From a virus, in the IMG/VR virus record IMGVR_UViG_3300009164_000001, positions 1-64,000 of that record: 64,000 nt of DNA; one strand, given 5' to 3'. The position numbers and the translations under genes are program-made. Below are positions 1 to 64,000 of the stretch, in pieces. Within the stretch, counting starts at the first letter, position 1, and every line of letters begins with the position of its first letter. The notes under the pieces are model-generated. The model ran no database searches. It had not been told where the DNA came from and saw only the letters and a program-made list of their open reading frames with translations.

Positions 1-191
1 AGTTGTTCAAGCACCCTAAATTGGTAGGTCTTCGTGCTCGTAAGAAGATTGCTGTACGTTTTACATTGGTAGATGATACTATCATCAGTAAGTCTAATGC
101 TAATGATTTAGATAACGTAGATCCTAATCAAATGGATCTAATGGAAGCTATTCAAGATCATCAAGCAGCAACTGAGGCTATCAGTAACTGA
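1..191 (+). CDS. C-terminal end of an unknown early protein (cut by window edge)
   Basis: An open frame enters from the left edge (frame starting at base 3) and stops at 189-191. The first in-window codon of this frame is TTG inside an open frame, so this is probably the tail of a longer gene and not a short gene of its own. The visible 62 residues start with a basic stretch (KLVGLRARKKIAVRF) and end in an acidic, helix-prone tail. It lies 65 bases upstream of the SSB-like gene on the same strand, so it probably belongs to the replication block. I do not recognise the family. Confidence 0.6.
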   Translation, partial: LFKHPKLVGLRARKKIAVRFTLVDDTIISKSNANDLDNVDPNQMDLMEAIQDHQAATEAISN

Positions 192-256
192 GAGTTCCGT
201 CAGCAACAGGACATAGTTTATACAGCATATTTTCGTTAATTTAAATTCAAAATAAA

Positions 257-1024
257 ATGGCAATTGAGTCAAACAATTCAGAAGAAGTAGTAGCAGGTGG
301 TGGTTATCAGTTATACACTGGTATTGCAGCTGTTAGTGTAGTAGCGGTTAACCCTACTCAAGCAGAACTCCAAGAGATTGGAATTAATGCTAAAGAAGAG
401 CCTAAGTATAGTGTGGAAATCAATGGAGAAGAGTACAACAAGATTGTATTCTATCTTCGTCATGATGATCCAAACATCACTGTAAGATTCGACATTTTAA
501 CTAAGCCTGAGCACCGTATGTCAAAGAACGGTAAGGCAATGTGGATTAACAACGTAGGTCAAATGACATGGAGTGAAGAAGCTCCTGCATATGAGTGGTG
601 GAAGAACTCTGATACAAGCCGTAAAGCTTATGTTGGAGAGGATACACTTGTTAACTTCACTAAGGCATGGGCTAACGTAGCTAATGGTGGTAAGATTAGT
701 TTCGATACTATCGATGCTATCATGAAGGGAGATGTTAAAGAGTTGAAGCAGTTAATCAAAGCATTAGCTGCTAATAAACTTCGTGTGTTGATTGGTGTTA
801 AAGACGAGAAGTATCAGACAGTTTATAACCGTCACTTCGGCCGTCTTAAGCCAGCTAACGACAGTTTGTTTGTTAAGGCTCTTAACGAAGATTACGGTTC
901 ATTCAATGCTGAGTACACTAAGGATCTTAAGTTCGGGGTTTATTCTCCAACTATGATCGTAGCTGATGCTAAAGAAGAAAGCCCATTCAAGGCTGACGAC
1001 GATAGCAACGATGCTTGGATGTAA
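257..1024 (+). CDS. Putative phage single-stranded DNA-binding protein
   Basis: This 255-aa protein has a mixed alpha/beta body and a very acidic C-terminal tail (ADDDSNDAWM) that ends in an aromatic residue. Such a tail is typical of SSB proteins, which use it to recruit replication partners. The opening (YTGIAAVSVVAVNPTQAEL) resembles, from memory, the conserved start of a protein annotated as SSB in crAss-like phages; no search was run. It precedes the primase gene and is followed at once by a strong terminator, which fits a highly expressed stoichiometric protein. The ATG at 257 follows an A-rich leader without Shine-Dalgarno, as is usual for Bacteroidota. SSB is inferred from tail, position and recall; a different ssDNA-associated protein is possible. 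Confidence 0.6.
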   Translation: MAIESNNSEEVVAGGGYQLYTGIAAVSVVAVNPTQAELQEIGINAKEEPKYSVEINGEEYNKIVFYLRHDDPNITVRFDILTKPEHRMSKNGKAMWINNVGQMTWSEEAPAYEWWKNSDTSRKAYVGEDTLVNFTKAWANVANGGKISFDTIDAIMKGDVKELKQLIKALAANKLRVLIGVKDEKYQTVYNRHFGRLKPANDSLFVKALNEDYGSFNAEYTKDLKFGVYSPTMIVADAKEESPFKADDDSNDAWM

Positions 1025-1047
1025 TTAGTTTCTAACAAAAGAACAAT

Positions 1048-1076
1048 AGGGGTCGATTATGACCCCTTTTGTTTTT
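1048..1076 (+). terminator. Rho-independent terminator after the SSB-like gene
   Basis: AGGGGTC (1048-1054) pairs with GACCCCT (1061-1067) around a six-base loop, followed by TTTGTTTTT. It lies between the SSB-like and primase genes, so SSB can be made in excess over the genes downstream. Confidence 0.85.
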
Positions 1077-1090
1077 AATTTAGCCTCCTT

Positions 1091-2074
1091 ATGATTGAAT
1101 CAAGAAGCAGTGATGCATACTTGCATAAGGATTCTATTTTGTGTAAGATATCTGAGTACGATATATTCAGGTATTATTGTCACAATTTTAAGAATTTTGG
1201 TGACAAGTTTTGCAGTGAGTTAAGAGAGGATAGATCCCCTACATGCTCGATTGTACCTTGGAAAGGGAAAGTTATTTACAAAGATTTCGGTAGTGGAGAA
1301 AGTCACGATTGCTTTTCTTACGTACAAGCTAAATTTGGTCTAACATTCTCTGAAGCAATGAGAGTTATTGACACAGATTTCGGCCTTGGTTTACAAGCTG
1401 GAACTGTTATTAAAACTCAAATAGCTATTACATATGGTACCCAAGAAGTTATTGAAAGACGTCCAACTAAACTTGCAAAGAGGTCAAGAAGCTGGTCACT
1501 AGAAGATAAAGATTTCTGGGAAAAATTCCATATTAGTAAGAGTTTATTGATTAAATTTGGTGTCGAACCAATTGATTACTTTTGGATTAATGAAGCCCGT
1601 TACCGTTGCCACACTCCTAGTTATGTATATAACATTAATGGTCGTTACAAAGTCTATAGACCATTTGAAACAGAGGGTAAGTGGTACAGCAACACTTCTA
1701 AAGATGACATTCAAGGGTGGGAGCAACTAAAAGACAGTGGAGACATTGTATTTTTAGCCTCTTCTCTCAAGGATGTCATGTGCCTTAATGTATTGGGATA
1801 TGAAGCTATTGCTCTACAGAGTGAGATGCAAATGCCTGATCGAAAGCTAATTAATGAGCTACAAGAAAGATTCCAAGTTGTAGCTGTACTTTACGATAAT
1901 GATTTTGAGAAGGAAACAAATCCTGGCCAGACAATGGCTAATAAAATTTGTGCAGAATTCAATCTAATTAATGTAATTTTACCAGCACATTACAAATCCA
2001 AAGACATTTCTGACTTGATGAAAGATCATGGAGTAGAAATAGCTAAAAGGATTGTACAAATACAACTACCGTAA
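1091..2074 (+). CDS. DnaG-type primase (short, with degenerate zinc-binding N-terminus)
   Basis: This 327-aa protein would make RNA primers for phage DNA replication. Residues 25-95 follow the pattern of the DnaG CHC2 zinc-binding domain (FCSELREDRSPTCSI, then YKDFGSG, then HDCFSYVQ and GLTFSEAM), although the cysteine/histidine spacing is not the standard set. Residues about 215-310 look like a Toprim domain: a strand-loop segment FLASSLKDVMCLNVLGYEAIAL, then LYDNDFEKETNPG with a D-x-D pair, then KDISDLM. The usual catalytic glutamate of the first Toprim motif appears to be serine (ASSLKD). It lacks a C-terminal helicase domain and is much shorter than bacterial DnaG. The SSB-like gene lies upstream and a nuclease gene starts 3 bases downstream. 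Confidence 0.75.
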   Translation: MIESRSSDAYLHKDSILCKISEYDIFRYYCHNFKNFGDKFCSELREDRSPTCSIVPWKGKVIYKDFGSGESHDCFSYVQAKFGLTFSEAMRVIDTDFGLGLQAGTVIKTQIAITYGTQEVIERRPTKLAKRSRSWSLEDKDFWEKFHISKSLLIKFGVEPIDYFWINEARYRCHTPSYVYNINGRYKVYRPFETEGKWYSNTSKDDIQGWEQLKDSGDIVFLASSLKDVMCLNVLGYEAIALQSEMQMPDRKLINELQERFQVVAVLYDNDFEKETNPGQTMANKICAEFNLINVILPAHYKSKDISDLMKDHGVEIAKRIVQIQLP

Positions 2075-2077
2075 GCA

Positions 2078-2587
2078 ATGGCAAAAAAGACTCAAAGAAT
2101 TCGATCTAACACTGTTCAAAAAGCTAGACCTAAACCAGGAGGAAGACTAAAAGGTAAAGGGAAGATTCAAGCTAAACCAAAAGAGGTAGATGGGATTAAG
2201 TTCAAATCTATGCTTGAGGTATTTTGTTACAGAAAGTTAAAAGAACTTGGGGTTGATTTTACCTATGAGGAACACTCTTATCAATTGACTGATGCTTTCT
2301 ACTATCCTTGTCCAATCTTTGAAACCAAAGCTACGACTAAGGAATTTGTAGATAAGAGTAAGGATAAAATTAGAGGGATTTCTTACACACCAGACTTTGT
2401 GAGTCACGATGCAGATGGTAAGCTGCTATGGGTAATAGAATGTAAAGGTTTTGCTAATGATCGTTTTCCAAACACTTGGAAGAACTTCAAGAAGCACTTA
2501 ATGGACAATGATTCTGTCTGCCCGTTATTCTTACCAAAAGATCAAAAACAAATTTTACAAGTAATTCAGCTCATTTCTGAGCTATAA
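2078..2587 (+). CDS. PD-(D/E)XK nuclease, DUF1064-like (Holliday-junction resolvase type)
   Basis: This 169-aa protein starts with a strongly basic, probably disordered arm of about 35 residues. A compact PD-(D/E)XK nuclease follows: a conserved glutamate in FKSMLEVFCYRKL (about E47), YTPDFV (D106), and WVIECKGFA (E121, K123), then a positively charged helix (FPNTWKNFKKHL). This arrangement matches the DUF1064 phage nucleases related to T7 endonuclease I-type resolvases, which cut branched DNA before packaging or during recombination. The gene starts 3 bases after the primase stop, so the two are probably co-translated. The catalytic residues all look intact; the exact DNA substrate is inferred from the family. 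Confidence 0.75.
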   Translation: MAKKTQRIRSNTVQKARPKPGGRLKGKGKIQAKPKEVDGIKFKSMLEVFCYRKLKELGVDFTYEEHSYQLTDAFYYPCPIFETKATTKEFVDKSKDKIRGISYTPDFVSHDADGKLLWVIECKGFANDRFPNTWKNFKKHLMDNDSVCPLFLPKDQKQILQVIQLISEL

Positions 2588-2598
2588 ACTTAAACTTT

Positions 2599-2967
2599 AT
2601 GAGCTTCATTATTAATGAAGTCTCTAGTTATCTTAAGTCACATCAAATTCAAAAGGGAGATCTCATATACATTGCTGTAGGAAATGTTTTCCATTTTGGT
2701 ATTTATGATAGTTGTAAATCTAGAGGAAAGATTTATTATTATCATCTTGGAGGACCGTGGGCAAATCATGAAAATGCCTATTGTTTTAAGCATGTAGACG
2801 GAAACCCATCATGGTTGTATCAAAAAATTAACAATCCTGGAATAGGATCTGTTGATTTTACCAATACCCATGCAGATAAAAGGATATTTCCTATACCGAA
2901 AGAGATGTGTACTAAGTTATTATTAGAGATTCAACACGATTACAAAAAAGCTAGAAACTTATTATGA
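2599..2967 (+). CDS. Unknown 122-aa early protein
   Basis: I do not recognise this family. The protein has a beta-rich, aromatic middle (IYIAVGNVFHFGIYDSCK, then KIYYYHLGGPW) and a helical C-terminus. It has no signal peptide or membrane segment. The gene starts 11 bases after the nuclease stop and overlaps the next start by 4 bases (ATGA), so its translation is coupled to the rIIA-like gene. A role with the nuclease or the GHKL ATPase is possible from position only. Confidence 0.75.
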   Translation: MSFIINEVSSYLKSHQIQKGDLIYIAVGNVFHFGIYDSCKSRGKIYYYHLGGPWANHENAYCFKHVDGNPSWLYQKINNPGIGSVDFTNTHADKRIFPIPKEMCTKLLLEIQHDYKKARNLL

Positions 2968-5783
2968 GTATCAAACAAATTGACAATGAATTTGTCGGTT
3001 CAGACACTGGTGTTGCTAAACGAATTAATCGTGGTGCAGAGAAGCTAGTGTTTGACATATTACAAGCCACTCAGTATTCTACCCCAATTCCTTCAACTGT
3101 CAGAGAGCTGGTAACAAATGCCTGCGATTCTCAACGAGAGAAGGAGATTGCCATAGAGATATTGACTGGCCAGAAAACTGTGGAAGATTATTACATCAAT
3201 CGAGAAGGTGAGCAGTACGAAGACAGTAACTTCGATCCTAGTTATTACAACATAACTAATCTTGATGTAGTAAACAAACACATTGACGTTATCTACAAGC
3301 ACAATGCTGGAGTTGGATATTGTGACCAGTTCACAATTAAAGACTTTGGTGTTGGTATCGGGGGTAGAAGATTAGAGGGTATCCTAGAACTAGGTTACTC
3401 AACTAAACGTAATACCTCAGAGAATTTTGGTGCCTTTGGTTTGGGTGCTAAGGTTGCATTATCTACCGGTGTAGACTTCTACACTATTGAAACTATTTAT
3501 AATGGGAAACGATTTAAAGCAAATTGTTTTAACTACAAAACAGATTTTCTCATTCCGAGATTTAATCTTAGTACTGGCCAAGAGAATCCATACATCGAAT
3601 TTACCGATGGGACTAAAGTCTATTATGAGCCGACTATTGAATTGAACAGAACTGAGATTTCGTTTGGAGTTAAGAAGCACAATGCAGATCGTTTCATGGA
3701 TGCAGTCAGTGAGCAGTTAACTTACTTGAGCAATGTTAGATTCTTTGTGGTTGAAGAGAACGATTATCGAAGAGAGGTCGACTTCAAGCCTAGTGTTATC
3801 TACAACTCAAAGCATTTAATTATCACTGAGAGTAACTACTATGCACGTCCACATATTGTCGTTGTTAAAGCAGAGGGTGCAACCACTGGTATTAACTATG
3901 GTCACGTGGATTTCCGAGAGTTGGAGATGGAGCAGTTATATGGGGCAGTTGGTCTGAAGTGTCCTATACGACAAGTGTACAAGAATGAACAGGGGGAAGA
4001 AGTAGTTATTCAAGATGGAGTCGATGTTACTCCGAGCCGTGAGAAAGTAATCTGGTCTGACCACACTAAACAGTTTGTGCAGAACTTGATTATCAAAGCA
4101 GGTGAGGAAGCAACAGAGCTTGTGCAAGAGAAGCTGAACGAAACAGATTTCTTGAAATGGGTAGATGCATGTAAGAATGTAGTTTTCTCAGGGAAAATTG
4201 CAGAAGATTATTCTGCTAATGGTAAAGTGCTGCAGTCTATGAGTAGAATCATTGATACTAAATCTTTGAAGCCGGTATATCCAGTGAACAAACGAATCAA
4301 GTTTGAGCACATGGGAAAGGTATTCGAAGGGTTTAATGTCAAACTTCACACTTTGACTAATAAGCTTGAGAACGGAGAGTTTAAGATAGTTTCTAATACT
4401 ACTGATGTTGATACTTGGGAAAAGTTTGACATTGCTAAGGTGTATTTCAGAAAAGAAGGATTTACCAGACTTAAAGATGCATATCTTATGAAGGAGAATG
4501 GTGGTTCTTTTATATCTATCAAGAAGAAATCCACTCAAGATTTAGAAGACAAGTGTGATGATCCTTCTACACTAGCACATGATTTAGTTCTGTATGAAGC
4601 TCAGTTAGGGAAGATTAAGAAGAACCAATTAGAAGTTGAGAAGTATTTATCAGAGTCAGAAAGCTACAGAGTTTATGATGATGTGATAGTTCCTGATGAC
4701 TTTGAGGCTAGTCTTAAAGAGGAGGAAGATACCCTGGCTGCTACAGGTGGAGGAACACTTAAACTTACTCCTGCTGAACTTCGTGAGTTGAACAAGCAGA
4801 TTGTAGGTTACACTGTTCGTGCTGCTACTGCTAGACATGCTAATAACTGGGATAATTCTGTGTGGGATAAGGTGGAACCAAAGTTATCAGAACTTAGAGC
4901 AACTAAGACTGTAATTTATTACGGTACAGATGCAGATGGTGAGAAACTTAAGTTAGCTGCTGAGATTTTACATCACTTTACCCCTGCAATTGGGCAAGTT
5001 TATGTTCAATCTAGTTATACTCCTCCTTATTCTAATGGTAGAAGTGATCCTATGCATTTCTATATGTGTGATCCTTCTAGGTTTCTCGATGTTAAAGGGG
5101 AGCTAACACATCACATGACAGGTACTATTAACAGGGATTACAATTGCCCACAGTTAATTAAGCTTAGTGAGACTAATGTAAAGCAAGTACAGAATGTAGA
5201 AAACATCAAGCATATTGACGAGTTCTTTTATGCTGTAGATGAGGATGACAATCTTACTTGTAGCTTCTACCTTAGAATGTATTATGCTGCACATACTATG
5301 GATATTGAGAGAGTTCAACCTTTCTTTGAGAACCTACAATCTATCAATCCTTTGTTTGCTCAAATCTATGAGAAGCTTGACTATGTAAAAGATAAGCTGT
5401 CTTACAAGTTGAAGGGTAAATCTCATGAGGTAATTGATGAGGTATTCACAAGATTGAATAAGATGGCTGCCTTAGAGTATGTATGCATGACTTCCCCTGA
5501 TGATAAAGAAGCAATTGCTGATACATCGAGTAAGTTGTTCATAGCATCTGATATTCCAGGAGCAAAGATCCGTATTCCAGGGTTAGAAGGCATGGTATCT
5601 TTTTATAAAGATTTCACAGAAAGTTCTCAACACGTACTTTCTCAAATCTCTAACTACAAGTATGAAGATGAGGCTACTAAACGTGAGATTCAGCTGTATC
5701 TTAAAGCAAAAGGGTTACTCGAAATGACCATTCCTGTTGAAGAAATTAATGAGTTCGAGTCATTTATTTCACTAAATTTGTAA
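2964..5783 (+). CDS. rIIA-like protein with a GHKL ATPase domain
   Basis: This 939-aa protein has a clear N-terminal GHKL (HSP90/MutL/gyrase B-type) ATPase fold: the N box ELVTNACDS (E49, N52, D55), the DxGxG box DFGVGIG (D127-G131) and the glycine lid FGAFGLGAK (G156-G161). The remaining 700 residues have no motif I can name and contain helical stretches (560-640) and aromatic-rich segments. Domain order and the neighbour immediately downstream match T4 rIIA, the membrane-associated partner of rIIB that shields phage T4 from the RexAB exclusion system and affects lysis timing. T4 rIIA has about 725 residues, so this one is longer. ATPase activity is predicted from intact motifs; the exclusion-resistance role is transferred from T4 and is inference. 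Confidence 0.8.
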   Translation: MSIKQIDNEFVGSDTGVAKRINRGAEKLVFDILQATQYSTPIPSTVRELVTNACDSQREKEIAIEILTGQKTVEDYYINREGEQYEDSNFDPSYYNITNLDVVNKHIDVIYKHNAGVGYCDQFTIKDFGVGIGGRRLEGILELGYSTKRNTSENFGAFGLGAKVALSTGVDFYTIETIYNGKRFKANCFNYKTDFLIPRFNLSTGQENPYIEFTDGTKVYYEPTIELNRTEISFGVKKHNADRFMDAVSEQLTYLSNVRFFVVEENDYRREVDFKPSVIYNSKHLIITESNYYARPHIVVVKAEGATTGINYGHVDFRELEMEQLYGAVGLKCPIRQVYKNEQGEEVVIQDGVDVTPSREKVIWSDHTKQFVQNLIIKAGEEATELVQEKLNETDFLKWVDACKNVVFSGKIAEDYSANGKVLQSMSRIIDTKSLKPVYPVNKRIKFEHMGKVFEGFNVKLHTLTNKLENGEFKIVSNTTDVDTWEKFDIAKVYFRKEGFTRLKDAYLMKENGGSFISIKKKSTQDLEDKCDDPSTLAHDLVLYEAQLGKIKKNQLEVEKYLSESESYRVYDDVIVPDDFEASLKEEEDTLAATGGGTLKLTPAELRELNKQIVGYTVRAATARHANNWDNSVWDKVEPKLSELRATKTVIYYGTDADGEKLKLAAEILHHFTPAIGQVYVQSSYTPPYSNGRSDPMHFYMCDPSRFLDVKGELTHHMTGTINRDYNCPQLIKLSETNVKQVQNVENIKHIDEFFYAVDEDDNLTCSFYLRMYYAAHTMDIERVQPFFENLQSINPLFAQIYEKLDYVKDKLSYKLKGKSHEVIDEVFTRLNKMAALEYVCMTSPDDKEAIADTSSKLFIASDIPGAKIRIPGLEGMVSFYKDFTESSQHVLSQISNYKYEDEATKREIQLYLKAKGLLEMTIPVEEINEFESFISLNL

Positions 5784-5806
5784 TACAAACAATAACAAAA
5801 TCTTAT

Positions 5807-6976
5807 ATGATTAGTTTAAATGTAATCGATGGAAACATCGTAGGATCTTACGGAGAGAAGTCATTCTCTGTAAAGTACAAGGAAGAGTTGTACAAACAGA
5901 TGCAAGAGTTAGCTAACAAAGCTGACAAAGCAGAAACAATGGACGAGTTGAAAGGTATCATAGATACTTTCGATAGTTTGGCTGTTGAGGATTACACTCA
6001 ACTTATCGAGGATAAGTGTGAGCACATCTACGTTAATAGCACTACTGGAGAGTTCTTCTTGAAGACTGGTGAAGTGGTATCTAACGTTCCAATGCCATCG
6101 GCTTTAGTAGAGAGAATCTATGAGTCTATGGATATGGGATTAGATTTCATGCCACTTATCAAGATGTGGACTCGTTGGCTACGTAACCCAATTCTTTGGA
6201 AGAAGATGCATAATGGTACAGGGGTAGAATTCTCTGAAAGATTCTTCAACTTTATCAATCTAAAGTATGTTCACCCTGTTCTATTCAAAGAACTTGTTGA
6301 AGAGAAAGGATTGAGTGATGAAGTAGCTGAGAAGAAAGCTACTATGTATCAGATGAAGATCACCAAGGAAGGTTTATTGAACGGTTACAAAGTTTCTTCG
6401 GAAGTTTTGCACAAGTTCGATGCTGAAACTGGAGAGGTAGTAGATCGTTATGCACGTACATTCAATGTAGACACTGGAGAAATTGAGTCAGAAGGCTTAC
6501 CAGAGTTTGTAGAGGATCGTGTGTTCCAACCTGCTATCATGGGAGAAGGTGGAGATGCATTCTATTGTGAAGGTCCTAACGGTTATGCTAACCCTGGTCA
6601 CTTCATTAAAGTAGGATGTACTCATCGTCTTGGATCTTGGGATCAGGTGAATACTAATGACCGTCAAGCATGTGTACCTGGTTTACACTTCGGAGGTCTT
6701 GAGTATATCAACCGTATCTCAGGTGAGATTCACAACATCTTTGTAGACCCGATGCATATCGGTGCCGTTCCAGATGATAATACGGGTGCTATCCGTTGTC
6801 TTCAGTATTTTGTGCATTCAAGTTTGGCTGGTGTAAATGGTTCCATTTATCACTCTTCAACTTATGCAGCAAAGACTGATGAGGAATGGTCTATAGCTCG
6901 TAAAGAAGCAGTAGAGAAATCTTTCTCTCGTATTGAAGAAATAAAAGCAGCCGTTGCTAGAATAAACAACCTGTAA
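5807..6976 (+). CDS. rIIB-like protein
   Basis: This 389-aa protein begins only 23 bases after the rIIA-like gene. The C-terminal half has the pattern I associate with rIIB-like phage proteins: ACVPGLHFGG, then FVDPMHIGAVPDDNTGAIRC. The segment VGCTHRLGSWDQVNTNDRQ precedes it. The N-terminal 150 residues are helical and resemble nothing I can name. In T4, rIIA and rIIB are adjacent and work together at the inner membrane; the same arrangement here supports both assignments. The start ATG at 5807 is preceded by an A-rich stretch (ACAAACAATAACAAAATC) with no Shine-Dalgarno. Confidence 0.7.
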   Translation: MISLNVIDGNIVGSYGEKSFSVKYKEELYKQMQELANKADKAETMDELKGIIDTFDSLAVEDYTQLIEDKCEHIYVNSTTGEFFLKTGEVVSNVPMPSALVERIYESMDMGLDFMPLIKMWTRWLRNPILWKKMHNGTGVEFSERFFNFINLKYVHPVLFKELVEEKGLSDEVAEKKATMYQMKITKEGLLNGYKVSSEVLHKFDAETGEVVDRYARTFNVDTGEIESEGLPEFVEDRVFQPAIMGEGGDAFYCEGPNGYANPGHFIKVGCTHRLGSWDQVNTNDRQACVPGLHFGGLEYINRISGEIHNIFVDPMHIGAVPDDNTGAIRCLQYFVHSSLAGVNGSIYHSSTYAAKTDEEWSIARKEAVEKSFSRIEEIKAAVARINNL

Positions 6977-6987
6977 ATTAAGCTAAA

Positions 6988-7767
6988 ATGGAAGAAATAT
7001 TAGACCAGAGTGTAGGACCAGTGGAACCGATATGTCTAATTGATGGAGATAGCTTAATTTATTATGAGATGGACAAGCCAACCCTGGAGGAAGCCTTACA
7101 AGGGCTAGACTCCAGGATCTTGTCTATTCTTGAACAATGCAAAACCCCTACATATGTTGGATTTCTTACAGATCATAACTGTTTCCGTTACAAAGTTAGT
7201 GCAGACTATAAAGCTAATCGGAAACATAGAGTTAAACCTGTTATCTTTCCTTCACTCAGAGAATACCTCAAACAAAAATGGGGATTCTACGGAGTCGAAG
7301 GATTAGAAGCAGATGACTTGGTCAGTTATTATGCTAAGAATGAGCCACGTAAAACTATTATCTGTTCACCTGATAAGGATGTTCTTTATCAGTGCCCAGG
7401 TATGCATTTCAATTATCGTACTTCTGAATTCTTGCACACATCACCAGATGATGCAGAAGAATTCTTGTGGAAGCAAGTGTTGATGGGAGACAGTACAGAT
7501 AATATTGCAGGCATACCAGGAGTTGGGATTAAGACAGCTGAGAATTGGTTAATGGGGAGAACTAATGATGTTGAAGCATTTGTTTTGAAGAAGTATATCG
7601 AGAAATTTGGGAGTACAGAAGGCATCATGCAGTTCTATACTAACTTTAAACTTGTATATTTACTTCAAAGCCCTGAGGATATTCTCAGAGAGCTTCAAAA
7701 TAACTTAGAACCCTTAAAACCTTTTACTTATATTGCTTATGAGCCAACAGATAGTGACGGATGGTAA
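6988..7767 (+). CDS. 5'-3' exonuclease (FEN/T4 RNase H/T5 D15 family)
   Basis: This 259-aa protein has the complete motif set of the FEN/polymerase I N-terminal nuclease family: CLIDGDSLIY (D19, D21), FRYKVSADYKANRK, GLEADDLVSYY (E107-D110), CSPDKDVLYQ (D129, D131) and MGDSTDNIAGIPGVGIKTA (D168, D171 plus the helix-hairpin-helix). It should remove RNA primers or 5' flaps during replication. No polymerase domain is fused. The gene lies 11 bases after the rIIB-like gene, and the next gene begins inside its last 29 bases. Confidence 0.93.
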   Translation: MEEILDQSVGPVEPICLIDGDSLIYYEMDKPTLEEALQGLDSRILSILEQCKTPTYVGFLTDHNCFRYKVSADYKANRKHRVKPVIFPSLREYLKQKWGFYGVEGLEADDLVSYYAKNEPRKTIICSPDKDVLYQCPGMHFNYRTSEFLHTSPDDAEEFLWKQVLMGDSTDNIAGIPGVGIKTAENWLMGRTNDVEAFVLKKYIEKFGSTEGIMQFYTNFKLVYLLQSPEDILRELQNNLEPLKPFTYIAYEPTDSDGW

Positions 7768-8542
7768 GATAATTTTTGCCCCCGTGAATGGACGAACCAT
7801 TCGTATGACAGGGAGTGTTGCAGACTATTCTAGAGTTTATGATGAAGATGGAAAGACGGTAACTGCTTTGGTAAGTGGGAAATTAAAACATGATATCGGC
7901 TCTATTGTTAGAGGCCGTACAAAGAATCCCTACAAAGTAAACATCATCACTCCACTTTATAATGCTGTAAATCTTTTAGCTGGATATGATCTATCAGTTG
8001 CAAAAGCAACAAAGTCTACAATCTTTTTATGCCCAATGCTTGGAGGAAAGAGAGAGTTATTCTACTGGAATAATCTATTAGTAAATGCATTCTTTGCTAT
8101 ACCGAACGAGGAGAATGTGATTGCATTACTTTATAGATTTTCAGGAGATGCTACGTTCACAAAATTTGAACATGCTCTTGAAAAGTTTGGGACTTTTAAG
8201 TATAAGATTGATACTGACCCATACCATGTTTTGTTTGTATTTGGTGTCCCTGAGCATGCTCAAGGAGCTTATGAACATTTTATTAACGGTCGGTATTCAG
8301 AGATGGATGATATTATCAAACTTAAGATTTTGGATTATCATGGATTTAATATGGATGGGTCAACAGCTAAAATCCTATTCAAGTCTCCTTCGTTGAAGAA
8401 AGAACTTGAAGAACAATTAGACGTAACGATACCAGAAGAGAATGAACTTCATTCCCCACCAAAATTAAACGAAGAAACATTTGATCCAGAACTATATCAT
8501 ACAAGTAAATTAAAATTCGATAATACAAAATTCTTAAAATGA
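7739..8542 (+). CDS. Unknown 267-aa early protein between exonuclease and UDG
   Basis: I do not recognise this protein. I chose the ATG at 7739 over a TTG two codons upstream. The gene overlaps the exonuclease by 29 bases and the uracil-DNA glycosylase by 4 (ATGA), so its translation is coupled to both. The protein is mixed alpha/beta with no membrane segment. Its last 45 residues are acidic and proline-containing (PEENELHSPPKLNEETFDPE), probably a disordered protein-binding tail. The position suggests a DNA replication or repair accessory, without direct evidence. Confidence 0.8.
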   Translation: MSQQIVTDGKIIFAPVNGRTIRMTGSVADYSRVYDEDGKTVTALVSGKLKHDIGSIVRGRTKNPYKVNIITPLYNAVNLLAGYDLSVAKATKSTIFLCPMLGGKRELFYWNNLLVNAFFAIPNEENVIALLYRFSGDATFTKFEHALEKFGTFKYKIDTDPYHVLFVFGVPEHAQGAYEHFINGRYSEMDDIIKLKILDYHGFNMDGSTAKILFKSPSLKKELEEQLDVTIPEENELHSPPKLNEETFDPELYHTSKLKFDNTKFLK

Positions 8543-9294
8543 GTAAACTGCTTGAACAGATCGGGGATTGGGGACCTATTCATCAATCGATAGTAGAAAG
8601 CCACCCCGGTCTTTACAGGCAGCTCGTAGACTTTGTCCAATTTCATAGAACTAACTACACTGTTTATCCTTCTGCACCAGAAGTGTTTAGAGCATTCGAG
8701 TTATGTCAAATGAAGGACCTACGAGTTGTCATCATAGGGCAAGATCCATATCACAATGGAGCTGCTACCGGCCTTTGCTTTGGAGTTAAAGAGGGAATGA
8801 AAATTAATCCTAGTCTACGAGTGATACAGAAAGAAATCTGTAGATCCCATGGCATAGACGAATCAGATGCAAAAACAACTGAGTTCGATTATTCATTGTC
8901 GCACCTGGCCAAGCAAGGGACATTGCTACTGAACACTACTTTAACTGTTACTAAGGGTAAACCAAATTCACACGAACAAGTGTGGGGCTGGTACTCCAAG
9001 GAAATAGTTAAAGCAATATGTGAGAATCTAGACGGAGTCATCTTTCTACTTTGGGGTAAGTTTGCACAACATGCCTTTGGAGGAATAGTTAAAGAGGTGA
9101 ATAACTTGAAGGATAAATCACATATCATCTTTGCAGCGTCACATCCGGCTGCTGAGGTATATGGAGGTAATGCTAGATTTATTGGTTGTAATCATTTCAT
9201 TAAAGTTAATGAAGTAATTGCAGAGCCAATTAATTGGTTTACATTACCAGAAAAGAAAGAGGATGAATTAGAATCTCAATTTAATTTATTATGA
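8539..9294 (+). CDS. ung: Uracil-DNA glycosylase, family 1
   Basis: This 251-aa enzyme removes uracil from DNA. Motif A is intact: VVIIGQDPYHNG with the catalytic water-activating Asp69. The uracil-recognition strand LLLNTTLTV (N132) and the segment VIFLLWGKFAQ are also present. The second catalytic block has the histidine (about H202), but the usual HPSPLS loop is HPAAEV, so the minor-groove leucine wedge is missing or replaced. Uracil-DNA glycosylase is a known component of crAss-like replication modules. The gene overlaps both neighbours by 4 bases (ATGA), so it is translated in step with them. It acts together with the DUF1599 gene downstream in nucleotide or base quality control, as an inference. 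Confidence 0.92.
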   Translation: MSKLLEQIGDWGPIHQSIVESHPGLYRQLVDFVQFHRTNYTVYPSAPEVFRAFELCQMKDLRVVIIGQDPYHNGAATGLCFGVKEGMKINPSLRVIQKEICRSHGIDESDAKTTEFDYSLSHLAKQGTLLLNTTLTVTKGKPNSHEQVWGWYSKEIVKAICENLDGVIFLLWGKFAQHAFGGIVKEVNNLKDKSHIIFAASHPAAEVYGGNARFIGCNHFIKVNEVIAEPINWFTLPEKKEDELESQFNLL

Positions 9295-9698
9295 AAGATA
9301 GAGAACAGCAAATTACAGATGTCTGTAACAAAATTAAAGTACTTTTGTTACTAAAGAACAAAGCTTACGGGGACTCAGCACTTGAGCCCGTAAGAATCTT
9401 TTCAAAAAGTGATTCTTTAGATGGATTACTTGTACGTATTGATGACAAGTTATCTCGTATTAAGAATGTAGGAGTTGCATCTAATGCTACTGAAGACACT
9501 CTTCTGGATCTGATTGGGTACTTAGTTCTTTTGAAAGTTCAATTGGATGAAAAAAACCAAAATCTATCTACAGTTTATGAAAAGTTTGATGGAGTAGATC
9601 AGTTAGGTTTACCAAAAATGAAACCTAATTACTCGTATGGTACTAATAAAGATATCGAGAAGATTCGATATACTAATGGTACTTTAACAGGATATTAA
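9291..9698 (+). CDS. DUF1599-like (nucleotide modification-associated domain 1) protein
   Basis: This 135-aa protein carries the signature NKAYGDSALEPVRIFSK, then LVRIDDKLSRIKN, then EDTLLDLIGYLVLLKV. This matches the DUF1599 family, a relative of all-alpha NTP pyrophosphatases (MazG/dUTPase-like) found beside nucleotide-modification genes. The E/D residues in the helices EDTLLDLIGY could bind magnesium. The natural guess is a house-cleaning or nucleotide-pool role next to uracil-DNA glycosylase. The gene overlaps the UDG stop by 4 bases and is the last gene of the rightward block, 12 bases before the shared terminator. Confidence 0.75.
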   Translation: MKDREQQITDVCNKIKVLLLLKNKAYGDSALEPVRIFSKSDSLDGLLVRIDDKLSRIKNVGVASNATEDTLLDLIGYLVLLKVQLDEKNQNLSTVYEKFDGVDQLGLPKMKPNYSYGTNKDIEKIRYTNGTLTGY

Positions 9699-9710
9699 AA
9701 AGAAAAAGGA

Positions 9711-9732
9711 AAGGGGCAGTAGCCCCTTTTTT
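9711..9732. terminator. Bidirectional terminator between early and late blocks
   Basis: AAGGGGC (9711-9717) pairs with GCCCCTT (9722-9728) around AGTA. The hairpin is followed by a T run on the + strand and, read leftward, by TCCTTTTTCTTTTT. It sits in the 41-base gap between the converging blocks and can stop both. Confidence 0.9.
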
Positions 9733-9739
9733 ATTGCCC

Positions 9740-12700
9740 TTATTTATTGCTTCCTGCTCCAAGATCAAACCACTTAGCTGCGGCCCCTGGATCAGAAGAC
9801 TTTTCAATTCCTCCCCATATTGGGATAAGCTTTGCAATTTTTGCTTGTAACTTGCTGTCCCCTTTTTCGTGTATTCCAGAACGACGTTGGTAGTAAGAAT
9901 CTTCATCGTTTCCAGTTACAGTTCCTACAGCTGTAGAGAATGTTTGGTGAACAACATCTAAGAATCTTTGTAGCGGTCGAACAGTTGCTGTAGGACTTAC
10001 TGCAAGCTTTAAGAATTCTTCTGGGTTTATGAACTGAGTTAATTCAGAATTCATACGAAGAGCTTGATACATCAAGAATTGTTCTCCGTAGCTTTCATCA
10101 TCGTCATCTCCACCTAAAGCTGATAAGATTAGCAAGCATAATGTAAAGAAGGCCATTTGAACACTAACACGTTTTACGTTTTCTTTCTCAAAGTCTTCCA
10201 TCATTTTGTACACACTTACAAAGTTTCCTCCTTTTCTATATGTATCTCCAATGAAACGTTTCATTGTAGTAAGCATACCTTCTGAAATAGTTCCAAGCTC
10301 TAAGTCACGGTGGATACCCCCACGAAGTCCGTTGTGTCCAAAGTTTCTACGAAGAGATGGTACAAAGTAACGACGGAATAGCATGATTAATTTACCAAAT
10401 GATCTACGTTGAAGCATAGCATCATCAAACTTAGTTTTAACCTGGTTAGTTTTCTTAGTTAATCCAGAAATCTTTCCCATGAACTGCATTCTATTAAACT
10501 CCCCAAGTACTTCTATTGTGATATCATTACCATCTTCATCAATCTCATTTACTTTTTTCATCACACGAACCTTAGGGTCCACAGAATATCGGCCAGTCTT
10601 TTCATCTAAGACAAATACATCCCAAAGATTTGCATCTTGGCCTTCTGCATTCTTAAGCACTTGTCCATTTTCATCAAGTAACTTTCCTCTGTATGAATCC
10701 ATTAAAGCAAACATACGAGTAACAGCTGTCTCATGTTCAGGGATCTTTTGAAGGATCATTGGAATATCGTTAACAGCTTTTAATGCAAATGGTCCTGACT
10801 TCTTTTTGTTAGCTATGTCTAAGGCCTCTCCAAGAGCATCAAATTGTTGAATGGCTTGTACAAGTTTAGACTGTGGGGCAAATGAATCAAAGTCTTTAAG
10901 TGACGATAATCCTCCATTAGCAATAGAGTAGTACGTTCTCTTAGCCCATGCTAAGTTTGATTTATTAAAGAATTGATTGGCCACTCCTTCTTCTACCATA
11001 CGAACGTTATCTATCAAGAACTGGTTAGTAGCTTGAAGAGCATTGAATGCAAGGTTGTTTAAAGCTGTAAAGCTTGCAAGTTTGTTAGCTATTTTGTTGG
11101 CTGAAAATTCCCGTCCAAAGATATCGAGATTGGTTTTGAGATCCTTCTCTCCATAGAAGATAGTGTCAATCCATTCATTTAAATGTTTAAAGTCATTGCT
11201 ATCCCCTTTTTTAACTACGTGTTTGGTAAATTTAAGTTTCTTACCAAATGCATGGTAGATAGGATGGCCGGCAGAAGTTGTTTCGTATGTTATACGATTT
11301 TCTATTGCATCTCTCATCAATACAACAGCTCCATTAATCTGTGCTTTTCTTTTGAAGATGTTAGTCATTCCAGAGAACTGGACGATCGTGCTAGCCAAGT
11401 CACGACTAACTAATTTTTCTTCAAGAGGATTTACGTAGTAAACAGGTATTACTTTTTTAGTAGACTCTCTGTTTGCATTGATTGCATCCCCATAGCTTGT
11501 ATCTGTAGATAAGAATTGAAATGCTTCTTTAGTAGCATCTTTAGTTGCTGACCATGCTCCTTCTCTTTGTACTTTTTCTAAACCTTCTGCACGAATACTT
11601 GGGGCAATGTAACTAAAGTTATCCCAAGAGTTTTTTGGTTGCTGACTAGCCTGTCCTAAGATTTTTTGTTTCTCTTTGTAAAGGTCAAGCAATCCATTGT
11701 AATAAGCAAATGCTGCAGGGTTTGATTGAAGTTGTGCATATTTAGGGTTTGCATACTTAGCATTAGGTTGCACAGCATTGTATTTAAATACGTTTCTGTT
11801 AGTGTCGTAGATTTTATTAATCATAGACTCTACAGTGTCAAAGTCATACTTATACTTAGCCATCAGCTCTGGATCCGGTGTCTTTGGGTTACCGTCAGCA
11901 TCAATTCCACTTGACTCTTGAAGCATAAGATTGTAGTATGCATCTTTGTCAAGAAGCAATTTATCAAGACGTGCTTGAGAGTCTGGACTTGGTGTTGTAT
12001 TAGCTGCATACCATGCTGCTACCTCTGTGTAATATGCTGCTTTAGCTGGAGATTTTTTCCAAGTTTTTAATGCATCCTCGTCTGATTTTTCTGGCTTAGC
12101 ATATTTTGCAGCAAGCATGTCGTACATATCAGACTCATCTTTCTTAAATCTTTTTACGTCGTAAGGCTGTACAAAAGATAGTAATCTCATTACCTCTCTT
12201 TTACCACTTTCAGGATTGTAAATTCTATATTCTTGTGTTTCTAATAATGCATCGTTAAATGTATTAGGATTTACACTTCCTCCTACAGATTCTTCGTAGG
12301 CCTTGTAAAGAGCTGCTACTCTGTAAATATCTGCTTGTGTATCATCATTGGCTTGATACATTTTGTCTTTTAACATTGTTGCAAACATTTGCAAACCAAC
12401 TTTAGATGAGTAGATGATTGGGTCCATCAAGTAACTAAATGCAGATTTATCTGCTTGCCCTTCTTTAAACTCTCTGATTAAAGTTGCACGAGTAATTTTC
12501 TTATTTTTAAGCTGCTCAATATTTAATGCTTTTAACATTTCATGAGTCTCTTCTTTAGTAATTGTACCTTCTTTTTGTTGATTAAGAATATTGTAGTATT
12601 CTTCAGTACGTTCAATAGCAACTAAACGATCATTCTTTTCAATGTTAGCAACAGCAGAATCAATCTGATCATTAATTTCAGGAGTATTGTATTCTAACAA

Positions 12701-14476
12701 CAAGTCCACCATCATAGGTATACCTGTCTCTAAGTACTTATCCGACATACCTTTCATTACATCGACAGCACTTACAATACTCTGTTCTAAAGATGAAAGT
12801 TCTTTGTATTTAGGATCGGTTAATAACTGTTCTTTAGTAAGACCTTTTCTTTCAATCTTATAACGTACAAGCTCACGGATGGCTCCCATCATACTATCTT
12901 TAGCCTCTTTGGCTCCAAAGAAATCAGATAAGTTTTGGCCTGCAGAATGCAGTTGGTGGATAAGTTTTAAACGTTGGTCTGTTGATAAACCAGTACTATA
13001 CTCTTGATTAACTTGTTCTATTAATGTTTTAGTGTTGTCTACAAGAGAAACTGCATACTCAATAAATTCTCCTAAATCCTCAAGCTCTTTTGCTAATTCT
13101 AATTTAGCTTGAATATTTTTTATTTTTTCAATTTCTTTTTCACTTGCATTCTCCCCTTGACGTTGAAGATTGATCATAGCTTCTTCTAAAGCTATTTTAG
13201 CTTGTGTCAATACTTCATCAAATCTTTTCTTTTTCTCATTGTCTAGAGCTTTACTGTCTGCTGCAAGAAATCCTACTGACATATTTTTAAACAGTCTGCT
13301 ATCAATCTTATCTTTCATAAGAATTTGAGCAAGCTCTTCAACTGCAGACGGTCTTGCTTCTACACCAAAAAGTTTAGATAATGCACGAAAGATTCTATTT
13401 ACAATTGTTTGGAATTTGTTAGGATTCTTTCGTTGAATTTTTGCTCCAGCTATACCAATAGCAGTAGTCAAAACTTCATTATCTAATTGCTTCCCATTTA
13501 ATTCTGGGTAAGCTAGTTGTACTTGTTTATACAGATTGGTGTTACGAAGTTCTGCTATTGCTCTATTAACAACAGGGTTGTCTTCTCCAAGTAAATCTAA
13601 TAAGATGTGCCCAAACTCGTGGATAGCTGTATCCTCTGTCACCCTTGAAGGGTTAAGACGAATTATAGGTTTTTTACCAGGTGTAGAATCTACTCTACCT
13701 TTCCCATCTAATTCAGGATCAATAATGATTTCAATAGGGATACCAGCTCTTTCAAAAGCAACTCTCATTCTGTTGATACCCTCAGATATTGTTTCAATCT
13801 CAACATTCTGCATTCCCTCAATATCAATTCTGCTATCTTTTGACTCTTGTTCAAATCTAGCCATGATACTCTGGACATTCTCACGAGTCATTTTTGATTC
13901 AGCAACAGCTGCATCAAGAAGGTTTGGATTAAACTGATGTTTAAATTGTGAGGTTACTTGAGATGGTACCGGAACTACTGCTCTAGGACTTGCAACTCTA
14001 GCTGGACGTGGATCACCTGTAAGTGGAATGATAGGGTTAATATATCCATTGCTTCTTATAGGCTGTTCTAAAGCATACTCATAAGAGATTTGCTCGTTTT
14101 CAAATACTGGGGCAAGATTTGGTTGAATAGCACTAAGAATGTTTTCATTAAATCTTACAGCTATTTCTACATTGTTATTACGGCCTTCACGTTGTACTGG
14201 GGTAAGAGATATCACTGGGGCCGGTGCTCCGTAGTTAAATTGAAGAATTGCATTTAATTGCATAATATCTTCAATAGGAGATAAATCAAATCCAGTTTTA
14301 AGAATAGGGTTGAATAATCCCATTACATCAGCATCTGCTAATTCTCGTAATAAGTCTATAGCAGTAACATAACCTACCGAAGCAAGTTTGTTATCAATCA
14401 TGTTGATTACTCTAGTGTGGACAGGAGATTGTCTGATCTGTCCGTTTTGGTCTATTCTTAAATATGTACAAGGCAT
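9740..14476 (-). CDS. Giant virion protein with N-terminal zincin metalloprotease motif (last late gene)
   Basis: This 1578-aa protein is probably packaged and ejected with the RNA polymerase, from its place in the crAss-type giant-ORF block. Residues 275-345 carry a gluzincin-like protease signature: AIHEFGHILLDLLGED (H286, E287, H290) and a likely third zinc ligand at E334 in NEVLTTAIG. The middle (about 400-760) is long helical and coiled-coil-like. The C-terminal 300 residues are basic and end near a short hydrophobic helix (MAFFTLCLLILSAL) that could enter a membrane. The ATG at 14476 lies 4 bases after a TATCTTTG element. It is the last gene of the leftward block; its stop is 8 bases from the shared terminator. 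Protease activity is a prediction; the virion location is inference. Confidence 0.75.
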   Translation of the reverse strand: MPCTYLRIDQNGQIRQSPVHTRVINMIDNKLASVGYVTAIDLLRELADADVMGLFNPILKTGFDLSPIEDIMQLNAILQFNYGAPAPVISLTPVQREGRNNNVEIAVRFNENILSAIQPNLAPVFENEQISYEYALEQPIRSNGYINPIIPLTGDPRPARVASPRAVVPVPSQVTSQFKHQFNPNLLDAAVAESKMTRENVQSIMARFEQESKDSRIDIEGMQNVEIETISEGINRMRVAFERAGIPIEIIIDPELDGKGRVDSTPGKKPIIRLNPSRVTEDTAIHEFGHILLDLLGEDNPVVNRAIAELRNTNLYKQVQLAYPELNGKQLDNEVLTTAIGIAGAKIQRKNPNKFQTIVNRIFRALSKLFGVEARPSAVEELAQILMKDKIDSRLFKNMSVGFLAADSKALDNEKKKRFDEVLTQAKIALEEAMINLQRQGENASEKEIEKIKNIQAKLELAKELEDLGEFIEYAVSLVDNTKTLIEQVNQEYSTGLSTDQRLKLIHQLHSAGQNLSDFFGAKEAKDSMMGAIRELVRYKIERKGLTKEQLLTDPKYKELSSLEQSIVSAVDVMKGMSDKYLETGIPMMVDLLLEYNTPEINDQIDSAVANIEKNDRLVAIERTEEYYNILNQQKEGTITKEETHEMLKALNIEQLKNKKITRATLIREFKEGQADKSAFSYLMDPIIYSSKVGLQMFATMLKDKMYQANDDTQADIYRVAALYKAYEESVGGSVNPNTFNDALLETQEYRIYNPESGKREVMRLLSFVQPYDVKRFKKDESDMYDMLAAKYAKPEKSDEDALKTWKKSPAKAAYYTEVAAWYAANTTPSPDSQARLDKLLLDKDAYYNLMLQESSGIDADGNPKTPDPELMAKYKYDFDTVESMINKIYDTNRNVFKYNAVQPNAKYANPKYAQLQSNPAAFAYYNGLLDLYKEKQKILGQASQQPKNSWDNFSYIAPSIRAEGLEKVQREGAWSATKDATKEAFQFLSTDTSYGDAINANRESTKKVIPVYYVNPLEEKLVSRDLASTIVQFSGMTNIFKRKAQINGAVVLMRDAIENRITYETTSAGHPIYHAFGKKLKFTKHVVKKGDSNDFKHLNEWIDTIFYGEKDLKTNLDIFGREFSANKIANKLASFTALNNLAFNALQATNQFLIDNVRMVEEGVANQFFNKSNLAWAKRTYYSIANGGLSSLKDFDSFAPQSKLVQAIQQFDALGEALDIANKKKSGPFALKAVNDIPMILQKIPEHETAVTRMFALMDSYRGKLLDENGQVLKNAEGQDANLWDVFVLDEKTGRYSVDPKVRVMKKVNEIDEDGNDITIEVLGEFNRMQFMGKISGLTKKTNQVKTKFDDAMLQRRSFGKLIMLFRRYFVPSLRRNFGHNGLRGGIHRDLELGTISEGMLTTMKRFIGDTYRKGGNFVSVYKMMEDFEKENVKRVSVQMAFFTLCLLILSALGGDDDDESYGEQFLMYQALRMNSELTQFINPEEFLKLAVSPTATVRPLQRFLDVVHQTFSTAVGTVTGNDEDSYYQRRSGIHEKGDSKLQAKIAKLIPIWGGIEKSSDPGAAAKWFDLGAGSNK

Positions 14477-14480
14477 AATA

Positions 14481-14488
14481 CAAAGATA
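14481..14488 (-). promoter_or_regulatory. TAnnTTTG element before the 1578-aa gene
   Basis: On the minus strand TATCTTTG ends 4 bases before the ATG at 14476. It matches the Bacteroidota -7 consensus TAnnTTTG, but no clear -33 TTTG is visible upstream. It is one of five such sites at matching positions in the late block. Confidence 0.4.
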
Positions 14489-14494
14489 ATCAGA

Positions 14495-17400
14495 TTATAT
14501 AAAGCACGACATAGTTCCATCTTCATTTCCTATGTTATTCACTCCTGCTTCCCATACAGCATTTCTTCCAGAAGTTATGTAACTAACTAAATTAGTAGGC
14601 ACATCATTTTTAAGTACGTATGAAATACCAGTACCGTATAACTTTGTAGCTCCTCTAGCTGCAAATGATCCTGCTAGAGCTGTGTACATAGATACTTCTC
14701 TGGAATCATTTGGAATTCTTTGATATACTGCAGAAGTTTTAGCATCTTGGTTACGAACTATAACAAATGGTTTATGTATCTCTTTGCTAGTAATTATTGT
14801 TGCCATATCTGGTTTAAGCTCATCACTAGGGACAGTTGATAACATCCCTTGGCCAGCAGCTCTCATTTTACCAAACATAGTCATATATCTAACTAGATCT
14901 TTTGCATCAAAGTAATTACCATCTGCAAGTTTTTCTCTTTCGTTGTACATGAATTCTGAGATTGTAACTTTCTTATCAGAACCTTCTACTTCCATTGGAG
15001 TAGTAAAGAATTCAGATGGAACAAGGTCAGAGTATGAATCAGCACTTTGTCTAAAACCATTAGTAATAAACGTATGCATAACCAAGTCTCTCCCTAAACG
15101 TTTGATTTGATTAACTTGAGATTGAATCTCTGGACTGTATTTTCCATCAGGTCCTAAAAACTTTTGCTCAAGAGGAGCAGACACATATGCAACAGGATTG
15201 TACAGCATTGTACGAAGATTGTTTGTGTAAGCTTCTTTTGCTGAACGTGTAGGAGTTACAGAGTTATCAAACTTAATACCGTAGTAACCAGCTTGTGCAT
15301 TAACATCTAACTCTAAGTTAGCAATGAATGGTGCACTAGCTAAAGCTGGGTGCTTTGCTCTAAGTTTTAACATTCTTTCTCCAATGTTGTTAGAAGGACT
15401 GTCGTACAAATCTCCATAAGTAGTATTTGCAAAAAATGGAGATCCAGGCCTCATCAACATCATAAACATTAAGTTGTAGTCAATCAACTGATGCATTTCT
15501 GCATTGACATCATTTCTACCACTAGCTCTCTTTAAGTTTTCTTTGAAGTTGTTGAAAGCATTTGAAGTACGGATTGGAAAGTACATACCTGCAAGTTCCA
15601 ATCCATCTCTTAATAACTTTTCATAACCTCTTTCAAATCCGTAAATAGAATTTTCTCCAATGTATTGATCTACCACGTTACGGCCGGGGCTCATGCTGTC
15701 AAAGAATAAAACTTCTTTGTTTACTTTTCCATCTTCTGTATCGTAGTCCTCATCAAACTCAGCTTGCTTATCCTGGTACCCTTGAATAGAACCAATACGA
15801 TTCATACCATCCATAGAATCTGGAGTAATACGTTTGTACATGTTCATCAAGCTTCTACCAGCTTTTGAAAAGAATTCAAAGTTGTGTAGGAAGATTGCTT
15901 GTTCAGCCATATCTCTTCCTTCGATAAAATTAAATCCTGCTTGTTGAGTAGCGGCTTTAGAACCAGCAATGTTTGCAAGTTCAGAAGCTTTCATTGGAAG
16001 AGATTGAGCTAAGTTTATACCTTCTCCTTTAGGGATAAGATTATTTAAGTTATACTTTGTCTTGATAAAATCAATAGACTTAGTTAATTTTCTTAAATCT
16101 CCTCCATGCTTTGTTTCAAACACATCTATTAACTCTCTAATGATAGGCTGGTTCAAGAAGTTGGTGCATGTTTTAGAACTATACTCAGGAAAGAAACCTA
16201 AGAATAATGCACGTACTCTAGAGGTAAGCATGTTGTCATTTAACTCCGTATGAATAGGAACGTTTGAAGCATCCACAGCAGCTGATAAGAACAAAGATGT
16301 TGATCTGTCTGTAGGGATACCTTGTGCTTCTTTTACGTAGTTAATGTATTCAGTTATGTTTCCTGAGTCATCAATTATTTTAATAGCATGGCTTTTATTT
16401 ATAGCAATGTTACCGTGAGAAGCTACGTTACGTCCAGACAGCATGTTTGCATAGATACCACGAAGTTTGTTACCCTTGATACTACGAACAATAGTGTTAG
16501 CTTCAGTATCCCAAGCATTCCAGTCAGTAGCCATTCCAAGTTCAGGCTTTACTTTTCTAACACGAGCTGCTTCATTAGGAAGGGTCTTGTCATCGAGTGG
16601 AGCAAATACCTCATTGAAGTGAGCAGGATTAGAGTAGACTGCTTCAACTGTATCAAAGATAATGTTGTTTAGCATCTCTGGTGTTACAAGCTTTTCATTA
16701 GATAAAGCTGCTACATTTTTTGCAAGTGTCTTATAGTTTGGAATTACTTTTCTAATGCTGTATGGGTAATCTGGGGTCGGCTCAACTTTCTCTACCTCTG
16801 GGAAAAGTAAAGTTAATTTATCGACGTCATGGTCAGATCCCATCAACTTGATAAGCTGTCCTGGTACAACGATTCCTTTTTGGTAGTTGGCTGGTAAGAA
16901 CTTAGCAATTTTTAAAATAATGGTTGCAGACTTATCGGCATTAGGGGTACGGTAACCTATGATTCTACGTAGTTCTTCTGGTACATCGTCCAAAGATTCA
17001 CCTGGTTCAATCCCAAACTGACGAGCAAGGTCTTCACGAATCATGATCTCAGCATGAATAACTCTCTTACCGTCTTCAGAAATTTGTGTGAAGTTTAATG
17101 CATTGTCTACTCTGTGCCCACCTATCTGTGCAATCTGTACTGCATCGTATCCTTTAGCCTTTTGGTTAAACACTTTGTTGTTAACCAAAGACATGATGAT
17201 AGACTCATACTTCTTATTGTAGATAGGTAAGTCTAATGGAATAGAGAACCTTGGCATTCCTGTCTCATCAAAACTAATCTTGATAGCATCAGAATAATTT
17301 GAAGGAAGATCACTCTCATCAATCTGCTTTAACAAAATATCTCTTACCTTTTGCAAAACTTCTAGTTTTACTTTTTTAAGGTTATCAATATCTCCTAGTG

Positions 17401-20400
17401 CAGTTGCTTCTCTAAGCTTGTCAATCCCTAATTCTTCTTCTACTGCATTTGTATCTCTTCTAAGTTTCTCTTCAATAGCAGCATGGTATAGCTTCTTCAT
17501 TGCAGATCCAGTCAAGCTAACTTGAGAACCTAGTCCTGCATTTAAATCATAGATAGTCCCATCTGCAACATTAGCAATCATGTTCTTTTTCAACTGACGG
17601 CTGATGATAACTTTTGGATCAGGTTTCATCTCCCCAATGTTCTGAGGGAAACGAAGTTTCTTAGAGTTATTTTTATTTATAACCATATTACTGAGTTCCC
17701 CAATATTCCCAGTATGTTGGTATACCCCACGTTTTGCTACCTTCTTACCTGATACGTGATTTAATACGTGCAAAGGCTGTAAACCTTGTCCTGCATATTG
17801 TCCGTCAAGTTCCATACGTGAACGTATGTCTTCAAGGTGTGGGAAATCTTTTGTGTATTCTTTCAACAATACAGTGTACGAATTCTTTTCAGAAGTTGTG
17901 CTCATCATATTGTTTTCTTTGTCGTAGTGTACATCCTCATAGTATGGTTTATGTGGTGTAACAGGGACAGCTTCTCCTTCTTTATAACCTTTAGGGAGGA
18001 ATCCTTTTTGGTATACAAACTTACCAGTTTTCTTATATGCTTTGTAAGCCTCTTCTTCTTCTGTGCCCCATTTACCTTCTCCCATAGAGATGTATCTATG
18101 CATGTCTAAGCTAATAAAAGCCTGAGCATCTGTAGATTCAAAAGCTCCTGGACGATAAGCATCAGCAATAGCTAATGACTTTTCAAAAACTCTTGTAGTT
18201 GCTGGTAAAAGTGCAGCTATTTCTGTATTAATTTTTGCAGAAGAAACTCTTCCTTTAGAATTAGCTGCATTAATTGTAATATTTTTTCCTGAGATTTTTA
18301 CAGCTGGTTCTGTTTCAGTAGCTGTTGCATTGTATTCAAATGTAACTCTGTACTTGTTAACAGTTGGGCCTAGCTTTGATAACTCATTGTTGATAAGTCC
18401 CCTAGCAATGTTATCACAAGCTGCATGTCCTTGGGCAGTAAGTGCAGGAGTCAAGTCAAGATGCAAATCTCTCATTGTAACTTCATTGAACTCTTTTATC
18501 ATTCCATAAAGCTCTCCTTTAATGAATGTTCTTGCATTTGACAACTCTCCTTGTAAAGCCAATCTTGTACCAGGTGTAGTTAAATGGCCCATACGTTTGT
18601 AGAAGTTCTCTAAGTTCTTGTGATTTGCTCTGCTTCCACGGAACATTTTCACAATTTCATTTCTCATTAAAGCTTCTGTAACAATGAATCCTCTCATTGT
18701 AGTTTCAAGGGCACCTTTTTCTTGAGAGAAGTTTATGGCTCCTACTCCAAGGCTGCCTATTTTTTTACTATCTTTTAAAGCAACTGTTGCAGCCTCTGCC
18801 TGCTTTGTAAAATATTCACTCATTTTAAGAGTCATTTTAGCAAGCCTAGCATCTATATCAATAGTCTCTGCAGGAGTTAGTTTTCCTGCTACATAATCAT
18901 TTATTTTATCACTCAGTTGTTGAACACCGTTGTAAGCAACACTGTCTTCTTTTATTACTTCATCAGTTACAATGGTTAATCCGTCTGCATCTTTTGCAGT
19001 AAACTGGAAATAATCTTCATTAAAGGCATTCCCTAAATATTTATTGTCTTTTAGAATTCCTTCTTTTGTCGGGTTACCTGGCTCAGTGTGCACACCTTCT
19101 AAAAGTGTACTATAGTTCTTAGTTGTAATTGCAGTGTGTACAACTTGCTTAGCAGCTGATACACGTAACAAGTCTTGTACAATCTGTGCTTTTATTAAGT
19201 CAGCCTCAGAGTTATCGATACCATAAGGGTTTACTAAGACTCTTGGTACCTCAATGAAAGAATATTTGTTACGGTCAGATTGAACTGGTACAGCAATAAA
19301 GCAGGTCTCAGATCTTGGGTCATTGTTGATAAAGGCATTGATCCTTACAACTAAGTTATCAAGTTTTGAGAAGTCCTCGTAAGACATTGCATCATCAACT
19401 TTGTCCCCACTTTTAGCAGCATCAAAGTCAACTACTTTAAAATCTTTTAAGAATCCTGGAGTTTTTAAGTATCTAAATAATACACTTGCAAACTTAGGAT
19501 TGTTACCTCCATTAATGAATGGATCTGACATGTATTCTTTATACAGTTCAACACTCTCAGCACTTCCATCACTAAGGGTGTTAACAATATCATTCATGTT
19601 AGATGCAAGATTAGATGGGTACATAGCTTTACCCTTACTGTTCACAAAGCTTTCTCCAATTGTATTTAGCATTGGAGTAAAGTAATTAACAATACCTGTA
19701 ACTAATGCTTTATTTAAACTGATGTAGTCTGCTGTTGGAGTGATTGTCTCAAGCTGTTCTACAGTACTTTGTCTAGAAGGTGTGAATTTTGCAGACAGTT
19801 TTAATACTTTAGTTAAATCTGCTGCAAGTAATTTAAGTAATCCAGTTCCATTATAGTTTCTAACTAATCCATTAGGGGATTTAATTCCTACACCAACGTT
19901 TATTAAAGACTGTAATGCCCATTTAGTTTCAGCTATATTTGAAGAGTCAGTTCCGATGTGCATCCCTAAGGCCCACATTAATTCTGCTACTTTTTCTACA
20001 GTCTCATTGATAGATCCATCAGATGTTTGAACAACAAATGTTCTTGGATCAGATTTATTTAACCCTTTTTCTAAGTCTCTAACAATAGCAGCTGCTGCTA
20101 ATATTTTTTCTCTATCAGCTTCTAAGTATGTTACTGGACTTCCATCAGAGTTTATAGTTGGTTTACCTGCAGCATCAAGCACCGGTTTTCTTTGGTACAA
20201 GGCTCTAGGGTTCTCATTGTTATCTCTGATAAGTTGGGTTTTCCAACGGTCAATTGTCCCAGCTACTACGTCCTTTCTATTAGGATTGATTACGTCTGCA
20301 AATCTTTTATTGCCTTCAATACGATCTTTGATCATAATGAATTCAGTATTTACAAGAGCAAAAGCAGTGTAAAGCATTGCACAGTCACGGTCATCTAATT

Positions 20401-21988
20401 TTGACATGAAATCTGCTATAGGCTGTAGCACTGGTTTTAATTCTGCAGCTTTTTTTATTGCTGCATGCATAGATTCAAAAGTTTGTTTACCAGTAAATAC
20501 ACGTAGCATTTCTTGGTACACATCTTCTCTATTCATATAAGAACGTACCCCTAAAAGATTTGGTTCTATATTTCTGATAGTACTCAGCAATTCCTTAACC
20601 TTTCCCGTTAATCTTTTTGACGGAGATTCTTGTAAGGTAGTCATACTGTATATTTTCATAGTACCCTCATCAACTAACTTCATCTCTTCTTGAAGAGCAT
20701 CTAAATCTGCTGGGTCTAATTCATTGTTAGCATCTATATCAAAGCTGTCATCTTTATCTTCCTCTATATTTCCTTCAGCAGTAACTGTATTGTTAATCTT
20801 TATACCGGCCTCACGAAGTTTAATCTCTAAGAATGTTCTCCAACCTGTTTGTATTGAGTTTCCTGTAGCAGGATCGTACACATCATTCCACGTGGATGCT
20901 ACATTTTTGAATACATTTCGAAGAGTGATGTTCTCTTCCATCGTAAACTCTGCACCCACTTCTTCAAGTGCATTCCACATAGCAGCTTCTGCATCGTCAA
21001 GTGACTCTGGAGTAGCAGCATCCATTGCTGTCTCAGCTGCAAATAACTTGTTAGCTTCTGCAGCAGTGATAACACTCCCATCAGTTTTCTTGTACATCTG
21101 CATTTGAAACTGATCTACGATAGCACCGTTCTTTCCATCAACACCTAATTGCACTTGTGCACTAAATCTTCTTCCTAGATCTTTTTTAGTATCCATAAAG
21201 ATTGTGTAGATAGTATCTAACGATGCTTTAAACATTGCATCCCCCATTTCTGGACGGTACATGTAAGCTTTCTTTGGACCTTTAAATTTCTCTGGGTTTC
21301 TGAATACCCCTCTACCAAGAATAGAAGAATTCATTTTACCACTCTCAATTAAAGAGTATGCTTGACGAAGGCTAAGGTTGTTTGTAACTAATGCTTTGAA
21401 GAAGTTCCATAGATCTCTAAAGAACTTTCCAATTTTAGCAGGTAAACTTTTTTCAGTGTATCCTTCAGTTAGCACATAGTCTTTAAAGTCATCAGCCATT
21501 TTCTCTTCCAAAGCAGCTTTACGTGCTTCTTCATCAGAGATTTCTGGGAATGTTCTTTTGATGTATCGAATCTCTCCTGCAGTCGGTTCTCCAAATCTTG
21601 TAGCAGCTTCTGCATACAATTGCTCTCTTTGACTTTCAGACAACATAGTTCTGAATGACAAGTGATAAGCTTCGTGAAATTCTGTCCCAATATCAGAGTT
21701 AGTCCACATATGAACTACTGCATTCTCTACATAACCATGCACTTCTTCTGACCCAATTTTTTCAACAGTATCAAAAAGATTTGCTTCTATCCCTCTTGAA
21801 GTAAGCCAAGCTTTTTTTTGGTCTGGACTTAACAAAGTATCTATTGCAGAACCTTTAAGTTTATTTCCATAATAAAATCCTGGAACTGTACCACGAAACT
21901 TATCCCATAATTTATGAGCAATAGCATCACCTTGAACAGCTGCAAGATCCTTGTATTCTTTTGAATTAATATTGGGGCAAAAAGCCAT
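14495..21988 (-). CDS. crAss-type virion RNA polymerase with N-terminal zincin-like domain
   Basis: This 2497-aa protein is the best candidate for the virion-packaged RNA polymerase that crAss-like phages inject to transcribe early genes. The key motif is LMGSDHDVDKL near residue 1718: a D-x-D-x-D loop like the metal-binding DFDGD loop of the phi14:2 virion polymerase and other two-barrel polymerases. It follows the strand VVPGQLIKL, as expected in a double-psi beta-barrel. Near the N-terminus, EFHEAYHLSFR (H105, E106, H109) plus EEKMADDF (E161/E162) form a gluzincin-like signature. The remaining length has no motif I can name. It starts 10 bases after the 2272-aa gene and ends 18 bases before the 1578-aa gene, so the three form one unit. 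Polymerase identity rests on one motif, size and order. Confidence 0.82.
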   Translation of the reverse strand: MAFCPNINSKEYKDLAAVQGDAIAHKLWDKFRGTVPGFYYGNKLKGSAIDTLLSPDQKKAWLTSRGIEANLFDTVEKIGSEEVHGYVENAVVHMWTNSDIGTEFHEAYHLSFRTMLSESQREQLYAEAATRFGEPTAGEIRYIKRTFPEISDEEARKAALEEKMADDFKDYVLTEGYTEKSLPAKIGKFFRDLWNFFKALVTNNLSLRQAYSLIESGKMNSSILGRGVFRNPEKFKGPKKAYMYRPEMGDAMFKASLDTIYTIFMDTKKDLGRRFSAQVQLGVDGKNGAIVDQFQMQMYKKTDGSVITAAEANKLFAAETAMDAATPESLDDAEAAMWNALEEVGAEFTMEENITLRNVFKNVASTWNDVYDPATGNSIQTGWRTFLEIKLREAGIKINNTVTAEGNIEEDKDDSFDIDANNELDPADLDALQEEMKLVDEGTMKIYSMTTLQESPSKRLTGKVKELLSTIRNIEPNLLGVRSYMNREDVYQEMLRVFTGKQTFESMHAAIKKAAELKPVLQPIADFMSKLDDRDCAMLYTAFALVNTEFIMIKDRIEGNKRFADVINPNRKDVVAGTIDRWKTQLIRDNNENPRALYQRKPVLDAAGKPTINSDGSPVTYLEADREKILAAAAIVRDLEKGLNKSDPRTFVVQTSDGSINETVEKVAELMWALGMHIGTDSSNIAETKWALQSLINVGVGIKSPNGLVRNYNGTGLLKLLAADLTKVLKLSAKFTPSRQSTVEQLETITPTADYISLNKALVTGIVNYFTPMLNTIGESFVNSKGKAMYPSNLASNMNDIVNTLSDGSAESVELYKEYMSDPFINGGNNPKFASVLFRYLKTPGFLKDFKVVDFDAAKSGDKVDDAMSYEDFSKLDNLVVRINAFINNDPRSETCFIAVPVQSDRNKYSFIEVPRVLVNPYGIDNSEADLIKAQIVQDLLRVSAAKQVVHTAITTKNYSTLLEGVHTEPGNPTKEGILKDNKYLGNAFNEDYFQFTAKDADGLTIVTDEVIKEDSVAYNGVQQLSDKINDYVAGKLTPAETIDIDARLAKMTLKMSEYFTKQAEAATVALKDSKKIGSLGVGAINFSQEKGALETTMRGFIVTEALMRNEIVKMFRGSRANHKNLENFYKRMGHLTTPGTRLALQGELSNARTFIKGELYGMIKEFNEVTMRDLHLDLTPALTAQGHAACDNIARGLINNELSKLGPTVNKYRVTFEYNATATETEPAVKISGKNITINAANSKGRVSSAKINTEIAALLPATTRVFEKSLAIADAYRPGAFESTDAQAFISLDMHRYISMGEGKWGTEEEEAYKAYKKTGKFVYQKGFLPKGYKEGEAVPVTPHKPYYEDVHYDKENNMMSTTSEKNSYTVLLKEYTKDFPHLEDIRSRMELDGQYAGQGLQPLHVLNHVSGKKVAKRGVYQHTGNIGELSNMVINKNNSKKLRFPQNIGEMKPDPKVIISRQLKKNMIANVADGTIYDLNAGLGSQVSLTGSAMKKLYHAAIEEKLRRDTNAVEEELGIDKLREATALGDIDNLKKVKLEVLQKVRDILLKQIDESDLPSNYSDAIKISFDETGMPRFSIPLDLPIYNKKYESIIMSLVNNKVFNQKAKGYDAVQIAQIGGHRVDNALNFTQISEDGKRVIHAEIMIREDLARQFGIEPGESLDDVPEELRRIIGYRTPNADKSATIILKIAKFLPANYQKGIVVPGQLIKLMGSDHDVDKLTLLFPEVEKVEPTPDYPYSIRKVIPNYKTLAKNVAALSNEKLVTPEMLNNIIFDTVEAVYSNPAHFNEVFAPLDDKTLPNEAARVRKVKPELGMATDWNAWDTEANTIVRSIKGNKLRGIYANMLSGRNVASHGNIAINKSHAIKIIDDSGNITEYINYVKEAQGIPTDRSTSLFLSAAVDASNVPIHTELNDNMLTSRVRALFLGFFPEYSSKTCTNFLNQPIIRELIDVFETKHGGDLRKLTKSIDFIKTKYNLNNLIPKGEGINLAQSLPMKASELANIAGSKAATQQAGFNFIEGRDMAEQAIFLHNFEFFSKAGRSLMNMYKRITPDSMDGMNRIGSIQGYQDKQAEFDEDYDTEDGKVNKEVLFFDSMSPGRNVVDQYIGENSIYGFERGYEKLLRDGLELAGMYFPIRTSNAFNNFKENLKRASGRNDVNAEMHQLIDYNLMFMMLMRPGSPFFANTTYGDLYDSPSNNIGERMLKLRAKHPALASAPFIANLELDVNAQAGYYGIKFDNSVTPTRSAKEAYTNNLRTMLYNPVAYVSAPLEQKFLGPDGKYSPEIQSQVNQIKRLGRDLVMHTFITNGFRQSADSYSDLVPSEFFTTPMEVEGSDKKVTISEFMYNEREKLADGNYFDAKDLVRYMTMFGKMRAAGQGMLSTVPSDELKPDMATIITSKEIHKPFVIVRNQDAKTSAVYQRIPNDSREVSMYTALAGSFAARGATKLYGTGISYVLKNDVPTNLVSYITSGRNAVWEAGVNNIGNEDGTMSCFI

Positions 21989-21998
21989 AGTTGATTAT

Positions 21999-24900
21999 TT
22001 ATTTTGGGTTACAAATTTCTTGTATGTTCTCTCCAGAGGTATCTAAATTAGATATCATGCTCTCTAAGGATTGATTTCCCATTGCAGCTAGCATGTCATC
22101 TGGTAAAGCACTCATATCTACTGCCCCACCTCCCATTGAAACTACTTTCATTCCTCCAGTTGTAGTTTGTGAAGTTACAACATTTTTCTTACTTCCAAAG
22201 AATGCAGAGTTTGTTTTTGGAGCCACAAGCCCATCAGTGCTTGCTACTACTGGTGTAGCTGCAGGTGGCCCAGGTACAGTTGGTGTAACAGGAGCTGCAG
22301 GTGTAGTTGGAGCAGGTGCTGATGGAGTTGACGGAGCTGCAGGACCTTGAGGGCCTGAACCTTTAATCATTCCTTCAACTCTTGGTGCATACGATACAGG
22401 AATTCCAGGTCTATTAAATAAAGATGTAATATTTCCATCTGCATCATAATTTATTTCAAAAGGCATAATGCCTAATTTTTTAACACTAAGTCCAAGCATC
22501 TTATTAAATAAATAAGCATACCCAGAGACTTGAAGCTGATGTTTTTCTTTTTTGCTAAGTTGCCCTGGAGCAAAAGATCGAGAATAGCTTTCCCAACTTT
22601 TTAACTTGCTAGTTTTAACATCGTAGATCATGTAGTTACCATCTTTGTCGACAGCTAAGATGTCAATCTCTCCTGCTACTTTAGAAACTTTATCATAGAC
22701 TACAAGATTTCTAGTTATATATCTTCCACCTACAGCATCTAATTCTTTCTTGATTTTGTTAAGCTTTGTCATAAGCATATTAAATGCTCCTTCAGAGATC
22801 CCCTCAGGTCTTGTAGTATCACCTTCATCAAAGAATCTTTTAACAATTTCGTCCACAGTGTTTCCAGCAACTCTGCTATTTTCGTATAAAGCAGGGTCTC
22901 CAGTAAAATCATCAGGAAGAACATTAGTCATACGTTTGTATAACTCTCCATCAATGATGTAGAATTGCTCGTCTGCTGTTTTACCTTCTACAAGCTTTTG
23001 AGATTCTGCTAGTAAAGTCTCAATGTCAACTGCATTACTAGGGGCTGCTGGAACTACTGGAGTTGCGGCCGGAGTAGAAGAAGTTTTAGGGAGTGCAGTA
23101 GTTACTACAGAGTTTGCAGCAACGTCAGCAGCTTTTTCAGCTGTAGCTCCTTTAACACCTACTGGGCCAAACTTCATATTAACATCATGGAATACAGATC
23201 CGTTTGCATTTGGAACTGTATCTACTGCTAAGATTGAATTGTGTCCCACTCCTTCTGTTCTAGCTTCTCCTGCAAATTGAGCAGAGTCAGAAAGGTACTG
23301 CATGTAAGGATGAGTCTTTCCGTCTTCGTAAGGATAAACAGTTCCATCAATTGGGCTAGTGAATGGCTCGTTAACTCCAAATTTAAATTTATCTACTTGA
23401 TATTTTTTAGACATCGTAGCCTCTTTAAATTCATCACCAACGTTGTTTTCTACAACTCCATAATCTGCAGGTTCTTTTTTAACAGCTGTGAATTTGATAA
23501 ATCCTTGGTCGTTGACTTCAGATTCTATGAAACTAAATTTAGGCCTGCTTCCATTTAAAGCTGCCTTCATTTCACTAGCATTTATTTTTATAAGGCTATT
23601 TGCAGATTTAGAATAGAATATAAATATTGTTTGCCCATCTTCTAACTGGTATGTAGATATAAATTTAGTTAAACTATCAGGACGTTTAAGTTCTTCTGCA
23701 AGAGACTTATCTGTTATAGCTACTTCATCAGACTCTGATTTAGCTTCTACCTCAAGTAAGTTACAACCTACAATCTGGCCGTACTTATATGCCTCAGGAA
23801 TTTCTTTGGTGATGTGGTTAAGTGCAGCTGTTGCTCCTCTTGTATCCATATCTTTTGTACTGGCCATAACCATTACAGGAGTACCATCTGGAGACTCAAC
23901 TAATACAGCAATTTGTCCTGGAGTAACTCCGGTTGATTCTGGGTCGGCCGGATCACGAGGGAATGGACGAGACCCAGTTGCAATAACTTCTGCATTACCT
24001 TCTTCAGAATCATGCATTACTTTCCAAACTAAATCACCATTCTCACTACCTACATAGAATAATGTTGGAGTAGGCTGCTTTGTGATCTTAGTCACAGGGT
24101 AGAAGAACACTTTTCCAGAAGAAGTTCTAGCATTACTTATCTCAGAAGTATCATTGAACTTTTCCATTACACTTACTGTAGGAGTAAACCCATCTAAGAA
24201 GTGCTGTACAATTTCACGACGTTTGTTTCCTTTAAATCCTTCTGGACTATCTTCTTTATATGCAGCCAATAATTGAAGACGTGTACCATCAGGAAGAGCT
24301 GCATAGATTGGAACGTTTTTCCAACCAACAGTCATCATCCACTCTTTAAACTTTTCTGGGTCAGTAGCTGTATCACTTACTTCTGCTTCATTAGGAATCT
24401 GGCTTTTAAACCAGTCAGTATCTATTGCTACAATTAAATCTAACGTAGTTCCAACTGGGACCATTTCTGAACTAGTCAAATGTTCTGGGAACATTAGCAC
24501 AGTAGAACCTTCAATTGTTTGCCCCATTTGACCACGTAGAGCTGGGTCATAGCCTGGCATATCTTTTTTAGGGGCTTCAGTTCTAGTCTGGCCATTAAGG
24601 TCTACTAAAACTTTTCCATTCTTTTTAACAACGGTTCCTTTTGCTAATTGAATATCATTAGCTTCTCCAGACACAACTGCTTTTGGGGCACCTGGATCCT
24701 CAGTAGGGGCTTCAAATACAGGATCACCTGCACCCATTCTTAGGACATCTTCAGCAAGTAAAGCTTCTTCTTTAGCTTTTCTTATAGCTTCGGCTTCTTC
24801 ATTGGTGATGGAGCCATCCATCCCTTCCGACGTAAGTCCTGCTGCAGGGTCGATATCCGCTGCTTGAGGCTCTTGCCCTTCAGGAGTAGAGCTAGGTCCT

Positions 24901-27900
24901 GCGGTACTGTCACCGTTTTGATTACGTTTCTCAAGTTCTCTTTGCTCATTGACTTCGTTTATTATGTTTTGTTGTCTTGTTATCTGTCCTTTCTTAGCAG
25001 AAATTTTTCTATCAGTAGCTAATTTAGAGTTTTTTGCAGCATCTACATCTTGTTCTCCATAAACACCGTCAATAATTTTTTGGTACTCATTGGATAAGTC
25101 TTCAAGCCTAGCTTTTTCTTTAGTTAATTCTTGAATTTTTGCATCAGCTGTAGCAATAATAGTGTTATATTCTATTTCTGTAGGAGATAATTCAATTTCC
25201 TCTTTAGCATCTAATCCTGCTTTTTCAGCAGCTTTCATTTTGCCTAGAACTTTGATCTTCTTTTTAAGAAGGTCATTCATTCTTTTTCTAAGTTCTAATA
25301 ACTGTGCAACTTGTGCATCAGCTTTAAACTCTTTCATGCTAAAGCCGGCCTCAAGTGCAACAGCTCTTTCCATTGCAAGAACCTCATCAAGTTCTTGAAG
25401 ATCTTGTTTGATTAACTCTACTTGATATCGAAGTTCATCCATGCTCAGACCTGCCGTCTTTGACATGTCTTTCATTTCTTTTTGCAGAGTATCTTCTTTA
25501 GCTAAGATTTCTTCAGTATCAGTGATTAAGTTTTCAGCTATTACAGCAATGTTTTCTTTAGACTCTTCTAAGGTAGTAGTATCAGTCTCTGATATTGGAC
25601 GAATCTTAGAAGCTTGCAATAAAAGATTGTATGCAAGTAATGTAGCAATTGCTGTTTCTCTTTCTATAGCAGCATTAGTTGCATCGGCCTGAGCTTCAGC
25701 TGCAATTTGAGCAGCCTCTCCAGGTTTCATTACTACTCCAGTTGACAGCTGAGTCTCTTGATAATCCTGTGGATTAACGTTAGCTACAGGGACAGTTGCT
25801 TCTTGTATTTTCCAAGTAACTTCATTTCCAGTTTGCCAGTCAGTAAGTTTTACTCCTACTACTTCTCCAGCATCATCTAGAATTAAAGCTTCTACTGGGT
25901 CAGCACTCTCCATGTAGTATTGCCTTCCATCAATATTAAATTGAGTTCCGTTTGGAGAAACCATTATCTCATCCAACAGAGTTTGCTCCATTTCAGACAG
26001 ATTGACAAGTCCTGCACTTTCCCCTCCAACAGTTTTAAATTCTTTTTCAGATTTAAGTTGATCGGGAGTAAGTCCTTTTTTTCTAGCTTCTTCAGTTTTA
26101 GCCTCCATTGCTTTCATCAATGCCGATTGAGACATTGCATCTAAGCTTTCCATGTCAATAGTTTTTAGATCTTCTAAATCCATTGTCATGTACTGAGCAA
26201 TCTTAGCTTTTTCTTCAGTTTCAAGTTGAGCACGTCTCTCTAAAGCAGCAGCTTTAACTTCTGGAGAAGCATCTGGATCCACAGCATCTGTAAGATCGTC
26301 TGCAGTTTCTGCTCCTGCAATTGCTTGTTTAGCTCTATCTTCTGCAGCTCTCTTCTGTTCTTGTTCCTGCAAAGCCATTTGAGCTTCTACGTACAAATCC
26401 ATTTGTTCTGGATTACGAGACAAGTTTTTAAATGCCTCTGAAAGACCTGCACGTTTGATTGACAGGTCACGAAGGTGAAGTAATTCAGCTTTAAACTCAT
26501 CAGCAGTTGCTACATCTAGTTCTGATTTAGCAGCATAGATTTCGTTAAGTTGTTTACCAAGATCCTCTTTAGGTTTAGCAGAAGCTGTTGTTTTAAATGA
26601 TGGATTACCATTTGAATCAAGTTCTACTCCCCCAACTTTGATCTGGAACTTCACTTCATCTGGATCTAGTTTTGCTAGAGCTGGAGCAAGCTGTACAAGT
26701 CTATCATATTGCTCGTCAATTCTACTATCAATAGTATCAATGTCAAGAAGATTGTGAGTTAAGATTTGTCCGTAAGTTCTACGTACAGCATCTTGAATCA
26801 GTTTGTTCTTTTTAGTTTCTTCTGTTTGAAGCCCTTCTTTAATCTTAGCCACTAGTGATGTACCAGGGTTAAACTGTGAAAGGATGTTGTGCACCTGCTC
26901 TGAACGTTTGATAGCAGATTGCATTTTAGTTTTTGTGTCCTCAATGATTTGCATCTGAGTTTTACCAGTCTGCTGCTCAAGAGTACGATTCATGTCATAA
27001 CCAAAAGCTTGCTTGAATTCTTTTTCCTCCATTGCAGCAGCATCATCAAACTGCTCCATTGCATAATCGATTGCCCCTAACCCATTCATCTTAGCAAAGA
27101 CTCCATGGATTAATCTCATACGAGCTGTTTCAGCTTTTAAATCGTTTTGACGTCTTTCAGCTTTTGTAATTCCTTCTCTTTCATTGTCAAGATTAGCATC
27201 ATTAATGTCTTTGATAAATGCTAAGTTCTCAGCACTTTGCTCTGCATTCTCGATAATTTTCTTAATAGCCCCTGAGTTAAGCATTTTTATAGCTTCAGTA
27301 GTATTAAGTCCTTTTTGAGCAAGAAGTTTTTTCTCAGCTCCCATAAGACGACTTACTGCTCCGGTACCACCTCCGACTAATGCTCCAATCAATATGTTCT
27401 CTAAACCTTCTTTAGTCCCTATAGTCGATGACAATGCTTTGCTCATTGCAGAAGCCATGTCTCCTGTACCATCGTTAAATTTTTCTCCGTAGTAGTTACG
27501 TGCATATTGAGACCCAGCAAACTGGCTGGCCTCTTGGAAACCTTCTTCAGCAGAAGTTTTAAGTACAGGCCCAAATGTTTTTTGTGCTCTACCATAAGCT
27601 TTTCCAAACTTAGAGCTTGCAGCTTTTTCAACCCATTCTTCCCCTGCAGTTAACCCTTTCTTCTCAATGTCGTACATTGTTTTTTCCCCAACACGGGCAC
27701 CCTGCATTGCTTTACCAAACATCAATAAGTTTGTAGCAGTTAAAAGAGGAAGGTTAATAGCAAACGTAGTATTACCTACAGCATTAGCACTTTGCAAAAT
27801 ACCGTCTTCTACATCTTTTGGCATAACCTGACCGGGGTTTTGCTCTTCCCACTCTGCTTTACGTTCTTCAATAAATGAGTTTTTAGCTTCACGAGCTTCA

Positions 27901-28817
27901 ACAGAAGATTCAGCTAATGACATTTGAGTTCCAACTGCTAGGTGTTTTGTAGCAGTTTTAATTTTAGCATATCTATCTAAAGCTTCTAACCCTTTACCAG
28001 CTGATTTAGCATCTTCTACTCCTTTGATAGTTTGGTATAAAATCTTTTCTTTACTACCTGCTTTAGCTGCATTACCTGCAACTTTTGCTAAGTCGTCGGC
28101 CACATTAAGTATGTCACCTGCAGCATCTGCAATTTTGGCTCCTTGTGCACCTTTTGCAACAAGTGAACCTAACTTAGCAGATAGTCCTAATTCTCCAACA
28201 CCAAGCCACATTGTAGCAATAGATCCAAGAGTATATCCTAAACCTCCTGCAAATTTATCTGCCCAGAAGTTAGCTGTAGCAAGATTAGATCCTAGACTTC
28301 CGTTTACCTCTGCTTTGGTATAATAGTTTGGGAGAGCTGATTGAGCCCATGTGTTCATCTCATCAACTTGTCTTCCAACAAAGTTGTCGTAGTATGAGCC
28401 ACCAGTCATCATAGAACCAACACCTGCTAATACCCCTACTGTATTTTCATACACAGAACCTAATGTAGTAAGACCTGCTTTAGTCAAACCATTCATCCAC
28501 TTTTGAGCAGTTCCTTGGTTCTGAGCACGTTCTTCATTCCAGTCGTTGAATGGATTTAATGCAACATTGTATGCTGCATATTTTCCAATAGGGTCAGTGT
28601 AGACATTAGTTAAGTCTACAGCTTGGCCACCAATATCTAAAGGACTATAGTTATTGTACTTAGGGGCTTTGTTTTCAAGTTTAGCCCTACCTCCAGACAA
28701 TGATTCAAAAGCACCTTTTATAGGGTCCCCATCAGGTTTACTTTTATTTACAAAAGATTCTTTTGGTTTTCCTGACAGGTTAGTAAAAGCATTGAGGATT
28801 GCGTCTGATTCAGCCAT
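21999..28817 (-). CDS. Giant virion (cargo) protein with C-terminal PD-(D/E)XK nuclease signature
   Basis: This 2272-aa protein has several parts. The first 500 residues include glycine- and alanine-rich hydrophobic helices (for example LGYTLGSIATMWLGVGEL and ILIGALVGGGTGAV) that could cross a membrane during ejection. Residues about 500-1300 are highly charged and coiled-coil-like. Near residue 2050, AGEIDILAVD followed by MIYDVKTSKL gives a D-(x)n-D-x-K pattern like PD-(D/E)XK nucleases, followed by the typical helix with Q and Y (KHQLQVSGYAYLF). A Pro/Ala linker and a GGMKVVSMGGG motif close the protein. It precedes the RNA polymerase gene by 10 bases. An internal protein ejected into the host is the most likely role, from position. 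Confidence 0.75.
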   Translation of the reverse strand: MAESDAILNAFTNLSGKPKESFVNKSKPDGDPIKGAFESLSGGRAKLENKAPKYNNYSPLDIGGQAVDLTNVYTDPIGKYAAYNVALNPFNDWNEERAQNQGTAQKWMNGLTKAGLTTLGSVYENTVGVLAGVGSMMTGGSYYDNFVGRQVDEMNTWAQSALPNYYTKAEVNGSLGSNLATANFWADKFAGGLGYTLGSIATMWLGVGELGLSAKLGSLVAKGAQGAKIADAAGDILNVADDLAKVAGNAAKAGSKEKILYQTIKGVEDAKSAGKGLEALDRYAKIKTATKHLAVGTQMSLAESSVEAREAKNSFIEERKAEWEEQNPGQVMPKDVEDGILQSANAVGNTTFAINLPLLTATNLLMFGKAMQGARVGEKTMYDIEKKGLTAGEEWVEKAASSKFGKAYGRAQKTFGPVLKTSAEEGFQEASQFAGSQYARNYYGEKFNDGTGDMASAMSKALSSTIGTKEGLENILIGALVGGGTGAVSRLMGAEKKLLAQKGLNTTEAIKMLNSGAIKKIIENAEQSAENLAFIKDINDANLDNEREGITKAERRQNDLKAETARMRLIHGVFAKMNGLGAIDYAMEQFDDAAAMEEKEFKQAFGYDMNRTLEQQTGKTQMQIIEDTKTKMQSAIKRSEQVHNILSQFNPGTSLVAKIKEGLQTEETKKNKLIQDAVRRTYGQILTHNLLDIDTIDSRIDEQYDRLVQLAPALAKLDPDEVKFQIKVGGVELDSNGNPSFKTTASAKPKEDLGKQLNEIYAAKSELDVATADEFKAELLHLRDLSIKRAGLSEAFKNLSRNPEQMDLYVEAQMALQEQEQKRAAEDRAKQAIAGAETADDLTDAVDPDASPEVKAAALERRAQLETEEKAKIAQYMTMDLEDLKTIDMESLDAMSQSALMKAMEAKTEEARKKGLTPDQLKSEKEFKTVGGESAGLVNLSEMEQTLLDEIMVSPNGTQFNIDGRQYYMESADPVEALILDDAGEVVGVKLTDWQTGNEVTWKIQEATVPVANVNPQDYQETQLSTGVVMKPGEAAQIAAEAQADATNAAIERETAIATLLAYNLLLQASKIRPISETDTTTLEESKENIAVIAENLITDTEEILAKEDTLQKEMKDMSKTAGLSMDELRYQVELIKQDLQELDEVLAMERAVALEAGFSMKEFKADAQVAQLLELRKRMNDLLKKKIKVLGKMKAAEKAGLDAKEEIELSPTEIEYNTIIATADAKIQELTKEKARLEDLSNEYQKIIDGVYGEQDVDAAKNSKLATDRKISAKKGQITRQQNIINEVNEQRELEKRNQNGDSTAGPSSTPEGQEPQAADIDPAAGLTSEGMDGSITNEEAEAIRKAKEEALLAEDVLRMGAGDPVFEAPTEDPGAPKAVVSGEANDIQLAKGTVVKKNGKVLVDLNGQTRTEAPKKDMPGYDPALRGQMGQTIEGSTVLMFPEHLTSSEMVPVGTTLDLIVAIDTDWFKSQIPNEAEVSDTATDPEKFKEWMMTVGWKNVPIYAALPDGTRLQLLAAYKEDSPEGFKGNKRREIVQHFLDGFTPTVSVMEKFNDTSEISNARTSSGKVFFYPVTKITKQPTPTLFYVGSENGDLVWKVMHDSEEGNAEVIATGSRPFPRDPADPESTGVTPGQIAVLVESPDGTPVMVMASTKDMDTRGATAALNHITKEIPEAYKYGQIVGCNLLEVEAKSESDEVAITDKSLAEELKRPDSLTKFISTYQLEDGQTIFIFYSKSANSLIKINASEMKAALNGSRPKFSFIESEVNDQGFIKFTAVKKEPADYGVVENNVGDEFKEATMSKKYQVDKFKFGVNEPFTSPIDGTVYPYEDGKTHPYMQYLSDSAQFAGEARTEGVGHNSILAVDTVPNANGSVFHDVNMKFGPVGVKGATAEKAADVAANSVVTTALPKTSSTPAATPVVPAAPSNAVDIETLLAESQKLVEGKTADEQFYIIDGELYKRMTNVLPDDFTGDPALYENSRVAGNTVDEIVKRFFDEGDTTRPEGISEGAFNMLMTKLNKIKKELDAVGGRYITRNLVVYDKVSKVAGEIDILAVDKDGNYMIYDVKTSKLKSWESYSRSFAPGQLSKKEKHQLQVSGYAYLFNKMLGLSVKKLGIMPFEINYDADGNITSLFNRPGIPVSYAPRVEGMIKGSGPQGPAAPSTPSAPAPTTPAAPVTPTVPGPPAATPVVASTDGLVAPKTNSAFFGSKKNVVTSQTTTGGMKVVSMGGGAVDMSALPDDMLAAMGNQSLESMISNLDTSGENIQEICNPK

Positions 28818-28823
28818 ATTCTA

Positions 28824-28831
28824 CAAAGATA
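28824..28831 (-). promoter_or_regulatory. TAnnTTTG element before the 2272-aa gene
   Basis: Minus-strand TATCTTTG ends 6 bases before the ATG at 28817 and directly follows the stop of the previous gene. It matches the Bacteroidota -7 box without a clear -33 partner, and could start a transcript covering the three giant ORFs. Confidence 0.4.
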
Positions 28832-31147
28832 TTAAAATTCTATTGCATAACTCTCAGTATTATTATCATAATAATTGACAATATCTTTTAAGTCTTGAGA
28901 GTCTAGTCTATGTTTTTGACTAAGTATTGCTGAGCTTCCTCCAAAGTTTTGCCAGTTTTGATCTACATATCTAATATAAGGATGCCCTGCCCCATCTGAT
29001 TCTACAACCATGTGTGCAGGCATACGTCCATTTTCCCCTAAAATTGTAACCTCTCTAGTAGAAACTTCTCCTTTTTTATGCATATCTAATTGTGCAACTA
29101 ATCCGGCCATCCTGTTTTCAGGAGTATTTAACATTTTGTCTAAAGTTGTGTTACGAATGTACTGCCCATCTAAGTGAACTGTTTTGTTTATAGGGGCATC
29201 TTTTGTTCCCCCAACAAGTTTTAATTCGTATATGTTGTTAGTCATATTCCACCCAACATCGGCTACTGTAAATCCTGCAAGCTGAGCTCCAGTAATAGTT
29301 GTAGCACCTTCTTCAGTAATATCTGTAAGTGTAAAGTCTGCAGTAATAGGTTTGTTTACAAAGAAATTTTGTATAGCAGATGTTAAATTTTTAGATGCTT
29401 CTAAAGTAGGAGCATCAATACGTCCGTAGTTAAACGTAGTAGAAGTTTTAATTTCTTTAAATTGACTGTTTATTCTATCGTCAAACTTATGTCCTAAATC
29501 AAGATCAATTGTTGTTGCTGCTGCTGTATTTTTATTTAATGCAAATGGGTCACCATATGCTCTACCTGTAACAATATCTTTTGCATCTTGTGTAGATGTC
29601 CCATTAGGTATACCTGTTTTTGAAGGATCATTTTTAACTCCTGTAAATTCTGTTCCGTATTTTTCTTTAAATTTATTTTTAAAGTTAGCATAATCTTGAC
29701 CATTTACATCGTCAGCAGCTTGTTGATATCTTATATATAATTCTCCAGGTTTTGCCCAAGGATATAATTCTTTTAAAACTGTGTAAGTTTGCCAAGCTGT
29801 TGGAGAAGATTTTACAATATCATTTTCACTAATAACTCCGTTAGCTGCAGTAAACATTTGTTGTTGAATAAGAAGAGCTTGATCTTTATAGGATTTTAAA
29901 GTAGCTCTTTCTGCTTTTAAAGATTTCGGAGATAAACTAGCTACGTAGTCTGGGTTATTTAATTTTTGCTCAAGTGCATATGCTGATGCAAATGCATTTT
30001 TCATGTTAGTTGTTTTTTCATCAAGATTAGCTCCGTTTCTATCTGCAAGGCTAACTTTACCCACAACTTGAAGACTTTGGTTAGCAAGTTCCCATTCTCT
30101 ATCTTTAAGATATGATTCAGAGAATTCTTTACTTCTAGTACTGCTTTCACTTCTTATAGCTTTCTTTTCTCCATAAGATTGGTAAGGAGCTATAATCTCG
30201 TCTTCGTATTTATTTTTAATGTAATCGTAAGACAGTTTTTCATCTGCTGCAACTTTTGTAGCTTTTGCAATTTCTCCAGTTAATGTTTCAATTTGATTTT
30301 TAATTTGAACTCTTTCGTCACTTTTAAGACTAGGGTCATCAAGCTTAGCAGTAAGTTTTCCAAGTACATTTGAGTAGTTGTCAGCCATAGAGGTTACAGT
30401 AGCAGATGCCCCTTGCCCTTTTGTAGCTGCATAAGCTTTCATATCTGCAAATTGATTTACATAAGCTTTTACATCTGGTTCAGAAAGTACAGCATCAATT
30501 ACGTCTTGAACATCTCTTTTATCAATTGTAATTACTTCAGTATCTGTAGTAAACTTGTACATGTTACCTTCTCCAGTGTACCCAGTAATTTTATTTTTAA
30601 AAGTTTCAGGTTGCAGGATAGCTAATCTAGCTTGTAACTTTTCCATAATTTTAGGATCTTTTACAGCAGTTGGAGCAGAGAACATTGTTCCTTGCTTTGC
30701 TCTTCCTGTAGCTTCGTCCATTTCAAACCCTTTATATCCCTTTACCATGTAAGATGGGAATAGGTTTGCATACTCTTCGTTAACATCTCCTTTCTTAACA
30801 CTTTCTTGAAGCTCAGTCATAGCTGCTGCATAACGAGTATAGTTCTCTTTGATAGGAGCATATTTACGAGAGAAGTCTTTTGCTTCTTTATGAATTACAA
30901 AACCTAAGTTTTCAAAGTCTCCACGATTAGCAATCTGTGCAAGCTTCTCATCTAATTGAGCTTGCAATTCCTTCTTCTTCATCATATCGTTTTCAAAAGG
31001 CAATGCAGCTTGCATCTGATCAACAGCCATAGCCAATTGATCATTTGCTTTGAAACTATCCATATAACGATTATGGAGAGTCTCCCCTATCTCTATAGAC
31101 TTTGGGTCTACATACTGACTTACATATTCACCAAATTTATACGGCAT
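28832..31147 (-). CDS. Helical internal virion protein (cargo candidate)
   Basis: This 771-aa protein is predominantly alpha-helical and charged, without signal peptide or membrane helix. Its N-terminal 150 residues follow a repetitive helical pattern (for example LQAQLDEKLAQIANRGDFENLG, shown in part). The C-terminal 250 residues look more beta-rich. I do not recognise a family by name. It sits between a GG-motif protein and the 2272-aa protein in the region that encodes tail-stored cargo proteins in crAss-like phages, so a packaged protein ejected before or with the polymerase is the likely role. The ATG at 31147 is preceded by an AT-rich stretch (GATATAATAAA). Confidence 0.65.
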   Translation of the reverse strand: MPYKFGEYVSQYVDPKSIEIGETLHNRYMDSFKANDQLAMAVDQMQAALPFENDMMKKKELQAQLDEKLAQIANRGDFENLGFVIHKEAKDFSRKYAPIKENYTRYAAAMTELQESVKKGDVNEEYANLFPSYMVKGYKGFEMDEATGRAKQGTMFSAPTAVKDPKIMEKLQARLAILQPETFKNKITGYTGEGNMYKFTTDTEVITIDKRDVQDVIDAVLSEPDVKAYVNQFADMKAYAATKGQGASATVTSMADNYSNVLGKLTAKLDDPSLKSDERVQIKNQIETLTGEIAKATKVAADEKLSYDYIKNKYEDEIIAPYQSYGEKKAIRSESSTRSKEFSESYLKDREWELANQSLQVVGKVSLADRNGANLDEKTTNMKNAFASAYALEQKLNNPDYVASLSPKSLKAERATLKSYKDQALLIQQQMFTAANGVISENDIVKSSPTAWQTYTVLKELYPWAKPGELYIRYQQAADDVNGQDYANFKNKFKEKYGTEFTGVKNDPSKTGIPNGTSTQDAKDIVTGRAYGDPFALNKNTAAATTIDLDLGHKFDDRINSQFKEIKTSTTFNYGRIDAPTLEASKNLTSAIQNFFVNKPITADFTLTDITEEGATTITGAQLAGFTVADVGWNMTNNIYELKLVGGTKDAPINKTVHLDGQYIRNTTLDKMLNTPENRMAGLVAQLDMHKKGEVSTREVTILGENGRMPAHMVVESDGAGHPYIRYVDQNWQNFGGSSAILSQKHRLDSQDLKDIVNYYDNNTESYAIEF

Positions 31148-31156
31148 GGCATTTTA

Positions 31157-34100
31157 TTATATCGATTGTTTAGCTGTAGTATTTCTTTTAGTAGACAAAT
31201 CACCTAGACGAGATGTGTATTTTCTACCCATTCCACCAAATCTTTTCTCCTCTTTGTCATCTGCTAAAACTTGTACTACTTTATATCCTAAGTCAGAAGC
31301 AATTTGCTGAAGCTCTCCTTCTGATTTTTGGTACACAGGGCTTTCTGGATTCTTAGCTTGCTTTCTTAATTGCTCCATTATCTCGTAACGGTTAAGTGAT
31401 CCAGTTTTATCCAGACCTCTTGCAATTCTGTATTGCATATCAAGCTTACGTTGGTCCATTGACATTCCTGCAAGGCCTTTACCAAGAGCTTCTGCAACCC
31501 CTAAGTTACGTTCATCCATGTATTGGTTCTGATTGATATCAGCCATCATGTTTGACTTACTTGCTTCAAGTTGTGCAGCTTGGTTTCTTCCAGCAACTTC
31601 AGCAGCTATCTGTGCTTCTGAGTTTTTAATTGCTCTGTTTTCTTGATCTTGTCTTTGAGATATTTTAGCAATTTCATCAGCTGTTTTAGTTGCTACACTT
31701 TGCATGGCAATGATTTTACCAGGACCTAAGTTTGTATTCTTTAGGTAGGTATTCATAGCATTTTGTTGACGACGTGCATCTTCAATTTCTCCTGACTTAT
31801 CTACTCTTGCAAGACTTGGGGCAGTTACAGATTGAGCTGCAGCCATGCCAGCAGTCTTTTTATAAGGCTTAAGCATTGCATAAGCAGGCCCTGCTAACTG
31901 TGCTAAACCTCCAAGAAATCCAGGGTGCTCTTCTAACCAAGTCTTACTTAGATCTAATTTTCTTTCTGGATCTTTAGGAAGGTTTCCTGGCTCTCCATTA
32001 TCTTGAGGTCTAAAGTTATAATCTAAAAGCTCTTGCTTTAACCCATCTTGAACTTTAAGATCTGTTTTTGTAGAAACAGGAAATGGTATAGGCTGATTTG
32101 TTTTAGGATCTCTAATATAATCTCCAGTCTGGGCATCCATTCTATATTCAACAAGTTGGCCATTTAGCATAAATCCGGTGCTAGGCTCATTTGTAGGACC
32201 CGTTGGAAGATCGTAATTTTCCATCCCCGTATAATCTTTGAAATCTTTATATGATGATTTCTTTTTAGGATCTTTCTTTTTGCCACCTCCAGCATATTCT
32301 TGCATGCCACCAGTTCTAGCAATCTGTTTAGGATCACGGCCTGCTTGCTCTTCTTGCTGACGAGCTAAGTCTTTTATGATATTTTTTTTAGAAATAGGGT
32401 CTAAAGACGGATTAGAAGCAATAGCTTTATGTGCTTGAGAATACGGTTCTCCTTTTGGAGTTTTTAATACACGAGAGAAGAAGTATTGGTTTCCGTTAAT
32501 TTTAGTTCCAGTTTCTTTATCTTCTACTTCAGTATATTTATCAAGCTTAATTCCTCCTTCTTCATGGGTATTTCCTAAATACTCAACATCATTAGAGTTT
32601 GGGATAGGTTTAATCTTTCCACCTTCTGCATAACGAGTTCCTCCAAGGTCGTTGTAAGATCCTCCAAACTCATAGCAATTAGGATCCATCATTCCACCAT
32701 CAGCATGGCTGTTTACTTGTTGACAATGTTTGTTTAATTGTCTTTGAAAAAAATCTGCACCTGTCTGTCTTTTGCTGTGGTCACCTCCATAGTTAGCTTT
32801 ACCTTTTTTAGTAAATAAACCACGAAGACCTCCACCACCTCCACCAGAACTTTGCTCTTCTTCAACAGGCCTTTCTTGTCTAAAGCCTAAGTCTTGATCT
32901 CCTTCCATTAAGTTGTTGTTCCAGTCATTTAACATTCGAGTTCCTGGACGTTTAGGATCTGACTGATAATGGTCAAAGAAAGTTCCAGGCTCTTTTCCTG
33001 CATCCACACGACGCTGCTCTGCTGGAGAAAGAGGCATTTGTGGATAAGGAATTCTATCTTGAAGTGTATGAGGATCAGCAGAATCAATGTCTACTCTACG
33101 GGCTTTTGCCCAATCCATATTGTACTGCTGTTTCTTTTGCTGGTACTCTTTTCTAGCATTTCTTCTAGCACTTTGCTCATCAAACGAATTGTACATTTCC
33201 CCAGAAGCTTTGTCTTCCTCAGGGGCAACAGCAGGAGTAGTAAAGTAGTTAAATTGTGGAGTGGCTTGAGCTACTGGATCACATGCCCCTGTTGCAGGAT
33301 TGTATGTAGTTCCTGGAGGACATTCTGATCCACCCATAGCATATCTTTTCATACCACCGTTACGAGCCATTTGATTTCCTCCTCTATAGGAGTCCATCAT
33401 TTTGCTGTTAATGAAAGAATTATTAACTGCAGACATTTGATCTGTATCAGCCATAGCAAGTTTACCTGCTTCTTCTGTTGATGCTTTGTTATCTTTTATA
33501 GTGTCGTAAATTCCATAACCAAGTCCAGCAACTGCTCCTGCTAATGTTCCATATGGGCCTGCTACTGAACCGTAGCTTGCACCTTTTCCAACACTTGCCA
33601 TGATGTTACCTACACCATAATGGTTTCTTTCTTTTTTTGTAAAAGTAGCAGCGTTGTTATCACTACCAGTATTTTTAATTATTTCTCCACCAATATTTAA
33701 AGCTGCTGCTACAGGCTGTCCGTAAGAACTTACTCCTGCCATAAATGAGCCTGCAGTATTTGCAGCATTAACAGCAGTTGATCCAACACTAGCTCCAGTA
33801 GATGCAAGATCTACTCCTGCCTCTCCAGCCATTGCTGCATTTGTACCAAACTCTTTAGCTGCAGTACTAGCTACTGTTTTTGTAGCTGCGGCAGCTGCTT
33901 GTTTAGCAGCTCTTTCTGCAAAAATATCTTTACCAGTGCTAAGTGCAAGTTTACCCAGCTCCATACCAGATTGTTTAACAACATCTTGTTGCTGCTTTTT
34001 TTGGTCTTCATTAAGTTTTTTTAACTCGTCTTGAGTTTCTTTTAATGATTGTAAAGCAACGTTTTGATTTTTACCTGCCTCATCTGCTGCAGATTGCCCT

Positions 34101-34222
34101 AGGTAATATGAAGCCTGTGGAGCTTGTGAAACTCCACTTAGGTTATATCCAGCTAAAGAGTACTTCTTAACTTTCTTTAGTGCAGGTTTTTGTTGTTGTC
34201 TACTAATTAGTTTTTTGGCCAT
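31157..34222 (-). CDS. Virion protein with Ala/Gly-rich hydrophobic region and repeated GG motifs
   Basis: This 1021-aa protein begins with a basic segment, then a coiled coil (about 55-90), then a long Ala/Gly-rich stretch (about 100-265) with hydrophobic glycine-zipper-like pieces (SVAGPYGTLAGAVAGLGYG) that could insert into membranes. Several GG motifs follow: GGMKRYAMGGS, GGSYNDLGGTRYAEGGK and GGMQEYAGGGK. Between them is a segment NTHEEGGIKLDKYTEVEDKE, which I remember from unnamed proteins of other Bacteroidota phages. A poly-Gly run (SSGGGGGGL) is also present. The gene lies between the Stab and cargo genes. A packaged, membrane-active ejection protein is the best guess. The GG motifs are shared with four other late proteins here. 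Confidence 0.65.
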   Translation of the reverse strand: MAKKLISRQQQKPALKKVKKYSLAGYNLSGVSQAPQASYYLGQSAADEAGKNQNVALQSLKETQDELKKLNEDQKKQQQDVVKQSGMELGKLALSTGKDIFAERAAKQAAAAATKTVASTAAKEFGTNAAMAGEAGVDLASTGASVGSTAVNAANTAGSFMAGVSSYGQPVAAALNIGGEIIKNTGSDNNAATFTKKERNHYGVGNIMASVGKGASYGSVAGPYGTLAGAVAGLGYGIYDTIKDNKASTEEAGKLAMADTDQMSAVNNSFINSKMMDSYRGGNQMARNGGMKRYAMGGSECPPGTTYNPATGACDPVAQATPQFNYFTTPAVAPEEDKASGEMYNSFDEQSARRNARKEYQQKKQQYNMDWAKARRVDIDSADPHTLQDRIPYPQMPLSPAEQRRVDAGKEPGTFFDHYQSDPKRPGTRMLNDWNNNLMEGDQDLGFRQERPVEEEQSSGGGGGGLRGLFTKKGKANYGGDHSKRQTGADFFQRQLNKHCQQVNSHADGGMMDPNCYEFGGSYNDLGGTRYAEGGKIKPIPNSNDVEYLGNTHEEGGIKLDKYTEVEDKETGTKINGNQYFFSRVLKTPKGEPYSQAHKAIASNPSLDPISKKNIIKDLARQQEEQAGRDPKQIARTGGMQEYAGGGKKKDPKKKSSYKDFKDYTGMENYDLPTGPTNEPSTGFMLNGQLVEYRMDAQTGDYIRDPKTNQPIPFPVSTKTDLKVQDGLKQELLDYNFRPQDNGEPGNLPKDPERKLDLSKTWLEEHPGFLGGLAQLAGPAYAMLKPYKKTAGMAAAQSVTAPSLARVDKSGEIEDARRQQNAMNTYLKNTNLGPGKIIAMQSVATKTADEIAKISQRQDQENRAIKNSEAQIAAEVAGRNQAAQLEASKSNMMADINQNQYMDERNLGVAEALGKGLAGMSMDQRKLDMQYRIARGLDKTGSLNRYEIMEQLRKQAKNPESPVYQKSEGELQQIASDLGYKVVQVLADDKEEKRFGGMGRKYTSRLGDLSTKRNTTAKQSI

Positions 34223-34233
34223 AATCGTAAGGT

Positions 34234-37200
34234 TTATCTACTCGTAGTACGGTAGTTAGCTTTAGCTGTATACAAATTTATTAAATTTTGAGCTCGGTTG
34301 TTAGAAATTAATCGTATTCCTAAGAATTTATCTATGAACTTTCTTTGCTCATACCAAGGTTTGTTTGGCTCTAAGTAAGCAGTGTTTACTATTCCTTCTG
34401 ATGTAAACATAGGAATTATACCTCCAGGAGCATATGTTCCTGTGTAATAGTCACCGTTTACATTTACTTGGTTTTGAGCCAAAGTTGTATTAAAATTTAT
34501 TTTTGATAAATCTCTGAAGTCATTAAACACCCAGTTGTGATCAACTTTTCTAATGTTTTTAAGGTAAGTTAAATCTTTAACCCCTGAAATTTGCTCAGTA
34601 GTGTAAACATAGAAACTGGTGAATCCAGGATTTAAAGTTGAAGTTACTTTAGAGATGTTATTAGCATCTGCTTTATATGTTTCTAAAAAATAAGTGATAG
34701 CCGAATATAGTTTATTATCACTTTTAGTAGTTGAAACAGCCCCCGTTTTAGACGTAGATACATCCCCAGTAGATATAAATTCAAACTCAAAATTAGATAC
34801 AACACCATAAAAATTACCAGGATTAACATAATCATTATGTACATAAAACTTCGATGTAGGTAATGAATTAAAGCTGTACAGGTATTTAGTATTGAATGCA
34901 TAAAGTGGTGGTATATAAGAGTGTCTACTAGCCCAAGCACCTGTGTCTAAAGATAATGAAATTGTCCATCCCCCTTTTGTGAAATTAGTTCCTTCTATAA
35001 GAGGTATTGGCTCTCTTTTAATTTTATCTGTAACAAGTCCTCCAGTGATAACAATGGTTCCTAAAGTAAGTTGTGAATTAAAAGCATTTGTAGGGATAAG
35101 GTCTCGTTTAGTTATGATAATTCTTTTTAACAATGGATCGTAACTAACAAGGTATCCAAAGTTATTTGTTGGGGCATCTAGGTTTATTCCAGCAAGAGAT
35201 GCTCCGTAGTTTTGTAAAGCAAATGGTACATTCTCTCTAGCCCAAGTTGATAATCCAAGGTCAGTTAAATCTTGTACTTTGTCTGTAATTAAGAAGATTT
35301 TTCTAGAGTTTCTAGATATAAACACATACCCATCTTTGGTTACTAAGGCTCCCATTTTATTGGTTAATCCCATGTACCCATCTGTAGATTGCACGAATTC
35401 ATCAGGTTCTTGTGCAAATAAGTCACCTGAACCAATGTATGCTTGAGATGCATCAGCTAACTCAAGGTTTTGTTTACCTTTTGTTTTGAACAAACTCTTT
35501 TCAGTATGAATGTAAATTAATGCATTCAAGTTGAAGATGTTTGTAATAGATCCTTTGTTTTGCCCAAAGTCTTTAAGATCAATTGCTAAGAAATAACGAT
35601 ATGAATCTGTAAAGTTACCGTCTTGAATTATTGATCTGATTACACGGTTAGGAAACAAGTTAGTAGATTTGTCTTTCTTTGGGTAAGGTATTGCTACTCT
35701 AATATCTTGTAAAGCAGAATAGTGTTCTTCGTAAAGTAAGTTTTCTTTTTTAGTAAGGTCATGTACAGGAGATCTCCACAATACATCTGTAGCAGTGTAC
35801 TTATCAAAGTACATACTATCAGCTGTGCTTACTCCTTTTTCTGTATCCCCACAATAACGGAAATTGATATTGTCATCAGATTCTATTATAATTTGATGTA
35901 AAATTGCATGAGGATCCCAATAAGCATTATCATCACCTAACCAGTTATTGTTATCAAGAATATCTGAATTGCTAGTATTAATTTGTTGATCAAGTGGTAC
36001 ATAAGAAAAAGTAGAATTAATGTTATCATCAACAATATTATCATCAAGAGAATTAGTAAATTCTGCGTAAAATGGTTCTTTTTGATTTCCAACTTCTTGT
36101 TTAAAATATCTAAATCCATATGCTTGAGACGTTAATCTATAAGCATATCTACATATGTAAGTATCTCCTCCAAAAATGTCAGGAGTACGTACTCCAGTAT
36201 AGTAATTACCTATTGTTGGATCATCTCCTGTAGTGATATTAACTTGTAATGTAGATTTATAGAATCCAGTCCACACTAATCTTTGAGCATCAAATGGTTC
36301 AAATACGTCTGTTTTTGTTGAACACAAATTTGCTATGTATATGTTTGGTCTTGAATATTGTCTAGTAGCCGAGTAATAAGGATTAACTTTTTTTAAAATT
36401 GAAGCATCTTCTCCAATATAAGGATATTTACCTGTACCATGTAAAGGTGGAATTCCCGATTTCAAACCAAGCACAATTGAGCTTTCTCCACTTAGATTTA
36501 ATAAGTATGTTGCTCCTTTAAATGCAGTTGAAGAACTGTTTTTAAGAATTGATAATCCTGCTAAATAACTTGCACTGTCTGGATCTAATGGAAATATAGT
36601 TTGATTTGCTCCTAAAAATGACTGGTTACCGTCGGCTGCTCCAACAGCTACTCCAAAATCTACTCCAGTAGTTCCAGGCATATTATATTGTGCTGCAACC
36701 ATTAAAAGTCCAAAAGCATTTGAAGTTCCATAAACAGGAGTGTCATCTGCATCATAATTATCTGTGTTTCCCAAAGTAGAACTTATCCATTGGTACTCTG
36801 TTTCTCCACTTCTAAATTGAGTAAAACTCCAACTACTATCTACTGCTGGTGGGTCCCCGGCATTCATGTACCCAGGTTGAATTCCTTTGTGCCTTCCTCT
36901 CCATTGTTGCATTGTTGCAACATATTGCAAATCTATATGAGTTGCTTGCCCTAAACTTTTTTGAGTTCTAAGTAAATTAAAGTCATGAAATTTAAATACT
37001 GATTGAGCTACTACGTTTTCGTTAGGTGTACTTGCCCAAGGATAGGCTGCATAAGCAAACGACTCCGTGTGAGGCAAAGCATCCATATACCATAAATGAT
37101 AATATGGACCAAATTTAGCATCATCTATTTTATTAAATAAATTTCCTGATTTAATCCATTTAGCTGGATGAAGCCCACTTTGTCCTATTATTGTCTTATC

Positions 37201-39087
37201 ACCTTGGTTTCTTTTTGCATAATACACTTTATATCCTTGTACTTGCTGAAGAATGAATTTAGGAATTTTTAAATTTGCTAATTTAAATCCTAGTATTCTA
37301 GTAGTTTCCTTAAATGTTGTTTTAGAAATATTTGAAATTTGTGCAGAAGTTAAAGGTGGGTTTGAAAAATTTGTATTAGTAACTAATGTAGAAAACGAAG
37401 GATTATGGTTAGAAGGCATTTTGTGGTGCCTAACTTTTGTGTTTCTTATAGTTTCTGTGTATACAGGTGTACCAGACCCATCTACACTAAATACATCAAA
37501 GTCTGGAGAATCTGGATAAGTTTCATTTTTGTTTTCCCAATATCCAGTTGTCTGACTTACATGCAAGCTTGTATCTAAATACTGATACATTGCTCCATTT
37601 GGATCTGTTTGTAAAAATTCTGCAGGGTTAAATCCTGAAACATCAACATTATTTAGAGAACCGTTTTCCCAAGATTTAACTACATTACGTCCAGGAATAT
37701 GATATGCATAACTTTCTGTACCATCTTTAAATATAAATGATATATAGAACGAGTATACTTCTCCTCTTCTGTAACTTTTTTCTTTAAACAATCTGTTTAT
37801 ATTTCTATATCCTCTGTCTTTCCCATTTTGCAATGGGTAAGTTATTTGAGAAATATAATTATAATCTACTGGAAAAGGATAGTTTAAATCTTGAGAAACT
37901 GCTGCATACCCATAATTAATATTGTATAGATCATAACTTCTAGGATCAAATTCTACAATATCTTTTGTAATGGCTTGCAACTGTATTCCGTTAGCAAATC
38001 TTTGAAATCCTAGGTCTTTTCTTCCAGTTAAGTTTGCAGCATACATTCTATTATCTAACTGTGCAATAGATTTTGCACTGAGATAATTGACTTTATCTAA
38101 TACTGCATCTTCTACAGTAGCTTTATCTACTTGTTCTAAACCACTATATGTAATGCTTATAGTTGTAGTTTTAATTTCTACAAACTCAAGTTTGTACACA
38201 AATTGAACATCTCCTATTTTTTGAAGTACATATGGTACAACGTATGTGTAGTCAATGTTTAAATTTGTTAAATCCCATTTGATAGATTTGTTTGTTTCAA
38301 CTCCACCTGGAGCTCCTCCAATCATTTCAAATGGAATATAGTTTTCTGAAGATGGGTGTACATATACTGGATTAGCCATCCCTAAAACATTAGTTTCAGT
38401 AAAGTCTTTATCTGCATATGCCACTGCTAAATAGTAAGCACCTGTTACAACTCCACCACCTTCTACTATAGATGCGGCATTAAATTCAGGAATTCTTCCA
38501 GAATCCATAAACATGTTAAGCATGGTTATATTCTGACCTGTAGATGTGTATAATTTGTTTGAGGTGCCTCCAGAAGCTAAGAAAGTCTGCTGTCTTGTAA
38601 CATTAAATACTCGTGGAGGATTATAGTACTCCGGGTATTCAATTTTAGTTACAGGCTCTACTGTGAACTTGTATTTGTTATCTGTGAAGTATATAATGAT
38701 TTCTCCTGTAGGAGAAACTCTAAATTCTCCCGTAATAGGGTTATCTATATCAAAATTTAAATGGCCAGTTGCTTCTCCAGTAGTTGTTGTAAGTAAAGCA
38801 AGTAAAATGTTTGTTGAAGTATTTACATAAAAAATACTTGAAGTAGATGTTGGAGTACCAGCTTTGTTAGCAAAAATTATAAAGTTGTCATCAGGAAGAG
38901 CAATCTGGCCGACAGGTAAAAATCCTGTTGGGAGATTTGCCACAAGTTTGTTTCCAAATTCATTGCTAATAGCTCCTTTATTAATGTCCACTACAGCATT
39001 AAGTGCATCTCTATATGTACCGTCGACCTGATCTGAAAGACCAGTATCTTTGTTCATCCCCTTTAAAAACTTTAATTCTGATGCCAT
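34234..39087 (-). CDS. Stab-type tail protein (tail hub/muzzle candidate)
   Basis: This 1617-aa protein is beta-rich and aromatic throughout, as expected for a large tail protein. Its N-terminus (FLKGMNKDTGLSDQVDGTYRDALNA, shown in part, then AISNEFGNKLVANLP) has the pattern of the phage stabilisation (Stab) proteins, which are large tail components of podoviruses including crAss-like phages. It lies between small connector-like genes and the cargo genes, where crAss-like phages encode the tail hub or muzzle. No membrane helices or enzyme motifs are visible. I am confident about a tail structural role, less so about which ring it forms. Confidence 0.75.
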   Translation of the reverse strand: MASELKFLKGMNKDTGLSDQVDGTYRDALNAVVDINKGAISNEFGNKLVANLPTGFLPVGQIALPDDNFIIFANKAGTPTSTSSIFYVNTSTNILLALLTTTTGEATGHLNFDIDNPITGEFRVSPTGEIIIYFTDNKYKFTVEPVTKIEYPEYYNPPRVFNVTRQQTFLASGGTSNKLYTSTGQNITMLNMFMDSGRIPEFNAASIVEGGGVVTGAYYLAVAYADKDFTETNVLGMANPVYVHPSSENYIPFEMIGGAPGGVETNKSIKWDLTNLNIDYTYVVPYVLQKIGDVQFVYKLEFVEIKTTTISITYSGLEQVDKATVEDAVLDKVNYLSAKSIAQLDNRMYAANLTGRKDLGFQRFANGIQLQAITKDIVEFDPRSYDLYNINYGYAAVSQDLNYPFPVDYNYISQITYPLQNGKDRGYRNINRLFKEKSYRRGEVYSFYISFIFKDGTESYAYHIPGRNVVKSWENGSLNNVDVSGFNPAEFLQTDPNGAMYQYLDTSLHVSQTTGYWENKNETYPDSPDFDVFSVDGSGTPVYTETIRNTKVRHHKMPSNHNPSFSTLVTNTNFSNPPLTSAQISNISKTTFKETTRILGFKLANLKIPKFILQQVQGYKVYYAKRNQGDKTIIGQSGLHPAKWIKSGNLFNKIDDAKFGPYYHLWYMDALPHTESFAYAAYPWASTPNENVVAQSVFKFHDFNLLRTQKSLGQATHIDLQYVATMQQWRGRHKGIQPGYMNAGDPPAVDSSWSFTQFRSGETEYQWISSTLGNTDNYDADDTPVYGTSNAFGLLMVAAQYNMPGTTGVDFGVAVGAADGNQSFLGANQTIFPLDPDSASYLAGLSILKNSSSTAFKGATYLLNLSGESSIVLGLKSGIPPLHGTGKYPYIGEDASILKKVNPYYSATRQYSRPNIYIANLCSTKTDVFEPFDAQRLVWTGFYKSTLQVNITTGDDPTIGNYYTGVRTPDIFGGDTYICRYAYRLTSQAYGFRYFKQEVGNQKEPFYAEFTNSLDDNIVDDNINSTFSYVPLDQQINTSNSDILDNNNWLGDDNAYWDPHAILHQIIIESDDNINFRYCGDTEKGVSTADSMYFDKYTATDVLWRSPVHDLTKKENLLYEEHYSALQDIRVAIPYPKKDKSTNLFPNRVIRSIIQDGNFTDSYRYFLAIDLKDFGQNKGSITNIFNLNALIYIHTEKSLFKTKGKQNLELADASQAYIGSGDLFAQEPDEFVQSTDGYMGLTNKMGALVTKDGYVFISRNSRKIFLITDKVQDLTDLGLSTWARENVPFALQNYGASLAGINLDAPTNNFGYLVSYDPLLKRIIITKRDLIPTNAFNSQLTLGTIVITGGLVTDKIKREPIPLIEGTNFTKGGWTISLSLDTGAWASRHSYIPPLYAFNTKYLYSFNSLPTSKFYVHNDYVNPGNFYGVVSNFEFEFISTGDVSTSKTGAVSTTKSDNKLYSAITYFLETYKADANNISKVTSTLNPGFTSFYVYTTEQISGVKDLTYLKNIRKVDHNWVFNDFRDLSKINFNTTLAQNQVNVNGDYYTGTYAPGGIIPMFTSEGIVNTAYLEPNKPWYEQRKFIDKFLGIRLISNNRAQNLINLYTAKANYRTTSR

Positions 39088-39097
39088 AATTTTAGTA

Positions 39098-39991
39098 TTA
39101 GAAGTATCCTCTTCCGTAAGCTCCTCTGTTTAATTCTTCTCTTGTTCCCAAATTCTCGAAGAAGTTTGCATGTCTGTTCAAGTTTGGGATAAGTCTTACC
39201 CACTGATTCATGAATGATTCGTACTTATCGATGCTTGGGAAGTTAGCTTGATTACGTGCTTGAGTACAGTAGTATTTCCACTTAGTATCTGCAAAATTGT
39301 AATCAATTCCATTCATAGCTGGGGTATATCCCCCTAATAACATTTGTTTGTAAATGTACCAAAACATAGCTTCTTTAAAGCTGATGTCGTCTGGCACCAT
39401 TGGGTAACAGTCTTCATCTACTGGAAATGCTGTGTAGCTAAAACAAACTACTCCTTTTTCAAATGAAGTATTAAGATAATCCCCATTGATTGTATAGGTG
39501 TCTTTTGATTTAGCAAACTTGTTTTCACATTGTTCACAGTGAAGTCCAATAGGGAAATTGTTTGTCCCGTACTGCAATGGTGATAATGGTTGCCCTGATG
39601 AAAGGTAAAGGTTTTCAATTACTGAAATCCTTGCATTTAACTCTCTAAGTTGGTAGTTAAATCCTGTAGCATCATCTGGGTTAGACTGAATAAGATCATT
39701 TAAAGCTTTTACCTCAGCAAGTAATTCAGTCAATTCAGTCGACATTGACGGACTAATTGTGTTGTTAATAGCCACTTGATTTATGTAATACAAATCAGCT
39801 GGCATTACAGTTTTGAAGTTTTCGATATTTAAAACACATCCTTTTTGAACAAGCTGTGGGGCAGAGCCAATATGCTCTAGAGCCTCTCCAGTCCATTCAA
39901 CAGCATCATCAATCCAGTTATCTCCAGGGGGTTTTAAGTCCCTCATGACTTTACGGATAATTACTTTGCTAGATACGTTTTTATAAATCAT
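39098..39991 (-). CDS. Connector or tail structural protein (unknown family)
   Basis: This 297-aa protein starts with MIYKNVSSKVIIRKVMRDL and has an acidic aromatic segment (DNWIDDAVEWTGEAL), a helical middle (95-130), a C-x-x-C pair (HCEQCE) and a basic, aromatic C-terminus (GAYGRGYF). The pattern is familiar from unnamed structural proteins in crAss-like and other Bacteroidota phages, but I cannot name the family. It is encoded 10 bases before the Stab gene, so it probably joins the neck or tail near Stab. Confidence 0.65.
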   Translation of the reverse strand: MIYKNVSSKVIIRKVMRDLKPPGDNWIDDAVEWTGEALEHIGSAPQLVQKGCVLNIENFKTVMPADLYYINQVAINNTISPSMSTELTELLAEVKALNDLIQSNPDDATGFNYQLRELNARISVIENLYLSSGQPLSPLQYGTNNFPIGLHCEQCENKFAKSKDTYTINGDYLNTSFEKGVVCFSYTAFPVDEDCYPMVPDDISFKEAMFWYIYKQMLLGGYTPAMNGIDYNFADTKWKYYCTQARNQANFPSIDKYESFMNQWVRLIPNLNRHANFFENLGTREELNRGAYGRGYF

Positions 39992-39997
39992 GACTAA

Positions 39998-40498
39998 TTA
40001 TTTTTTTGTCGGTGTGTATTTCTTGAACCTCAAATAAGCAATATCATCTTGTTTTAAAAGAGCTGTTAACTTCTCTTTATTCCCTTTCAATCCTCTAGAG
40101 GCGTCAAATCTGTAAGCAGTTTTGTTAGCCACTTTTGCTTTGTGTTTGGTCCAATGGAACTTACAGTAATACTTGTCAGTATAATATATGTGCCATTTTT
40201 GCCCTTCTCCAGTTGTACTATCGAACAACTTTACTCCTTTCTCAATAAGTTCTTTTTTGTACTTATTGGTTTCCATCCAATCAACTGTCAAGTTTCTTGG
40301 GTCCCGTTCTACTCTTTTAATCGATAATGTTCCGAGATTACTTTGCATGTTAAACTCATACCCGTCAAGGAGAGCTTCAACTATTGCTAGGTTAAACTCG
40401 GAACATATATCAGAAAACGTGTTGAAACTTATTTCGTCTTCAGTTTCAGTATTGTAGTCTTTATGAACGGCTTTTAAAGTGTGTGATTTGGCTTGCAT
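39998..40498 (-). CDS. Conserved phage protein, possibly HU/IHF-like
   Basis: This 166-aa protein has a short helical N-terminus (FNTFSDICSEFNLAIVEALL) followed by beta strands (GYEFNMQSNLGTLSIKRVERD), a layout reminiscent of HU/IHF proteins, where two helices precede a beta saddle with a conserved LG turn. A basic C-terminal part follows (TAYRFDASRGLKGNK, then LRFKKYTP). I remember related unnamed proteins in several phages. Non-specific DNA binding is possible from charge and layout; it could equally be a structural protein. The gene sits 6 bases before the 297-aa connector gene and 4 bases after the GG-motif protein. Confidence 0.55.
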   Translation of the reverse strand: MQAKSHTLKAVHKDYNTETEDEISFNTFSDICSEFNLAIVEALLDGYEFNMQSNLGTLSIKRVERDPRNLTVDWMETNKYKKELIEKGVKLFDSTTGEGQKWHIYYTDKYYCKFHWTKHKAKVANKTAYRFDASRGLKGNKEKLTALLKQDDIAYLRFKKYTPTKK

Positions 40499-40502
40499 TC
40501 AA

Positions 40503-41384
40503 TCAACACATTTTGCCACCCATTTTCTTTTTACCTGCAGCAGCCATAGATTGGAATTTGCTTTTTCCGTATTTCTTACGACCAGCAGATGCTGCAATAG
40601 CTTCAGCAGATTCTTCAGACTTTCCTTCTTTCTTTAATCCTGAAACCATCTTAGCAAATCTTCCACCACCACCTGGCTCCATTGTTTTAGCTCCACCTTT
40701 TTTATACTTACCTCCCATCATTTTTTGAACAGGGTAGCCATCTTTATCATATCCAGTCTTTCCTTTATTAGCTTGCCTTGCTTGATTGCTTCTTGCAGTT
40801 TCTTCTCTTTTTCGAGATTCTTGAAAAGGTGTAGATTTAAAAATAGAGTCAAGAGAACTACCTGGTTTAGAATTTTTTACTAAATCTGCTTGTGTTTTAA
40901 ATTCAGCCTGTCTTTGATTAGAAAAATATACACTACTATCTGCAGTAGCTTTTAAAGGATCTCCTGGTTTTTGACCACCATCTTCGTATTTTTTAACTCC
41001 ACCAGTTTTATACATTTTCTTTTTACCAGCCATGGTAGCTTTACCTTCAGCTTGATTTTGACGAGCATTTGCTTGCATACCTGTCTCAAGACCACCCATC
41101 ATATATTTCATAGGAGGCTTAACACCTGGAGCTTCAAAGTTAATTTCTTTGTTCTCCTCCATAAAAGATTCTCCCTCTTTACGGGCCTCTTTCATTACTT
41201 TCTTTTTAGAGGTCTTGCCTCCTTTTTTATACATTGAGTTCATGTTTTCTTCTTTTTTAATTTTAGATTCTTGCTTAAGCATTTCTTTTGTAGGTTCTTT
41301 GCCAGAACCTTTATTTTTACGGATGTTATCCCAGAGCCCTCTCTTAGAGTATGAACCGTCTTTTCTTTTAATCAGCTTGCTCAT
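40503..41384 (-). CDS. Basic Gly/Lys-rich protein with repeated GG motifs
   Basis: This 293-aa protein is highly basic and low in complexity, probably disordered. It carries several GG motifs: KYMMGGLE, GGVKKYEDGGQ, MMGGKYKKGGAK and KKKMGGKMC at the C-terminus. A segment GGQKPGDPLKATADSSV resembles GDPLKKANIATAADSS in the 735-aa protein at 55294-57501, which suggests a shared, mobile module. It overlaps the upstream small membrane protein gene by 17 bases. No catalytic motif is seen. Binding to DNA or to other virion proteins is plausible from charge, but its role is unknown. Confidence 0.6.
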   Translation of the reverse strand: MSKLIKRKDGSYSKRGLWDNIRKNKGSGKEPTKEMLKQESKIKKEENMNSMYKKGGKTSKKKVMKEARKEGESFMEENKEINFEAPGVKPPMKYMMGGLETGMQANARQNQAEGKATMAGKKKMYKTGGVKKYEDGGQKPGDPLKATADSSVYFSNQRQAEFKTQADLVKNSKPGSSLDSIFKSTPFQESRKREETARSNQARQANKGKTGYDKDGYPVQKMMGGKYKKGGAKTMEPGGGGRFAKMVSGLKKEGKSEESAEAIAASAGRKKYGKSKFQSMAAAGKKKMGGKMC

Positions 41385-41595
41385 CTTCTTTCGGTTTATC
41401 TAGCATTTGTCTTTCTTGACGTGCTTTAAGTGCTCTTTCAACATTGAACCAAATCAGGGTAATACCCCCGATTATTCCTATGATCCAAGTTATACTATTT
41501 GTAAACATGGCATATGATATTGTAGCCCATGCTACGTTTAATCCTGCCCATTCTCCGTATTCGGTTATTTTAGTTGTGTCAATGTTAAAGGCCAT
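41368..41595 (-). CDS. Small single-pass membrane protein (holin candidate)
   Basis: This 75-aa protein has one clear hydrophobic helix (ITWIIGIIGGITLIWF, about residues 34-50), perhaps a second weaker one (LNVAWATISYAMF), and a charged C-terminal tail (KARQERQMLDKPKEDEQAD). Size and topology suit a holin or another small phage membrane protein. No endolysin is adjacent, so the holin idea rests only on topology. It starts 11 bases after the DUF6321 gene stop. Confidence 0.5.
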   Translation of the reverse strand: MAFNIDTTKITEYGEWAGLNVAWATISYAMFTNSITWIIGIIGGITLIWFNVERALKARQERQMLDKPKEDEQAD

Positions 41596-41606
41596 TATAT
41601 TAAGTG

Positions 41607-41867
41607 TTACCAGTTACTGCAACTTCCACAGTTCCAGATTCTAAGTGATTTGTTAATTCTTGAGTTAGGATCATTTGCTGTTTTAGAGCTAGTAAGTTTG
41701 GCCTTCATCCCACACATTCTAGAACAGAATGAGTTTCTCCTGCTACCACCTTTAGGTTGAGGAGCTTTTAGGTTAGATCCAGGGTTAGCTTTTTCGTAAG
41801 ACTTTCTGCCTTTTTCGTTTAAACCTCCTTTTGGATTTTTACCTTCTTTATTTTGCCAAGCTGCCAT
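41607..41867 (-). CDS. DUF6321-like small basic protein
   Basis: I start this gene at the ATG at 41867 (MAAWQNKEGK) and not at a GTG two codons upstream, which falls inside the TAnnTTTG element. The 86-aa product is basic with the pattern NEKGRKSYEKANPGSNLKAP, then GSRRNSFCSRMCGMK, then NDPNSRINKSLRIWNC. This matches the DUF6321 family found in many large phages. Four cysteines lie in FCSRMC and NCGSC. The function is unknown; abundance of Lys/Arg and cysteine pairs suggests nucleic-acid binding. Confidence 0.75.
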   Translation of the reverse strand: MAAWQNKEGKNPKGGLNEKGRKSYEKANPGSNLKAPQPKGGSRRNSFCSRMCGMKAKLTSSKTANDPNSRINKSLRIWNCGSCSNW

Positions 41868-41872
41868 AGTCA

Positions 41873-41880
41873 CAAAGTTA
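41873..41880 (-). promoter_or_regulatory. TAnnTTTG element before the DUF6321-like gene
   Basis: Minus-strand TAACTTTG ends 5 bases before the ATG at 41867. The 24 bases between the previous stop and this ATG contain nothing else notable. No -33 TTTG is seen. Confidence 0.4.
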
Positions 41881-41891
41881 GTTAAAATTTT

Positions 41892-42599
41892 TTATTCTTG
41901 AGCAGGTTGTTGTGCAGTTTGTGGGGCTCCTCCAGTTAAATCTTGTCCACGGTCAAGAGCAGTGTCAGAGAATGTTCCAGCTAACAATCGAAGTTCACCA
42001 TTCATCATACCTTGAGTAATACCTTGAACCATGTCCATAGGCATAGGAAATTGGCTTGCACCACTGTAACACACTTGTCCTTCACAATCAATGAATTCAG
42101 CAACTTCTTCTGGGTCTTCAAAGATTCCACGAATATTTACAGTAGACATGCCGTTAGGATTGAGGACATATAAGTAATCCTCAATCATAAAGGCTTTGGC
42201 ATTTTTACCAGTAAATTTATCTGCTGAAATGTAATTGGCCTCAAATGGTTTAATCATTTGGATACGGCCTAAACCCGATACATCACCTACATATGTAATG
42301 GCTTCTTCAAAGTTAAATCTTACTGTTCTTGGGATCTTTTTTATGCTTCTATAAGCTTGACATTTTAAATCGATGTTGCAACATTTTGATAAATCAACTT
42401 GTTTAAGTTGCACACACTTTAAATCTTGCTCTAAGTGACGAGTTACAAGACCATTTCTTGCATAGTCTCTACGTATAAATACAGCACGATAGTGCTTAAC
42501 GTTAAATTTGATTTGGCTCAAGGATATTACCTCATCCTGTGAGCTACGTCCACCTCTAAATAGATTTAAAAGGTTAAATGAAATTTCATCTAAAGTCAT
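41892..42599 (-). CDS. Conserved structural protein (connector/ring candidate)
   Basis: This 235-aa protein opens with MTLDEISFNLLNLFRGGRSSQ and a beta-rich body, and ends with a Gln/Pro tail after FPMPMDMVQGITQGMMNGEL. I remember the FPMP segment followed by a helix from crAss-like ring or connector proteins, but cannot name the family. It is encoded 11 bases after the metallophosphoesterase gene and 5 genes before Stab. A neck or head-tail ring role is the best guess from position. Confidence 0.6.
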   Translation of the reverse strand: MTLDEISFNLLNLFRGGRSSQDEVISLSQIKFNVKHYRAVFIRRDYARNGLVTRHLEQDLKCVQLKQVDLSKCCNIDLKCQAYRSIKKIPRTVRFNFEEAITYVGDVSGLGRIQMIKPFEANYISADKFTGKNAKAFMIEDYLYVLNPNGMSTVNIRGIFEDPEEVAEFIDCEGQVCYSGASQFPMPMDMVQGITQGMMNGELRLLAGTFSDTALDRGQDLTGGAPQTAQQPAQE

Positions 42600-42610
42600 C
42601 TTTCTGTATT

Positions 42611-43768
42611 TTATCTAACATTGCTTTGTAAATATCCTTCAAGTCCTTCGTCGTGATTCCAAATGAATGCCTGAGCTGCCCTGAGTGATTGGTATCCCAT
42701 CTTCTTATGCCATTCATCTAATGCACATATTGAAGGAAGGAATCTCACCTTAACACCTCGGTATTCGTTTACCTGTTCTTTGTGGTAATGCCCACAATGA
42801 GCTTCTCTAAACTCAGTTGTTGCAAACATTTCCGGTTGCTCGGTAGCCATTATTAGTGGCATATCAGCAGGTTTTTCGTTATCTCCGTGGGTAAACATAA
42901 TCATGTTTTTCCCGTACTTGTAATATTTTCTAGGCATTGTAGAGTTATCTACAGTCACACTTGGGTCGTTTCGGTACCACCCGGCCAGGACATCCCCAGC
43001 ATAAAACATTCTCTCATAATCATGGTTTCCTGATACAACAATAATATCAACGGGAGCCACATCTTTCAAGAAATCTACTGCTCTAACTATTAGAGTCCAG
43101 TATCCTTTAAATGATTCTTTCCACCCTACAGTATCGTGTTGAGGGGTACCCTTTGTTGTAGCCATTCTCATGCCGTCTGTATTCATTCCATCGTTTCCGA
43201 TTGGGAGAAGAATCTTTTCGATATTTATCCCTCGACCTTTGTTAACTAAGTCCTCAATTGTATCAAGGAATTGTTTCTCCATTTCTTCTAGGGTAATATC
43301 TGTTAACTTTCCATAGTGAATGTCGGGGAGAGAAATCTCTAAAGTTGATTTTACTTTGTAGTCATGCCCTCTCCCTTTAGTTATTACTCTAGCTTTAGGG
43401 CTATAACTAGCAGCAAATTCTTCAATGTCTTTTTGAATCTCTTCTGCTGACCTATCATTTTTGGTAACTACAGAGAACCGTTGTTCTCCCTTCATGTTTT
43501 GCCAGTATTTAACGGAATTGACCATTGAGTGATCAATCCCGTTTTTATCTAAATACTGTTCAAATTCTGTAATAACATTGTCAGAATCGTTAGATACTTC
43601 AACTGTTACAACTTTTCTATTAACTTCTCTACTCTTTGCCCTTGCAATTTTTAATGCTGCACTGGCATCGTGTAAACTAACTTTAAATTTTCTAGCTACT
43701 AAAGCAGGTCCTTTCTTTAAGAACCATGGCCTGGCCGTTAATGTCTGGGTTAGTTCTAGTAGAGTCAT
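42611..43768 (-). CDS. Calcineurin-like metallophosphoesterase
   Basis: This 385-aa protein has a helical N-terminal part (1-55, HTH-like in pattern) and, from residue 145, a metallophosphoesterase domain: SLPDIHYGKL (D149, H151), LLPIGNDGMNTDGM (D193 region), VVSGNHDYERM (N248-H249-D250), MFTHGDNEK and HCGHYHKEQ near residue 342. These are the five metal-site blocks of the calcineurin-like family, which includes Mre11/SbcD-type nucleases. The usual GDxxD block reads GND, so one ligand position is shifted. The gene sits within the structural genes, and its start overlaps the preceding stop by one base (TAATG). A nuclease or phosphatase used late is possible; the substrate is unknown. Confidence 0.82.
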   Translation of the reverse strand: MTLLELTQTLTARPWFLKKGPALVARKFKVSLHDASAALKIARAKSREVNRKVVTVEVSNDSDNVITEFEQYLDKNGIDHSMVNSVKYWQNMKGEQRFSVVTKNDRSAEEIQKDIEEFAASYSPKARVITKGRGHDYKVKSTLEISLPDIHYGKLTDITLEEMEKQFLDTIEDLVNKGRGINIEKILLPIGNDGMNTDGMRMATTKGTPQHDTVGWKESFKGYWTLIVRAVDFLKDVAPVDIIVVSGNHDYERMFYAGDVLAGWYRNDPSVTVDNSTMPRKYYKYGKNMIMFTHGDNEKPADMPLIMATEQPEMFATTEFREAHCGHYHKEQVNEYRGVKVRFLPSICALDEWHKKMGYQSLRAAQAFIWNHDEGLEGYLQSNVR

Positions 43769-44202
43769 TATGCTACATATAATCTTATTTTAAATACAAG
43801 TCCATACACAGGAATATGAGATCCTGCTCCATCACTGACTGGGTTAATTGTAAATTTATAATCTACTACTTCTGCAGCCCATTGTGTGATTCCAGCAGTA
43901 TAGGTGCTGTTCATTTCAGATATTAAAGTTGAGTCAATAATGCTTGCTAAAGACACTCTAATGTCTCTTGTAGCAGCATAAGGACTATTTGCAGGAAGTT
44001 CAGTCCCCATAGCTACGTAAGTTTCATTATATATACTTGGTATATTAGTATTGAAACCTGTAGGAACCTTTAAGTTGCTTAGTCTTAGGTTTGAACCTGC
44101 AATAACACCTGATTTATTTATCCAAAAGTTTGTAGACAATGGTTGTTCAAGCTCTTGACGAATATTTTCTAGTAGCTGGTCGGTAGTAGTATAGTACGGC
44201 AT
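43768..44202 (-). CDS. Small structural protein (tail/neck candidate)
   Basis: This 144-aa protein starts with a helical stretch (TTDQLLENIRQELEQPL) and is otherwise beta-rich (KLRLSN-type strands and a C-terminal YGLVFKIRLYVA strand). I do not recognise the family. The stop overlaps the metallophosphoesterase start by one base. Its place between fibre and connector genes suggests a virion component such as a collar or fibre adaptor. Confidence 0.6.
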   Translation of the reverse strand: MPYYTTTDQLLENIRQELEQPLSTNFWINKSGVIAGSNLRLSNLKVPTGFNTNIPSIYNETYVAMGTELPANSPYAATRDIRVSLASIIDSTLISEMNSTYTAGITQWAAEVVDYKFTINPVSDGAGSHIPVYGLVFKIRLYVA

Positions 44203-44206
44203 TATA

Positions 44207-44632
44207 TTAATTTATTAGTTTTGAAATCATTTCAAGTTGCTCTGCATTAAGGTCTTCTGGAAGAATTTTCTCATTAATCATCTTAAGTTCAAGAGTAACT
44301 TCTTCGTCAAGTTTTGCTTGCACTTCTGCTAACTGTGCTTTACGGCTTTCTACCAGTTCAGCATTTTCTTCTTCTAACTGTTTTAGGCCAGCTTCGTTTT
44401 CTTCTTTTATAAGTTGTTGAGCTTTCATTGAAAGTTCAATAAACTCTTGAGAAGGTGTTGCCATTGCTTCTAACTCATCTAATTGTTCTCTAATAACTTT
44501 AGAGTTGATTAAATTGATAGTAGCATACTTAACATTTTTAACATCTTTAGTTTCGTTAAAAACTTGAAACATGTTTAAAAATTCTCTTTTTGTCCCAGTG
44601 ATGTTCACACCGTTTCCTTTTGCTTGTAACAT
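44207..44632 (-). CDS. Coiled-coil small protein, unknown
   Basis: This 141-aa protein is almost entirely helical. Residues 65-140 have heptad-like Leu/Glu patterns (AQQLIKEENEAGLKQLEEE and following), typical of a coiled coil. It is acidic and has no cysteine. It lies between the fibre-like gene and a small structural gene. A chaperone for fibre folding or an assembly factor would fit the neighbours, without sequence proof. Confidence 0.6.
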   Translation of the reverse strand: MLQAKGNGVNITGTKREFLNMFQVFNETKDVKNVKYATINLINSKVIREQLDELEAMATPSQEFIELSMKAQQLIKEENEAGLKQLEEENAELVESRKAQLAEVQAKLDEEVTLELKMINEKILPEDLNAEQLEMISKLIN

Positions 44633-44657
44633 ATAACTATTTGTATTGGTTTATTAT

Positions 44658-45932
44658 TTATTCTGCTGTAGCATACACTCTGATCCATGCATCTACACCG
44701 TTAATTTGTACTTTAATTGCTCCAGTTTTAGCTGCAGCTGATGCAGTTGAACTAGATAAAGAGTTAGCTGATGCTGCACCAACAGTTCCTTGGAAATTAG
44801 TAAAAGCTATTGTTGTTGAAGCAGCTGTTTGGATTACTTTACCTGCAGTTCCTGAAGTGGTGTTTCCAGGAGTAAGATTAATACTTCCTGCAGTACCACT
44901 TGTAGAGTCTCCTGCTACAAGATTAATTCCACCTGCAGACCCACTGTCTGCATTTCCTCCTCCTAATGTTATTTGACCACCTGCTCCAGATCCTGTAACT
45001 ACGCCTCCACCTGCAATGTTTACTTGACCTCCTGCACCTGTAGTGTTTCCAGTTCCAGCATATAACCAAAGTGTGCTTCCTGCTACACCTGCAGCAGTTG
45101 AATTTGCACCTTGAATTACAAAAAATCCTGGAGTTGCAGAACTTCCCATCGAAATGTATTGATTAACATTTCCGTTAAGTGCAATGCTATTGTTTACGTT
45201 AAGATCGTAAGTGTAGAAAGCTGTTGGAGTAGAGCTACCTACGAATACTCTTCCTGATGAATCTACTTTGATACCTTCATTGTTTCCATCCCCACTAATC
45301 CAACCTGTTCCGTAAATGTTATAAGTTGAAGCATTTAAGTTAGCAGTTAGGGTGCTTAAGTTAGCGGCAATTGTAATAGTACCAATACCGTTGGTAATTG
45401 TAACATTTGCTCCTGCAGTTAAGTTAGCAAGAACTGGAGATAAGCCTGTACGACCGATTGGAATCTGACCGTCAGTTGCAACTCCTAATGCTGTTAGAGC
45501 TGAAGTTCCGTTACCCACATACAAGCTGTTGCTTGTTAAAGTAGCTAGGCCGGTACCACCGTTAGCGACAGGCAGTGTTCCTGTTACTTGACTGGTTAAA
45601 CTTATTGTCCCAGATAAAAACTGAGATGTAGCATTATTACAAAGAGCTAAGTTGATGTTTGCAGGGTTAACCTGAAGAGTAATGTTATCACTTGCAGTAG
45701 CAACTGTTAGCAAACTATCTAGAGACTTTATCCCTTTAAAGTTTAGATTGTTTTTAGTTGTTACACTTATAAACAAAGCCTCACTACCAGTTCCTACTGT
45801 AGTTACTGTAGGAAACAAGTCTTGAATTAAAAACTTGTAGTTAGTTGGAACAGTTGAGTTAGCTATTAATAAGTAATCGGTTGCTCCGATACTTGTTTTA
45901 GCTAATGCTGGTAATGAGGTAATAGTTGCCAT
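44658..45932 (-). CDS. Phage fibre protein (head or tail fibre)
   Basis: This 424-aa protein has the build of a trimeric phage fibre. The N-terminus (ITSLPALAKTSIGATDYLLI) resembles virion-anchoring regions of phage fibres. Residues about 125-150 carry LPVANGGTGLATLTSNSL, the PVxNGGTG repeat typical of tail fibres. The region 285-380 is a repetitive Gly/Ser/Thr-rich array (GGQVNIAGGG, GGQITLGGG, GGINLVAG, GSINLTPG), probably a beta-helix or collagen-like shaft. A short C-terminal domain follows (VQINGVDAWIRVYATAE). It would bind host surface or decorate the capsid. Confidence 0.8.
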   Translation of the reverse strand: MATITSLPALAKTSIGATDYLLIANSTVPTNYKFLIQDLFPTVTTVGTGSEALFISVTTKNNLNFKGIKSLDSLLTVATASDNITLQVNPANINLALCNNATSQFLSGTISLTSQVTGTLPVANGGTGLATLTSNSLYVGNGTSALTALGVATDGQIPIGRTGLSPVLANLTAGANVTITNGIGTITIAANLSTLTANLNASTYNIYGTGWISGDGNNEGIKVDSSGRVFVGSSTPTAFYTYDLNVNNSIALNGNVNQYISMGSSATPGFFVIQGANSTAAGVAGSTLWLYAGTGNTTGAGGQVNIAGGGVVTGSGAGGQITLGGGNADSGSAGGINLVAGDSTSGTAGSINLTPGNTTSGTAGKVIQTAASTTIAFTNFQGTVGAASANSLSSSTASAAAKTGAIKVQINGVDAWIRVYATAE

Positions 45933-45939
45933 TTCTTTA

Positions 45940-46371
45940 TTATAAGTTTATGTTTCCACCGTTTTCTAGTGTAATTTCAGTTACACCATCTTCAGCAAAT
46001 AGTCTATATGTAGTAGCTGCTGCAGTAGTAGCAGGTACAAGGGTTGAGGTAATACAGTCTTTGCAAAATCTTGAGGCAAAATTTACAAAACTTTGCAAAT
46101 GCCCAGCAGAAGTAAGAGTTGTTTCAGAAAAATCTAATTGAACCATTCCTGGAAAAGCAGTTTCGTCAAATATACAGTCAAGGCCTATATCTGATCTATT
46201 CCCCAAAAGATAAATAATTAACTCTAACTTCAATAAATCAGAGTTACTGTATTTCATTCCTCCAACAAGTCTATTATGATACACAGTACCTTTAGTATCT
46301 AAGCAAGTTTTATAAGAACTTAGCAGAGTTGTAAAGGGTGTATTATTAATTGAGTTAGGAATGTATCCCAT
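45940..46371 (-). CDS. Small virion-associated protein, unknown
   Basis: I place the start at the ATG at 46371 (MGYIPNSINN), because the longer frame begins with a TTG that overlaps the previous gene. The 143-aa product has a C-x-x-C (ASRFCKDCITS) and a C-terminal beta strand (YRLFAEDGVTEITLENGG). It lies between the Cys-rich gene and the fibre gene, 11 and 7 bases away, so the three are probably made together. I do not recognise the family; fibre adaptor or decoration protein is a guess. Confidence 0.6.
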   Translation of the reverse strand: MGYIPNSINNTPFTTLLSSYKTCLDTKGTVYHNRLVGGMKYSNSDLLKLELIIYLLGNRSDIGLDCIFDETAFPGMVQLDFSETTLTSAGHLQSFVNFASRFCKDCITSTLVPATTAAATTYRLFAEDGVTEITLENGGNINL

Positions 46372-46382
46372 TTTATATATTT

Positions 46383-46853
46383 TTAGCAGCCACAGCCACA
46401 AGTTTCATCACAGAAACTTTTAGCAGTTTTGTACTTATTAATTGCATCGGTAATGTTGCTATTTATCACAGCATATTTTGCTGATTCTGATAACAAATGA
46501 ATTTTTTCAGCTTTTCTCAAGTCGTCATCACATTTACTGCAATTGCATGCACAGTCTATTGACGTCTGCAATAGATTTGCAACACAGCAGTCAAGTTCAC
46601 AAGTTCCAATTAAGTATGCTCTAGGAGTGTTTACATCTCCTATATCTTCTAACACTGTTAAAACACCACTTAAAGAAATCATGCTAGATGTAACAGTCCA
46701 AGTGTTGCCTACTACTCCTCCTGCAATACTTGCATAGATAGTTGCTCCAGATACTTCGTTAGTTAAAAGATCTGCGGCACCAGGAGCTGATGAATACACC
46801 AATGTTAGTGTTTTGCAATCTGCTGATAATGTGGAGCTGGTTAAAGTAGCCAT
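46383..46853 (-). CDS. Cysteine-rich virion-associated protein
   Basis: This 156-aa protein has an Ig-like or beta-sandwich N-terminal part (STLSADCKTLTLVYSSAPG) and a strikingly cysteine-rich C-terminal half: TCELDCC, DCACNCSKCDDD and SFCDETCGCGC, twelve cysteines overall. Clusters such as C-x-C-x-C-x-x-C and C-x-x-x-C-x-C-x-C could bind metal or form disulfides. It follows a strong terminator, so it either has its own promoter or is made by read-through. Possible TATCTTTA lies 18 bases before the start. Function unknown. Confidence 0.65.
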   Translation of the reverse strand: MATLTSSTLSADCKTLTLVYSSAPGAADLLTNEVSGATIYASIAGGVVGNTWTVTSSMISLSGVLTVLEDIGDVNTPRAYLIGTCELDCCVANLLQTSIDCACNCSKCDDDLRKAEKIHLLSESAKYAVINSNITDAINKYKTAKSFCDETCGCGC

Positions 46854-46881
46854 TGGAGATTAATTTAAGTGTAAAGATAAT

Positions 46882-46911
46882 AAAAAGTAGGGGATTGCTC
46901 CCCCACTTTTT
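46882..46911 (-). terminator. Terminator after the 341-aa virion gene
   Basis: Read on the minus strand, AAAAAGTGGGGG pairs with CCCCTACTTTTT (one G-T wobble) around a short loop, giving a 12-pair stem ending in a T run. It follows the 341-aa gene and would limit expression of the fibre cluster relative to it. Confidence 0.82.
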
Positions 46912-46926
46912 AGATTTAGTTTAAGA

Positions 46927-47952
46927 TTATACAGTCTGTAATACAAAGTCAGCAATTTGCTGCTCATCAACTCCAGCTGCAATACCAAGTGCAGTACCAA
47001 TAGTTCCAAGTGCGGCCAAAGCAGTAGAAGAAGTTCCTACGAAAATCTTCAATGTGTTGATTTCACCTGCACGAGCAATACCTGTAGAAGCTGGCCAATC
47101 ATGCTTGTACTGAATTTCAATCATATCGTACTTGTATCCAGGTTGAGCATAGTCAACTTGAGCTACAGGGAAATACATACGGTTGAAGTTACCATAACGA
47201 GCACGTTGTGATTTCTCTGCAGAAATTACTTGAGTGTAGTTAGTAGCAGGAGTAGTACGAGAAGGAGTAACAGTTCCAGCTGCTCCAGTTCCATCAGAAT
47301 TCTGAACAACTACATCAAATTCAACACCTACGTGACGAGCAGTCATAACTAAAGTAGTAGTACCACTTGTAGCAAAGATTGAATTTAAAGTTGGATTAGC
47401 AGCAATTGCATTTTTTACAAAAGTAACAGCAAGAGTAGGAGTAGCAGTAGAAACTACTGGAATCTCTACGTTGAAGATCTGACGACCAGCAGCAAAGTTA
47501 CCAACCAATGGGAATACTTTTCCAGCTCCTGTAGTATCTAAGTTAAGATTACTAGGATTTGCAAAAGCCTCATAATTGGTAGGAGCAGTACGAAGTGCAA
47601 TACGAACCATTACGTTCTTAGTTGTACCCATTGCTGGGGTACCTGCAGGATCCCAAGTTATAACTGCATTTGATTGAGCATCAAGTGCAAAACCGTTGTA
47701 GTTAATACGAACGATGTTAGCAACATCGATGATCGGGGTAGAGATAATATTACCCAATGTTTGCTGAGTAAATTGAACTCTTGTTACTGCAGTAGTAGCA
47801 AGGTCTGTTGCAAAGTAATCAGCTGTATCTACATTGTAGATTCCCATTTTAGTAGCATTTGCTGTAGCAGCAGAAGTGTTGAAAGCAACACCAGCAGCCA
47901 ATAGGGCTGTGTCATGTACTACGAACACTTGAGATAGATTAGTCGGTGCCAT
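46927..47952 (-). CDS. Probable abundant virion protein (auxiliary capsid or collar candidate)
   Basis: This 341-aa protein is beta-rich with small residues (many A, T, V, N) and a C-terminal helical tail (TIGTALGIAAGVDEQQIADFVL). A strong terminator follows at once, as for the capsid gene, which suggests a high-copy product. The middle contains AKSQRARYGNFNRMYFP-type and QYKHDWPASTG segments. I do not recognise the family. It is encoded three genes after the major capsid protein, so a decoration or head-neck protein is the best guess. Confidence 0.6.
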   Translation of the reverse strand: MAPTNLSQVFVVHDTALLAAGVAFNTSAATANATKMGIYNVDTADYFATDLATTAVTRVQFTQQTLGNIISTPIIDVANIVRINYNGFALDAQSNAVITWDPAGTPAMGTTKNVMVRIALRTAPTNYEAFANPSNLNLDTTGAGKVFPLVGNFAAGRQIFNVEIPVVSTATPTLAVTFVKNAIAANPTLNSIFATSGTTTLVMTARHVGVEFDVVVQNSDGTGAAGTVTPSRTTPATNYTQVISAEKSQRARYGNFNRMYFPVAQVDYAQPGYKYDMIEIQYKHDWPASTGIARAGEINTLKIFVGTSSTALAALGTIGTALGIAAGVDEQQIADFVLQTV

Positions 47953-47988
47953 TTTAATTTAGTTTTAGGCGTTTAACACATTATTTAA

Positions 47989-49122
47989 TTATTCACTCTC
48001 CAATGTTTCCATTGATTGAGTTTGATACCTTGGGTCTTGAATACCTTCTAGTATGCTTTTTATAGTCATTTCAATTATTTCGTGATGAGTGTGAACAGCT
48101 AGCTCACATCCAATTCCTTTTGTAATTGAAATTTCTAAAGGTTTCCGAATATACTTAATTGTAACTTTCGGAACTACAAATTCGTTATCGGTGTAAACAT
48201 CGATATAATTTCCTTCTATTGTATATGTTGGCTCTTTGTACCAAGCTTTATTAAATGGATCATCCATCATATACAGAATATCATCATGTTGGCCAAATGA
48301 GGCCAGTGAAGTCATTTGTTTAGACCCGTCAGACTTTCGAGTTGTTTTAGCAGCTACTTCGATTTCATTGCTAAAAACAGGTGGTAGTTGACCAGCCATA
48401 TTTCCATTTGATGGCATCCATGTTAAACTAACATAGTTAGGTCCGTACCAAATTGGATCTCCAGTGTAATCTGCATACTTAATCAAATACAAATGATTGC
48501 TATCAGCTTGTATAGGATCTTGAGTGGTAATCCCGTAGTTTACAACTTCAGCAGATGTTGCAGGCAAAATTCCAAAATTATAATTATTGTTGTTAATTAA
48601 TAAATCTGGGGTAATTTCCTGCCCTAAAGGTAGGTTAGTTATAATTTCATAAGTTCCTACTGAATTTCTTCTAGAAATAGCAGTTAAAACGTACCCAGGT
48701 GCAGGTGGAGTTAAATCTATTTTTATTGCTTTTGTAACAGTTTCTTCCGATACAATTGCAACAGCTCCTCCACATCCGTATTGAACAAGTGTTCTTACTG
48801 ATATAAGAAACAGATAGTCTAGTGGAAGGGTATACCTATCCACATAGACATCTGAATAATTTGAAGTATAAACTACTCCTTGGCTATCAGTAGAGTTTGA
48901 ATGTTCTACTAATAGTGTGCGAAGATCGTCTATTCTTTTTTGAGACTGCTCGAAACCTTTACCAATACGGTTAGACGTAGGGCTAAATCTTTGCTTGATA
49001 AATCTCATCATAGCAAGGTTCAACTCATGGTCTATCTCCTGAGGTAACAAGTTGTCAACCTGGAAGGATGCAATTTTTTGCACCCCTTGGTTGACAGCTA
49101 TATGCATTTCGTTAACAGTCAT
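47989..49122 (-). CDS. Head-tail connector (ring) protein candidate
   Basis: This 377-aa protein starts with helices (MTVNEMHIAVNQGVQKIASF, then LPQEIDHELNLAMMRFIKQ) as in phage adaptor proteins that dock under the portal, and continues with a beta-rich middle and a helical end (HHEIIEMTIKSIL). I remember similar unnamed proteins downstream of the capsid gene in crAss-like phages, where ring proteins are encoded. No catalytic motif is visible. The ring assignment is inferred from order and helical N-terminus. Confidence 0.6.
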   Translation of the reverse strand: MTVNEMHIAVNQGVQKIASFQVDNLLPQEIDHELNLAMMRFIKQRFSPTSNRIGKGFEQSQKRIDDLRTLLVEHSNSTDSQGVVYTSNYSDVYVDRYTLPLDYLFLISVRTLVQYGCGGAVAIVSEETVTKAIKIDLTPPAPGYVLTAISRRNSVGTYEIITNLPLGQEITPDLLINNNNYNFGILPATSAEVVNYGITTQDPIQADSNHLYLIKYADYTGDPIWYGPNYVSLTWMPSNGNMAGQLPPVFSNEIEVAAKTTRKSDGSKQMTSLASFGQHDDILYMMDDPFNKAWYKEPTYTIEGNYIDVYTDNEFVVPKVTIKYIRKPLEISITKGIGCELAVHTHHEIIEMTIKSILEGIQDPRYQTQSMETLESE

Positions 49123-49140
49123 CGACTAGTTAGGTTTTGG

Positions 49141-49944
49141 TTAAGATACTTCTTTCAATCTTGCTTTCATTACATTAACTTGCCCAGAGTTTTTCTTGTT
49201 TTTGAAGTATGTGATTGTGTCTTTCATGTCTTCTCCAATTGTTTCGTCCCCAAAAATAATTTGGTTACCAATTTTACGAAGAACAGAAGCTTCAACCATT
49301 TCTTCAATTTCTGCTTGGATCTCAAGGTTTGGATCTTTGCAGTATTTCAAGAATCGTTCTGGGTTAGAATTTTTGTAATCATACAAGTTATTTTCTAATT
49401 CCAGTTCTGCCATTCTGTTAGGATCTGTGTTTAATAACACTCGTGCTAACACTTTCATTTTGTCAAGATCACTAGATACTTTGATAAACTCTCTATCAGC
49501 ATCTTTTCTTACTTGAACCTTTTCGTTACGTTTCAACAAATCTTTTTCTGGATCGTAAATGTAAAACCTTTTACCGGTTTGTTCTTTCATCTCCTCTTCG
49601 TTGATTGCAACTTGACGGTGTTTTAAAGCCCATTTGTAGATAATGTATTCCATTCTCTCTTCAGGTTCTCCGTCTTCATCTACAGTAATGTTCAATTCAA
49701 CCCCTTCAAATGGGACCTTAACACTAAGGCTTGCCCAAAAGTCTTTGGTTTTTTCTGGCCATTTCTCATGTCCAGGTGGTACATCAATAATTCCTTTTAG
49801 AAGTTTTGCTTCTTCTGTGTCAGTCAATCCTCTGAGTGGCTGACGGTCCACAAAAAGTGAACCTAATTTGATCTTTGCTCCTGCTCTGATCTCTTTTGGG
49901 AGGTGATTTAACACTTCCTTTCTTCTCAAAATAACTTTTCTCAT
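49141..49944 (-). CDS. Conserved structural or assembly protein after the capsid gene
   Basis: This 267-aa protein starts with MRKVILRRKEVLNHLPKEIR and is highly charged, with acidic beta segments (NITVDEDGEPEERMEYIIYKW) and a helical C-terminal half. It has no membrane segment or enzyme motif. It is the first gene after the capsid terminator, 113 bases from the capsid stop. Assembly factor or minor head protein is the best guess; I do not recognise the family. Confidence 0.6.
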   Translation of the reverse strand: MRKVILRRKEVLNHLPKEIRAGAKIKLGSLFVDRQPLRGLTDTEEAKLLKGIIDVPPGHEKWPEKTKDFWASLSVKVPFEGVELNITVDEDGEPEERMEYIIYKWALKHRQVAINEEEMKEQTGKRFYIYDPEKDLLKRNEKVQVRKDADREFIKVSSDLDKMKVLARVLLNTDPNRMAELELENNLYDYKNSNPERFLKYCKDPNLEIQAEIEEMVEASVLRKIGNQIIFGDETIGEDMKDTITYFKNKKNSGQVNVMKARLKEVS

Positions 49945-49967
49945 TTTATAGTTCTTTTTTCTTTATC

Positions 49968-49990
49968 GTTAGGGGAAAGAATAACCTAAC
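49968..49990 (-). repeat. Inverted repeat in the leader of the 267-aa gene
   Basis: GTTAGG (49968-49973) and CCTAAC (49985-49990) form a 6-pair dyad with 11 bases between, located 24 bases before the ATG at 49944 and after the capsid terminator. It could be an operator or an RNA stem in a leader, or chance; it is short. Confidence 0.3.
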
Positions 49991-50010
49991 ATGTTTTTAT
50001 ATAAGATAAA

Positions 50011-50036
50011 AAGGAGCAGGCAGAACCTGCCCCTTT
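50011..50036 (-). terminator. Terminator after the major capsid gene
   Basis: On the minus strand GGGGCAGG (50033-50026) pairs with CCTGCTCC (50020-50013), with one G-T wobble and A/T extensions, followed by TTTTTATCTT. It lies 22 bases after the capsid stop and should raise capsid mRNA relative to the genes downstream. Confidence 0.85.
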
Positions 50037-50057
50037 TTTAGTGCAAACCAACACAAA

Positions 50058-51485
50058 TTACGATGCTACACATTGTAGATCTAAGCTGGTATCGAAACGA
50101 CGAAGTAAGATACCTGCAGTCTTCAACATGTGAACAGAAGCACCGTCAATATCACTTGCACGTGCATCAGTTCCAGTGAATCCTTTCGGAACAACTGAAC
50201 CTGCAACACACCAACGAAGTAACTCACGACCTTTCTTGTTGATCATTTGAAGGTTGTTTTCACCATCATAAGTAGATTGGTCAACAAATACCATACGGTA
50301 AGACTCCATAGGAAGACCAGAAACTGGATGCTTCTTAGAAGCTTGAGCAACTGGACCGTGATCAAACAAGTGAGATTTAACTACGTTCACAGAATAACCA
50401 TCAACGTGGTCATAGCTAGTGAAGTAACCAGTGATTCCCAAATTACGACCTGATCCAGTGATGAATTTAGGTTGAGTAGTTTGTAAGAATGGGCTACCAG
50501 AGTAGTATGTACGAAGAGCTTTGTCAAACTCACGAGCTCCACCGATACCAGTGTAAAGGGTAACTTGCTTGTCTGTAGCATCAGTCATACCATAGAACAA
50601 ATCTCCAATTGTTTCTTCAAGTTTAGTTTGAGTCAACGTAGAGTAAGTGTCTTTGTTGATGATTTGCTCAAGAAGACCAGGACCTGAAACAACTGGTTGG
50701 CCATTCTCATCCAACATGGTAGAAGCACCATTTGCATCGTGAGTTTTAGCTCCGTACCAGTAGTACATTTCACACTCTTCTTTGAACTTCAACATGTGAC
50801 GGTACTCTTCGTAATCCATCCACAACTTAGTTTTGCTACCTTCTTTCAAAGGAAGTTCGAATTGTGCAACATAATCTTTAGCATTTCCAGAGAAGTGGTA
50901 AGATTTACGGATAGTTCCAATCTTAGAACGAACTAAACCTGGAGCAGTCCAGTTAGAAGCATTTCCACGAGAGAAATCGATACCTACGTTAGCATACAAT
51001 TGACCCCAAAGAGCACCAGCAGCAATATCTCCACCAGCTGATGCAGACAATGCAGCAGTTTGATCAGGTGAAACACATTTCAAAGTGTATCTCCAACCAG
51101 CTCCATCAGGAACAGGCTCATCCATGATACGTGCCAACACACCTGATTGAGAAACCAATGTGTAAGGGAATACGAACCATTTGTCTGGGAAAGTTAATTG
51201 AAACGGTGCACCAGATGCTCCAGTACCGACATTAGCAATAACTGGACGAACATTAATTTCGTGTGTTTTAACACGGTACTCATACTCAAAACGATCGATA
51301 GATTTAGTGTTTCCAACACCTTCTGTTAAGAAAGACAATGGGAACTTTTTCTCTTCACGACCTGCTAAGTGAGTAATAATAGGAGATAACTCCTCTGGAC
51401 GTTCCATAAGTGCATTAACCAACGAGTTAGTGTCGGTCATTTGTGCATCGTTATAGTACGTTTTTAATACTTGCATTACTGACAT
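50058..51485 (-). CDS. Major capsid protein (HK97-fold candidate)
   Basis: This 475-aa protein is the best major capsid candidate. It follows an acidic scaffold-like protein, is followed by a strong terminator, and has the size of crAss-like capsid proteins. The N-terminal segment (ELSPIITHLAGREEKKFPLSF, shown in part, then TEGVGNTKSIDRFEYEYRV) resembles capsid proteins I remember from Bacteroidota phages. A long helix with YWYGA near residue 240 and alternating strands with loops fit the HK97 fold. No N-terminal protease-cleavage extension is obvious. The assignment is supported by context and size more than by an exact motif. Confidence 0.8.
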   Translation of the reverse strand: MSVMQVLKTYYNDAQMTDTNSLVNALMERPEELSPIITHLAGREEKKFPLSFLTEGVGNTKSIDRFEYEYRVKTHEINVRPVIANVGTGASGAPFQLTFPDKWFVFPYTLVSQSGVLARIMDEPVPDGAGWRYTLKCVSPDQTAALSASAGGDIAAGALWGQLYANVGIDFSRGNASNWTAPGLVRSKIGTIRKSYHFSGNAKDYVAQFELPLKEGSKTKLWMDYEEYRHMLKFKEECEMYYWYGAKTHDANGASTMLDENGQPVVSGPGLLEQIINKDTYSTLTQTKLEETIGDLFYGMTDATDKQVTLYTGIGGAREFDKALRTYYSGSPFLQTTQPKFITGSGRNLGITGYFTSYDHVDGYSVNVVKSHLFDHGPVAQASKKHPVSGLPMESYRMVFVDQSTYDGENNLQMINKKGRELLRWCVAGSVVPKGFTGTDARASDIDGASVHMLKTAGILLRRFDTSLDLQCVAS

Positions 51486-51515
51486 GATTCTTAGTTTTTA
51501 AAGTTAATTTGCGTT

Positions 51516-52634
51516 TTATTCAAACAGCCTCTTTATATCCAGGTTATCTGGGTTAAATTTCTTATTTCCTCCTTTTTCTACTTTGCCCATGTTCTTCACA
51601 CGTTCTTGGTGTCCTTGGATTCTATCTCTTAGACCTTTAGCACTAACTGTTTTAGCTTTAGTGTTAATTATGTCTTCAAGTTTCAAACCCTTGTACATTA
51701 AGTAGTCCAAGGCTAATTTTACATCTATATTAGATTGAGCATAGTCCATATCTCTTTTTGTTTGGCCATTTTTGTTAGCTGGTGCAGAGATGTAGTCGAA
51801 GAATTTTGCTTTTTCACGATCAGGAATTCTGATACCAGCAAATTCATTTCCACTATCTATACGGCCAGCTACGTCCTCCCAAAATTCTTGTTGACGTTGT
51901 GCTTCTAATTGTTGTTGTTGACGTTGTTGTTGAACTAGTTCTCCTCTTTCTCTTTCTTGAATAGCCCCTAATTGCTTTTTAGCATGTTGGGCTTTATCGT
52001 AAAGTTTTCCAGAGTCTTCAAACTCTTCAAGCATCTCTTTGATAAACTCATTGTCATGGCCTTTGCTTTTGAAAAACTCTGCTACAATTCCTTTTTGAGT
52101 TCTTGTATCACTTGCATCAATTTCAATTCTGTTGAAATCTAATGCAGGATTGTAAGCATCGAAGAATTTTTCAGGATCCCCACCAGCCATTACAAAATCA
52201 AGATGTTTTTGTACTAGTGGGAACTGCTCAAATAATTCTTGCAGTTGTTCCTCGGCAATGTTCTGAGCAATGTCTTTTGTGAATTCAATTAAGCCTTCCT
52301 CTGTGTCTGCATATTCAGCATCCAATTCGTAGCCTAAAGCTTTTGCAATTGTATCTGCTACAGACCCAATAGAGTCGTCTTCATCTTCATCATCAAAATC
52401 ACCTTCGTCATCGTTATCGTCATTTACTGACTTATACTTTTGTCCAGGTTCATCATCAGAGTCATCATCATCAGGAAGATTTGGATCTTCATCCTCGTCC
52501 TCCTCAGGATCGTCTTCTAAATTGTCAATGTTTTTATCAGAATCCTCTTTAGGATCTGAGGGTGTCAGTCCGTCTCCTATCATGTCGTCGAAAGAGATGT
52601 CTGAGAAGTTAAGTTTTTGTTCTGGTTTACTCAT
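51516..52634 (-). CDS. Head scaffolding protein candidate
   Basis: This 372-aa protein has an extremely acidic region (residues 25-90, runs such as DDPEEDEDEDPNLPDDDDSD), a helical middle, a Gln-rich stretch (QQQRQQQQLEAQRQQEF) and a basic C-terminal end (HQERVKNMGKVEKGGNKKF). An acidic body with a basic C-terminus immediately upstream of the capsid gene is typical of phage scaffolds, whose basic end binds the capsid shell. It starts 4 bases after a TAnnTTTG element and is followed 30 bases later by the capsid gene, so the two probably share a transcript. No protease motif is visible. Confidence 0.75.
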   Translation of the reverse strand: MSKPEQKLNFSDISFDDMIGDGLTPSDPKEDSDKNIDNLEDDPEEDEDEDPNLPDDDDSDDEPGQKYKSVNDDNDDEGDFDDEDEDDSIGSVADTIAKALGYELDAEYADTEEGLIEFTKDIAQNIAEEQLQELFEQFPLVQKHLDFVMAGGDPEKFFDAYNPALDFNRIEIDASDTRTQKGIVAEFFKSKGHDNEFIKEMLEEFEDSGKLYDKAQHAKKQLGAIQERERGELVQQQRQQQQLEAQRQQEFWEDVAGRIDSGNEFAGIRIPDREKAKFFDYISAPANKNGQTKRDMDYAQSNIDVKLALDYLMYKGLKLEDIINTKAKTVSAKGLRDRIQGHQERVKNMGKVEKGGNKKFNPDNLDIKRLFE

Positions 52635-52638
52635 ATAA

Positions 52639-52646
52639 CAAAGGTA
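52639..52646 (-). promoter_or_regulatory. TAnnTTTG element before the scaffold-capsid unit
   Basis: Minus-strand TACCTTTG ends 4 bases before the ATG at 52634. It is one of five matching sites and lies in a 78-base gap, one of the larger ones in the late block, as expected for the promoter of capsid genes. Confidence 0.45.
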
Positions 52647-52665
52647 TTGGTTTACTTTTAATCTT

Positions 52666-52717
52666 AAAGTATAAATTTATCTTTTATACTTTTACTTATT
52701 GTATAGCACTTGCTATA
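52666..52717 (-). promoter_or_regulatory. Two dyads upstream of the scaffold-capsid unit
   Basis: TATAGCA (52702-52708) and TGCTATA (52711-52717) form a near-perfect palindrome that covers the stop codon of the upstream gene. AAAGTATAAA (52666-52675) and TTTATACTTT (52683-52692) form a second 10-pair dyad with 7 bases between. No T-run terminator follows. They may be operators or weak processing stems just upstream of the TAnnTTTG element. Confidence 0.4.
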
Positions 52718-55292
52718 ATTTTAGCTTAGCAAATTTTGAAGAAACTTTTGATTTAAGTCCTCCTTTTTTGAAGTAATAGTCAGCATTTACACCATTAGTA
52801 TTACCTGAGAATCTGTTAACTCCAGGGTCTTGCCAAGATTGTTCTGATCTTGGACCAGTTGTAGAGTTTGCATTAAGCATGTTTTTATTCATCCCTCCTT
52901 CTGCATATCCAGCAGAAGTTTTTCTTTTAAATGGTTCCTCTGGTTTAGGGGCTCCTTTAATAAATCCTTTCAAGCTTCTTCTAGTTTTAGTCTCAACACT
53001 GTTATAGTCTCCCTCATCGTACATGTCTTGTTTAATGACATAGTTTTGGTCACTACTTTTAGTTCTAGTGCTAAGTTCTTTAGTACGTTTTCCAGGATCT
53101 TCAAAACCACCCATAGCTTTTTTCTCCCTCTCTATTTCTTCTTGTGCTTTTTTTAATTTTGCTTTTTGTTTATCTTTTAACTGTTGCTCGTATTGTTCTT
53201 GAGCAGTTTTTTCTGTTTCCACTTGAGTCATTTCTTTTTGTAGGCTAGCATCACTTTTTGTTTTTAATCCTCTTTCACTTTCAACAATCTGAAGAGGTTC
53301 TTGCACATTAGAATATATTTTAGCTTTAGGATTATATTTTACAGATTTGCTTCCCCCTTTTGAACTAAAAAATTCATTTTCCTCTTCAGGAGTCATCCAG
53401 TCTCTAGTTAAAGTAGATCCTACTAGTTCTTGTTTAACAACATTTCCATTTTTATCACGAATTGTTTTGTGGACATAGGCAACACCTCCACCATTACCTG
53501 TTTGCTGCAGTGTATAAGATTCTTGTGGAAGTTGGCTTTCAATTTTAACAGGGGCAGATTTTGATTCAATTGGTTTCATTCCAATAGGTTCCATTGGTTC
53601 CCCAGCTGTTTCAAGAACATGGTGTTCCTGTGGGGCTGGGTAATATCCTATAGGATACCCCATTGGGTCATAATTTATATTACTATTAGCAACATTTTTA
53701 TAAAAATCATCATGCCAATTTGGTCCGTAACTACCTTTGTTAAAGTAACTTTGCACATAAACTTCTCCTGGAGTTTTACTTGGCCAAACTAGTCCACCAT
53801 TGGTAGGTTTAATTTCTTTTCCAGTAGCACTATTTACTGGTTTTTTTCTATTTTCTTTGGTTGTTGTTCCTGCAATAGCTATTTTTTTTTGAAAATCTTC
53901 TAATATTTCAGGAGGCATTACTACTGGTTTACTTCGTATCTGTGGATAAATTTTTAAATAGTTTATAAGGTCTTTTGATGCCTGGTGGGCAAATGAACTA
54001 TCTGCCTCTGCACCACTTGCTATTTGAAATTCTCTAGGATCAGTATGGTAAACAATCCTAGGGTTAGTTACAAAGTAATTAGGAGGAAAAGCTTGATTAG
54101 TAGATTTTTTAGCAGGTTCTTTCTTTTTAGATGGTCCTCCATTTTCATATTTGTATCCACCATAACGAGCTGCTTGAGGAAGACCGTAATCTTCTGTGTT
54201 TGTTTTGTTTTCTGCTACAGCATTGTGAGTAATTAGAAATCTTTTAACTGCGTCTCTTTTAGCTTGATTGTATTGTTCAAGTTCATCACCAGTAAGATCT
54301 TCAATATTTTTTCCATTTACAAATTTAGAAGATCCTGTAGGATAACCAATAGCTTGATAGAATCTTGTCATTTGCCCTTCTTCTGCACTTTCTTTATTAA
54401 AAAGCCCAGATTTACCTTTAGTTCTACCTGATTCTAAAATATCATACATTTCATCTTCAGTGTAGTTTTTTGTAGCATCTAAATTAAGGGCTTTTCTAGC
54501 AGTTTGTAGACTGGTGTAATATTCTTCTGGGTCTGCATAATAAGCTCCCATGCTTTTATCGACATCTTTGTATCCCATGCTATTTACTAAATCTGGAGTA
54601 ATAGTGTTTCCAAGTATTTCCATACCTGCAGCATGAGTGTTATTAGGAATTTGTCCAGCTATGTTTGAACCAATATGGTTAAGTTCCTCATAAGCTACAT
54701 AAGGCCTTGCTCCTTCTAGCCCTCTATAATACACAGAATTTGTATTTAAATAATCTTTTTCTCCAGCTTCATTTATTGTTTTCATGTACCCTTTTTCTAA
54801 TTTAGGAGAAGAGTAAGGATTGTTTTTTAAAGCTTCGTCTGCAGCATCTTGGATATTACCTGTTTGAATATTATCAAAAAGAGCAGGTGTAGCAGCAGTT
54901 GCTAAACTAGGTGCTTTTCCACCAAGGTAGTTTGTTTTATTATAAGCTTCTTCTGTAAAATATTGAGCTGGTGCAGAGTTCCTAAACGTATTTAAAAATA
55001 CATTTGATGTGTCTGTAAATTGTGGAAGTTGTTTTCTTTTTTCAAACCAATCATTTCCCCAAGATCTAGCTTCAGAGTCAGCTTTGTCAAAAACTTCTTT
55101 ATTAGCTTTATAATATTCTGGAAAAAATTGATCTTTTGCTGGGCCTCCTGTAGTTGTAATTGGATTTTCAGGATCTATTAAATTTTGCAGATCAAGATTT
55201 GCAGGACCACCTACAGCAAACTTACGGGTAACATTTGCTTTAAGGCTTTTTGCCTTAGCTATTGCTGTATTTTTTGATAATTTCTTAGCCAT
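52713..55292 (-). CDS. Large GG-motif virion protein with a degenerate zincin-like segment
   Basis: I start at the ATG at 55292 (MAKKLSKN); the longer frame begins at a TTG inside the upstream gene. The 859-aa product carries GG motifs at VTRKFAVGG, GGYKYENGGP, SAGYAEGG and YYFKKGGLK near the C-terminus. Around residue 200, YVAYEELNHIGSNI followed by YYADPEEYYTSLQTARKAL resembles the zinc-binding helix and downstream region of phage metallopeptidase-like domains, but the first histidine is glutamate. Residues about 615-660 (GVAYVHKTIRDKNGNVV and QELVGSTLTRDWM) resemble the adjacent 735-aa protein. The C-terminal 250 residues include a coiled coil. Stop codon TAG. The role is unknown; head location is inferred from its place between portal and scaffold. 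Confidence 0.65.
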   Translation of the reverse strand: MAKKLSKNTAIAKAKSLKANVTRKFAVGGPANLDLQNLIDPENPITTTGGPAKDQFFPEYYKANKEVFDKADSEARSWGNDWFEKRKQLPQFTDTSNVFLNTFRNSAPAQYFTEEAYNKTNYLGGKAPSLATAATPALFDNIQTGNIQDAADEALKNNPYSSPKLEKGYMKTINEAGEKDYLNTNSVYYRGLEGARPYVAYEELNHIGSNIAGQIPNNTHAAGMEILGNTITPDLVNSMGYKDVDKSMGAYYADPEEYYTSLQTARKALNLDATKNYTEDEMYDILESGRTKGKSGLFNKESAEEGQMTRFYQAIGYPTGSSKFVNGKNIEDLTGDELEQYNQAKRDAVKRFLITHNAVAENKTNTEDYGLPQAARYGGYKYENGGPSKKKEPAKKSTNQAFPPNYFVTNPRIVYHTDPREFQIASGAEADSSFAHQASKDLINYLKIYPQIRSKPVVMPPEILEDFQKKIAIAGTTTKENRKKPVNSATGKEIKPTNGGLVWPSKTPGEVYVQSYFNKGSYGPNWHDDFYKNVANSNINYDPMGYPIGYYPAPQEHHVLETAGEPMEPIGMKPIESKSAPVKIESQLPQESYTLQQTGNGGGVAYVHKTIRDKNGNVVKQELVGSTLTRDWMTPEEENEFFSSKGGSKSVKYNPKAKIYSNVQEPLQIVESERGLKTKSDASLQKEMTQVETEKTAQEQYEQQLKDKQKAKLKKAQEEIEREKKAMGGFEDPGKRTKELSTRTKSSDQNYVIKQDMYDEGDYNSVETKTRRSLKGFIKGAPKPEEPFKRKTSAGYAEGGMNKNMLNANSTTGPRSEQSWQDPGVNRFSGNTNGVNADYYFKKGGLKSKVSSKFAKLKL

Positions 55293-55293
55293 G

Positions 55294-57501
55294 TTATCTT
55301 CTTTTTTTAAGTAGTTTTTTACCACCAGTAGCAAATTTAAATGATTGTTTAGCTTCGTTTTCTCTTCTTCTTTTTAATTGAATATTTTGTATGGCTGTTT
55401 CTTTTTGTTCATTTCTAAGTTTTTCAACTTCTTGAGTAGCATCATACATATCGTGATAAATCATGTGATCTGGGTCTTTATCTCTAGGATCGTAATCTAT
55501 TCTACTAGACATATCGTTATTGTCAAACTTTTTTTGATCTGCATCATTAAGCCAATCTTTAGCTAAAGATGGTCCTACTACTTTTTGAGTGTATGTTCCA
55601 TCATCATTATAGGTTCTTCCATGAATTACTCCAACTCCTGGGTTTCCACTAGGCATTAAAAAATATTCTGTTTTAGGTTTTGCAGGATAGGGGTTTGACA
55701 TTCTTGGTATATTTTGCAATTGTGGTTGCAAGTCTATTTTTGGAACAGGTAGTAATCCAGGCTCTTTCATTTTAGGTTGAGGTACTGGATTTTTTAAATC
55801 TTGAATACCTTGTTTAACACTTGCTTTATTTTTATAAGGAGTCCCACTTCCTCCGTATTGCTGAAGTCTTTTTAATTTTTCTGCATCTGAAAGGTCTTTC
55901 CACGGAGTTACTGCAAGCTTGTCATAACTAACAACTTCTGCAGCATCTCCATCTAGATATACTGTATATTTTTGAGGCAAGATTCTATCATCATATCTTG
56001 ATCTAGGAGCGTTTGGATTTAAAACTCCTGTAGTTAATTCTCTTTGCTCAAATCTGTGATTTCCTGGTGTATAATTTGTATATTCATCGTAAGACATGCT
56101 ACTATTAGGGTATCTTTTGTAATCTTCTCTAGTATTTTTAAGTTTTGTAAATATATCGTTTATATTACCAAGTGGTGGTTGTCCTTCATACAGTGTTGAA
56201 ATTTCTGCAGGGCTTAGAGATCTATATCCATCTTTTATGTAAAAATTATGTACTTCATTAGCTCTATCAGCTACATAACTTGAATCAGCTGCAGTAGCTA
56301 TGTTTGCTTTTTTAAGTGGGTCACCTTCTAGCCCTCCTGTTTCAAATTTAAAATGAGTTTTTCTTAGTTCAGGATTAGACAGCATTTCTATTGTACCTGT
56401 ACCTGTATTTGTAGGTGATGGTGAAGGCGGTGAAAAATAATCTGAAAATGTTTGACTAATTCCTGCTATTTTATTTGCTAAATCAATGTTTTTTAAAACT
56501 TTTACAGCTTTATTTCCAAGTCTTAATCCCGTTGCAACTTTTCCCCCTAAGACTGGGATAGCACTCATCATGTTTAAATAATCATCATAACTACCTTTTC
56601 CTTCTTTTACATTTTTATATCCTAAAGCAGCATCATTCCATGAAGATATTCCCGTTGGGTCAATTAATTCTATACCGTCTTCTATAGGGCTATCCCAATC
56701 TGCTGAAAGATCTCCCCCAATCCTTCCTGAAGGCATTTGTTTTGGGTAAAATTTACCGTTAGTGCTTAAACCTTTTTTTAAATAATCTATTTTAGAATTT
56801 TCTACAGTTGGGCCAGGATTTAAAAATGGGGGCCTAAATCCGGGATCTGGGTTATCTTCTCCCCATGTAGGAACTGGAGCATTTCTTTTAGCTACAATTT
56901 CAACAGTAGGTAAAGTATATGATGGAGGATCTTTTTTCATCCCCCCTACTGCATACTTTAATCCCCCAAATACATATTTTTTAGGATTTACCATTGTAAG
57001 GTCAGGGTGTTCTATTGTTGCATTGTGTGCAATAGACCCACGTTGTTCCTTAGAGAAAGGAAAGTGAGAGCTAAATTTATTATACTGGTCTTCTGTAAAC
57101 TTTTCTACAAATCCTCCTGTAGCCATTAGCACTTGCCCACCTGAAGATCCTTTTGCATTAGTTGCCATCCCAACAGGTTGTTGTTGAGTTGAATCTACTA
57201 AGTTAGGATTAGCTGGAGGTTGTGGACCTGGAAGACTTTGACCTTGAAGCCCCGGAGGTGGTCCTGCAGGAGCTTGGGGCATTTCCTGTGGAAGAGGTTG
57301 TTGCCCAGGAGGCATCATCCCAGCTTGTTGTGCAGCCATGTCAGACATTTGCTGACCTTGTTGTTGTTGCTGTTGCTGTTGGTATTCCCCAATTATATCT
57401 TTACCTTGCTCGTAAGCAGTAAACACATCCAAGATACTTCCTGGAAAGCCTGATTGACGAGCCTTAGATAAAAGCTCTCTTCGAGTTTGGTTATCCAACA
57501 T
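55294..57501 (-). CDS. Large GG-motif virion protein with Gln/Pro-rich N-terminus
   Basis: This 735-aa protein opens with a helix (residues 1-35), then a Gln run (YQQQQQQQQGQQ) and a Pro/Gln/Gly-rich linker up to residue 120. GG motifs follow: LMATGGFVEKF, GGLKYAVGGMKK, KFETGGLEGDPLKK and FKFATGGKKLLKK at the C-terminus. A C-terminal part (GVIHGRTYNDDGTYT, then KVVGPSLAKDWLND) is clearly similar to the adjacent 859-aa protein, so they share a duplicated or exchanged domain. It lies between the Dps-like and 859-aa genes and one base before the latter. I do not recognise the family; a packaged or inner-head protein is the best guess. Confidence 0.6.
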   Translation of the reverse strand: MLDNQTRRELLSKARQSGFPGSILDVFTAYEQGKDIIGEYQQQQQQQQGQQMSDMAAQQAGMMPPGQQPLPQEMPQAPAGPPPGLQGQSLPGPQPPANPNLVDSTQQQPVGMATNAKGSSGGQVLMATGGFVEKFTEDQYNKFSSHFPFSKEQRGSIAHNATIEHPDLTMVNPKKYVFGGLKYAVGGMKKDPPSYTLPTVEIVAKRNAPVPTWGEDNPDPGFRPPFLNPGPTVENSKIDYLKKGLSTNGKFYPKQMPSGRIGGDLSADWDSPIEDGIELIDPTGISSWNDAALGYKNVKEGKGSYDDYLNMMSAIPVLGGKVATGLRLGNKAVKVLKNIDLANKIAGISQTFSDYFSPPSPSPTNTGTGTIEMLSNPELRKTHFKFETGGLEGDPLKKANIATAADSSYVADRANEVHNFYIKDGYRSLSPAEISTLYEGQPPLGNINDIFTKLKNTREDYKRYPNSSMSYDEYTNYTPGNHRFEQRELTTGVLNPNAPRSRYDDRILPQKYTVYLDGDAAEVVSYDKLAVTPWKDLSDAEKLKRLQQYGGSGTPYKNKASVKQGIQDLKNPVPQPKMKEPGLLPVPKIDLQPQLQNIPRMSNPYPAKPKTEYFLMPSGNPGVGVIHGRTYNDDGTYTQKVVGPSLAKDWLNDADQKKFDNNDMSSRIDYDPRDKDPDHMIYHDMYDATQEVEKLRNEQKETAIQNIQLKRRRENEAKQSFKFATGGKKLLKKRR

Positions 57502-57512
57502 AATTTAAAAGT

Positions 57513-57938
57513 TTAAGACAAGAACTTAAGCTTGTATTTAGCAGAGTTCAATGTAGTTTTTACATTGTCTAATTCGTTATTAATTTCAGAAAAAGTGTTA
57601 ATATCTTGGATATCAGAAACTTTATCATGAAGCTCATCAATATACACAAGTGCCTCTTTAACACTTGACATTGCAGGTGCACATACGTATGAAGGCATAT
57701 CTGCAGGATATTTTGGAATTTCCCCAGTAGCTCCTTGATAGCTTTCAGCAATTCCGTCTGCCAGGTCAGGAAGAGCATCATATAATTCGTTTAATGCTTT
57801 GTGTGCTGCATAACTTCCAGGGCCTGTTACAGTCAAATGAAGAATGTGAAACTTAAGTGCTGCATCTAGCATCTCCACAACTAAGCCTGGAATGCTTGAT
57901 TTCTTTTTTGAATCTTTTAGTTTGTCAAGGTATCCCAT
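57513..57938 (-). CDS. Dps/ferritin-like protein (DUF5856)
   Basis: This 141-aa protein is all helical with the pattern LDAALKFHILHLTVTGPGSY, AHKALNELYDALPDLADGIAES and VYIDELHDKV, which resembles the ferritin-like DUF5856 family encoded next to the portal in crAss-like phages. In Dps, H-x-x-H/E-D residues make the iron site; the motif HILHLTV followed by D in helix 2 is compatible but not proven. The start overlaps the portal stop by one base (TAATG). The likely place is in the virion near the portal, or as a DNA-protecting protein; both are inference. Confidence 0.75.
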   Translation of the reverse strand: MGYLDKLKDSKKKSSIPGLVVEMLDAALKFHILHLTVTGPGSYAAHKALNELYDALPDLADGIAESYQGATGEIPKYPADMPSYVCAPAMSSVKEALVYIDELHDKVSDIQDINTFSEINNELDNVKTTLNSAKYKLKFLS

Positions 57939-60154
57939 TATTGTGGAGTATTATTTATGGTTTGTGATTTAGCATCAATTGCTTTTTCTTTGATTGCTAA
58001 ATCTTGTTGTTTAAGTTGGAAGTCTTGCATCATTTTTTGAAGATTAGCTGATGCATTTTTCTCTGCAGATTCTGCTTGAATAAGAGCAATTTCAATTTGA
58101 GTTTGACGATCTTTTTCTTTATCCATTTCCTCCATTTCCATGGCCTGTTGTTTAAGTTGTTGATCTTGCTGTTTAGCTTGCTGTTCTGCTTGTTGTTGAG
58201 CTTGTTGCAATTGCTCTTGAGCTTTTTCAGCTTGTACGATTTTGTCTTTAATCTGACTTAAGCTGTCTGATTCAAACATAGATATAGCTGCAGAAAGTGG
58301 GAGACCATTTTGAACAGCTGCTTGAGCTAGTCCTTCTATCTTTTGCTTCTTCTCAAGATCTTTACCTGCATCAGTTACAAAGATTCCGTACTCAGTTTCC
58401 ATGTGAGTCATAGGATCTACGTCTACGTTAGCTAGAGTATTGTCAGGCATAACGTACATTGCTTTCTTCCCTTTGGCCCAAGCTTCTTTAGAGTAATCAA
58501 GTAATCCACGTAATTCTCTTTCTTCAAAGTAACTAAATTTACGGAAGATATCTTCTGTAATGTGAGAAGATTGTACGATAGATTGTTGAGATGTAGATTT
58601 ACCTTCGTAAGTTCCCATCTGCCCTTGACGTTGTCTAGTTACCCCACTTACCTTTTCCCACTCGACCATGATAGATTCAAGAAGTGTAAGATACTGAGAG
58701 ATTGTCTTGATAGACATGTCAAGCACTGATTGGTGTTGAGGAGACAACTGAATTCCTTCTTTGTTGTAGTCAACCCAAGCAATACCAGTACCTTCTACAT
58801 AGTACATAAACTTATCCATGTCCCAGTTCTTTGGGATCATGTTAATATCGAACTGTGCAATGATATCTTTTGATCTAGCTATAGCTAATTCAAGACGGTA
58901 TTTATAAATGTTGTAATTTAGCTGGTATGGAATACCTAAAGTTACAAGAGATATGTTTTGTGAATTAATATCAGAATACTTTCTTCCGTTAATTGGAAGC
59001 TTACATATGGATGGATTGTCTAAGCTATTTCTTTGGTTTAGACATGGACGAATGTTGATGTAGAATCTTCTATCAATACGAGTTCCCTCCCATACTTCGT
59101 TTACCCACTCCCATTCTAATTTAGCTCCAGCTTCTTTTAACTCTGGGGTTAATTTGTACCCTTCTGCTACGTCAAATGTTTCTTCAGCTCCTGTTTCAGG
59201 GTCCATGTATGTAACAAAGCCAATTCTTTTACGAGATTTCCAATACACGTGTGCAACCTCAGTAAGACGGTTACGATAAATGTTGTCATCTGCTCCTGAT
59301 GCTTCTGAACGATACAAAAGGTATGCTTCAGCCGAGGTGTGAGTTGGATTTTCTAATTCTAAGATTTGGTCATCTGATAAGAATTCCCCGTATACATCTA
59401 CTACTGTAGAGGCATGTGCAAAACGTCTTAGAATTGCCCAGTCACCGTCTTCTACAAAGTCAATATCTGGATCTTTATCGTAGTCAATGTCCAATGGATT
59501 AACTACATCATAGAATGGTTCGTTACGACGTACACCTTTGTGAGAATAACATTCACCAGTTACTAAAAAGTGGAACCATTGCTTTTGTAACTTGTCATAT
59601 ATTTCATTAAAATACATGATATAGTTAAGGGCAGCCTGTCCACTGATTGCTCTTTGGTCTACGTAACTTCTGTTAAACTCTTCTTGAATTTGCTTTGGAA
59701 GTGGTGGCTCTTCTTGCCCTTCTGGCATTTCCATTTCACCTTGTCTAGCAAGTTCTTGAATGAAGTGTGATTTAACATTTTGAAGAAGAAGATTTTTAAG
59801 AGCCTCTTCTTTTAAACTTACAGAGTCTGCATTTTGAACTGTAACTGTGTATTCTAAAGGACGTTTAGATTTTTCTCCTAGCAATAAGTCAATAATTGGC
59901 TTAATGATAGGGTAGTTTCTCATTTTAGACGGAAAGTTCTTTCGAGTTTTTCCGTACGGCTTTAATACATAGTTGTAATCTTCTTCATCGATTACTCCAT
60001 TGTAGTAGTCATACAGAGATTTAAGGTAGCTGCGACGTTCACTTATACCGAATTTGGATAAGTTGATGAATGCATCTACACAATCCTTTCTCCACTTGTC
60101 ATCCTTCTGGGTGAGTGGAATTCGTTGTTTAGGTATATGGGCTTGTCCGTACAT
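57938..60154 (-). CDS. Portal protein
   Basis: This 738-aa protein follows TerL and has the character of a crAss-type portal: an N-terminal clip-and-wing-like region with SLYDYYNGVIDEEDYNYVLK and NYPIIKPIIDLLLGEKSKRP, a central aromatic beta part (VAHVYWKSRKRIGFVTYMD), a helix-rich stem region (RQRQGQMGTYEGKSTSQQS) and a Gln-rich C-terminal coiled coil of about 90 residues (QAQQQAEQQAKQQDQQLK). The position between TerL and the DUF5856 gene is the standard place. The coiled coil could reach into the head. The TAnnTTTG element before the ATG suggests its own promoter. Confidence 0.85.
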   Translation of the reverse strand: MYGQAHIPKQRIPLTQKDDKWRKDCVDAFINLSKFGISERRSYLKSLYDYYNGVIDEEDYNYVLKPYGKTRKNFPSKMRNYPIIKPIIDLLLGEKSKRPLEYTVTVQNADSVSLKEEALKNLLLQNVKSHFIQELARQGEMEMPEGQEEPPLPKQIQEEFNRSYVDQRAISGQAALNYIMYFNEIYDKLQKQWFHFLVTGECYSHKGVRRNEPFYDVVNPLDIDYDKDPDIDFVEDGDWAILRRFAHASTVVDVYGEFLSDDQILELENPTHTSAEAYLLYRSEASGADDNIYRNRLTEVAHVYWKSRKRIGFVTYMDPETGAEETFDVAEGYKLTPELKEAGAKLEWEWVNEVWEGTRIDRRFYINIRPCLNQRNSLDNPSICKLPINGRKYSDINSQNISLVTLGIPYQLNYNIYKYRLELAIARSKDIIAQFDINMIPKNWDMDKFMYYVEGTGIAWVDYNKEGIQLSPQHQSVLDMSIKTISQYLTLLESIMVEWEKVSGVTRQRQGQMGTYEGKSTSQQSIVQSSHITEDIFRKFSYFEERELRGLLDYSKEAWAKGKKAMYVMPDNTLANVDVDPMTHMETEYGIFVTDAGKDLEKKQKIEGLAQAAVQNGLPLSAAISMFESDSLSQIKDKIVQAEKAQEQLQQAQQQAEQQAKQQDQQLKQQAMEMEEMDKEKDRQTQIEIALIQAESAEKNASANLQKMMQDFQLKQQDLAIKEKAIDAKSQTINNTPQ

Positions 60155-60159
60155 TAATA

Positions 60160-60167
60160 CAAAATTA
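60160..60167 (-). promoter_or_regulatory. TAnnTTTG element before the portal gene
   Basis: Minus-strand TAATTTTG ends 5 bases before the ATG at 60154, in a 77-base gap after TerL. A TTG lies 16 bases upstream of the box, closer than the usual 19-21. Confidence 0.4.
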
Positions 60168-60231
60168 GGTTCGAAAAATCAGACAAGCTAAATTAATCCT
60201 TTTTTTCTTTACTTGTTATATTTATCCCACT

Positions 60232-62205
60232 TTATTCGTAGTTTTTATCAAACCAGTCATTGGTAGAATTGTCCCTATCGTCAAGTTTTAGCTCTTTATT
60301 GTACAACTCACGGGTGTGATACATACCAATCATCAAGGCCATGGCTCGGTCAAAGTTACCTTGACGGTTAAATTTAATAAGTTCTAACAAAAGAGCCGGG
60401 TCATAAATCTTATGCATGTTGAGGGTTACCTCCCCATCCTCGTTGGCCCCTCTACCACTAACTAACCAATCTCTGATGTACAATTCTCCTTGAGCTTTTC
60501 TCTGCTCGGTCATGTGCATACCGTACTGTCGTTTTACCGTTTTGCTTCTAAGCTCTCTTTTATCCAGCATTTCGAACTCTTCTTGCAATAAATGCATTTT
60601 TCGGAATCGTTTAGCATAGGCAATAACTTCTCCTCGGTCATTTTCAAAACCGATTTTAGCATTGTAGTATTCAGCCAGCATAAATAGATTTCTATTGTAT
60701 TCATCTTGTGACTGCGGTCTTCCGACATACGAAGCCACAATAATATCATCAGGTTTAGAAACATTGTTCGGAACTTTGATAACATAAGCAGCACCCAAAG
60801 ATGTAGCCGATGCAGATTTTCCTTGAGCATATGGGTCATGGCAAACTACGTATAAATTTTTTGGAATGTATTCTTCAACTTCAGTTCTGTATGGGGCTTC
60901 GTAAATTACAACTCCCCCAGTCAAGTTATCGTCTTTTCTGTGTGGGAATTTGACAATAGGTTTAAGGTTTCCGTCAGGTCTAAACTTAACTTTACCTGCA
61001 GAATCGTACAGCATTTCCCCAATTACTCCGATCTTCTCTAGACCGTTTGCAATTACACGATTGTACTGTTCTTTTAACGAAGCAGTGTCAAACGTATTTG
61101 CAGTAACTTGAAGGGTTGCCTCTTGTGGGGTAAACGGCATCTCGGCTATGTACTGGTCAAAAGCTTTTGGGTCGTTACCTTTCTTCTTCTTTTCTCTTTG
61201 AGATTCTTCGTAGGCCATTGCCTCGTCAATTAAACTGTTTCCGTCTTTATCAATGAAACCGTCTAAGTTTTTGTAGATTGGAACGAAGTAACCACACTGT
61301 GTACCCATGGCCCCAGCATCCCAATCGTTATCAAATGAAAGACAGTCATAAGCTTCGGGGTGATAGAACAATTCTTCCATACCTTCAAAGCCTGGCCCCT
61401 CTTCTCCACCTGTTCCAAAGGCAACCATTGTTCCTAAAGTCTTAGAACCTTGTCTCATTGTAGGCATGGCTATTTCCCAAGCTTTCAACAGTCCTGAGAA
61501 TGAACCTGCCTCTTCAAAGAAGATAAGTTCACCTGCTTTACCACGGATTTTGTCTGGGTCATCTTTTAAGGATACCCCGATTATCTGTGATTTAAATCCA
61601 AGAGTTACATCGGCCCCGTTTACATTCTTTTTGTACCCAGACTGCTTGTGCATCTCTCGGTCAATCAAACGTGGTTGGGTCCAAGCTGTGTTATCGTCTA
61701 CAAACGAGACAATGTCCCAAGCTTTAGATAGCATTCCATCTCCTGTTAAGTACTGCTTGTCAGAAGCAAATACAAAATTCTTAGAATTACGAATATGGAA
61801 GTAATTACGGCAGAGCATAGCTGCAGCCTTGTAGGAGAATCCTTTTCGACGGGCTTTAAGTACGACAAGATGCTTGTTGTCTCTACGTGCTTTATCCACC
61901 GAGCTGAAATACTCGTGGTCACCATCATAAAATGCTGGGAAACTTCGGTCACGTCGTGAAATAATTTCACCATCAGGTTGTTCTTCATCTATAATTCTAT
62001 CTATTGGACAATAGTTTAAATAAAAATAGTGGAATCCAGAAATCTTTACCCCATTAACTTCATACCCGTGCATGCATCTGAACTGCTCTGTGTCCCAGTA
62101 CTCATAGTACTGCTTTGTGCCAGGTAAAGCTGCAGTATAAAAGCCGTTCTCAATGTAATGGGCAGCGGCCGGAGCAAATAGGTGTGTGTCTTTAAGTTTA
62201 CTCAC
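60232..62205 (-). CDS. terL: Terminase large subunit (TerL)
   Basis: This 657-aa protein powers DNA packaging and cuts concatemers. Its ATPase region has a variant Walker A (VLKARRKGFSYKAA, about 116-128) and Walker B LIFFEEAGSF (227-236) with the catalytic glutamate. The nuclease domain begins at NLYVVCHDPYAQGKSA near residue 455 and contains an acidic residue in GFENDRGEVIAY. The start is GTG at 62205, overlapping the previous gene by 8 bases; no ATG lies nearby, the next Met being residue 45. The GTG fits the coupling with the upstream gene. Confidence 0.93.
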   Translation of the reverse strand: MSKLKDTHLFAPAAAHYIENGFYTAALPGTKQYYEYWDTEQFRCMHGYEVNGVKISGFHYFYLNYCPIDRIIDEEQPDGEIISRRDRSFPAFYDGDHEYFSSVDKARRDNKHLVVLKARRKGFSYKAAAMLCRNYFHIRNSKNFVFASDKQYLTGDGMLSKAWDIVSFVDDNTAWTQPRLIDREMHKQSGYKKNVNGADVTLGFKSQIIGVSLKDDPDKIRGKAGELIFFEEAGSFSGLLKAWEIAMPTMRQGSKTLGTMVAFGTGGEEGPGFEGMEELFYHPEAYDCLSFDNDWDAGAMGTQCGYFVPIYKNLDGFIDKDGNSLIDEAMAYEESQREKKKKGNDPKAFDQYIAEMPFTPQEATLQVTANTFDTASLKEQYNRVIANGLEKIGVIGEMLYDSAGKVKFRPDGNLKPIVKFPHRKDDNLTGGVVIYEAPYRTEVEEYIPKNLYVVCHDPYAQGKSASATSLGAAYVIKVPNNVSKPDDIIVASYVGRPQSQDEYNRNLFMLAEYYNAKIGFENDRGEVIAYAKRFRKMHLLQEEFEMLDKRELRSKTVKRQYGMHMTEQRKAQGELYIRDWLVSGRGANEDGEVTLNMHKIYDPALLLELIKFNRQGNFDRAMALMIGMYHTRELYNKELKLDDRDNSTNDWFDKNYE

Positions 62206-62695
62206 TGTACTTGTTTGTTTTTACTCCAGCTCTGTTAGGATTATCTTTAGCTTGTTGTTTTTGTACTAGTTCTTCTAACCTGTCTAAGCCTTCTACAACT
62301 TCTCCAACCTTAGATAGGTTAGCAACTAAGTCTTTTGCTTGGTAAAGAAGTTTACCATTGGCATCCATAGCTGTTAAGTCAATGTTCTGAAAGTATTTTT
62401 CAAGCTTGTTTACTGAAGATCTAGCTGCTTTCAAGAGTTTTATCCCGTGGGTTTCACTTAGCTCTTGGTATTTCTTTACGGCCCCTGCTAATTTTGGATT
62501 GACTTTTACTTTTAAGTCTTCTTCTAGTTTTGTTTGACGTTCTTCGTCATCATAAGCTGCATAGCTGGACCTGTGATCAGCATAAAAGAAGACAAAGCTC
62601 AACTCTTTGATTGATAACTTCTCAAATTCTGGAATAGTTAAAGCATACACTGATGGTATGACTACATTATTATTTACCGTTAGCAAGTCTCTCAT
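62198..62695 (-). CDS. Unknown helical protein before TerL (possible small terminase)
   Basis: This 165-aa protein is helical and charged. It overlaps the IHF-like gene by 26 bases and TerL by 8. Helices at about 45-65 and 125-150 have coiled-coil periodicity (LSKVGEVVEGLDRLEELV), which would suit an oligomer. The place directly upstream of TerL is where the small terminase subunit usually lies, but no helix-turn-helix DNA-binding motif is obvious. TerS is an inference from position and helical content only. Confidence 0.55.
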   Translation of the reverse strand: MRDLLTVNNNVVIPSVYALTIPEFEKLSIKELSFVFFYADHRSSYAAYDDEERQTKLEEDLKVKVNPKLAGAVKKYQELSETHGIKLLKAARSSVNKLEKYFQNIDLTAMDANGKLLYQAKDLVANLSKVGEVVEGLDRLEELVQKQQAKDNPNRAGVKTNKYSE

Positions 62696-62903
62696 TTTTC
62701 TTTCTTGTTAGCTCATTTAAGTAAGCAATCCTTGTTTTCTTTGCATGAAATTTTCCAAAATACGGAAGTCTTACAGACTGAAAGTTACCCTCTTTTATGA
62801 TTTTGGCCGTGTACTTAAACTGATGGTATATAATCTCTTCTATCTTGGCAAGTGGTAAGTTAAACTTGCTTGCAAGTTTTTGAATGATTATCTTTTCCTT
62901 CAT
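62670..62903 (-). CDS. IHF/HU-like DNA-binding protein
   Basis: This 77-aa protein has the layout of HU/IHF subunits: two N-terminal helices (IIIQKLASKFNLPLAKIEEII), then a strand and turn (QSVRLPYFGKFHAKKTRI) with the conserved G-x-F (G50-K-F52) and a basic end. IHF-like genes next to the terminase are known in crAss-like phages. It would bend DNA, perhaps for packaging. Start overlaps the previous gene by 4 bases (ATGA), and its end overlaps the next by 26. Confidence 0.8.
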   Translation of the reverse strand: MKEKIIIQKLASKFNLPLAKIEEIIYHQFKYTAKIIKEGNFQSVRLPYFGKFHAKKTRIAYLNELTRKKNERLANGK

Positions 62904-63184
62904 TTTTTTAAGTTAAGTTTTTTTCCTTCTTCCCCAACTACATGTCTATCCCATCTTTGTGGGGTGTCTGGACAAGTGCTGGTAGCCCACTTAGCTTTTG
63001 TTTCTACAAAGCAGCCACATAAGCCACATTGTTTTTCATCCACTAAATGTGGGCAAGAGTTACAAGCTTGTAGCCTTTGCTCGTACTTTTGATTTGATAC
63101 ATGCTCTGCACCTGTGGCCACGTGTTTAGCAACTGCAGACATCAAGTTTTTTGCCATCTGAAATTTACTCGGTAGTTTGCTCAT
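62900..63184 (-). CDS. Zinc-ribbon protein (DUF6171-like)
   Basis: I start at the ATG at 63184 (MSKLPSKFQM); the longer frame begins with a TTG. The 94-aa product has a cysteine pattern CNSCPHL, then CGLCGCFVETK and a later STCPD, like the phage DUF6171-type zinc ribbons (C-x2-C ... C-x2-C-x-C ... C-P). Its C-terminus is basic (KKLNLKK). A nucleic-acid or terminase-associated role is possible from context. The gene overlaps the 46-aa frame upstream by 20 bases and the IHF-like gene by 4. Confidence 0.75.
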   Translation of the reverse strand: MSKLPSKFQMAKNLMSAVAKHVATGAEHVSNQKYEQRLQACNSCPHLVDEKQCGLCGCFVETKAKWATSTCPDTPQRWDRHVVGEEGKKLNLKK

Positions 63185-63305
63185 CTTCAAAAATTATTTC
63201 AAGTAATTCTACTTTACCTTTTCCGTTTTGCACAACCCCTAACCGTACAGAATCCATGTAGAAATAGGTAACTACTTTGCTACTGGTTACTATTGTTGGG
63301 ATCAT
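63165..63305 (-). CDS. 46-aa small protein, translationally coupled
   Basis: A short minus-strand frame runs from the ATG at 63305 to TAA at 63165-63167. Its start overlaps the winged-helix gene stop by 4 bases (ATGA), and its end overlaps the zinc-ribbon gene by 20 bases. It is the only sensible gene for what would otherwise be a 117-base gap in a region where every other junction overlaps. The product (MIPTIVTSSKVVTYFYMDSV and so on) is beta-like with an acidic end (LLEIIFEDEQTTE). No family is recognised. Confidence 0.65.
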   Translation of the reverse strand: MIPTIVTSSKVVTYFYMDSVRLGVVQNGKGKVELLEIIFEDEQTTE

Positions 63306-63613
63306 ACTGGAATTACGTTAATTTGAACCTGTTCTTTCTTAAGTAGTGGAGATAACTCGTACCCGTTCTTTGTTTGAACTATGGCATTCTTATCTTTCAA
63401 CCTTTTAACGTAATTGTTTAAAGTATTGTGGTCTTTGATTTCCATTACTTCTGCTACTTTCTTTTTGTTAGCAGGAGAGCACAGGTTTACAGTCTCACTA
63501 TTGTCAATGAAACTAGCTAGAATTCTAAGTTCTGTGTCTGTTAATTCCAGTATCCCATTGAACACTTGTAAGAACTTTAACGTGTTGTCTGTTTTAATGT
63601 TAAACTTCCTCAT
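63302..63613 (-). CDS. Small winged-helix DNA-binding protein
   Basis: This 103-aa protein shows a winged-helix pattern: helix (LTDTELRILASFI), helix (NKKKVAEVMEI), recognition helix (HNTLNNYVKRLKDKN) and wing (AIVQTKNGYELSPLL). It resembles MarR-like or replication-initiation-like folds. It could regulate late genes or act in packaging as a DNA-recognition protein. The start overlaps the previous gene by 14 bases. Confidence 0.7.
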   Translation of the reverse strand: MRKFNIKTDNTLKFLQVFNGILELTDTELRILASFIDNSETVNLCSPANKKKVAEVMEIKDHNTLNNYVKRLKDKNAIVQTKNGYELSPLLKKEQVQINVIPV

Positions 63614-63860
63614 CGTCTTCTTTAAGTTTGATTAATTGGATTTTTGCACGGCCATCCACGATGTGCACTTTGCAAGTTTTAGAGTAACTATTGAACTCTT
63701 CAAGATGTTCGTCAATATTTTCTCTTGTAACCAAGAAAGTAAGAAATACTTCAATCTCTTTAGTAGCTTGAAGTATATCTTTCTTTAATGATTGGAGATT
63801 TGGGGAAGCATCTCTAAGAGCATGATAGTCCTCTAGTGATAGAGTGACTGATCCGTTCAT
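63600..63860 (-). CDS. Unknown 86-aa protein
   Basis: This small protein has a helical middle (LQSLKKDILQATKEIEVFLTFL) and an acidic end (KLKEDDEEV). I recognise no family. Its start overlaps the stop of the GroES-like gene by one base (TAATG), and its end overlaps the winged-helix gene by 14 bases, so it is part of the same translation chain. Confidence 0.65.
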   Translation of the reverse strand: MNGSVTLSLEDYHALRDASPNLQSLKKDILQATKEIEVFLTFLVTRENIDEHLEEFNSYSKTCKVHIVDGRAKIQLIKLKEDDEEV

Positions 63861-64000
63861 TACATTACCCCTAATACAGCCATTGACTCGTTAATCATAA
63901 CATAGTCATTGCCATCAATTTCAATGATTACTCCGTCACTTGCTGGGTGAATGTATACAACATCTCCAGGTTTGCATTTGCAATCTGGTCCTGCAGCTAG
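63860..64000 (-). CDS. C-terminal part of a GroES-like co-chaperonin (cut by window edge)
   Basis: A minus-strand frame entering from the right edge ends at TAA 63860-63862. The visible 46 residues contain KPGDVVYIHPASDGVIIEID, then DYVMINESMAVLGVM. This matches the C-terminal half of GroES/cpn10: GDxV(I/V), a loop, a strand with ID-G, then (E/D)Y-x-(M/I/L)-(I/L)-x-E-S-x-(I/L)-(L/G). The N-terminal half with the mobile loop lies beyond the window. Phages such as T4 (gp31) encode GroES-like proteins for capsid folding. The position just before the terminase genes suits a head-assembly role. Confidence 0.75.
   Translation of the reverse strand, partial: LAAGPDCKCKPGDVVYIHPASDGVIIEIDGNDYVMINESMAVLGVM

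What the first reader, a model, noticed from the sequence alone, without database searches (positions are those of the whole stretch)
13605..13635. Second zincin motif in the 1578-aa giant protein
HEFGHILLDL (286-290) with E334 in NEVLTTAIG is a better gluzincin match than that in the polymerase, with typical third-ligand spacing. Two proteases in adjacent giant ORFs raise the chance of virion protein maturation, possibly at the GG motifs.
Basis: partly seen in the sequence, partly recalled or inferred. Interest (0 to 1): 0.5.

Follow-up and report, generated by a model that had tools for sequence, protein, structure and literature searches.

The report
Second protease-like domain in phage cargo
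A giant protein of an uncultured crAss-like phage, related to proteins that such phages carry inside the virus particle with their RNA polymerase, contains an intact-looking zinc-protease domain; domains of this kind are already known in similar phage proteins, so this is a new member of a known kind rather than something unheard of.

Summary
P0002 (9740-14476, minus, 1578 aa) has HEFGH at 286-290 and E334; H286, E287, H290 and E334 are identical in 14 of 14 distinct sequences. A modest model shows the zincin core. The phage is Crassvirales-like. P0002 is related to crAss001 gp49 and phi14:2 g065, virion proteins accompanying the RNA polymerase. The adjacent polymerase has its own zincin, about as well conserved. 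Nine Crassvirales whose giant proteins I saw in full each carry at least one. The gp49-type zincin is homologous to that of coliphage N4 virion RNA polymerase. Against a universal role, crAss001-type gp49 keeps the domain without its first His and other relatives lack it. A public record already names a crAss 'RNAP associated protein fused to zincin protease': a new member of a known kind. Maturation at GG motifs is not supported. Most likely a protease ejected with the polymerase that trims the giant chains or cuts host proteins; zinc, activity and target are untested.

The parts
9740..14476 (-). P0002, 1578 aa, relative of crAss001 gp49 / phi14:2 g065 (virion RNA-polymerase-associated protein) with zincin domain
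13217..13924 (-). zincin domain of P0002 (residues 185-420 as aligned and modelled; core about 240-400)
13607..13621 (-). HEFGH, residues 286-290: two predicted zinc ligands and general base E287
13475..13477 (-). E334, predicted third zinc ligand, invariant 14 of 14
9767..11770 (-). residues 903-1570, region shared with gp49-type proteins of named Crassvirales (tblastn best E 2e-22)
14495..21988 (-). P0003, 2497 aa, virion RNA polymerase (DxDxD protein) with its own N-terminal zincin
21662..21676 (-). HEAYH, residues 105-109 of P0003 (zincin 1)
21503..21508 (-). E161/E162 of P0003, candidate third ligand, both invariant 10 of 10
16820..16834 (-). DHDVD, residues 1719-1723 of P0003: polymerase catalytic DxDxD motif
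21999..28817 (-). P0004, 2272 aa, relative of crAss001 gp47 (phmmer E 2e-42); no HExxH here

Best explanation
P0002 is a giant virion cargo protein of a crAss-like phage. Residues about 240-400 form a zincin-like metallopeptidase domain: H286, H290 and E334 hold one zinc, E287 activates water. It precedes a region of about 1150 residues, the later part of which is shared with gp49-type proteins, and it belongs to the zincin group found beside virion RNA polymerases and in podovirus ejection proteins. Shown here: motif, conservation, predicted core fold, homology to the phi14:2 g065 zincin group and, through that group, to the N4 virion RNA polymerase zincin. Inferred: that it binds zinc and is active; that P0002 is packaged and ejected with the polymerase; that after ejection it cuts protein, either trimming the giant polymerase chains into working parts or attacking host proteins. 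Trimming is my first choice for the target, by a small margin.
For: Ligand residues invariant in 14 of 14 sequences. Purifying selection: dN/dS 0.08 for the domain between window and L002 (whole protein 0.07, so not special to the domain). Model: helix, three strands, HExxH helix 100-112, Glu helix 144-161, the core described for polyvalent-protein zincins. Overlay on known metallopeptidases (lethal factor catalytic domain over model residues 38-188, Z 4.2-4.5; PPEP-1 and -3; others). Profile-profile with the named crAss gp49-type zincins 93.5%, P 2.4e-7; those with the N4 zincin 97.7%, P 2.3e-12, reversed control 4.3%; direct tblastn of the phi14:2 zincin to virion RNA polymerase of Acinetobacter phage Presley, E 8e-6. 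gp49-type proteins are in virions (phi14:2 record; crAss001 mass spectrometry). Recurrent position: zincin 1 is at the C-terminus of gp47 (3 phages), or ahead of the polymerase motif in the polymerase chain (4 named phages, window and 4 relatives); in L063 one 3781-aa chain has a zincin on each side of the polymerase motif.
Against: No zinc or activity was tested. Whole-model pLDDT is 65 and the block with HEFGH only 68; Foldseek found no significant PDB match and Hsp90-type chains top the VIA list. For P0002 no Pfam or NCBIfam family reaches its cut-off. Window clade against the N4 zincin directly gives only 43%. HExxH is missing from 13 of 17 named gp49-type chains and from L060-L062. In four of those 13 (crAss001, cr85_1, cr128_1, bajarodcaudo) the domain persists with EEFAH in place of HExxH (profile match 92.5%, P 4.9e-7, reversed control 0.3%), so in that branch it cannot work as a standard zincin. 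Against trimming: zincin 2 is absent from the fused cr11_1 chain and present where the genes are split, and N4 vRNAP is packaged unprocessed and was purified full-length (PMC12633501, passages).
Confidence: 0.5

Rival explanations
1. Assembly-time maturation protease: the two zincins cut cargo or structural proteins inside the assembling virion.
For: Phage P1 DdrB, with a zincin of the same broad group, is processed before packaging (PMC5512222, peptidase section read); zincins sit beside the polymerase region of giant chains.
Against: N4 virion RNA polymerase, the closest well-studied case, is packaged unprocessed; GG sites unsupported; zincin 2 comes, goes or decays between related phages.
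Confidence: 0.15
2. Co-ejected effector protease that cleaves host proteins (for example defence or transcription proteins) early in infection; the cargo itself is not its substrate.
For: Patchy presence, loss and decay; polyvalent-protein zincins are proposed to act as effectors among other roles; fold-level similarity to effector-type zincins.
Against: Recurrent position next to the polymerase region and low dN/dS are not what a fast-changing effector would show.
Confidence: 0.2
3. Structural zinc-bound or non-catalytic domain used for packing or threading the cargo.
For: The part of N4 vRNAP that includes this domain is needed for encapsidation (PMC5512222; PMC8472413 passage); zincin-type segments occur in solved ejection proteins; crAss001-type gp49 keeps the domain after losing the first His, which suggests that the fold is useful without catalysis.
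Against: In the window clade the general base E287 and all three ligands are invariant.
Confidence: 0.15

Closest known systems
Zincin-like metallopeptidase domain of coliphage N4 virion RNA polymerase (Schitoviridae; HELVH at 2228)
   Same: HExxH plus downstream Glu, located beside a virion RNA polymerase and before a large C-terminal domain; crAss gp49-type zincins are detectably homologous to it
   Different: N4 polymerase is single-subunit T7-like and fused to the zincin in one chain; here the polymerase is the DxDxD type and a separate gene; the regions after the zincin are not detectably related (hhalign 0.2%)
crAssphage 'putative RNAP associated protein fused to zincin protease' (label on cr11_1 gp65, referred there to crAssphage NC_024711)
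   Same: zincin in a giant protein of the transcription block of Crassvirales
   Different: that one is near the C-terminus of a protein encoded directly upstream of the polymerase gene; the window's is in the gp49-type protein downstream of it
phi14:2 g065 and gp49-type zincins of cr4_1, cr55_1, cr114_1
   Same: same protein slot, HExxH and downstream Glu helix, profile match 93.5%
   Different: window clade and L063 have HE[FA][GAS]H and E-[VTI] instead of E-F at the third ligand; tblastn with the window domain does not find them
Solved phage proteins: PhiM1 tetrameric ejection protein gp48 (8vb2) and gp10 (23sg)
   Same: profile of crAss gp49 zincins hits them at E 3.4e-5 and 6.6e-6 over the HExxH region
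   Different: hit by the named-phage profile, not by the window-clade profile; the words protease and peptidase do not occur in the PhiM1 paper (PMC11440229)
Lethal-factor-type, PPEP, SprT and minizincin peptidases
   Same: fold-level overlay of the model
   Different: low Z (about 3 to 4.5); no sequence relationship shown for the window domain

Membership tests
zincin-like metallopeptidase of polyvalent proteins (features as given in PMC5512222) | HEXXH motif in the first C-terminal helix | tested here: met
   HEFGH at model residues 102-106 within helix 100-112
zincin-like metallopeptidase of polyvalent proteins (features as given in PMC5512222) | conserved Glu in the second helix as third ligand | tested here: met
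   E334 (model 150, helix 144-161) invariant 14 of 14
[quoted passage not shown]
   H46-60, E65-68, E76-79, E87-90, H100-112, H144-161 (further helices lie between the last two) in a model of mean pLDDT 65
zincin-like metallopeptidase of polyvalent proteins (features as given in PMC5512222) | zinc binding and proteolysis | not testable with these tools
   needs purified protein
N4-type virion RNA polymerase zincin | profile similarity to the N4-like zincin alignment | tested here: inconclusive
   window clade directly 43%, P 2.4e-4 against 0.1 for the reversed control; through the crAss gp49 zincins 93.5% and 97.7%
gp49-type RNAP-associated protein of Crassvirales | homology of the C-terminal region and position directly after the polymerase gene | tested here: met
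   tblastn to 72 records, best E 2e-22 over residues 903-1570; gene order P0003 then P0002 as gp50 then gp49 and g066 then g065
thermolysin-type gluzincins (recalled NExxSD third-ligand motif) | N before and SD after the ligand Glu | tested here: not met
   the residue before E334 varies (N, F, K) and no SD follows in the window
lethal-factor-type peptidases (Pfam ATLF) | family profile above cut-off | tested here: not met
   no ATLF row among the 19 families listed for the 14 window-clade members; the cr55_1 zincin reaches 23.1 bits against a cut-off of 27.4

The most novel reading that the evidence does not exclude
The same zincin module was recruited beside two unrelated virion RNA polymerases (N4-type and crAss-type) and into ejection proteins because it performs a delivery step: after the giant chains are threaded through the tail it cuts them and frees or activates a self-inhibited polymerase. 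The window phage and L063 would carry one such protease on each side of the polymerase.
Probability: 0.13. Interest if true: 0.75.

Novelty: new member of a known kind. Interest (0 to 1): 0.42.

Why it matters
How giant polymerase proteins pass a narrow tail and become active in the host is an open question for crAss-like and N4-like phages. A conserved, apparently competent protease next to the polymerase in both groups gives a concrete, mutable candidate for a processing or effector step. In the main texts of four crAss papers that I word-searched, including the crAss001 virion structure paper, the words protease and peptidase do not occur.

Tried and rejected
E380 as third ligand: rejected, Q in L016 and K in L018. 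GG cleavage sites: rejected. Chance motif: rejected by conservation. A single common zincin family for P0002 and P0003: not shown, profile-profile 0.5%; they may still share the zincin fold. The P0003-side zincin against N4 gave 53% but over 38 columns only, around the Glu helix (reversed control 2.2%), and against the crAss gp49 zincins 14.7%, below its own reversed control of 35%; no relation is claimed. Shared region after the zincin with N4: not found, 0.2%, equal to its reversed control. That the first 1,600-2,000 residues of the long polymerase chains of cr4_1, cr55_1, cr114_1 and cr50_1 are gp47: I assumed this in a note, but a gp47 profile matches these chains only around the zincin, so it is not claimed. 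P0003 zincin model: pLDDT 52, not searched. PDB sequence search with P0002 and P0003: no match at E 1 or better; with alignment A3: two unrelated rows, best E 0.12. In the A6 search of the PDB the rows after the two phage proteins are staphylococcal enterotoxin (E 0.015), taken as chance, and lethal factor (E 0.081). Foldseek on the PDB: no hit at E 0.001 or better; in the VIA list the top 5 rows are Hsp90-type chains, taken as a common helical arrangement. BFVD: 3 hits at E 0.001 or better; the best has no name in the tables at hand. GTDB genome scan: one short match, in a Poribacteria MAG, not followed. One search was printed only in part by my script and is superseded. A link between zincin 2 and gene fusion was looked for and not found: fused with it in L063, fused without it in cr11_1, split both with and without it.

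Full report
What is there. The window is part of an 83,556-base IMG/VR virus record. Its large terminase is 39-42% identical to those of the 12 best of 164 matching phage records, nearly all labelled crAss-like, and portal, major head protein and terminase match PHROG families, so it is a crAss-like phage. On the minus strand three giant ORFs follow one another in the direction of transcription: P0004 (2272 aa, related to crAss001 gp47, phmmer E 2e-42), P0003 (2497 aa, the DxDxD polymerase protein) and P0002 (1578 aa). The C-terminal half of P0002 matches 72 phage records, best E 2e-22 over residues 903-1570. In crAss001 gp49 was found in virions by mass spectrometry (PMC10172136, passages), and the phi14:2 record labels g065 'RNA polymerase accociated protein' with proteomics evidence. 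That P0002 itself is packaged is inferred from these relatives.

The motif. HEFGH is at 286-290 and E334 in NEVLTTAIG, as stated. A random HExxH occurs in 1.1% of shuffles of this protein, and two or more in 85 of 2000 shuffles of 38 window ORFs. Among the window and 13 distinct relatives, down to 31% identity in the domain, H286, E287, H290 and E334 are identical in 14 of 14. Only 3 of 16 His of the whole protein and 2 of 11 Glu in 251-420 are invariant; the two Glu are the general base and the proposed third ligand. E380, an alternative, is not invariant. Relatives beyond the first six loci were found with patterns covering or adjoining the motif. A scan with the C-terminal region alone gave 11 loci; 8 have the motif, while L060, L061 and L062 (near-identical) have none in a shorter ORF of 1279-1280 aa. 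dN/dS between window and L002 is 0.08 for the domain and 0.07 for the whole protein: constrained, but not more than the rest.

Fold. AlphaFold2 on residues 185-420 with 14 sequences gave mean pLDDT 65 (68 in the ten-residue block with HEFGH, 82 in that with E334) and the order helix 46-60, strands 65-68, 76-79 and 87-90, helix 100-112 with HEFGH, two more helices, and helix 144-161 with E334. This is the zincin core that Iyer and colleagues describe for polyvalent proteins (PMC5512222, peptidase section read). Foldseek against the PDB gave nothing significant. The VIA second look put Hsp90-type chains first; among the following rows are many metallopeptidases: lethal factor catalytic domain aligned over model residues 38-188 (for example 4xm8, Z 4.4, 5.3 A, 129 residues; 1j7n, Z 4.2, 5.3 A, 130 residues), PPEP-3 and PPEP-1 (Z 4.1 and 3.8), a DNA-protein-crosslink protease, two archaeal minizincin zymogens, PprI (Z 2.7). 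These Z values are low; I use them only as agreement with the sequence argument. Ligand distances were not measured.

Relatives. Of 17 named gp49-type chains, 4 carry HExxH: phi14:2 g065, cr4_1, cr55_1, cr114_1. An alignment of these four plus an upstream zincin of cr116_1 (A6) matches the window-clade profile at 93.5%, P 2.4e-7, with HExxH and E334 in register. A6 matches the zincin of N4-like virion RNA polymerases (N4 and five others) at 97.7%, P 2.3e-12; the reversed control gives 4.3%. The phi14:2 zincin also finds the virion RNA polymerases of Acinetobacter phage Presley (E 8e-6) and Erwinia phage MIF8 (E 5e-3) by tblastn. The window clade against N4 directly reaches only 43%. A6 also hits two solved phage proteins, PhiM1 gp48 and a gp10. 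The N4 zincin itself is known in print (PMC5512222; PMC8472413 passages; PMC12633501 passages).

A decayed copy. In gp49 of crAss001, cr85_1, cr128_1 and bajarodcaudo (four related chains of the 13 without HExxH) the window-clade profile matches a region where HEFGH reads EEFAH: 92.5%, P 4.9e-7, reversed control 0.3% (weak hits already). The first zinc ligand is gone while the fold seems kept, so in that branch the domain cannot be a standard zincin. Those phages have another, intact HExxH domain in gp47. This speaks for a role of the fold beyond catalysis, or for relief of one zincin by the other.

The second zincin. P0003 has HEAYH at 105-109; H105, E106, H109, E161 and E162 are invariant in 10 of 10 sequences. 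With profiles for both zincin types I mapped giant proteins of named phages and loci. The polymerase-side type lies at the C-terminus of gp47 in crAss001, cr85_1 and cr128_1 (there gp47 is encoded on the other strand from the polymerase); ahead of the polymerase motif, after about 1,665-2,000 residues, in 4272-4774-aa chains of cr4_1, cr55_1, cr114_1 and cr50_1; and ahead of the motif in the polymerase chain of the window, L063, L060, L018 and L016 (ORFs of L060 and L018 reach the locus edge). A gp47 profile covers P0004 up to position 2048 and then P0003 residues 82-220 from position 2151: crAss001 gp47 corresponds to P0004 plus the zincin that starts P0003, so the domain sits on either side of a moving gene boundary. 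The N-terminal parts of the 4272-4774-aa chains did not match gp47. cr11_1 and bajarodcaudo have an A6-type zincin near the C-terminus of the protein upstream of the polymerase and of gp47, respectively. In L063 one 3781-aa chain runs zincin 1, polymerase motif, zincin 2, gp49-like region. Nine phages whose giant proteins were all in view (crAss001, cr128_1, cr116_1, cr4_1, cr55_1, cr114_1, cr11_1, cr50_1, window) each have at least one HExxH that a zincin profile supports; for cr116_1 (in a further giant protein) and the window the match is by construction of the profile, and the nine were chosen, not drawn at random. Others (cr85_1, bajarodcaudo, phi14:2, cr126_1, cr111_1, IMG/VR loci) are outside that count because a module was cut off or not in view; cr126_1 and cr111_1 showed none in the two proteins seen.

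Meaning. The recurrent place beside the polymerase fits a protease that acts on the cargo chains. Against this, zincin 2 is kept where polymerase and gp49 are separate genes, is absent from the fused cr11_1 chain and is decayed in crAss001; N4 vRNAP is packaged unprocessed and was purified full-length. Action after ejection, on the chains or on host proteins, therefore seems more likely to me than assembly-time maturation, but nothing here measures it. I recall, without a call, that phi14:2 polymerase was crystallised in a self-inhibited state; that paper and the 2018 crAss genome paper were not held.

Known or new. A public record labels cr11_1 gp65 'putative RNAP associated protein fused to zincin protease [crAssphage_NC_024711]', so a zincin in crAss cargo is not new. 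Paper searches pairing crAss with zincin, metallopeptidase, metalloprotease or polyvalent listed no title on this subject (searches list only the top rows; for 'zincin protease' found 0 papers). Of the three papers with crassphage and metallopeptidase, the passages of two are unrelated and the third was not opened. Four crAss papers word-searched (PMC7886860, PMC10172136, PMC10136315, PMC11054128) have no protease or peptidase. The library holds only part of the literature. What may be new is the second zincin in the gp49 slot, its decay in crAss001 and its homology to the N4 domain.

Noticed in passing
window 16820-16834 (P0003 residues 1719-1723): The polymerase motif reads DHDVD in the window and in L002, while the other polymerase chains in which my pattern found it read DFDVD or DFDID (the pattern allowed only F, Y or H there).
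   Followed up: no
L038 (crAss001 gp49 residue 234), L039, L040, L043: gp49 of crAss001, cr85_1, bajarodcaudo and cr128_1 keeps a zincin-like region with EEFAH instead of HExxH.
   Followed up: partly
L063:653-11995: One 3781-aa ORF joins polymerase and gp49-like protein, with both zincins present.
   Followed up: partly
window 31157-34222, 40503-41384, 52713-55334: Proteins rich in GG, often as KYxxGG or YAxGG (20, 10 and 12 GG; reached by 2, 3 and 1 of 500 shuffles); meaning unknown.
   Followed up: partly
window 22467-22763 (P0004 residues 2019-2117): Match to a phage exonuclease family (phrog_298, E 2e-9) near the end of P0004, in a region also shared with crAss001 gp47.
   Followed up: no
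MT732474.1 44071-44442 (Tenacibaculum phage Gundel_1): A structural protein matches the window zincin (29%, E 8e-5); its two records were the only ones of the phage collection found by tblastn with this domain.
   Followed up: no
L038, L039, L043 (crAss001, cr85_1, cr128_1), C-terminus of gp47: A HEAFH zincin domain matching the window's polymerase zincin profile; the word protease does not occur in the crAss001 virion paper.
   Followed up: partly
PDB 8vb2 chain A 368-489 and 23sg chain S 376-468: Solved phage proteins with a zincin-like HExxH segment; 'protease' and 'peptidase' do not occur in the PhiM1 paper.
   Followed up: partly
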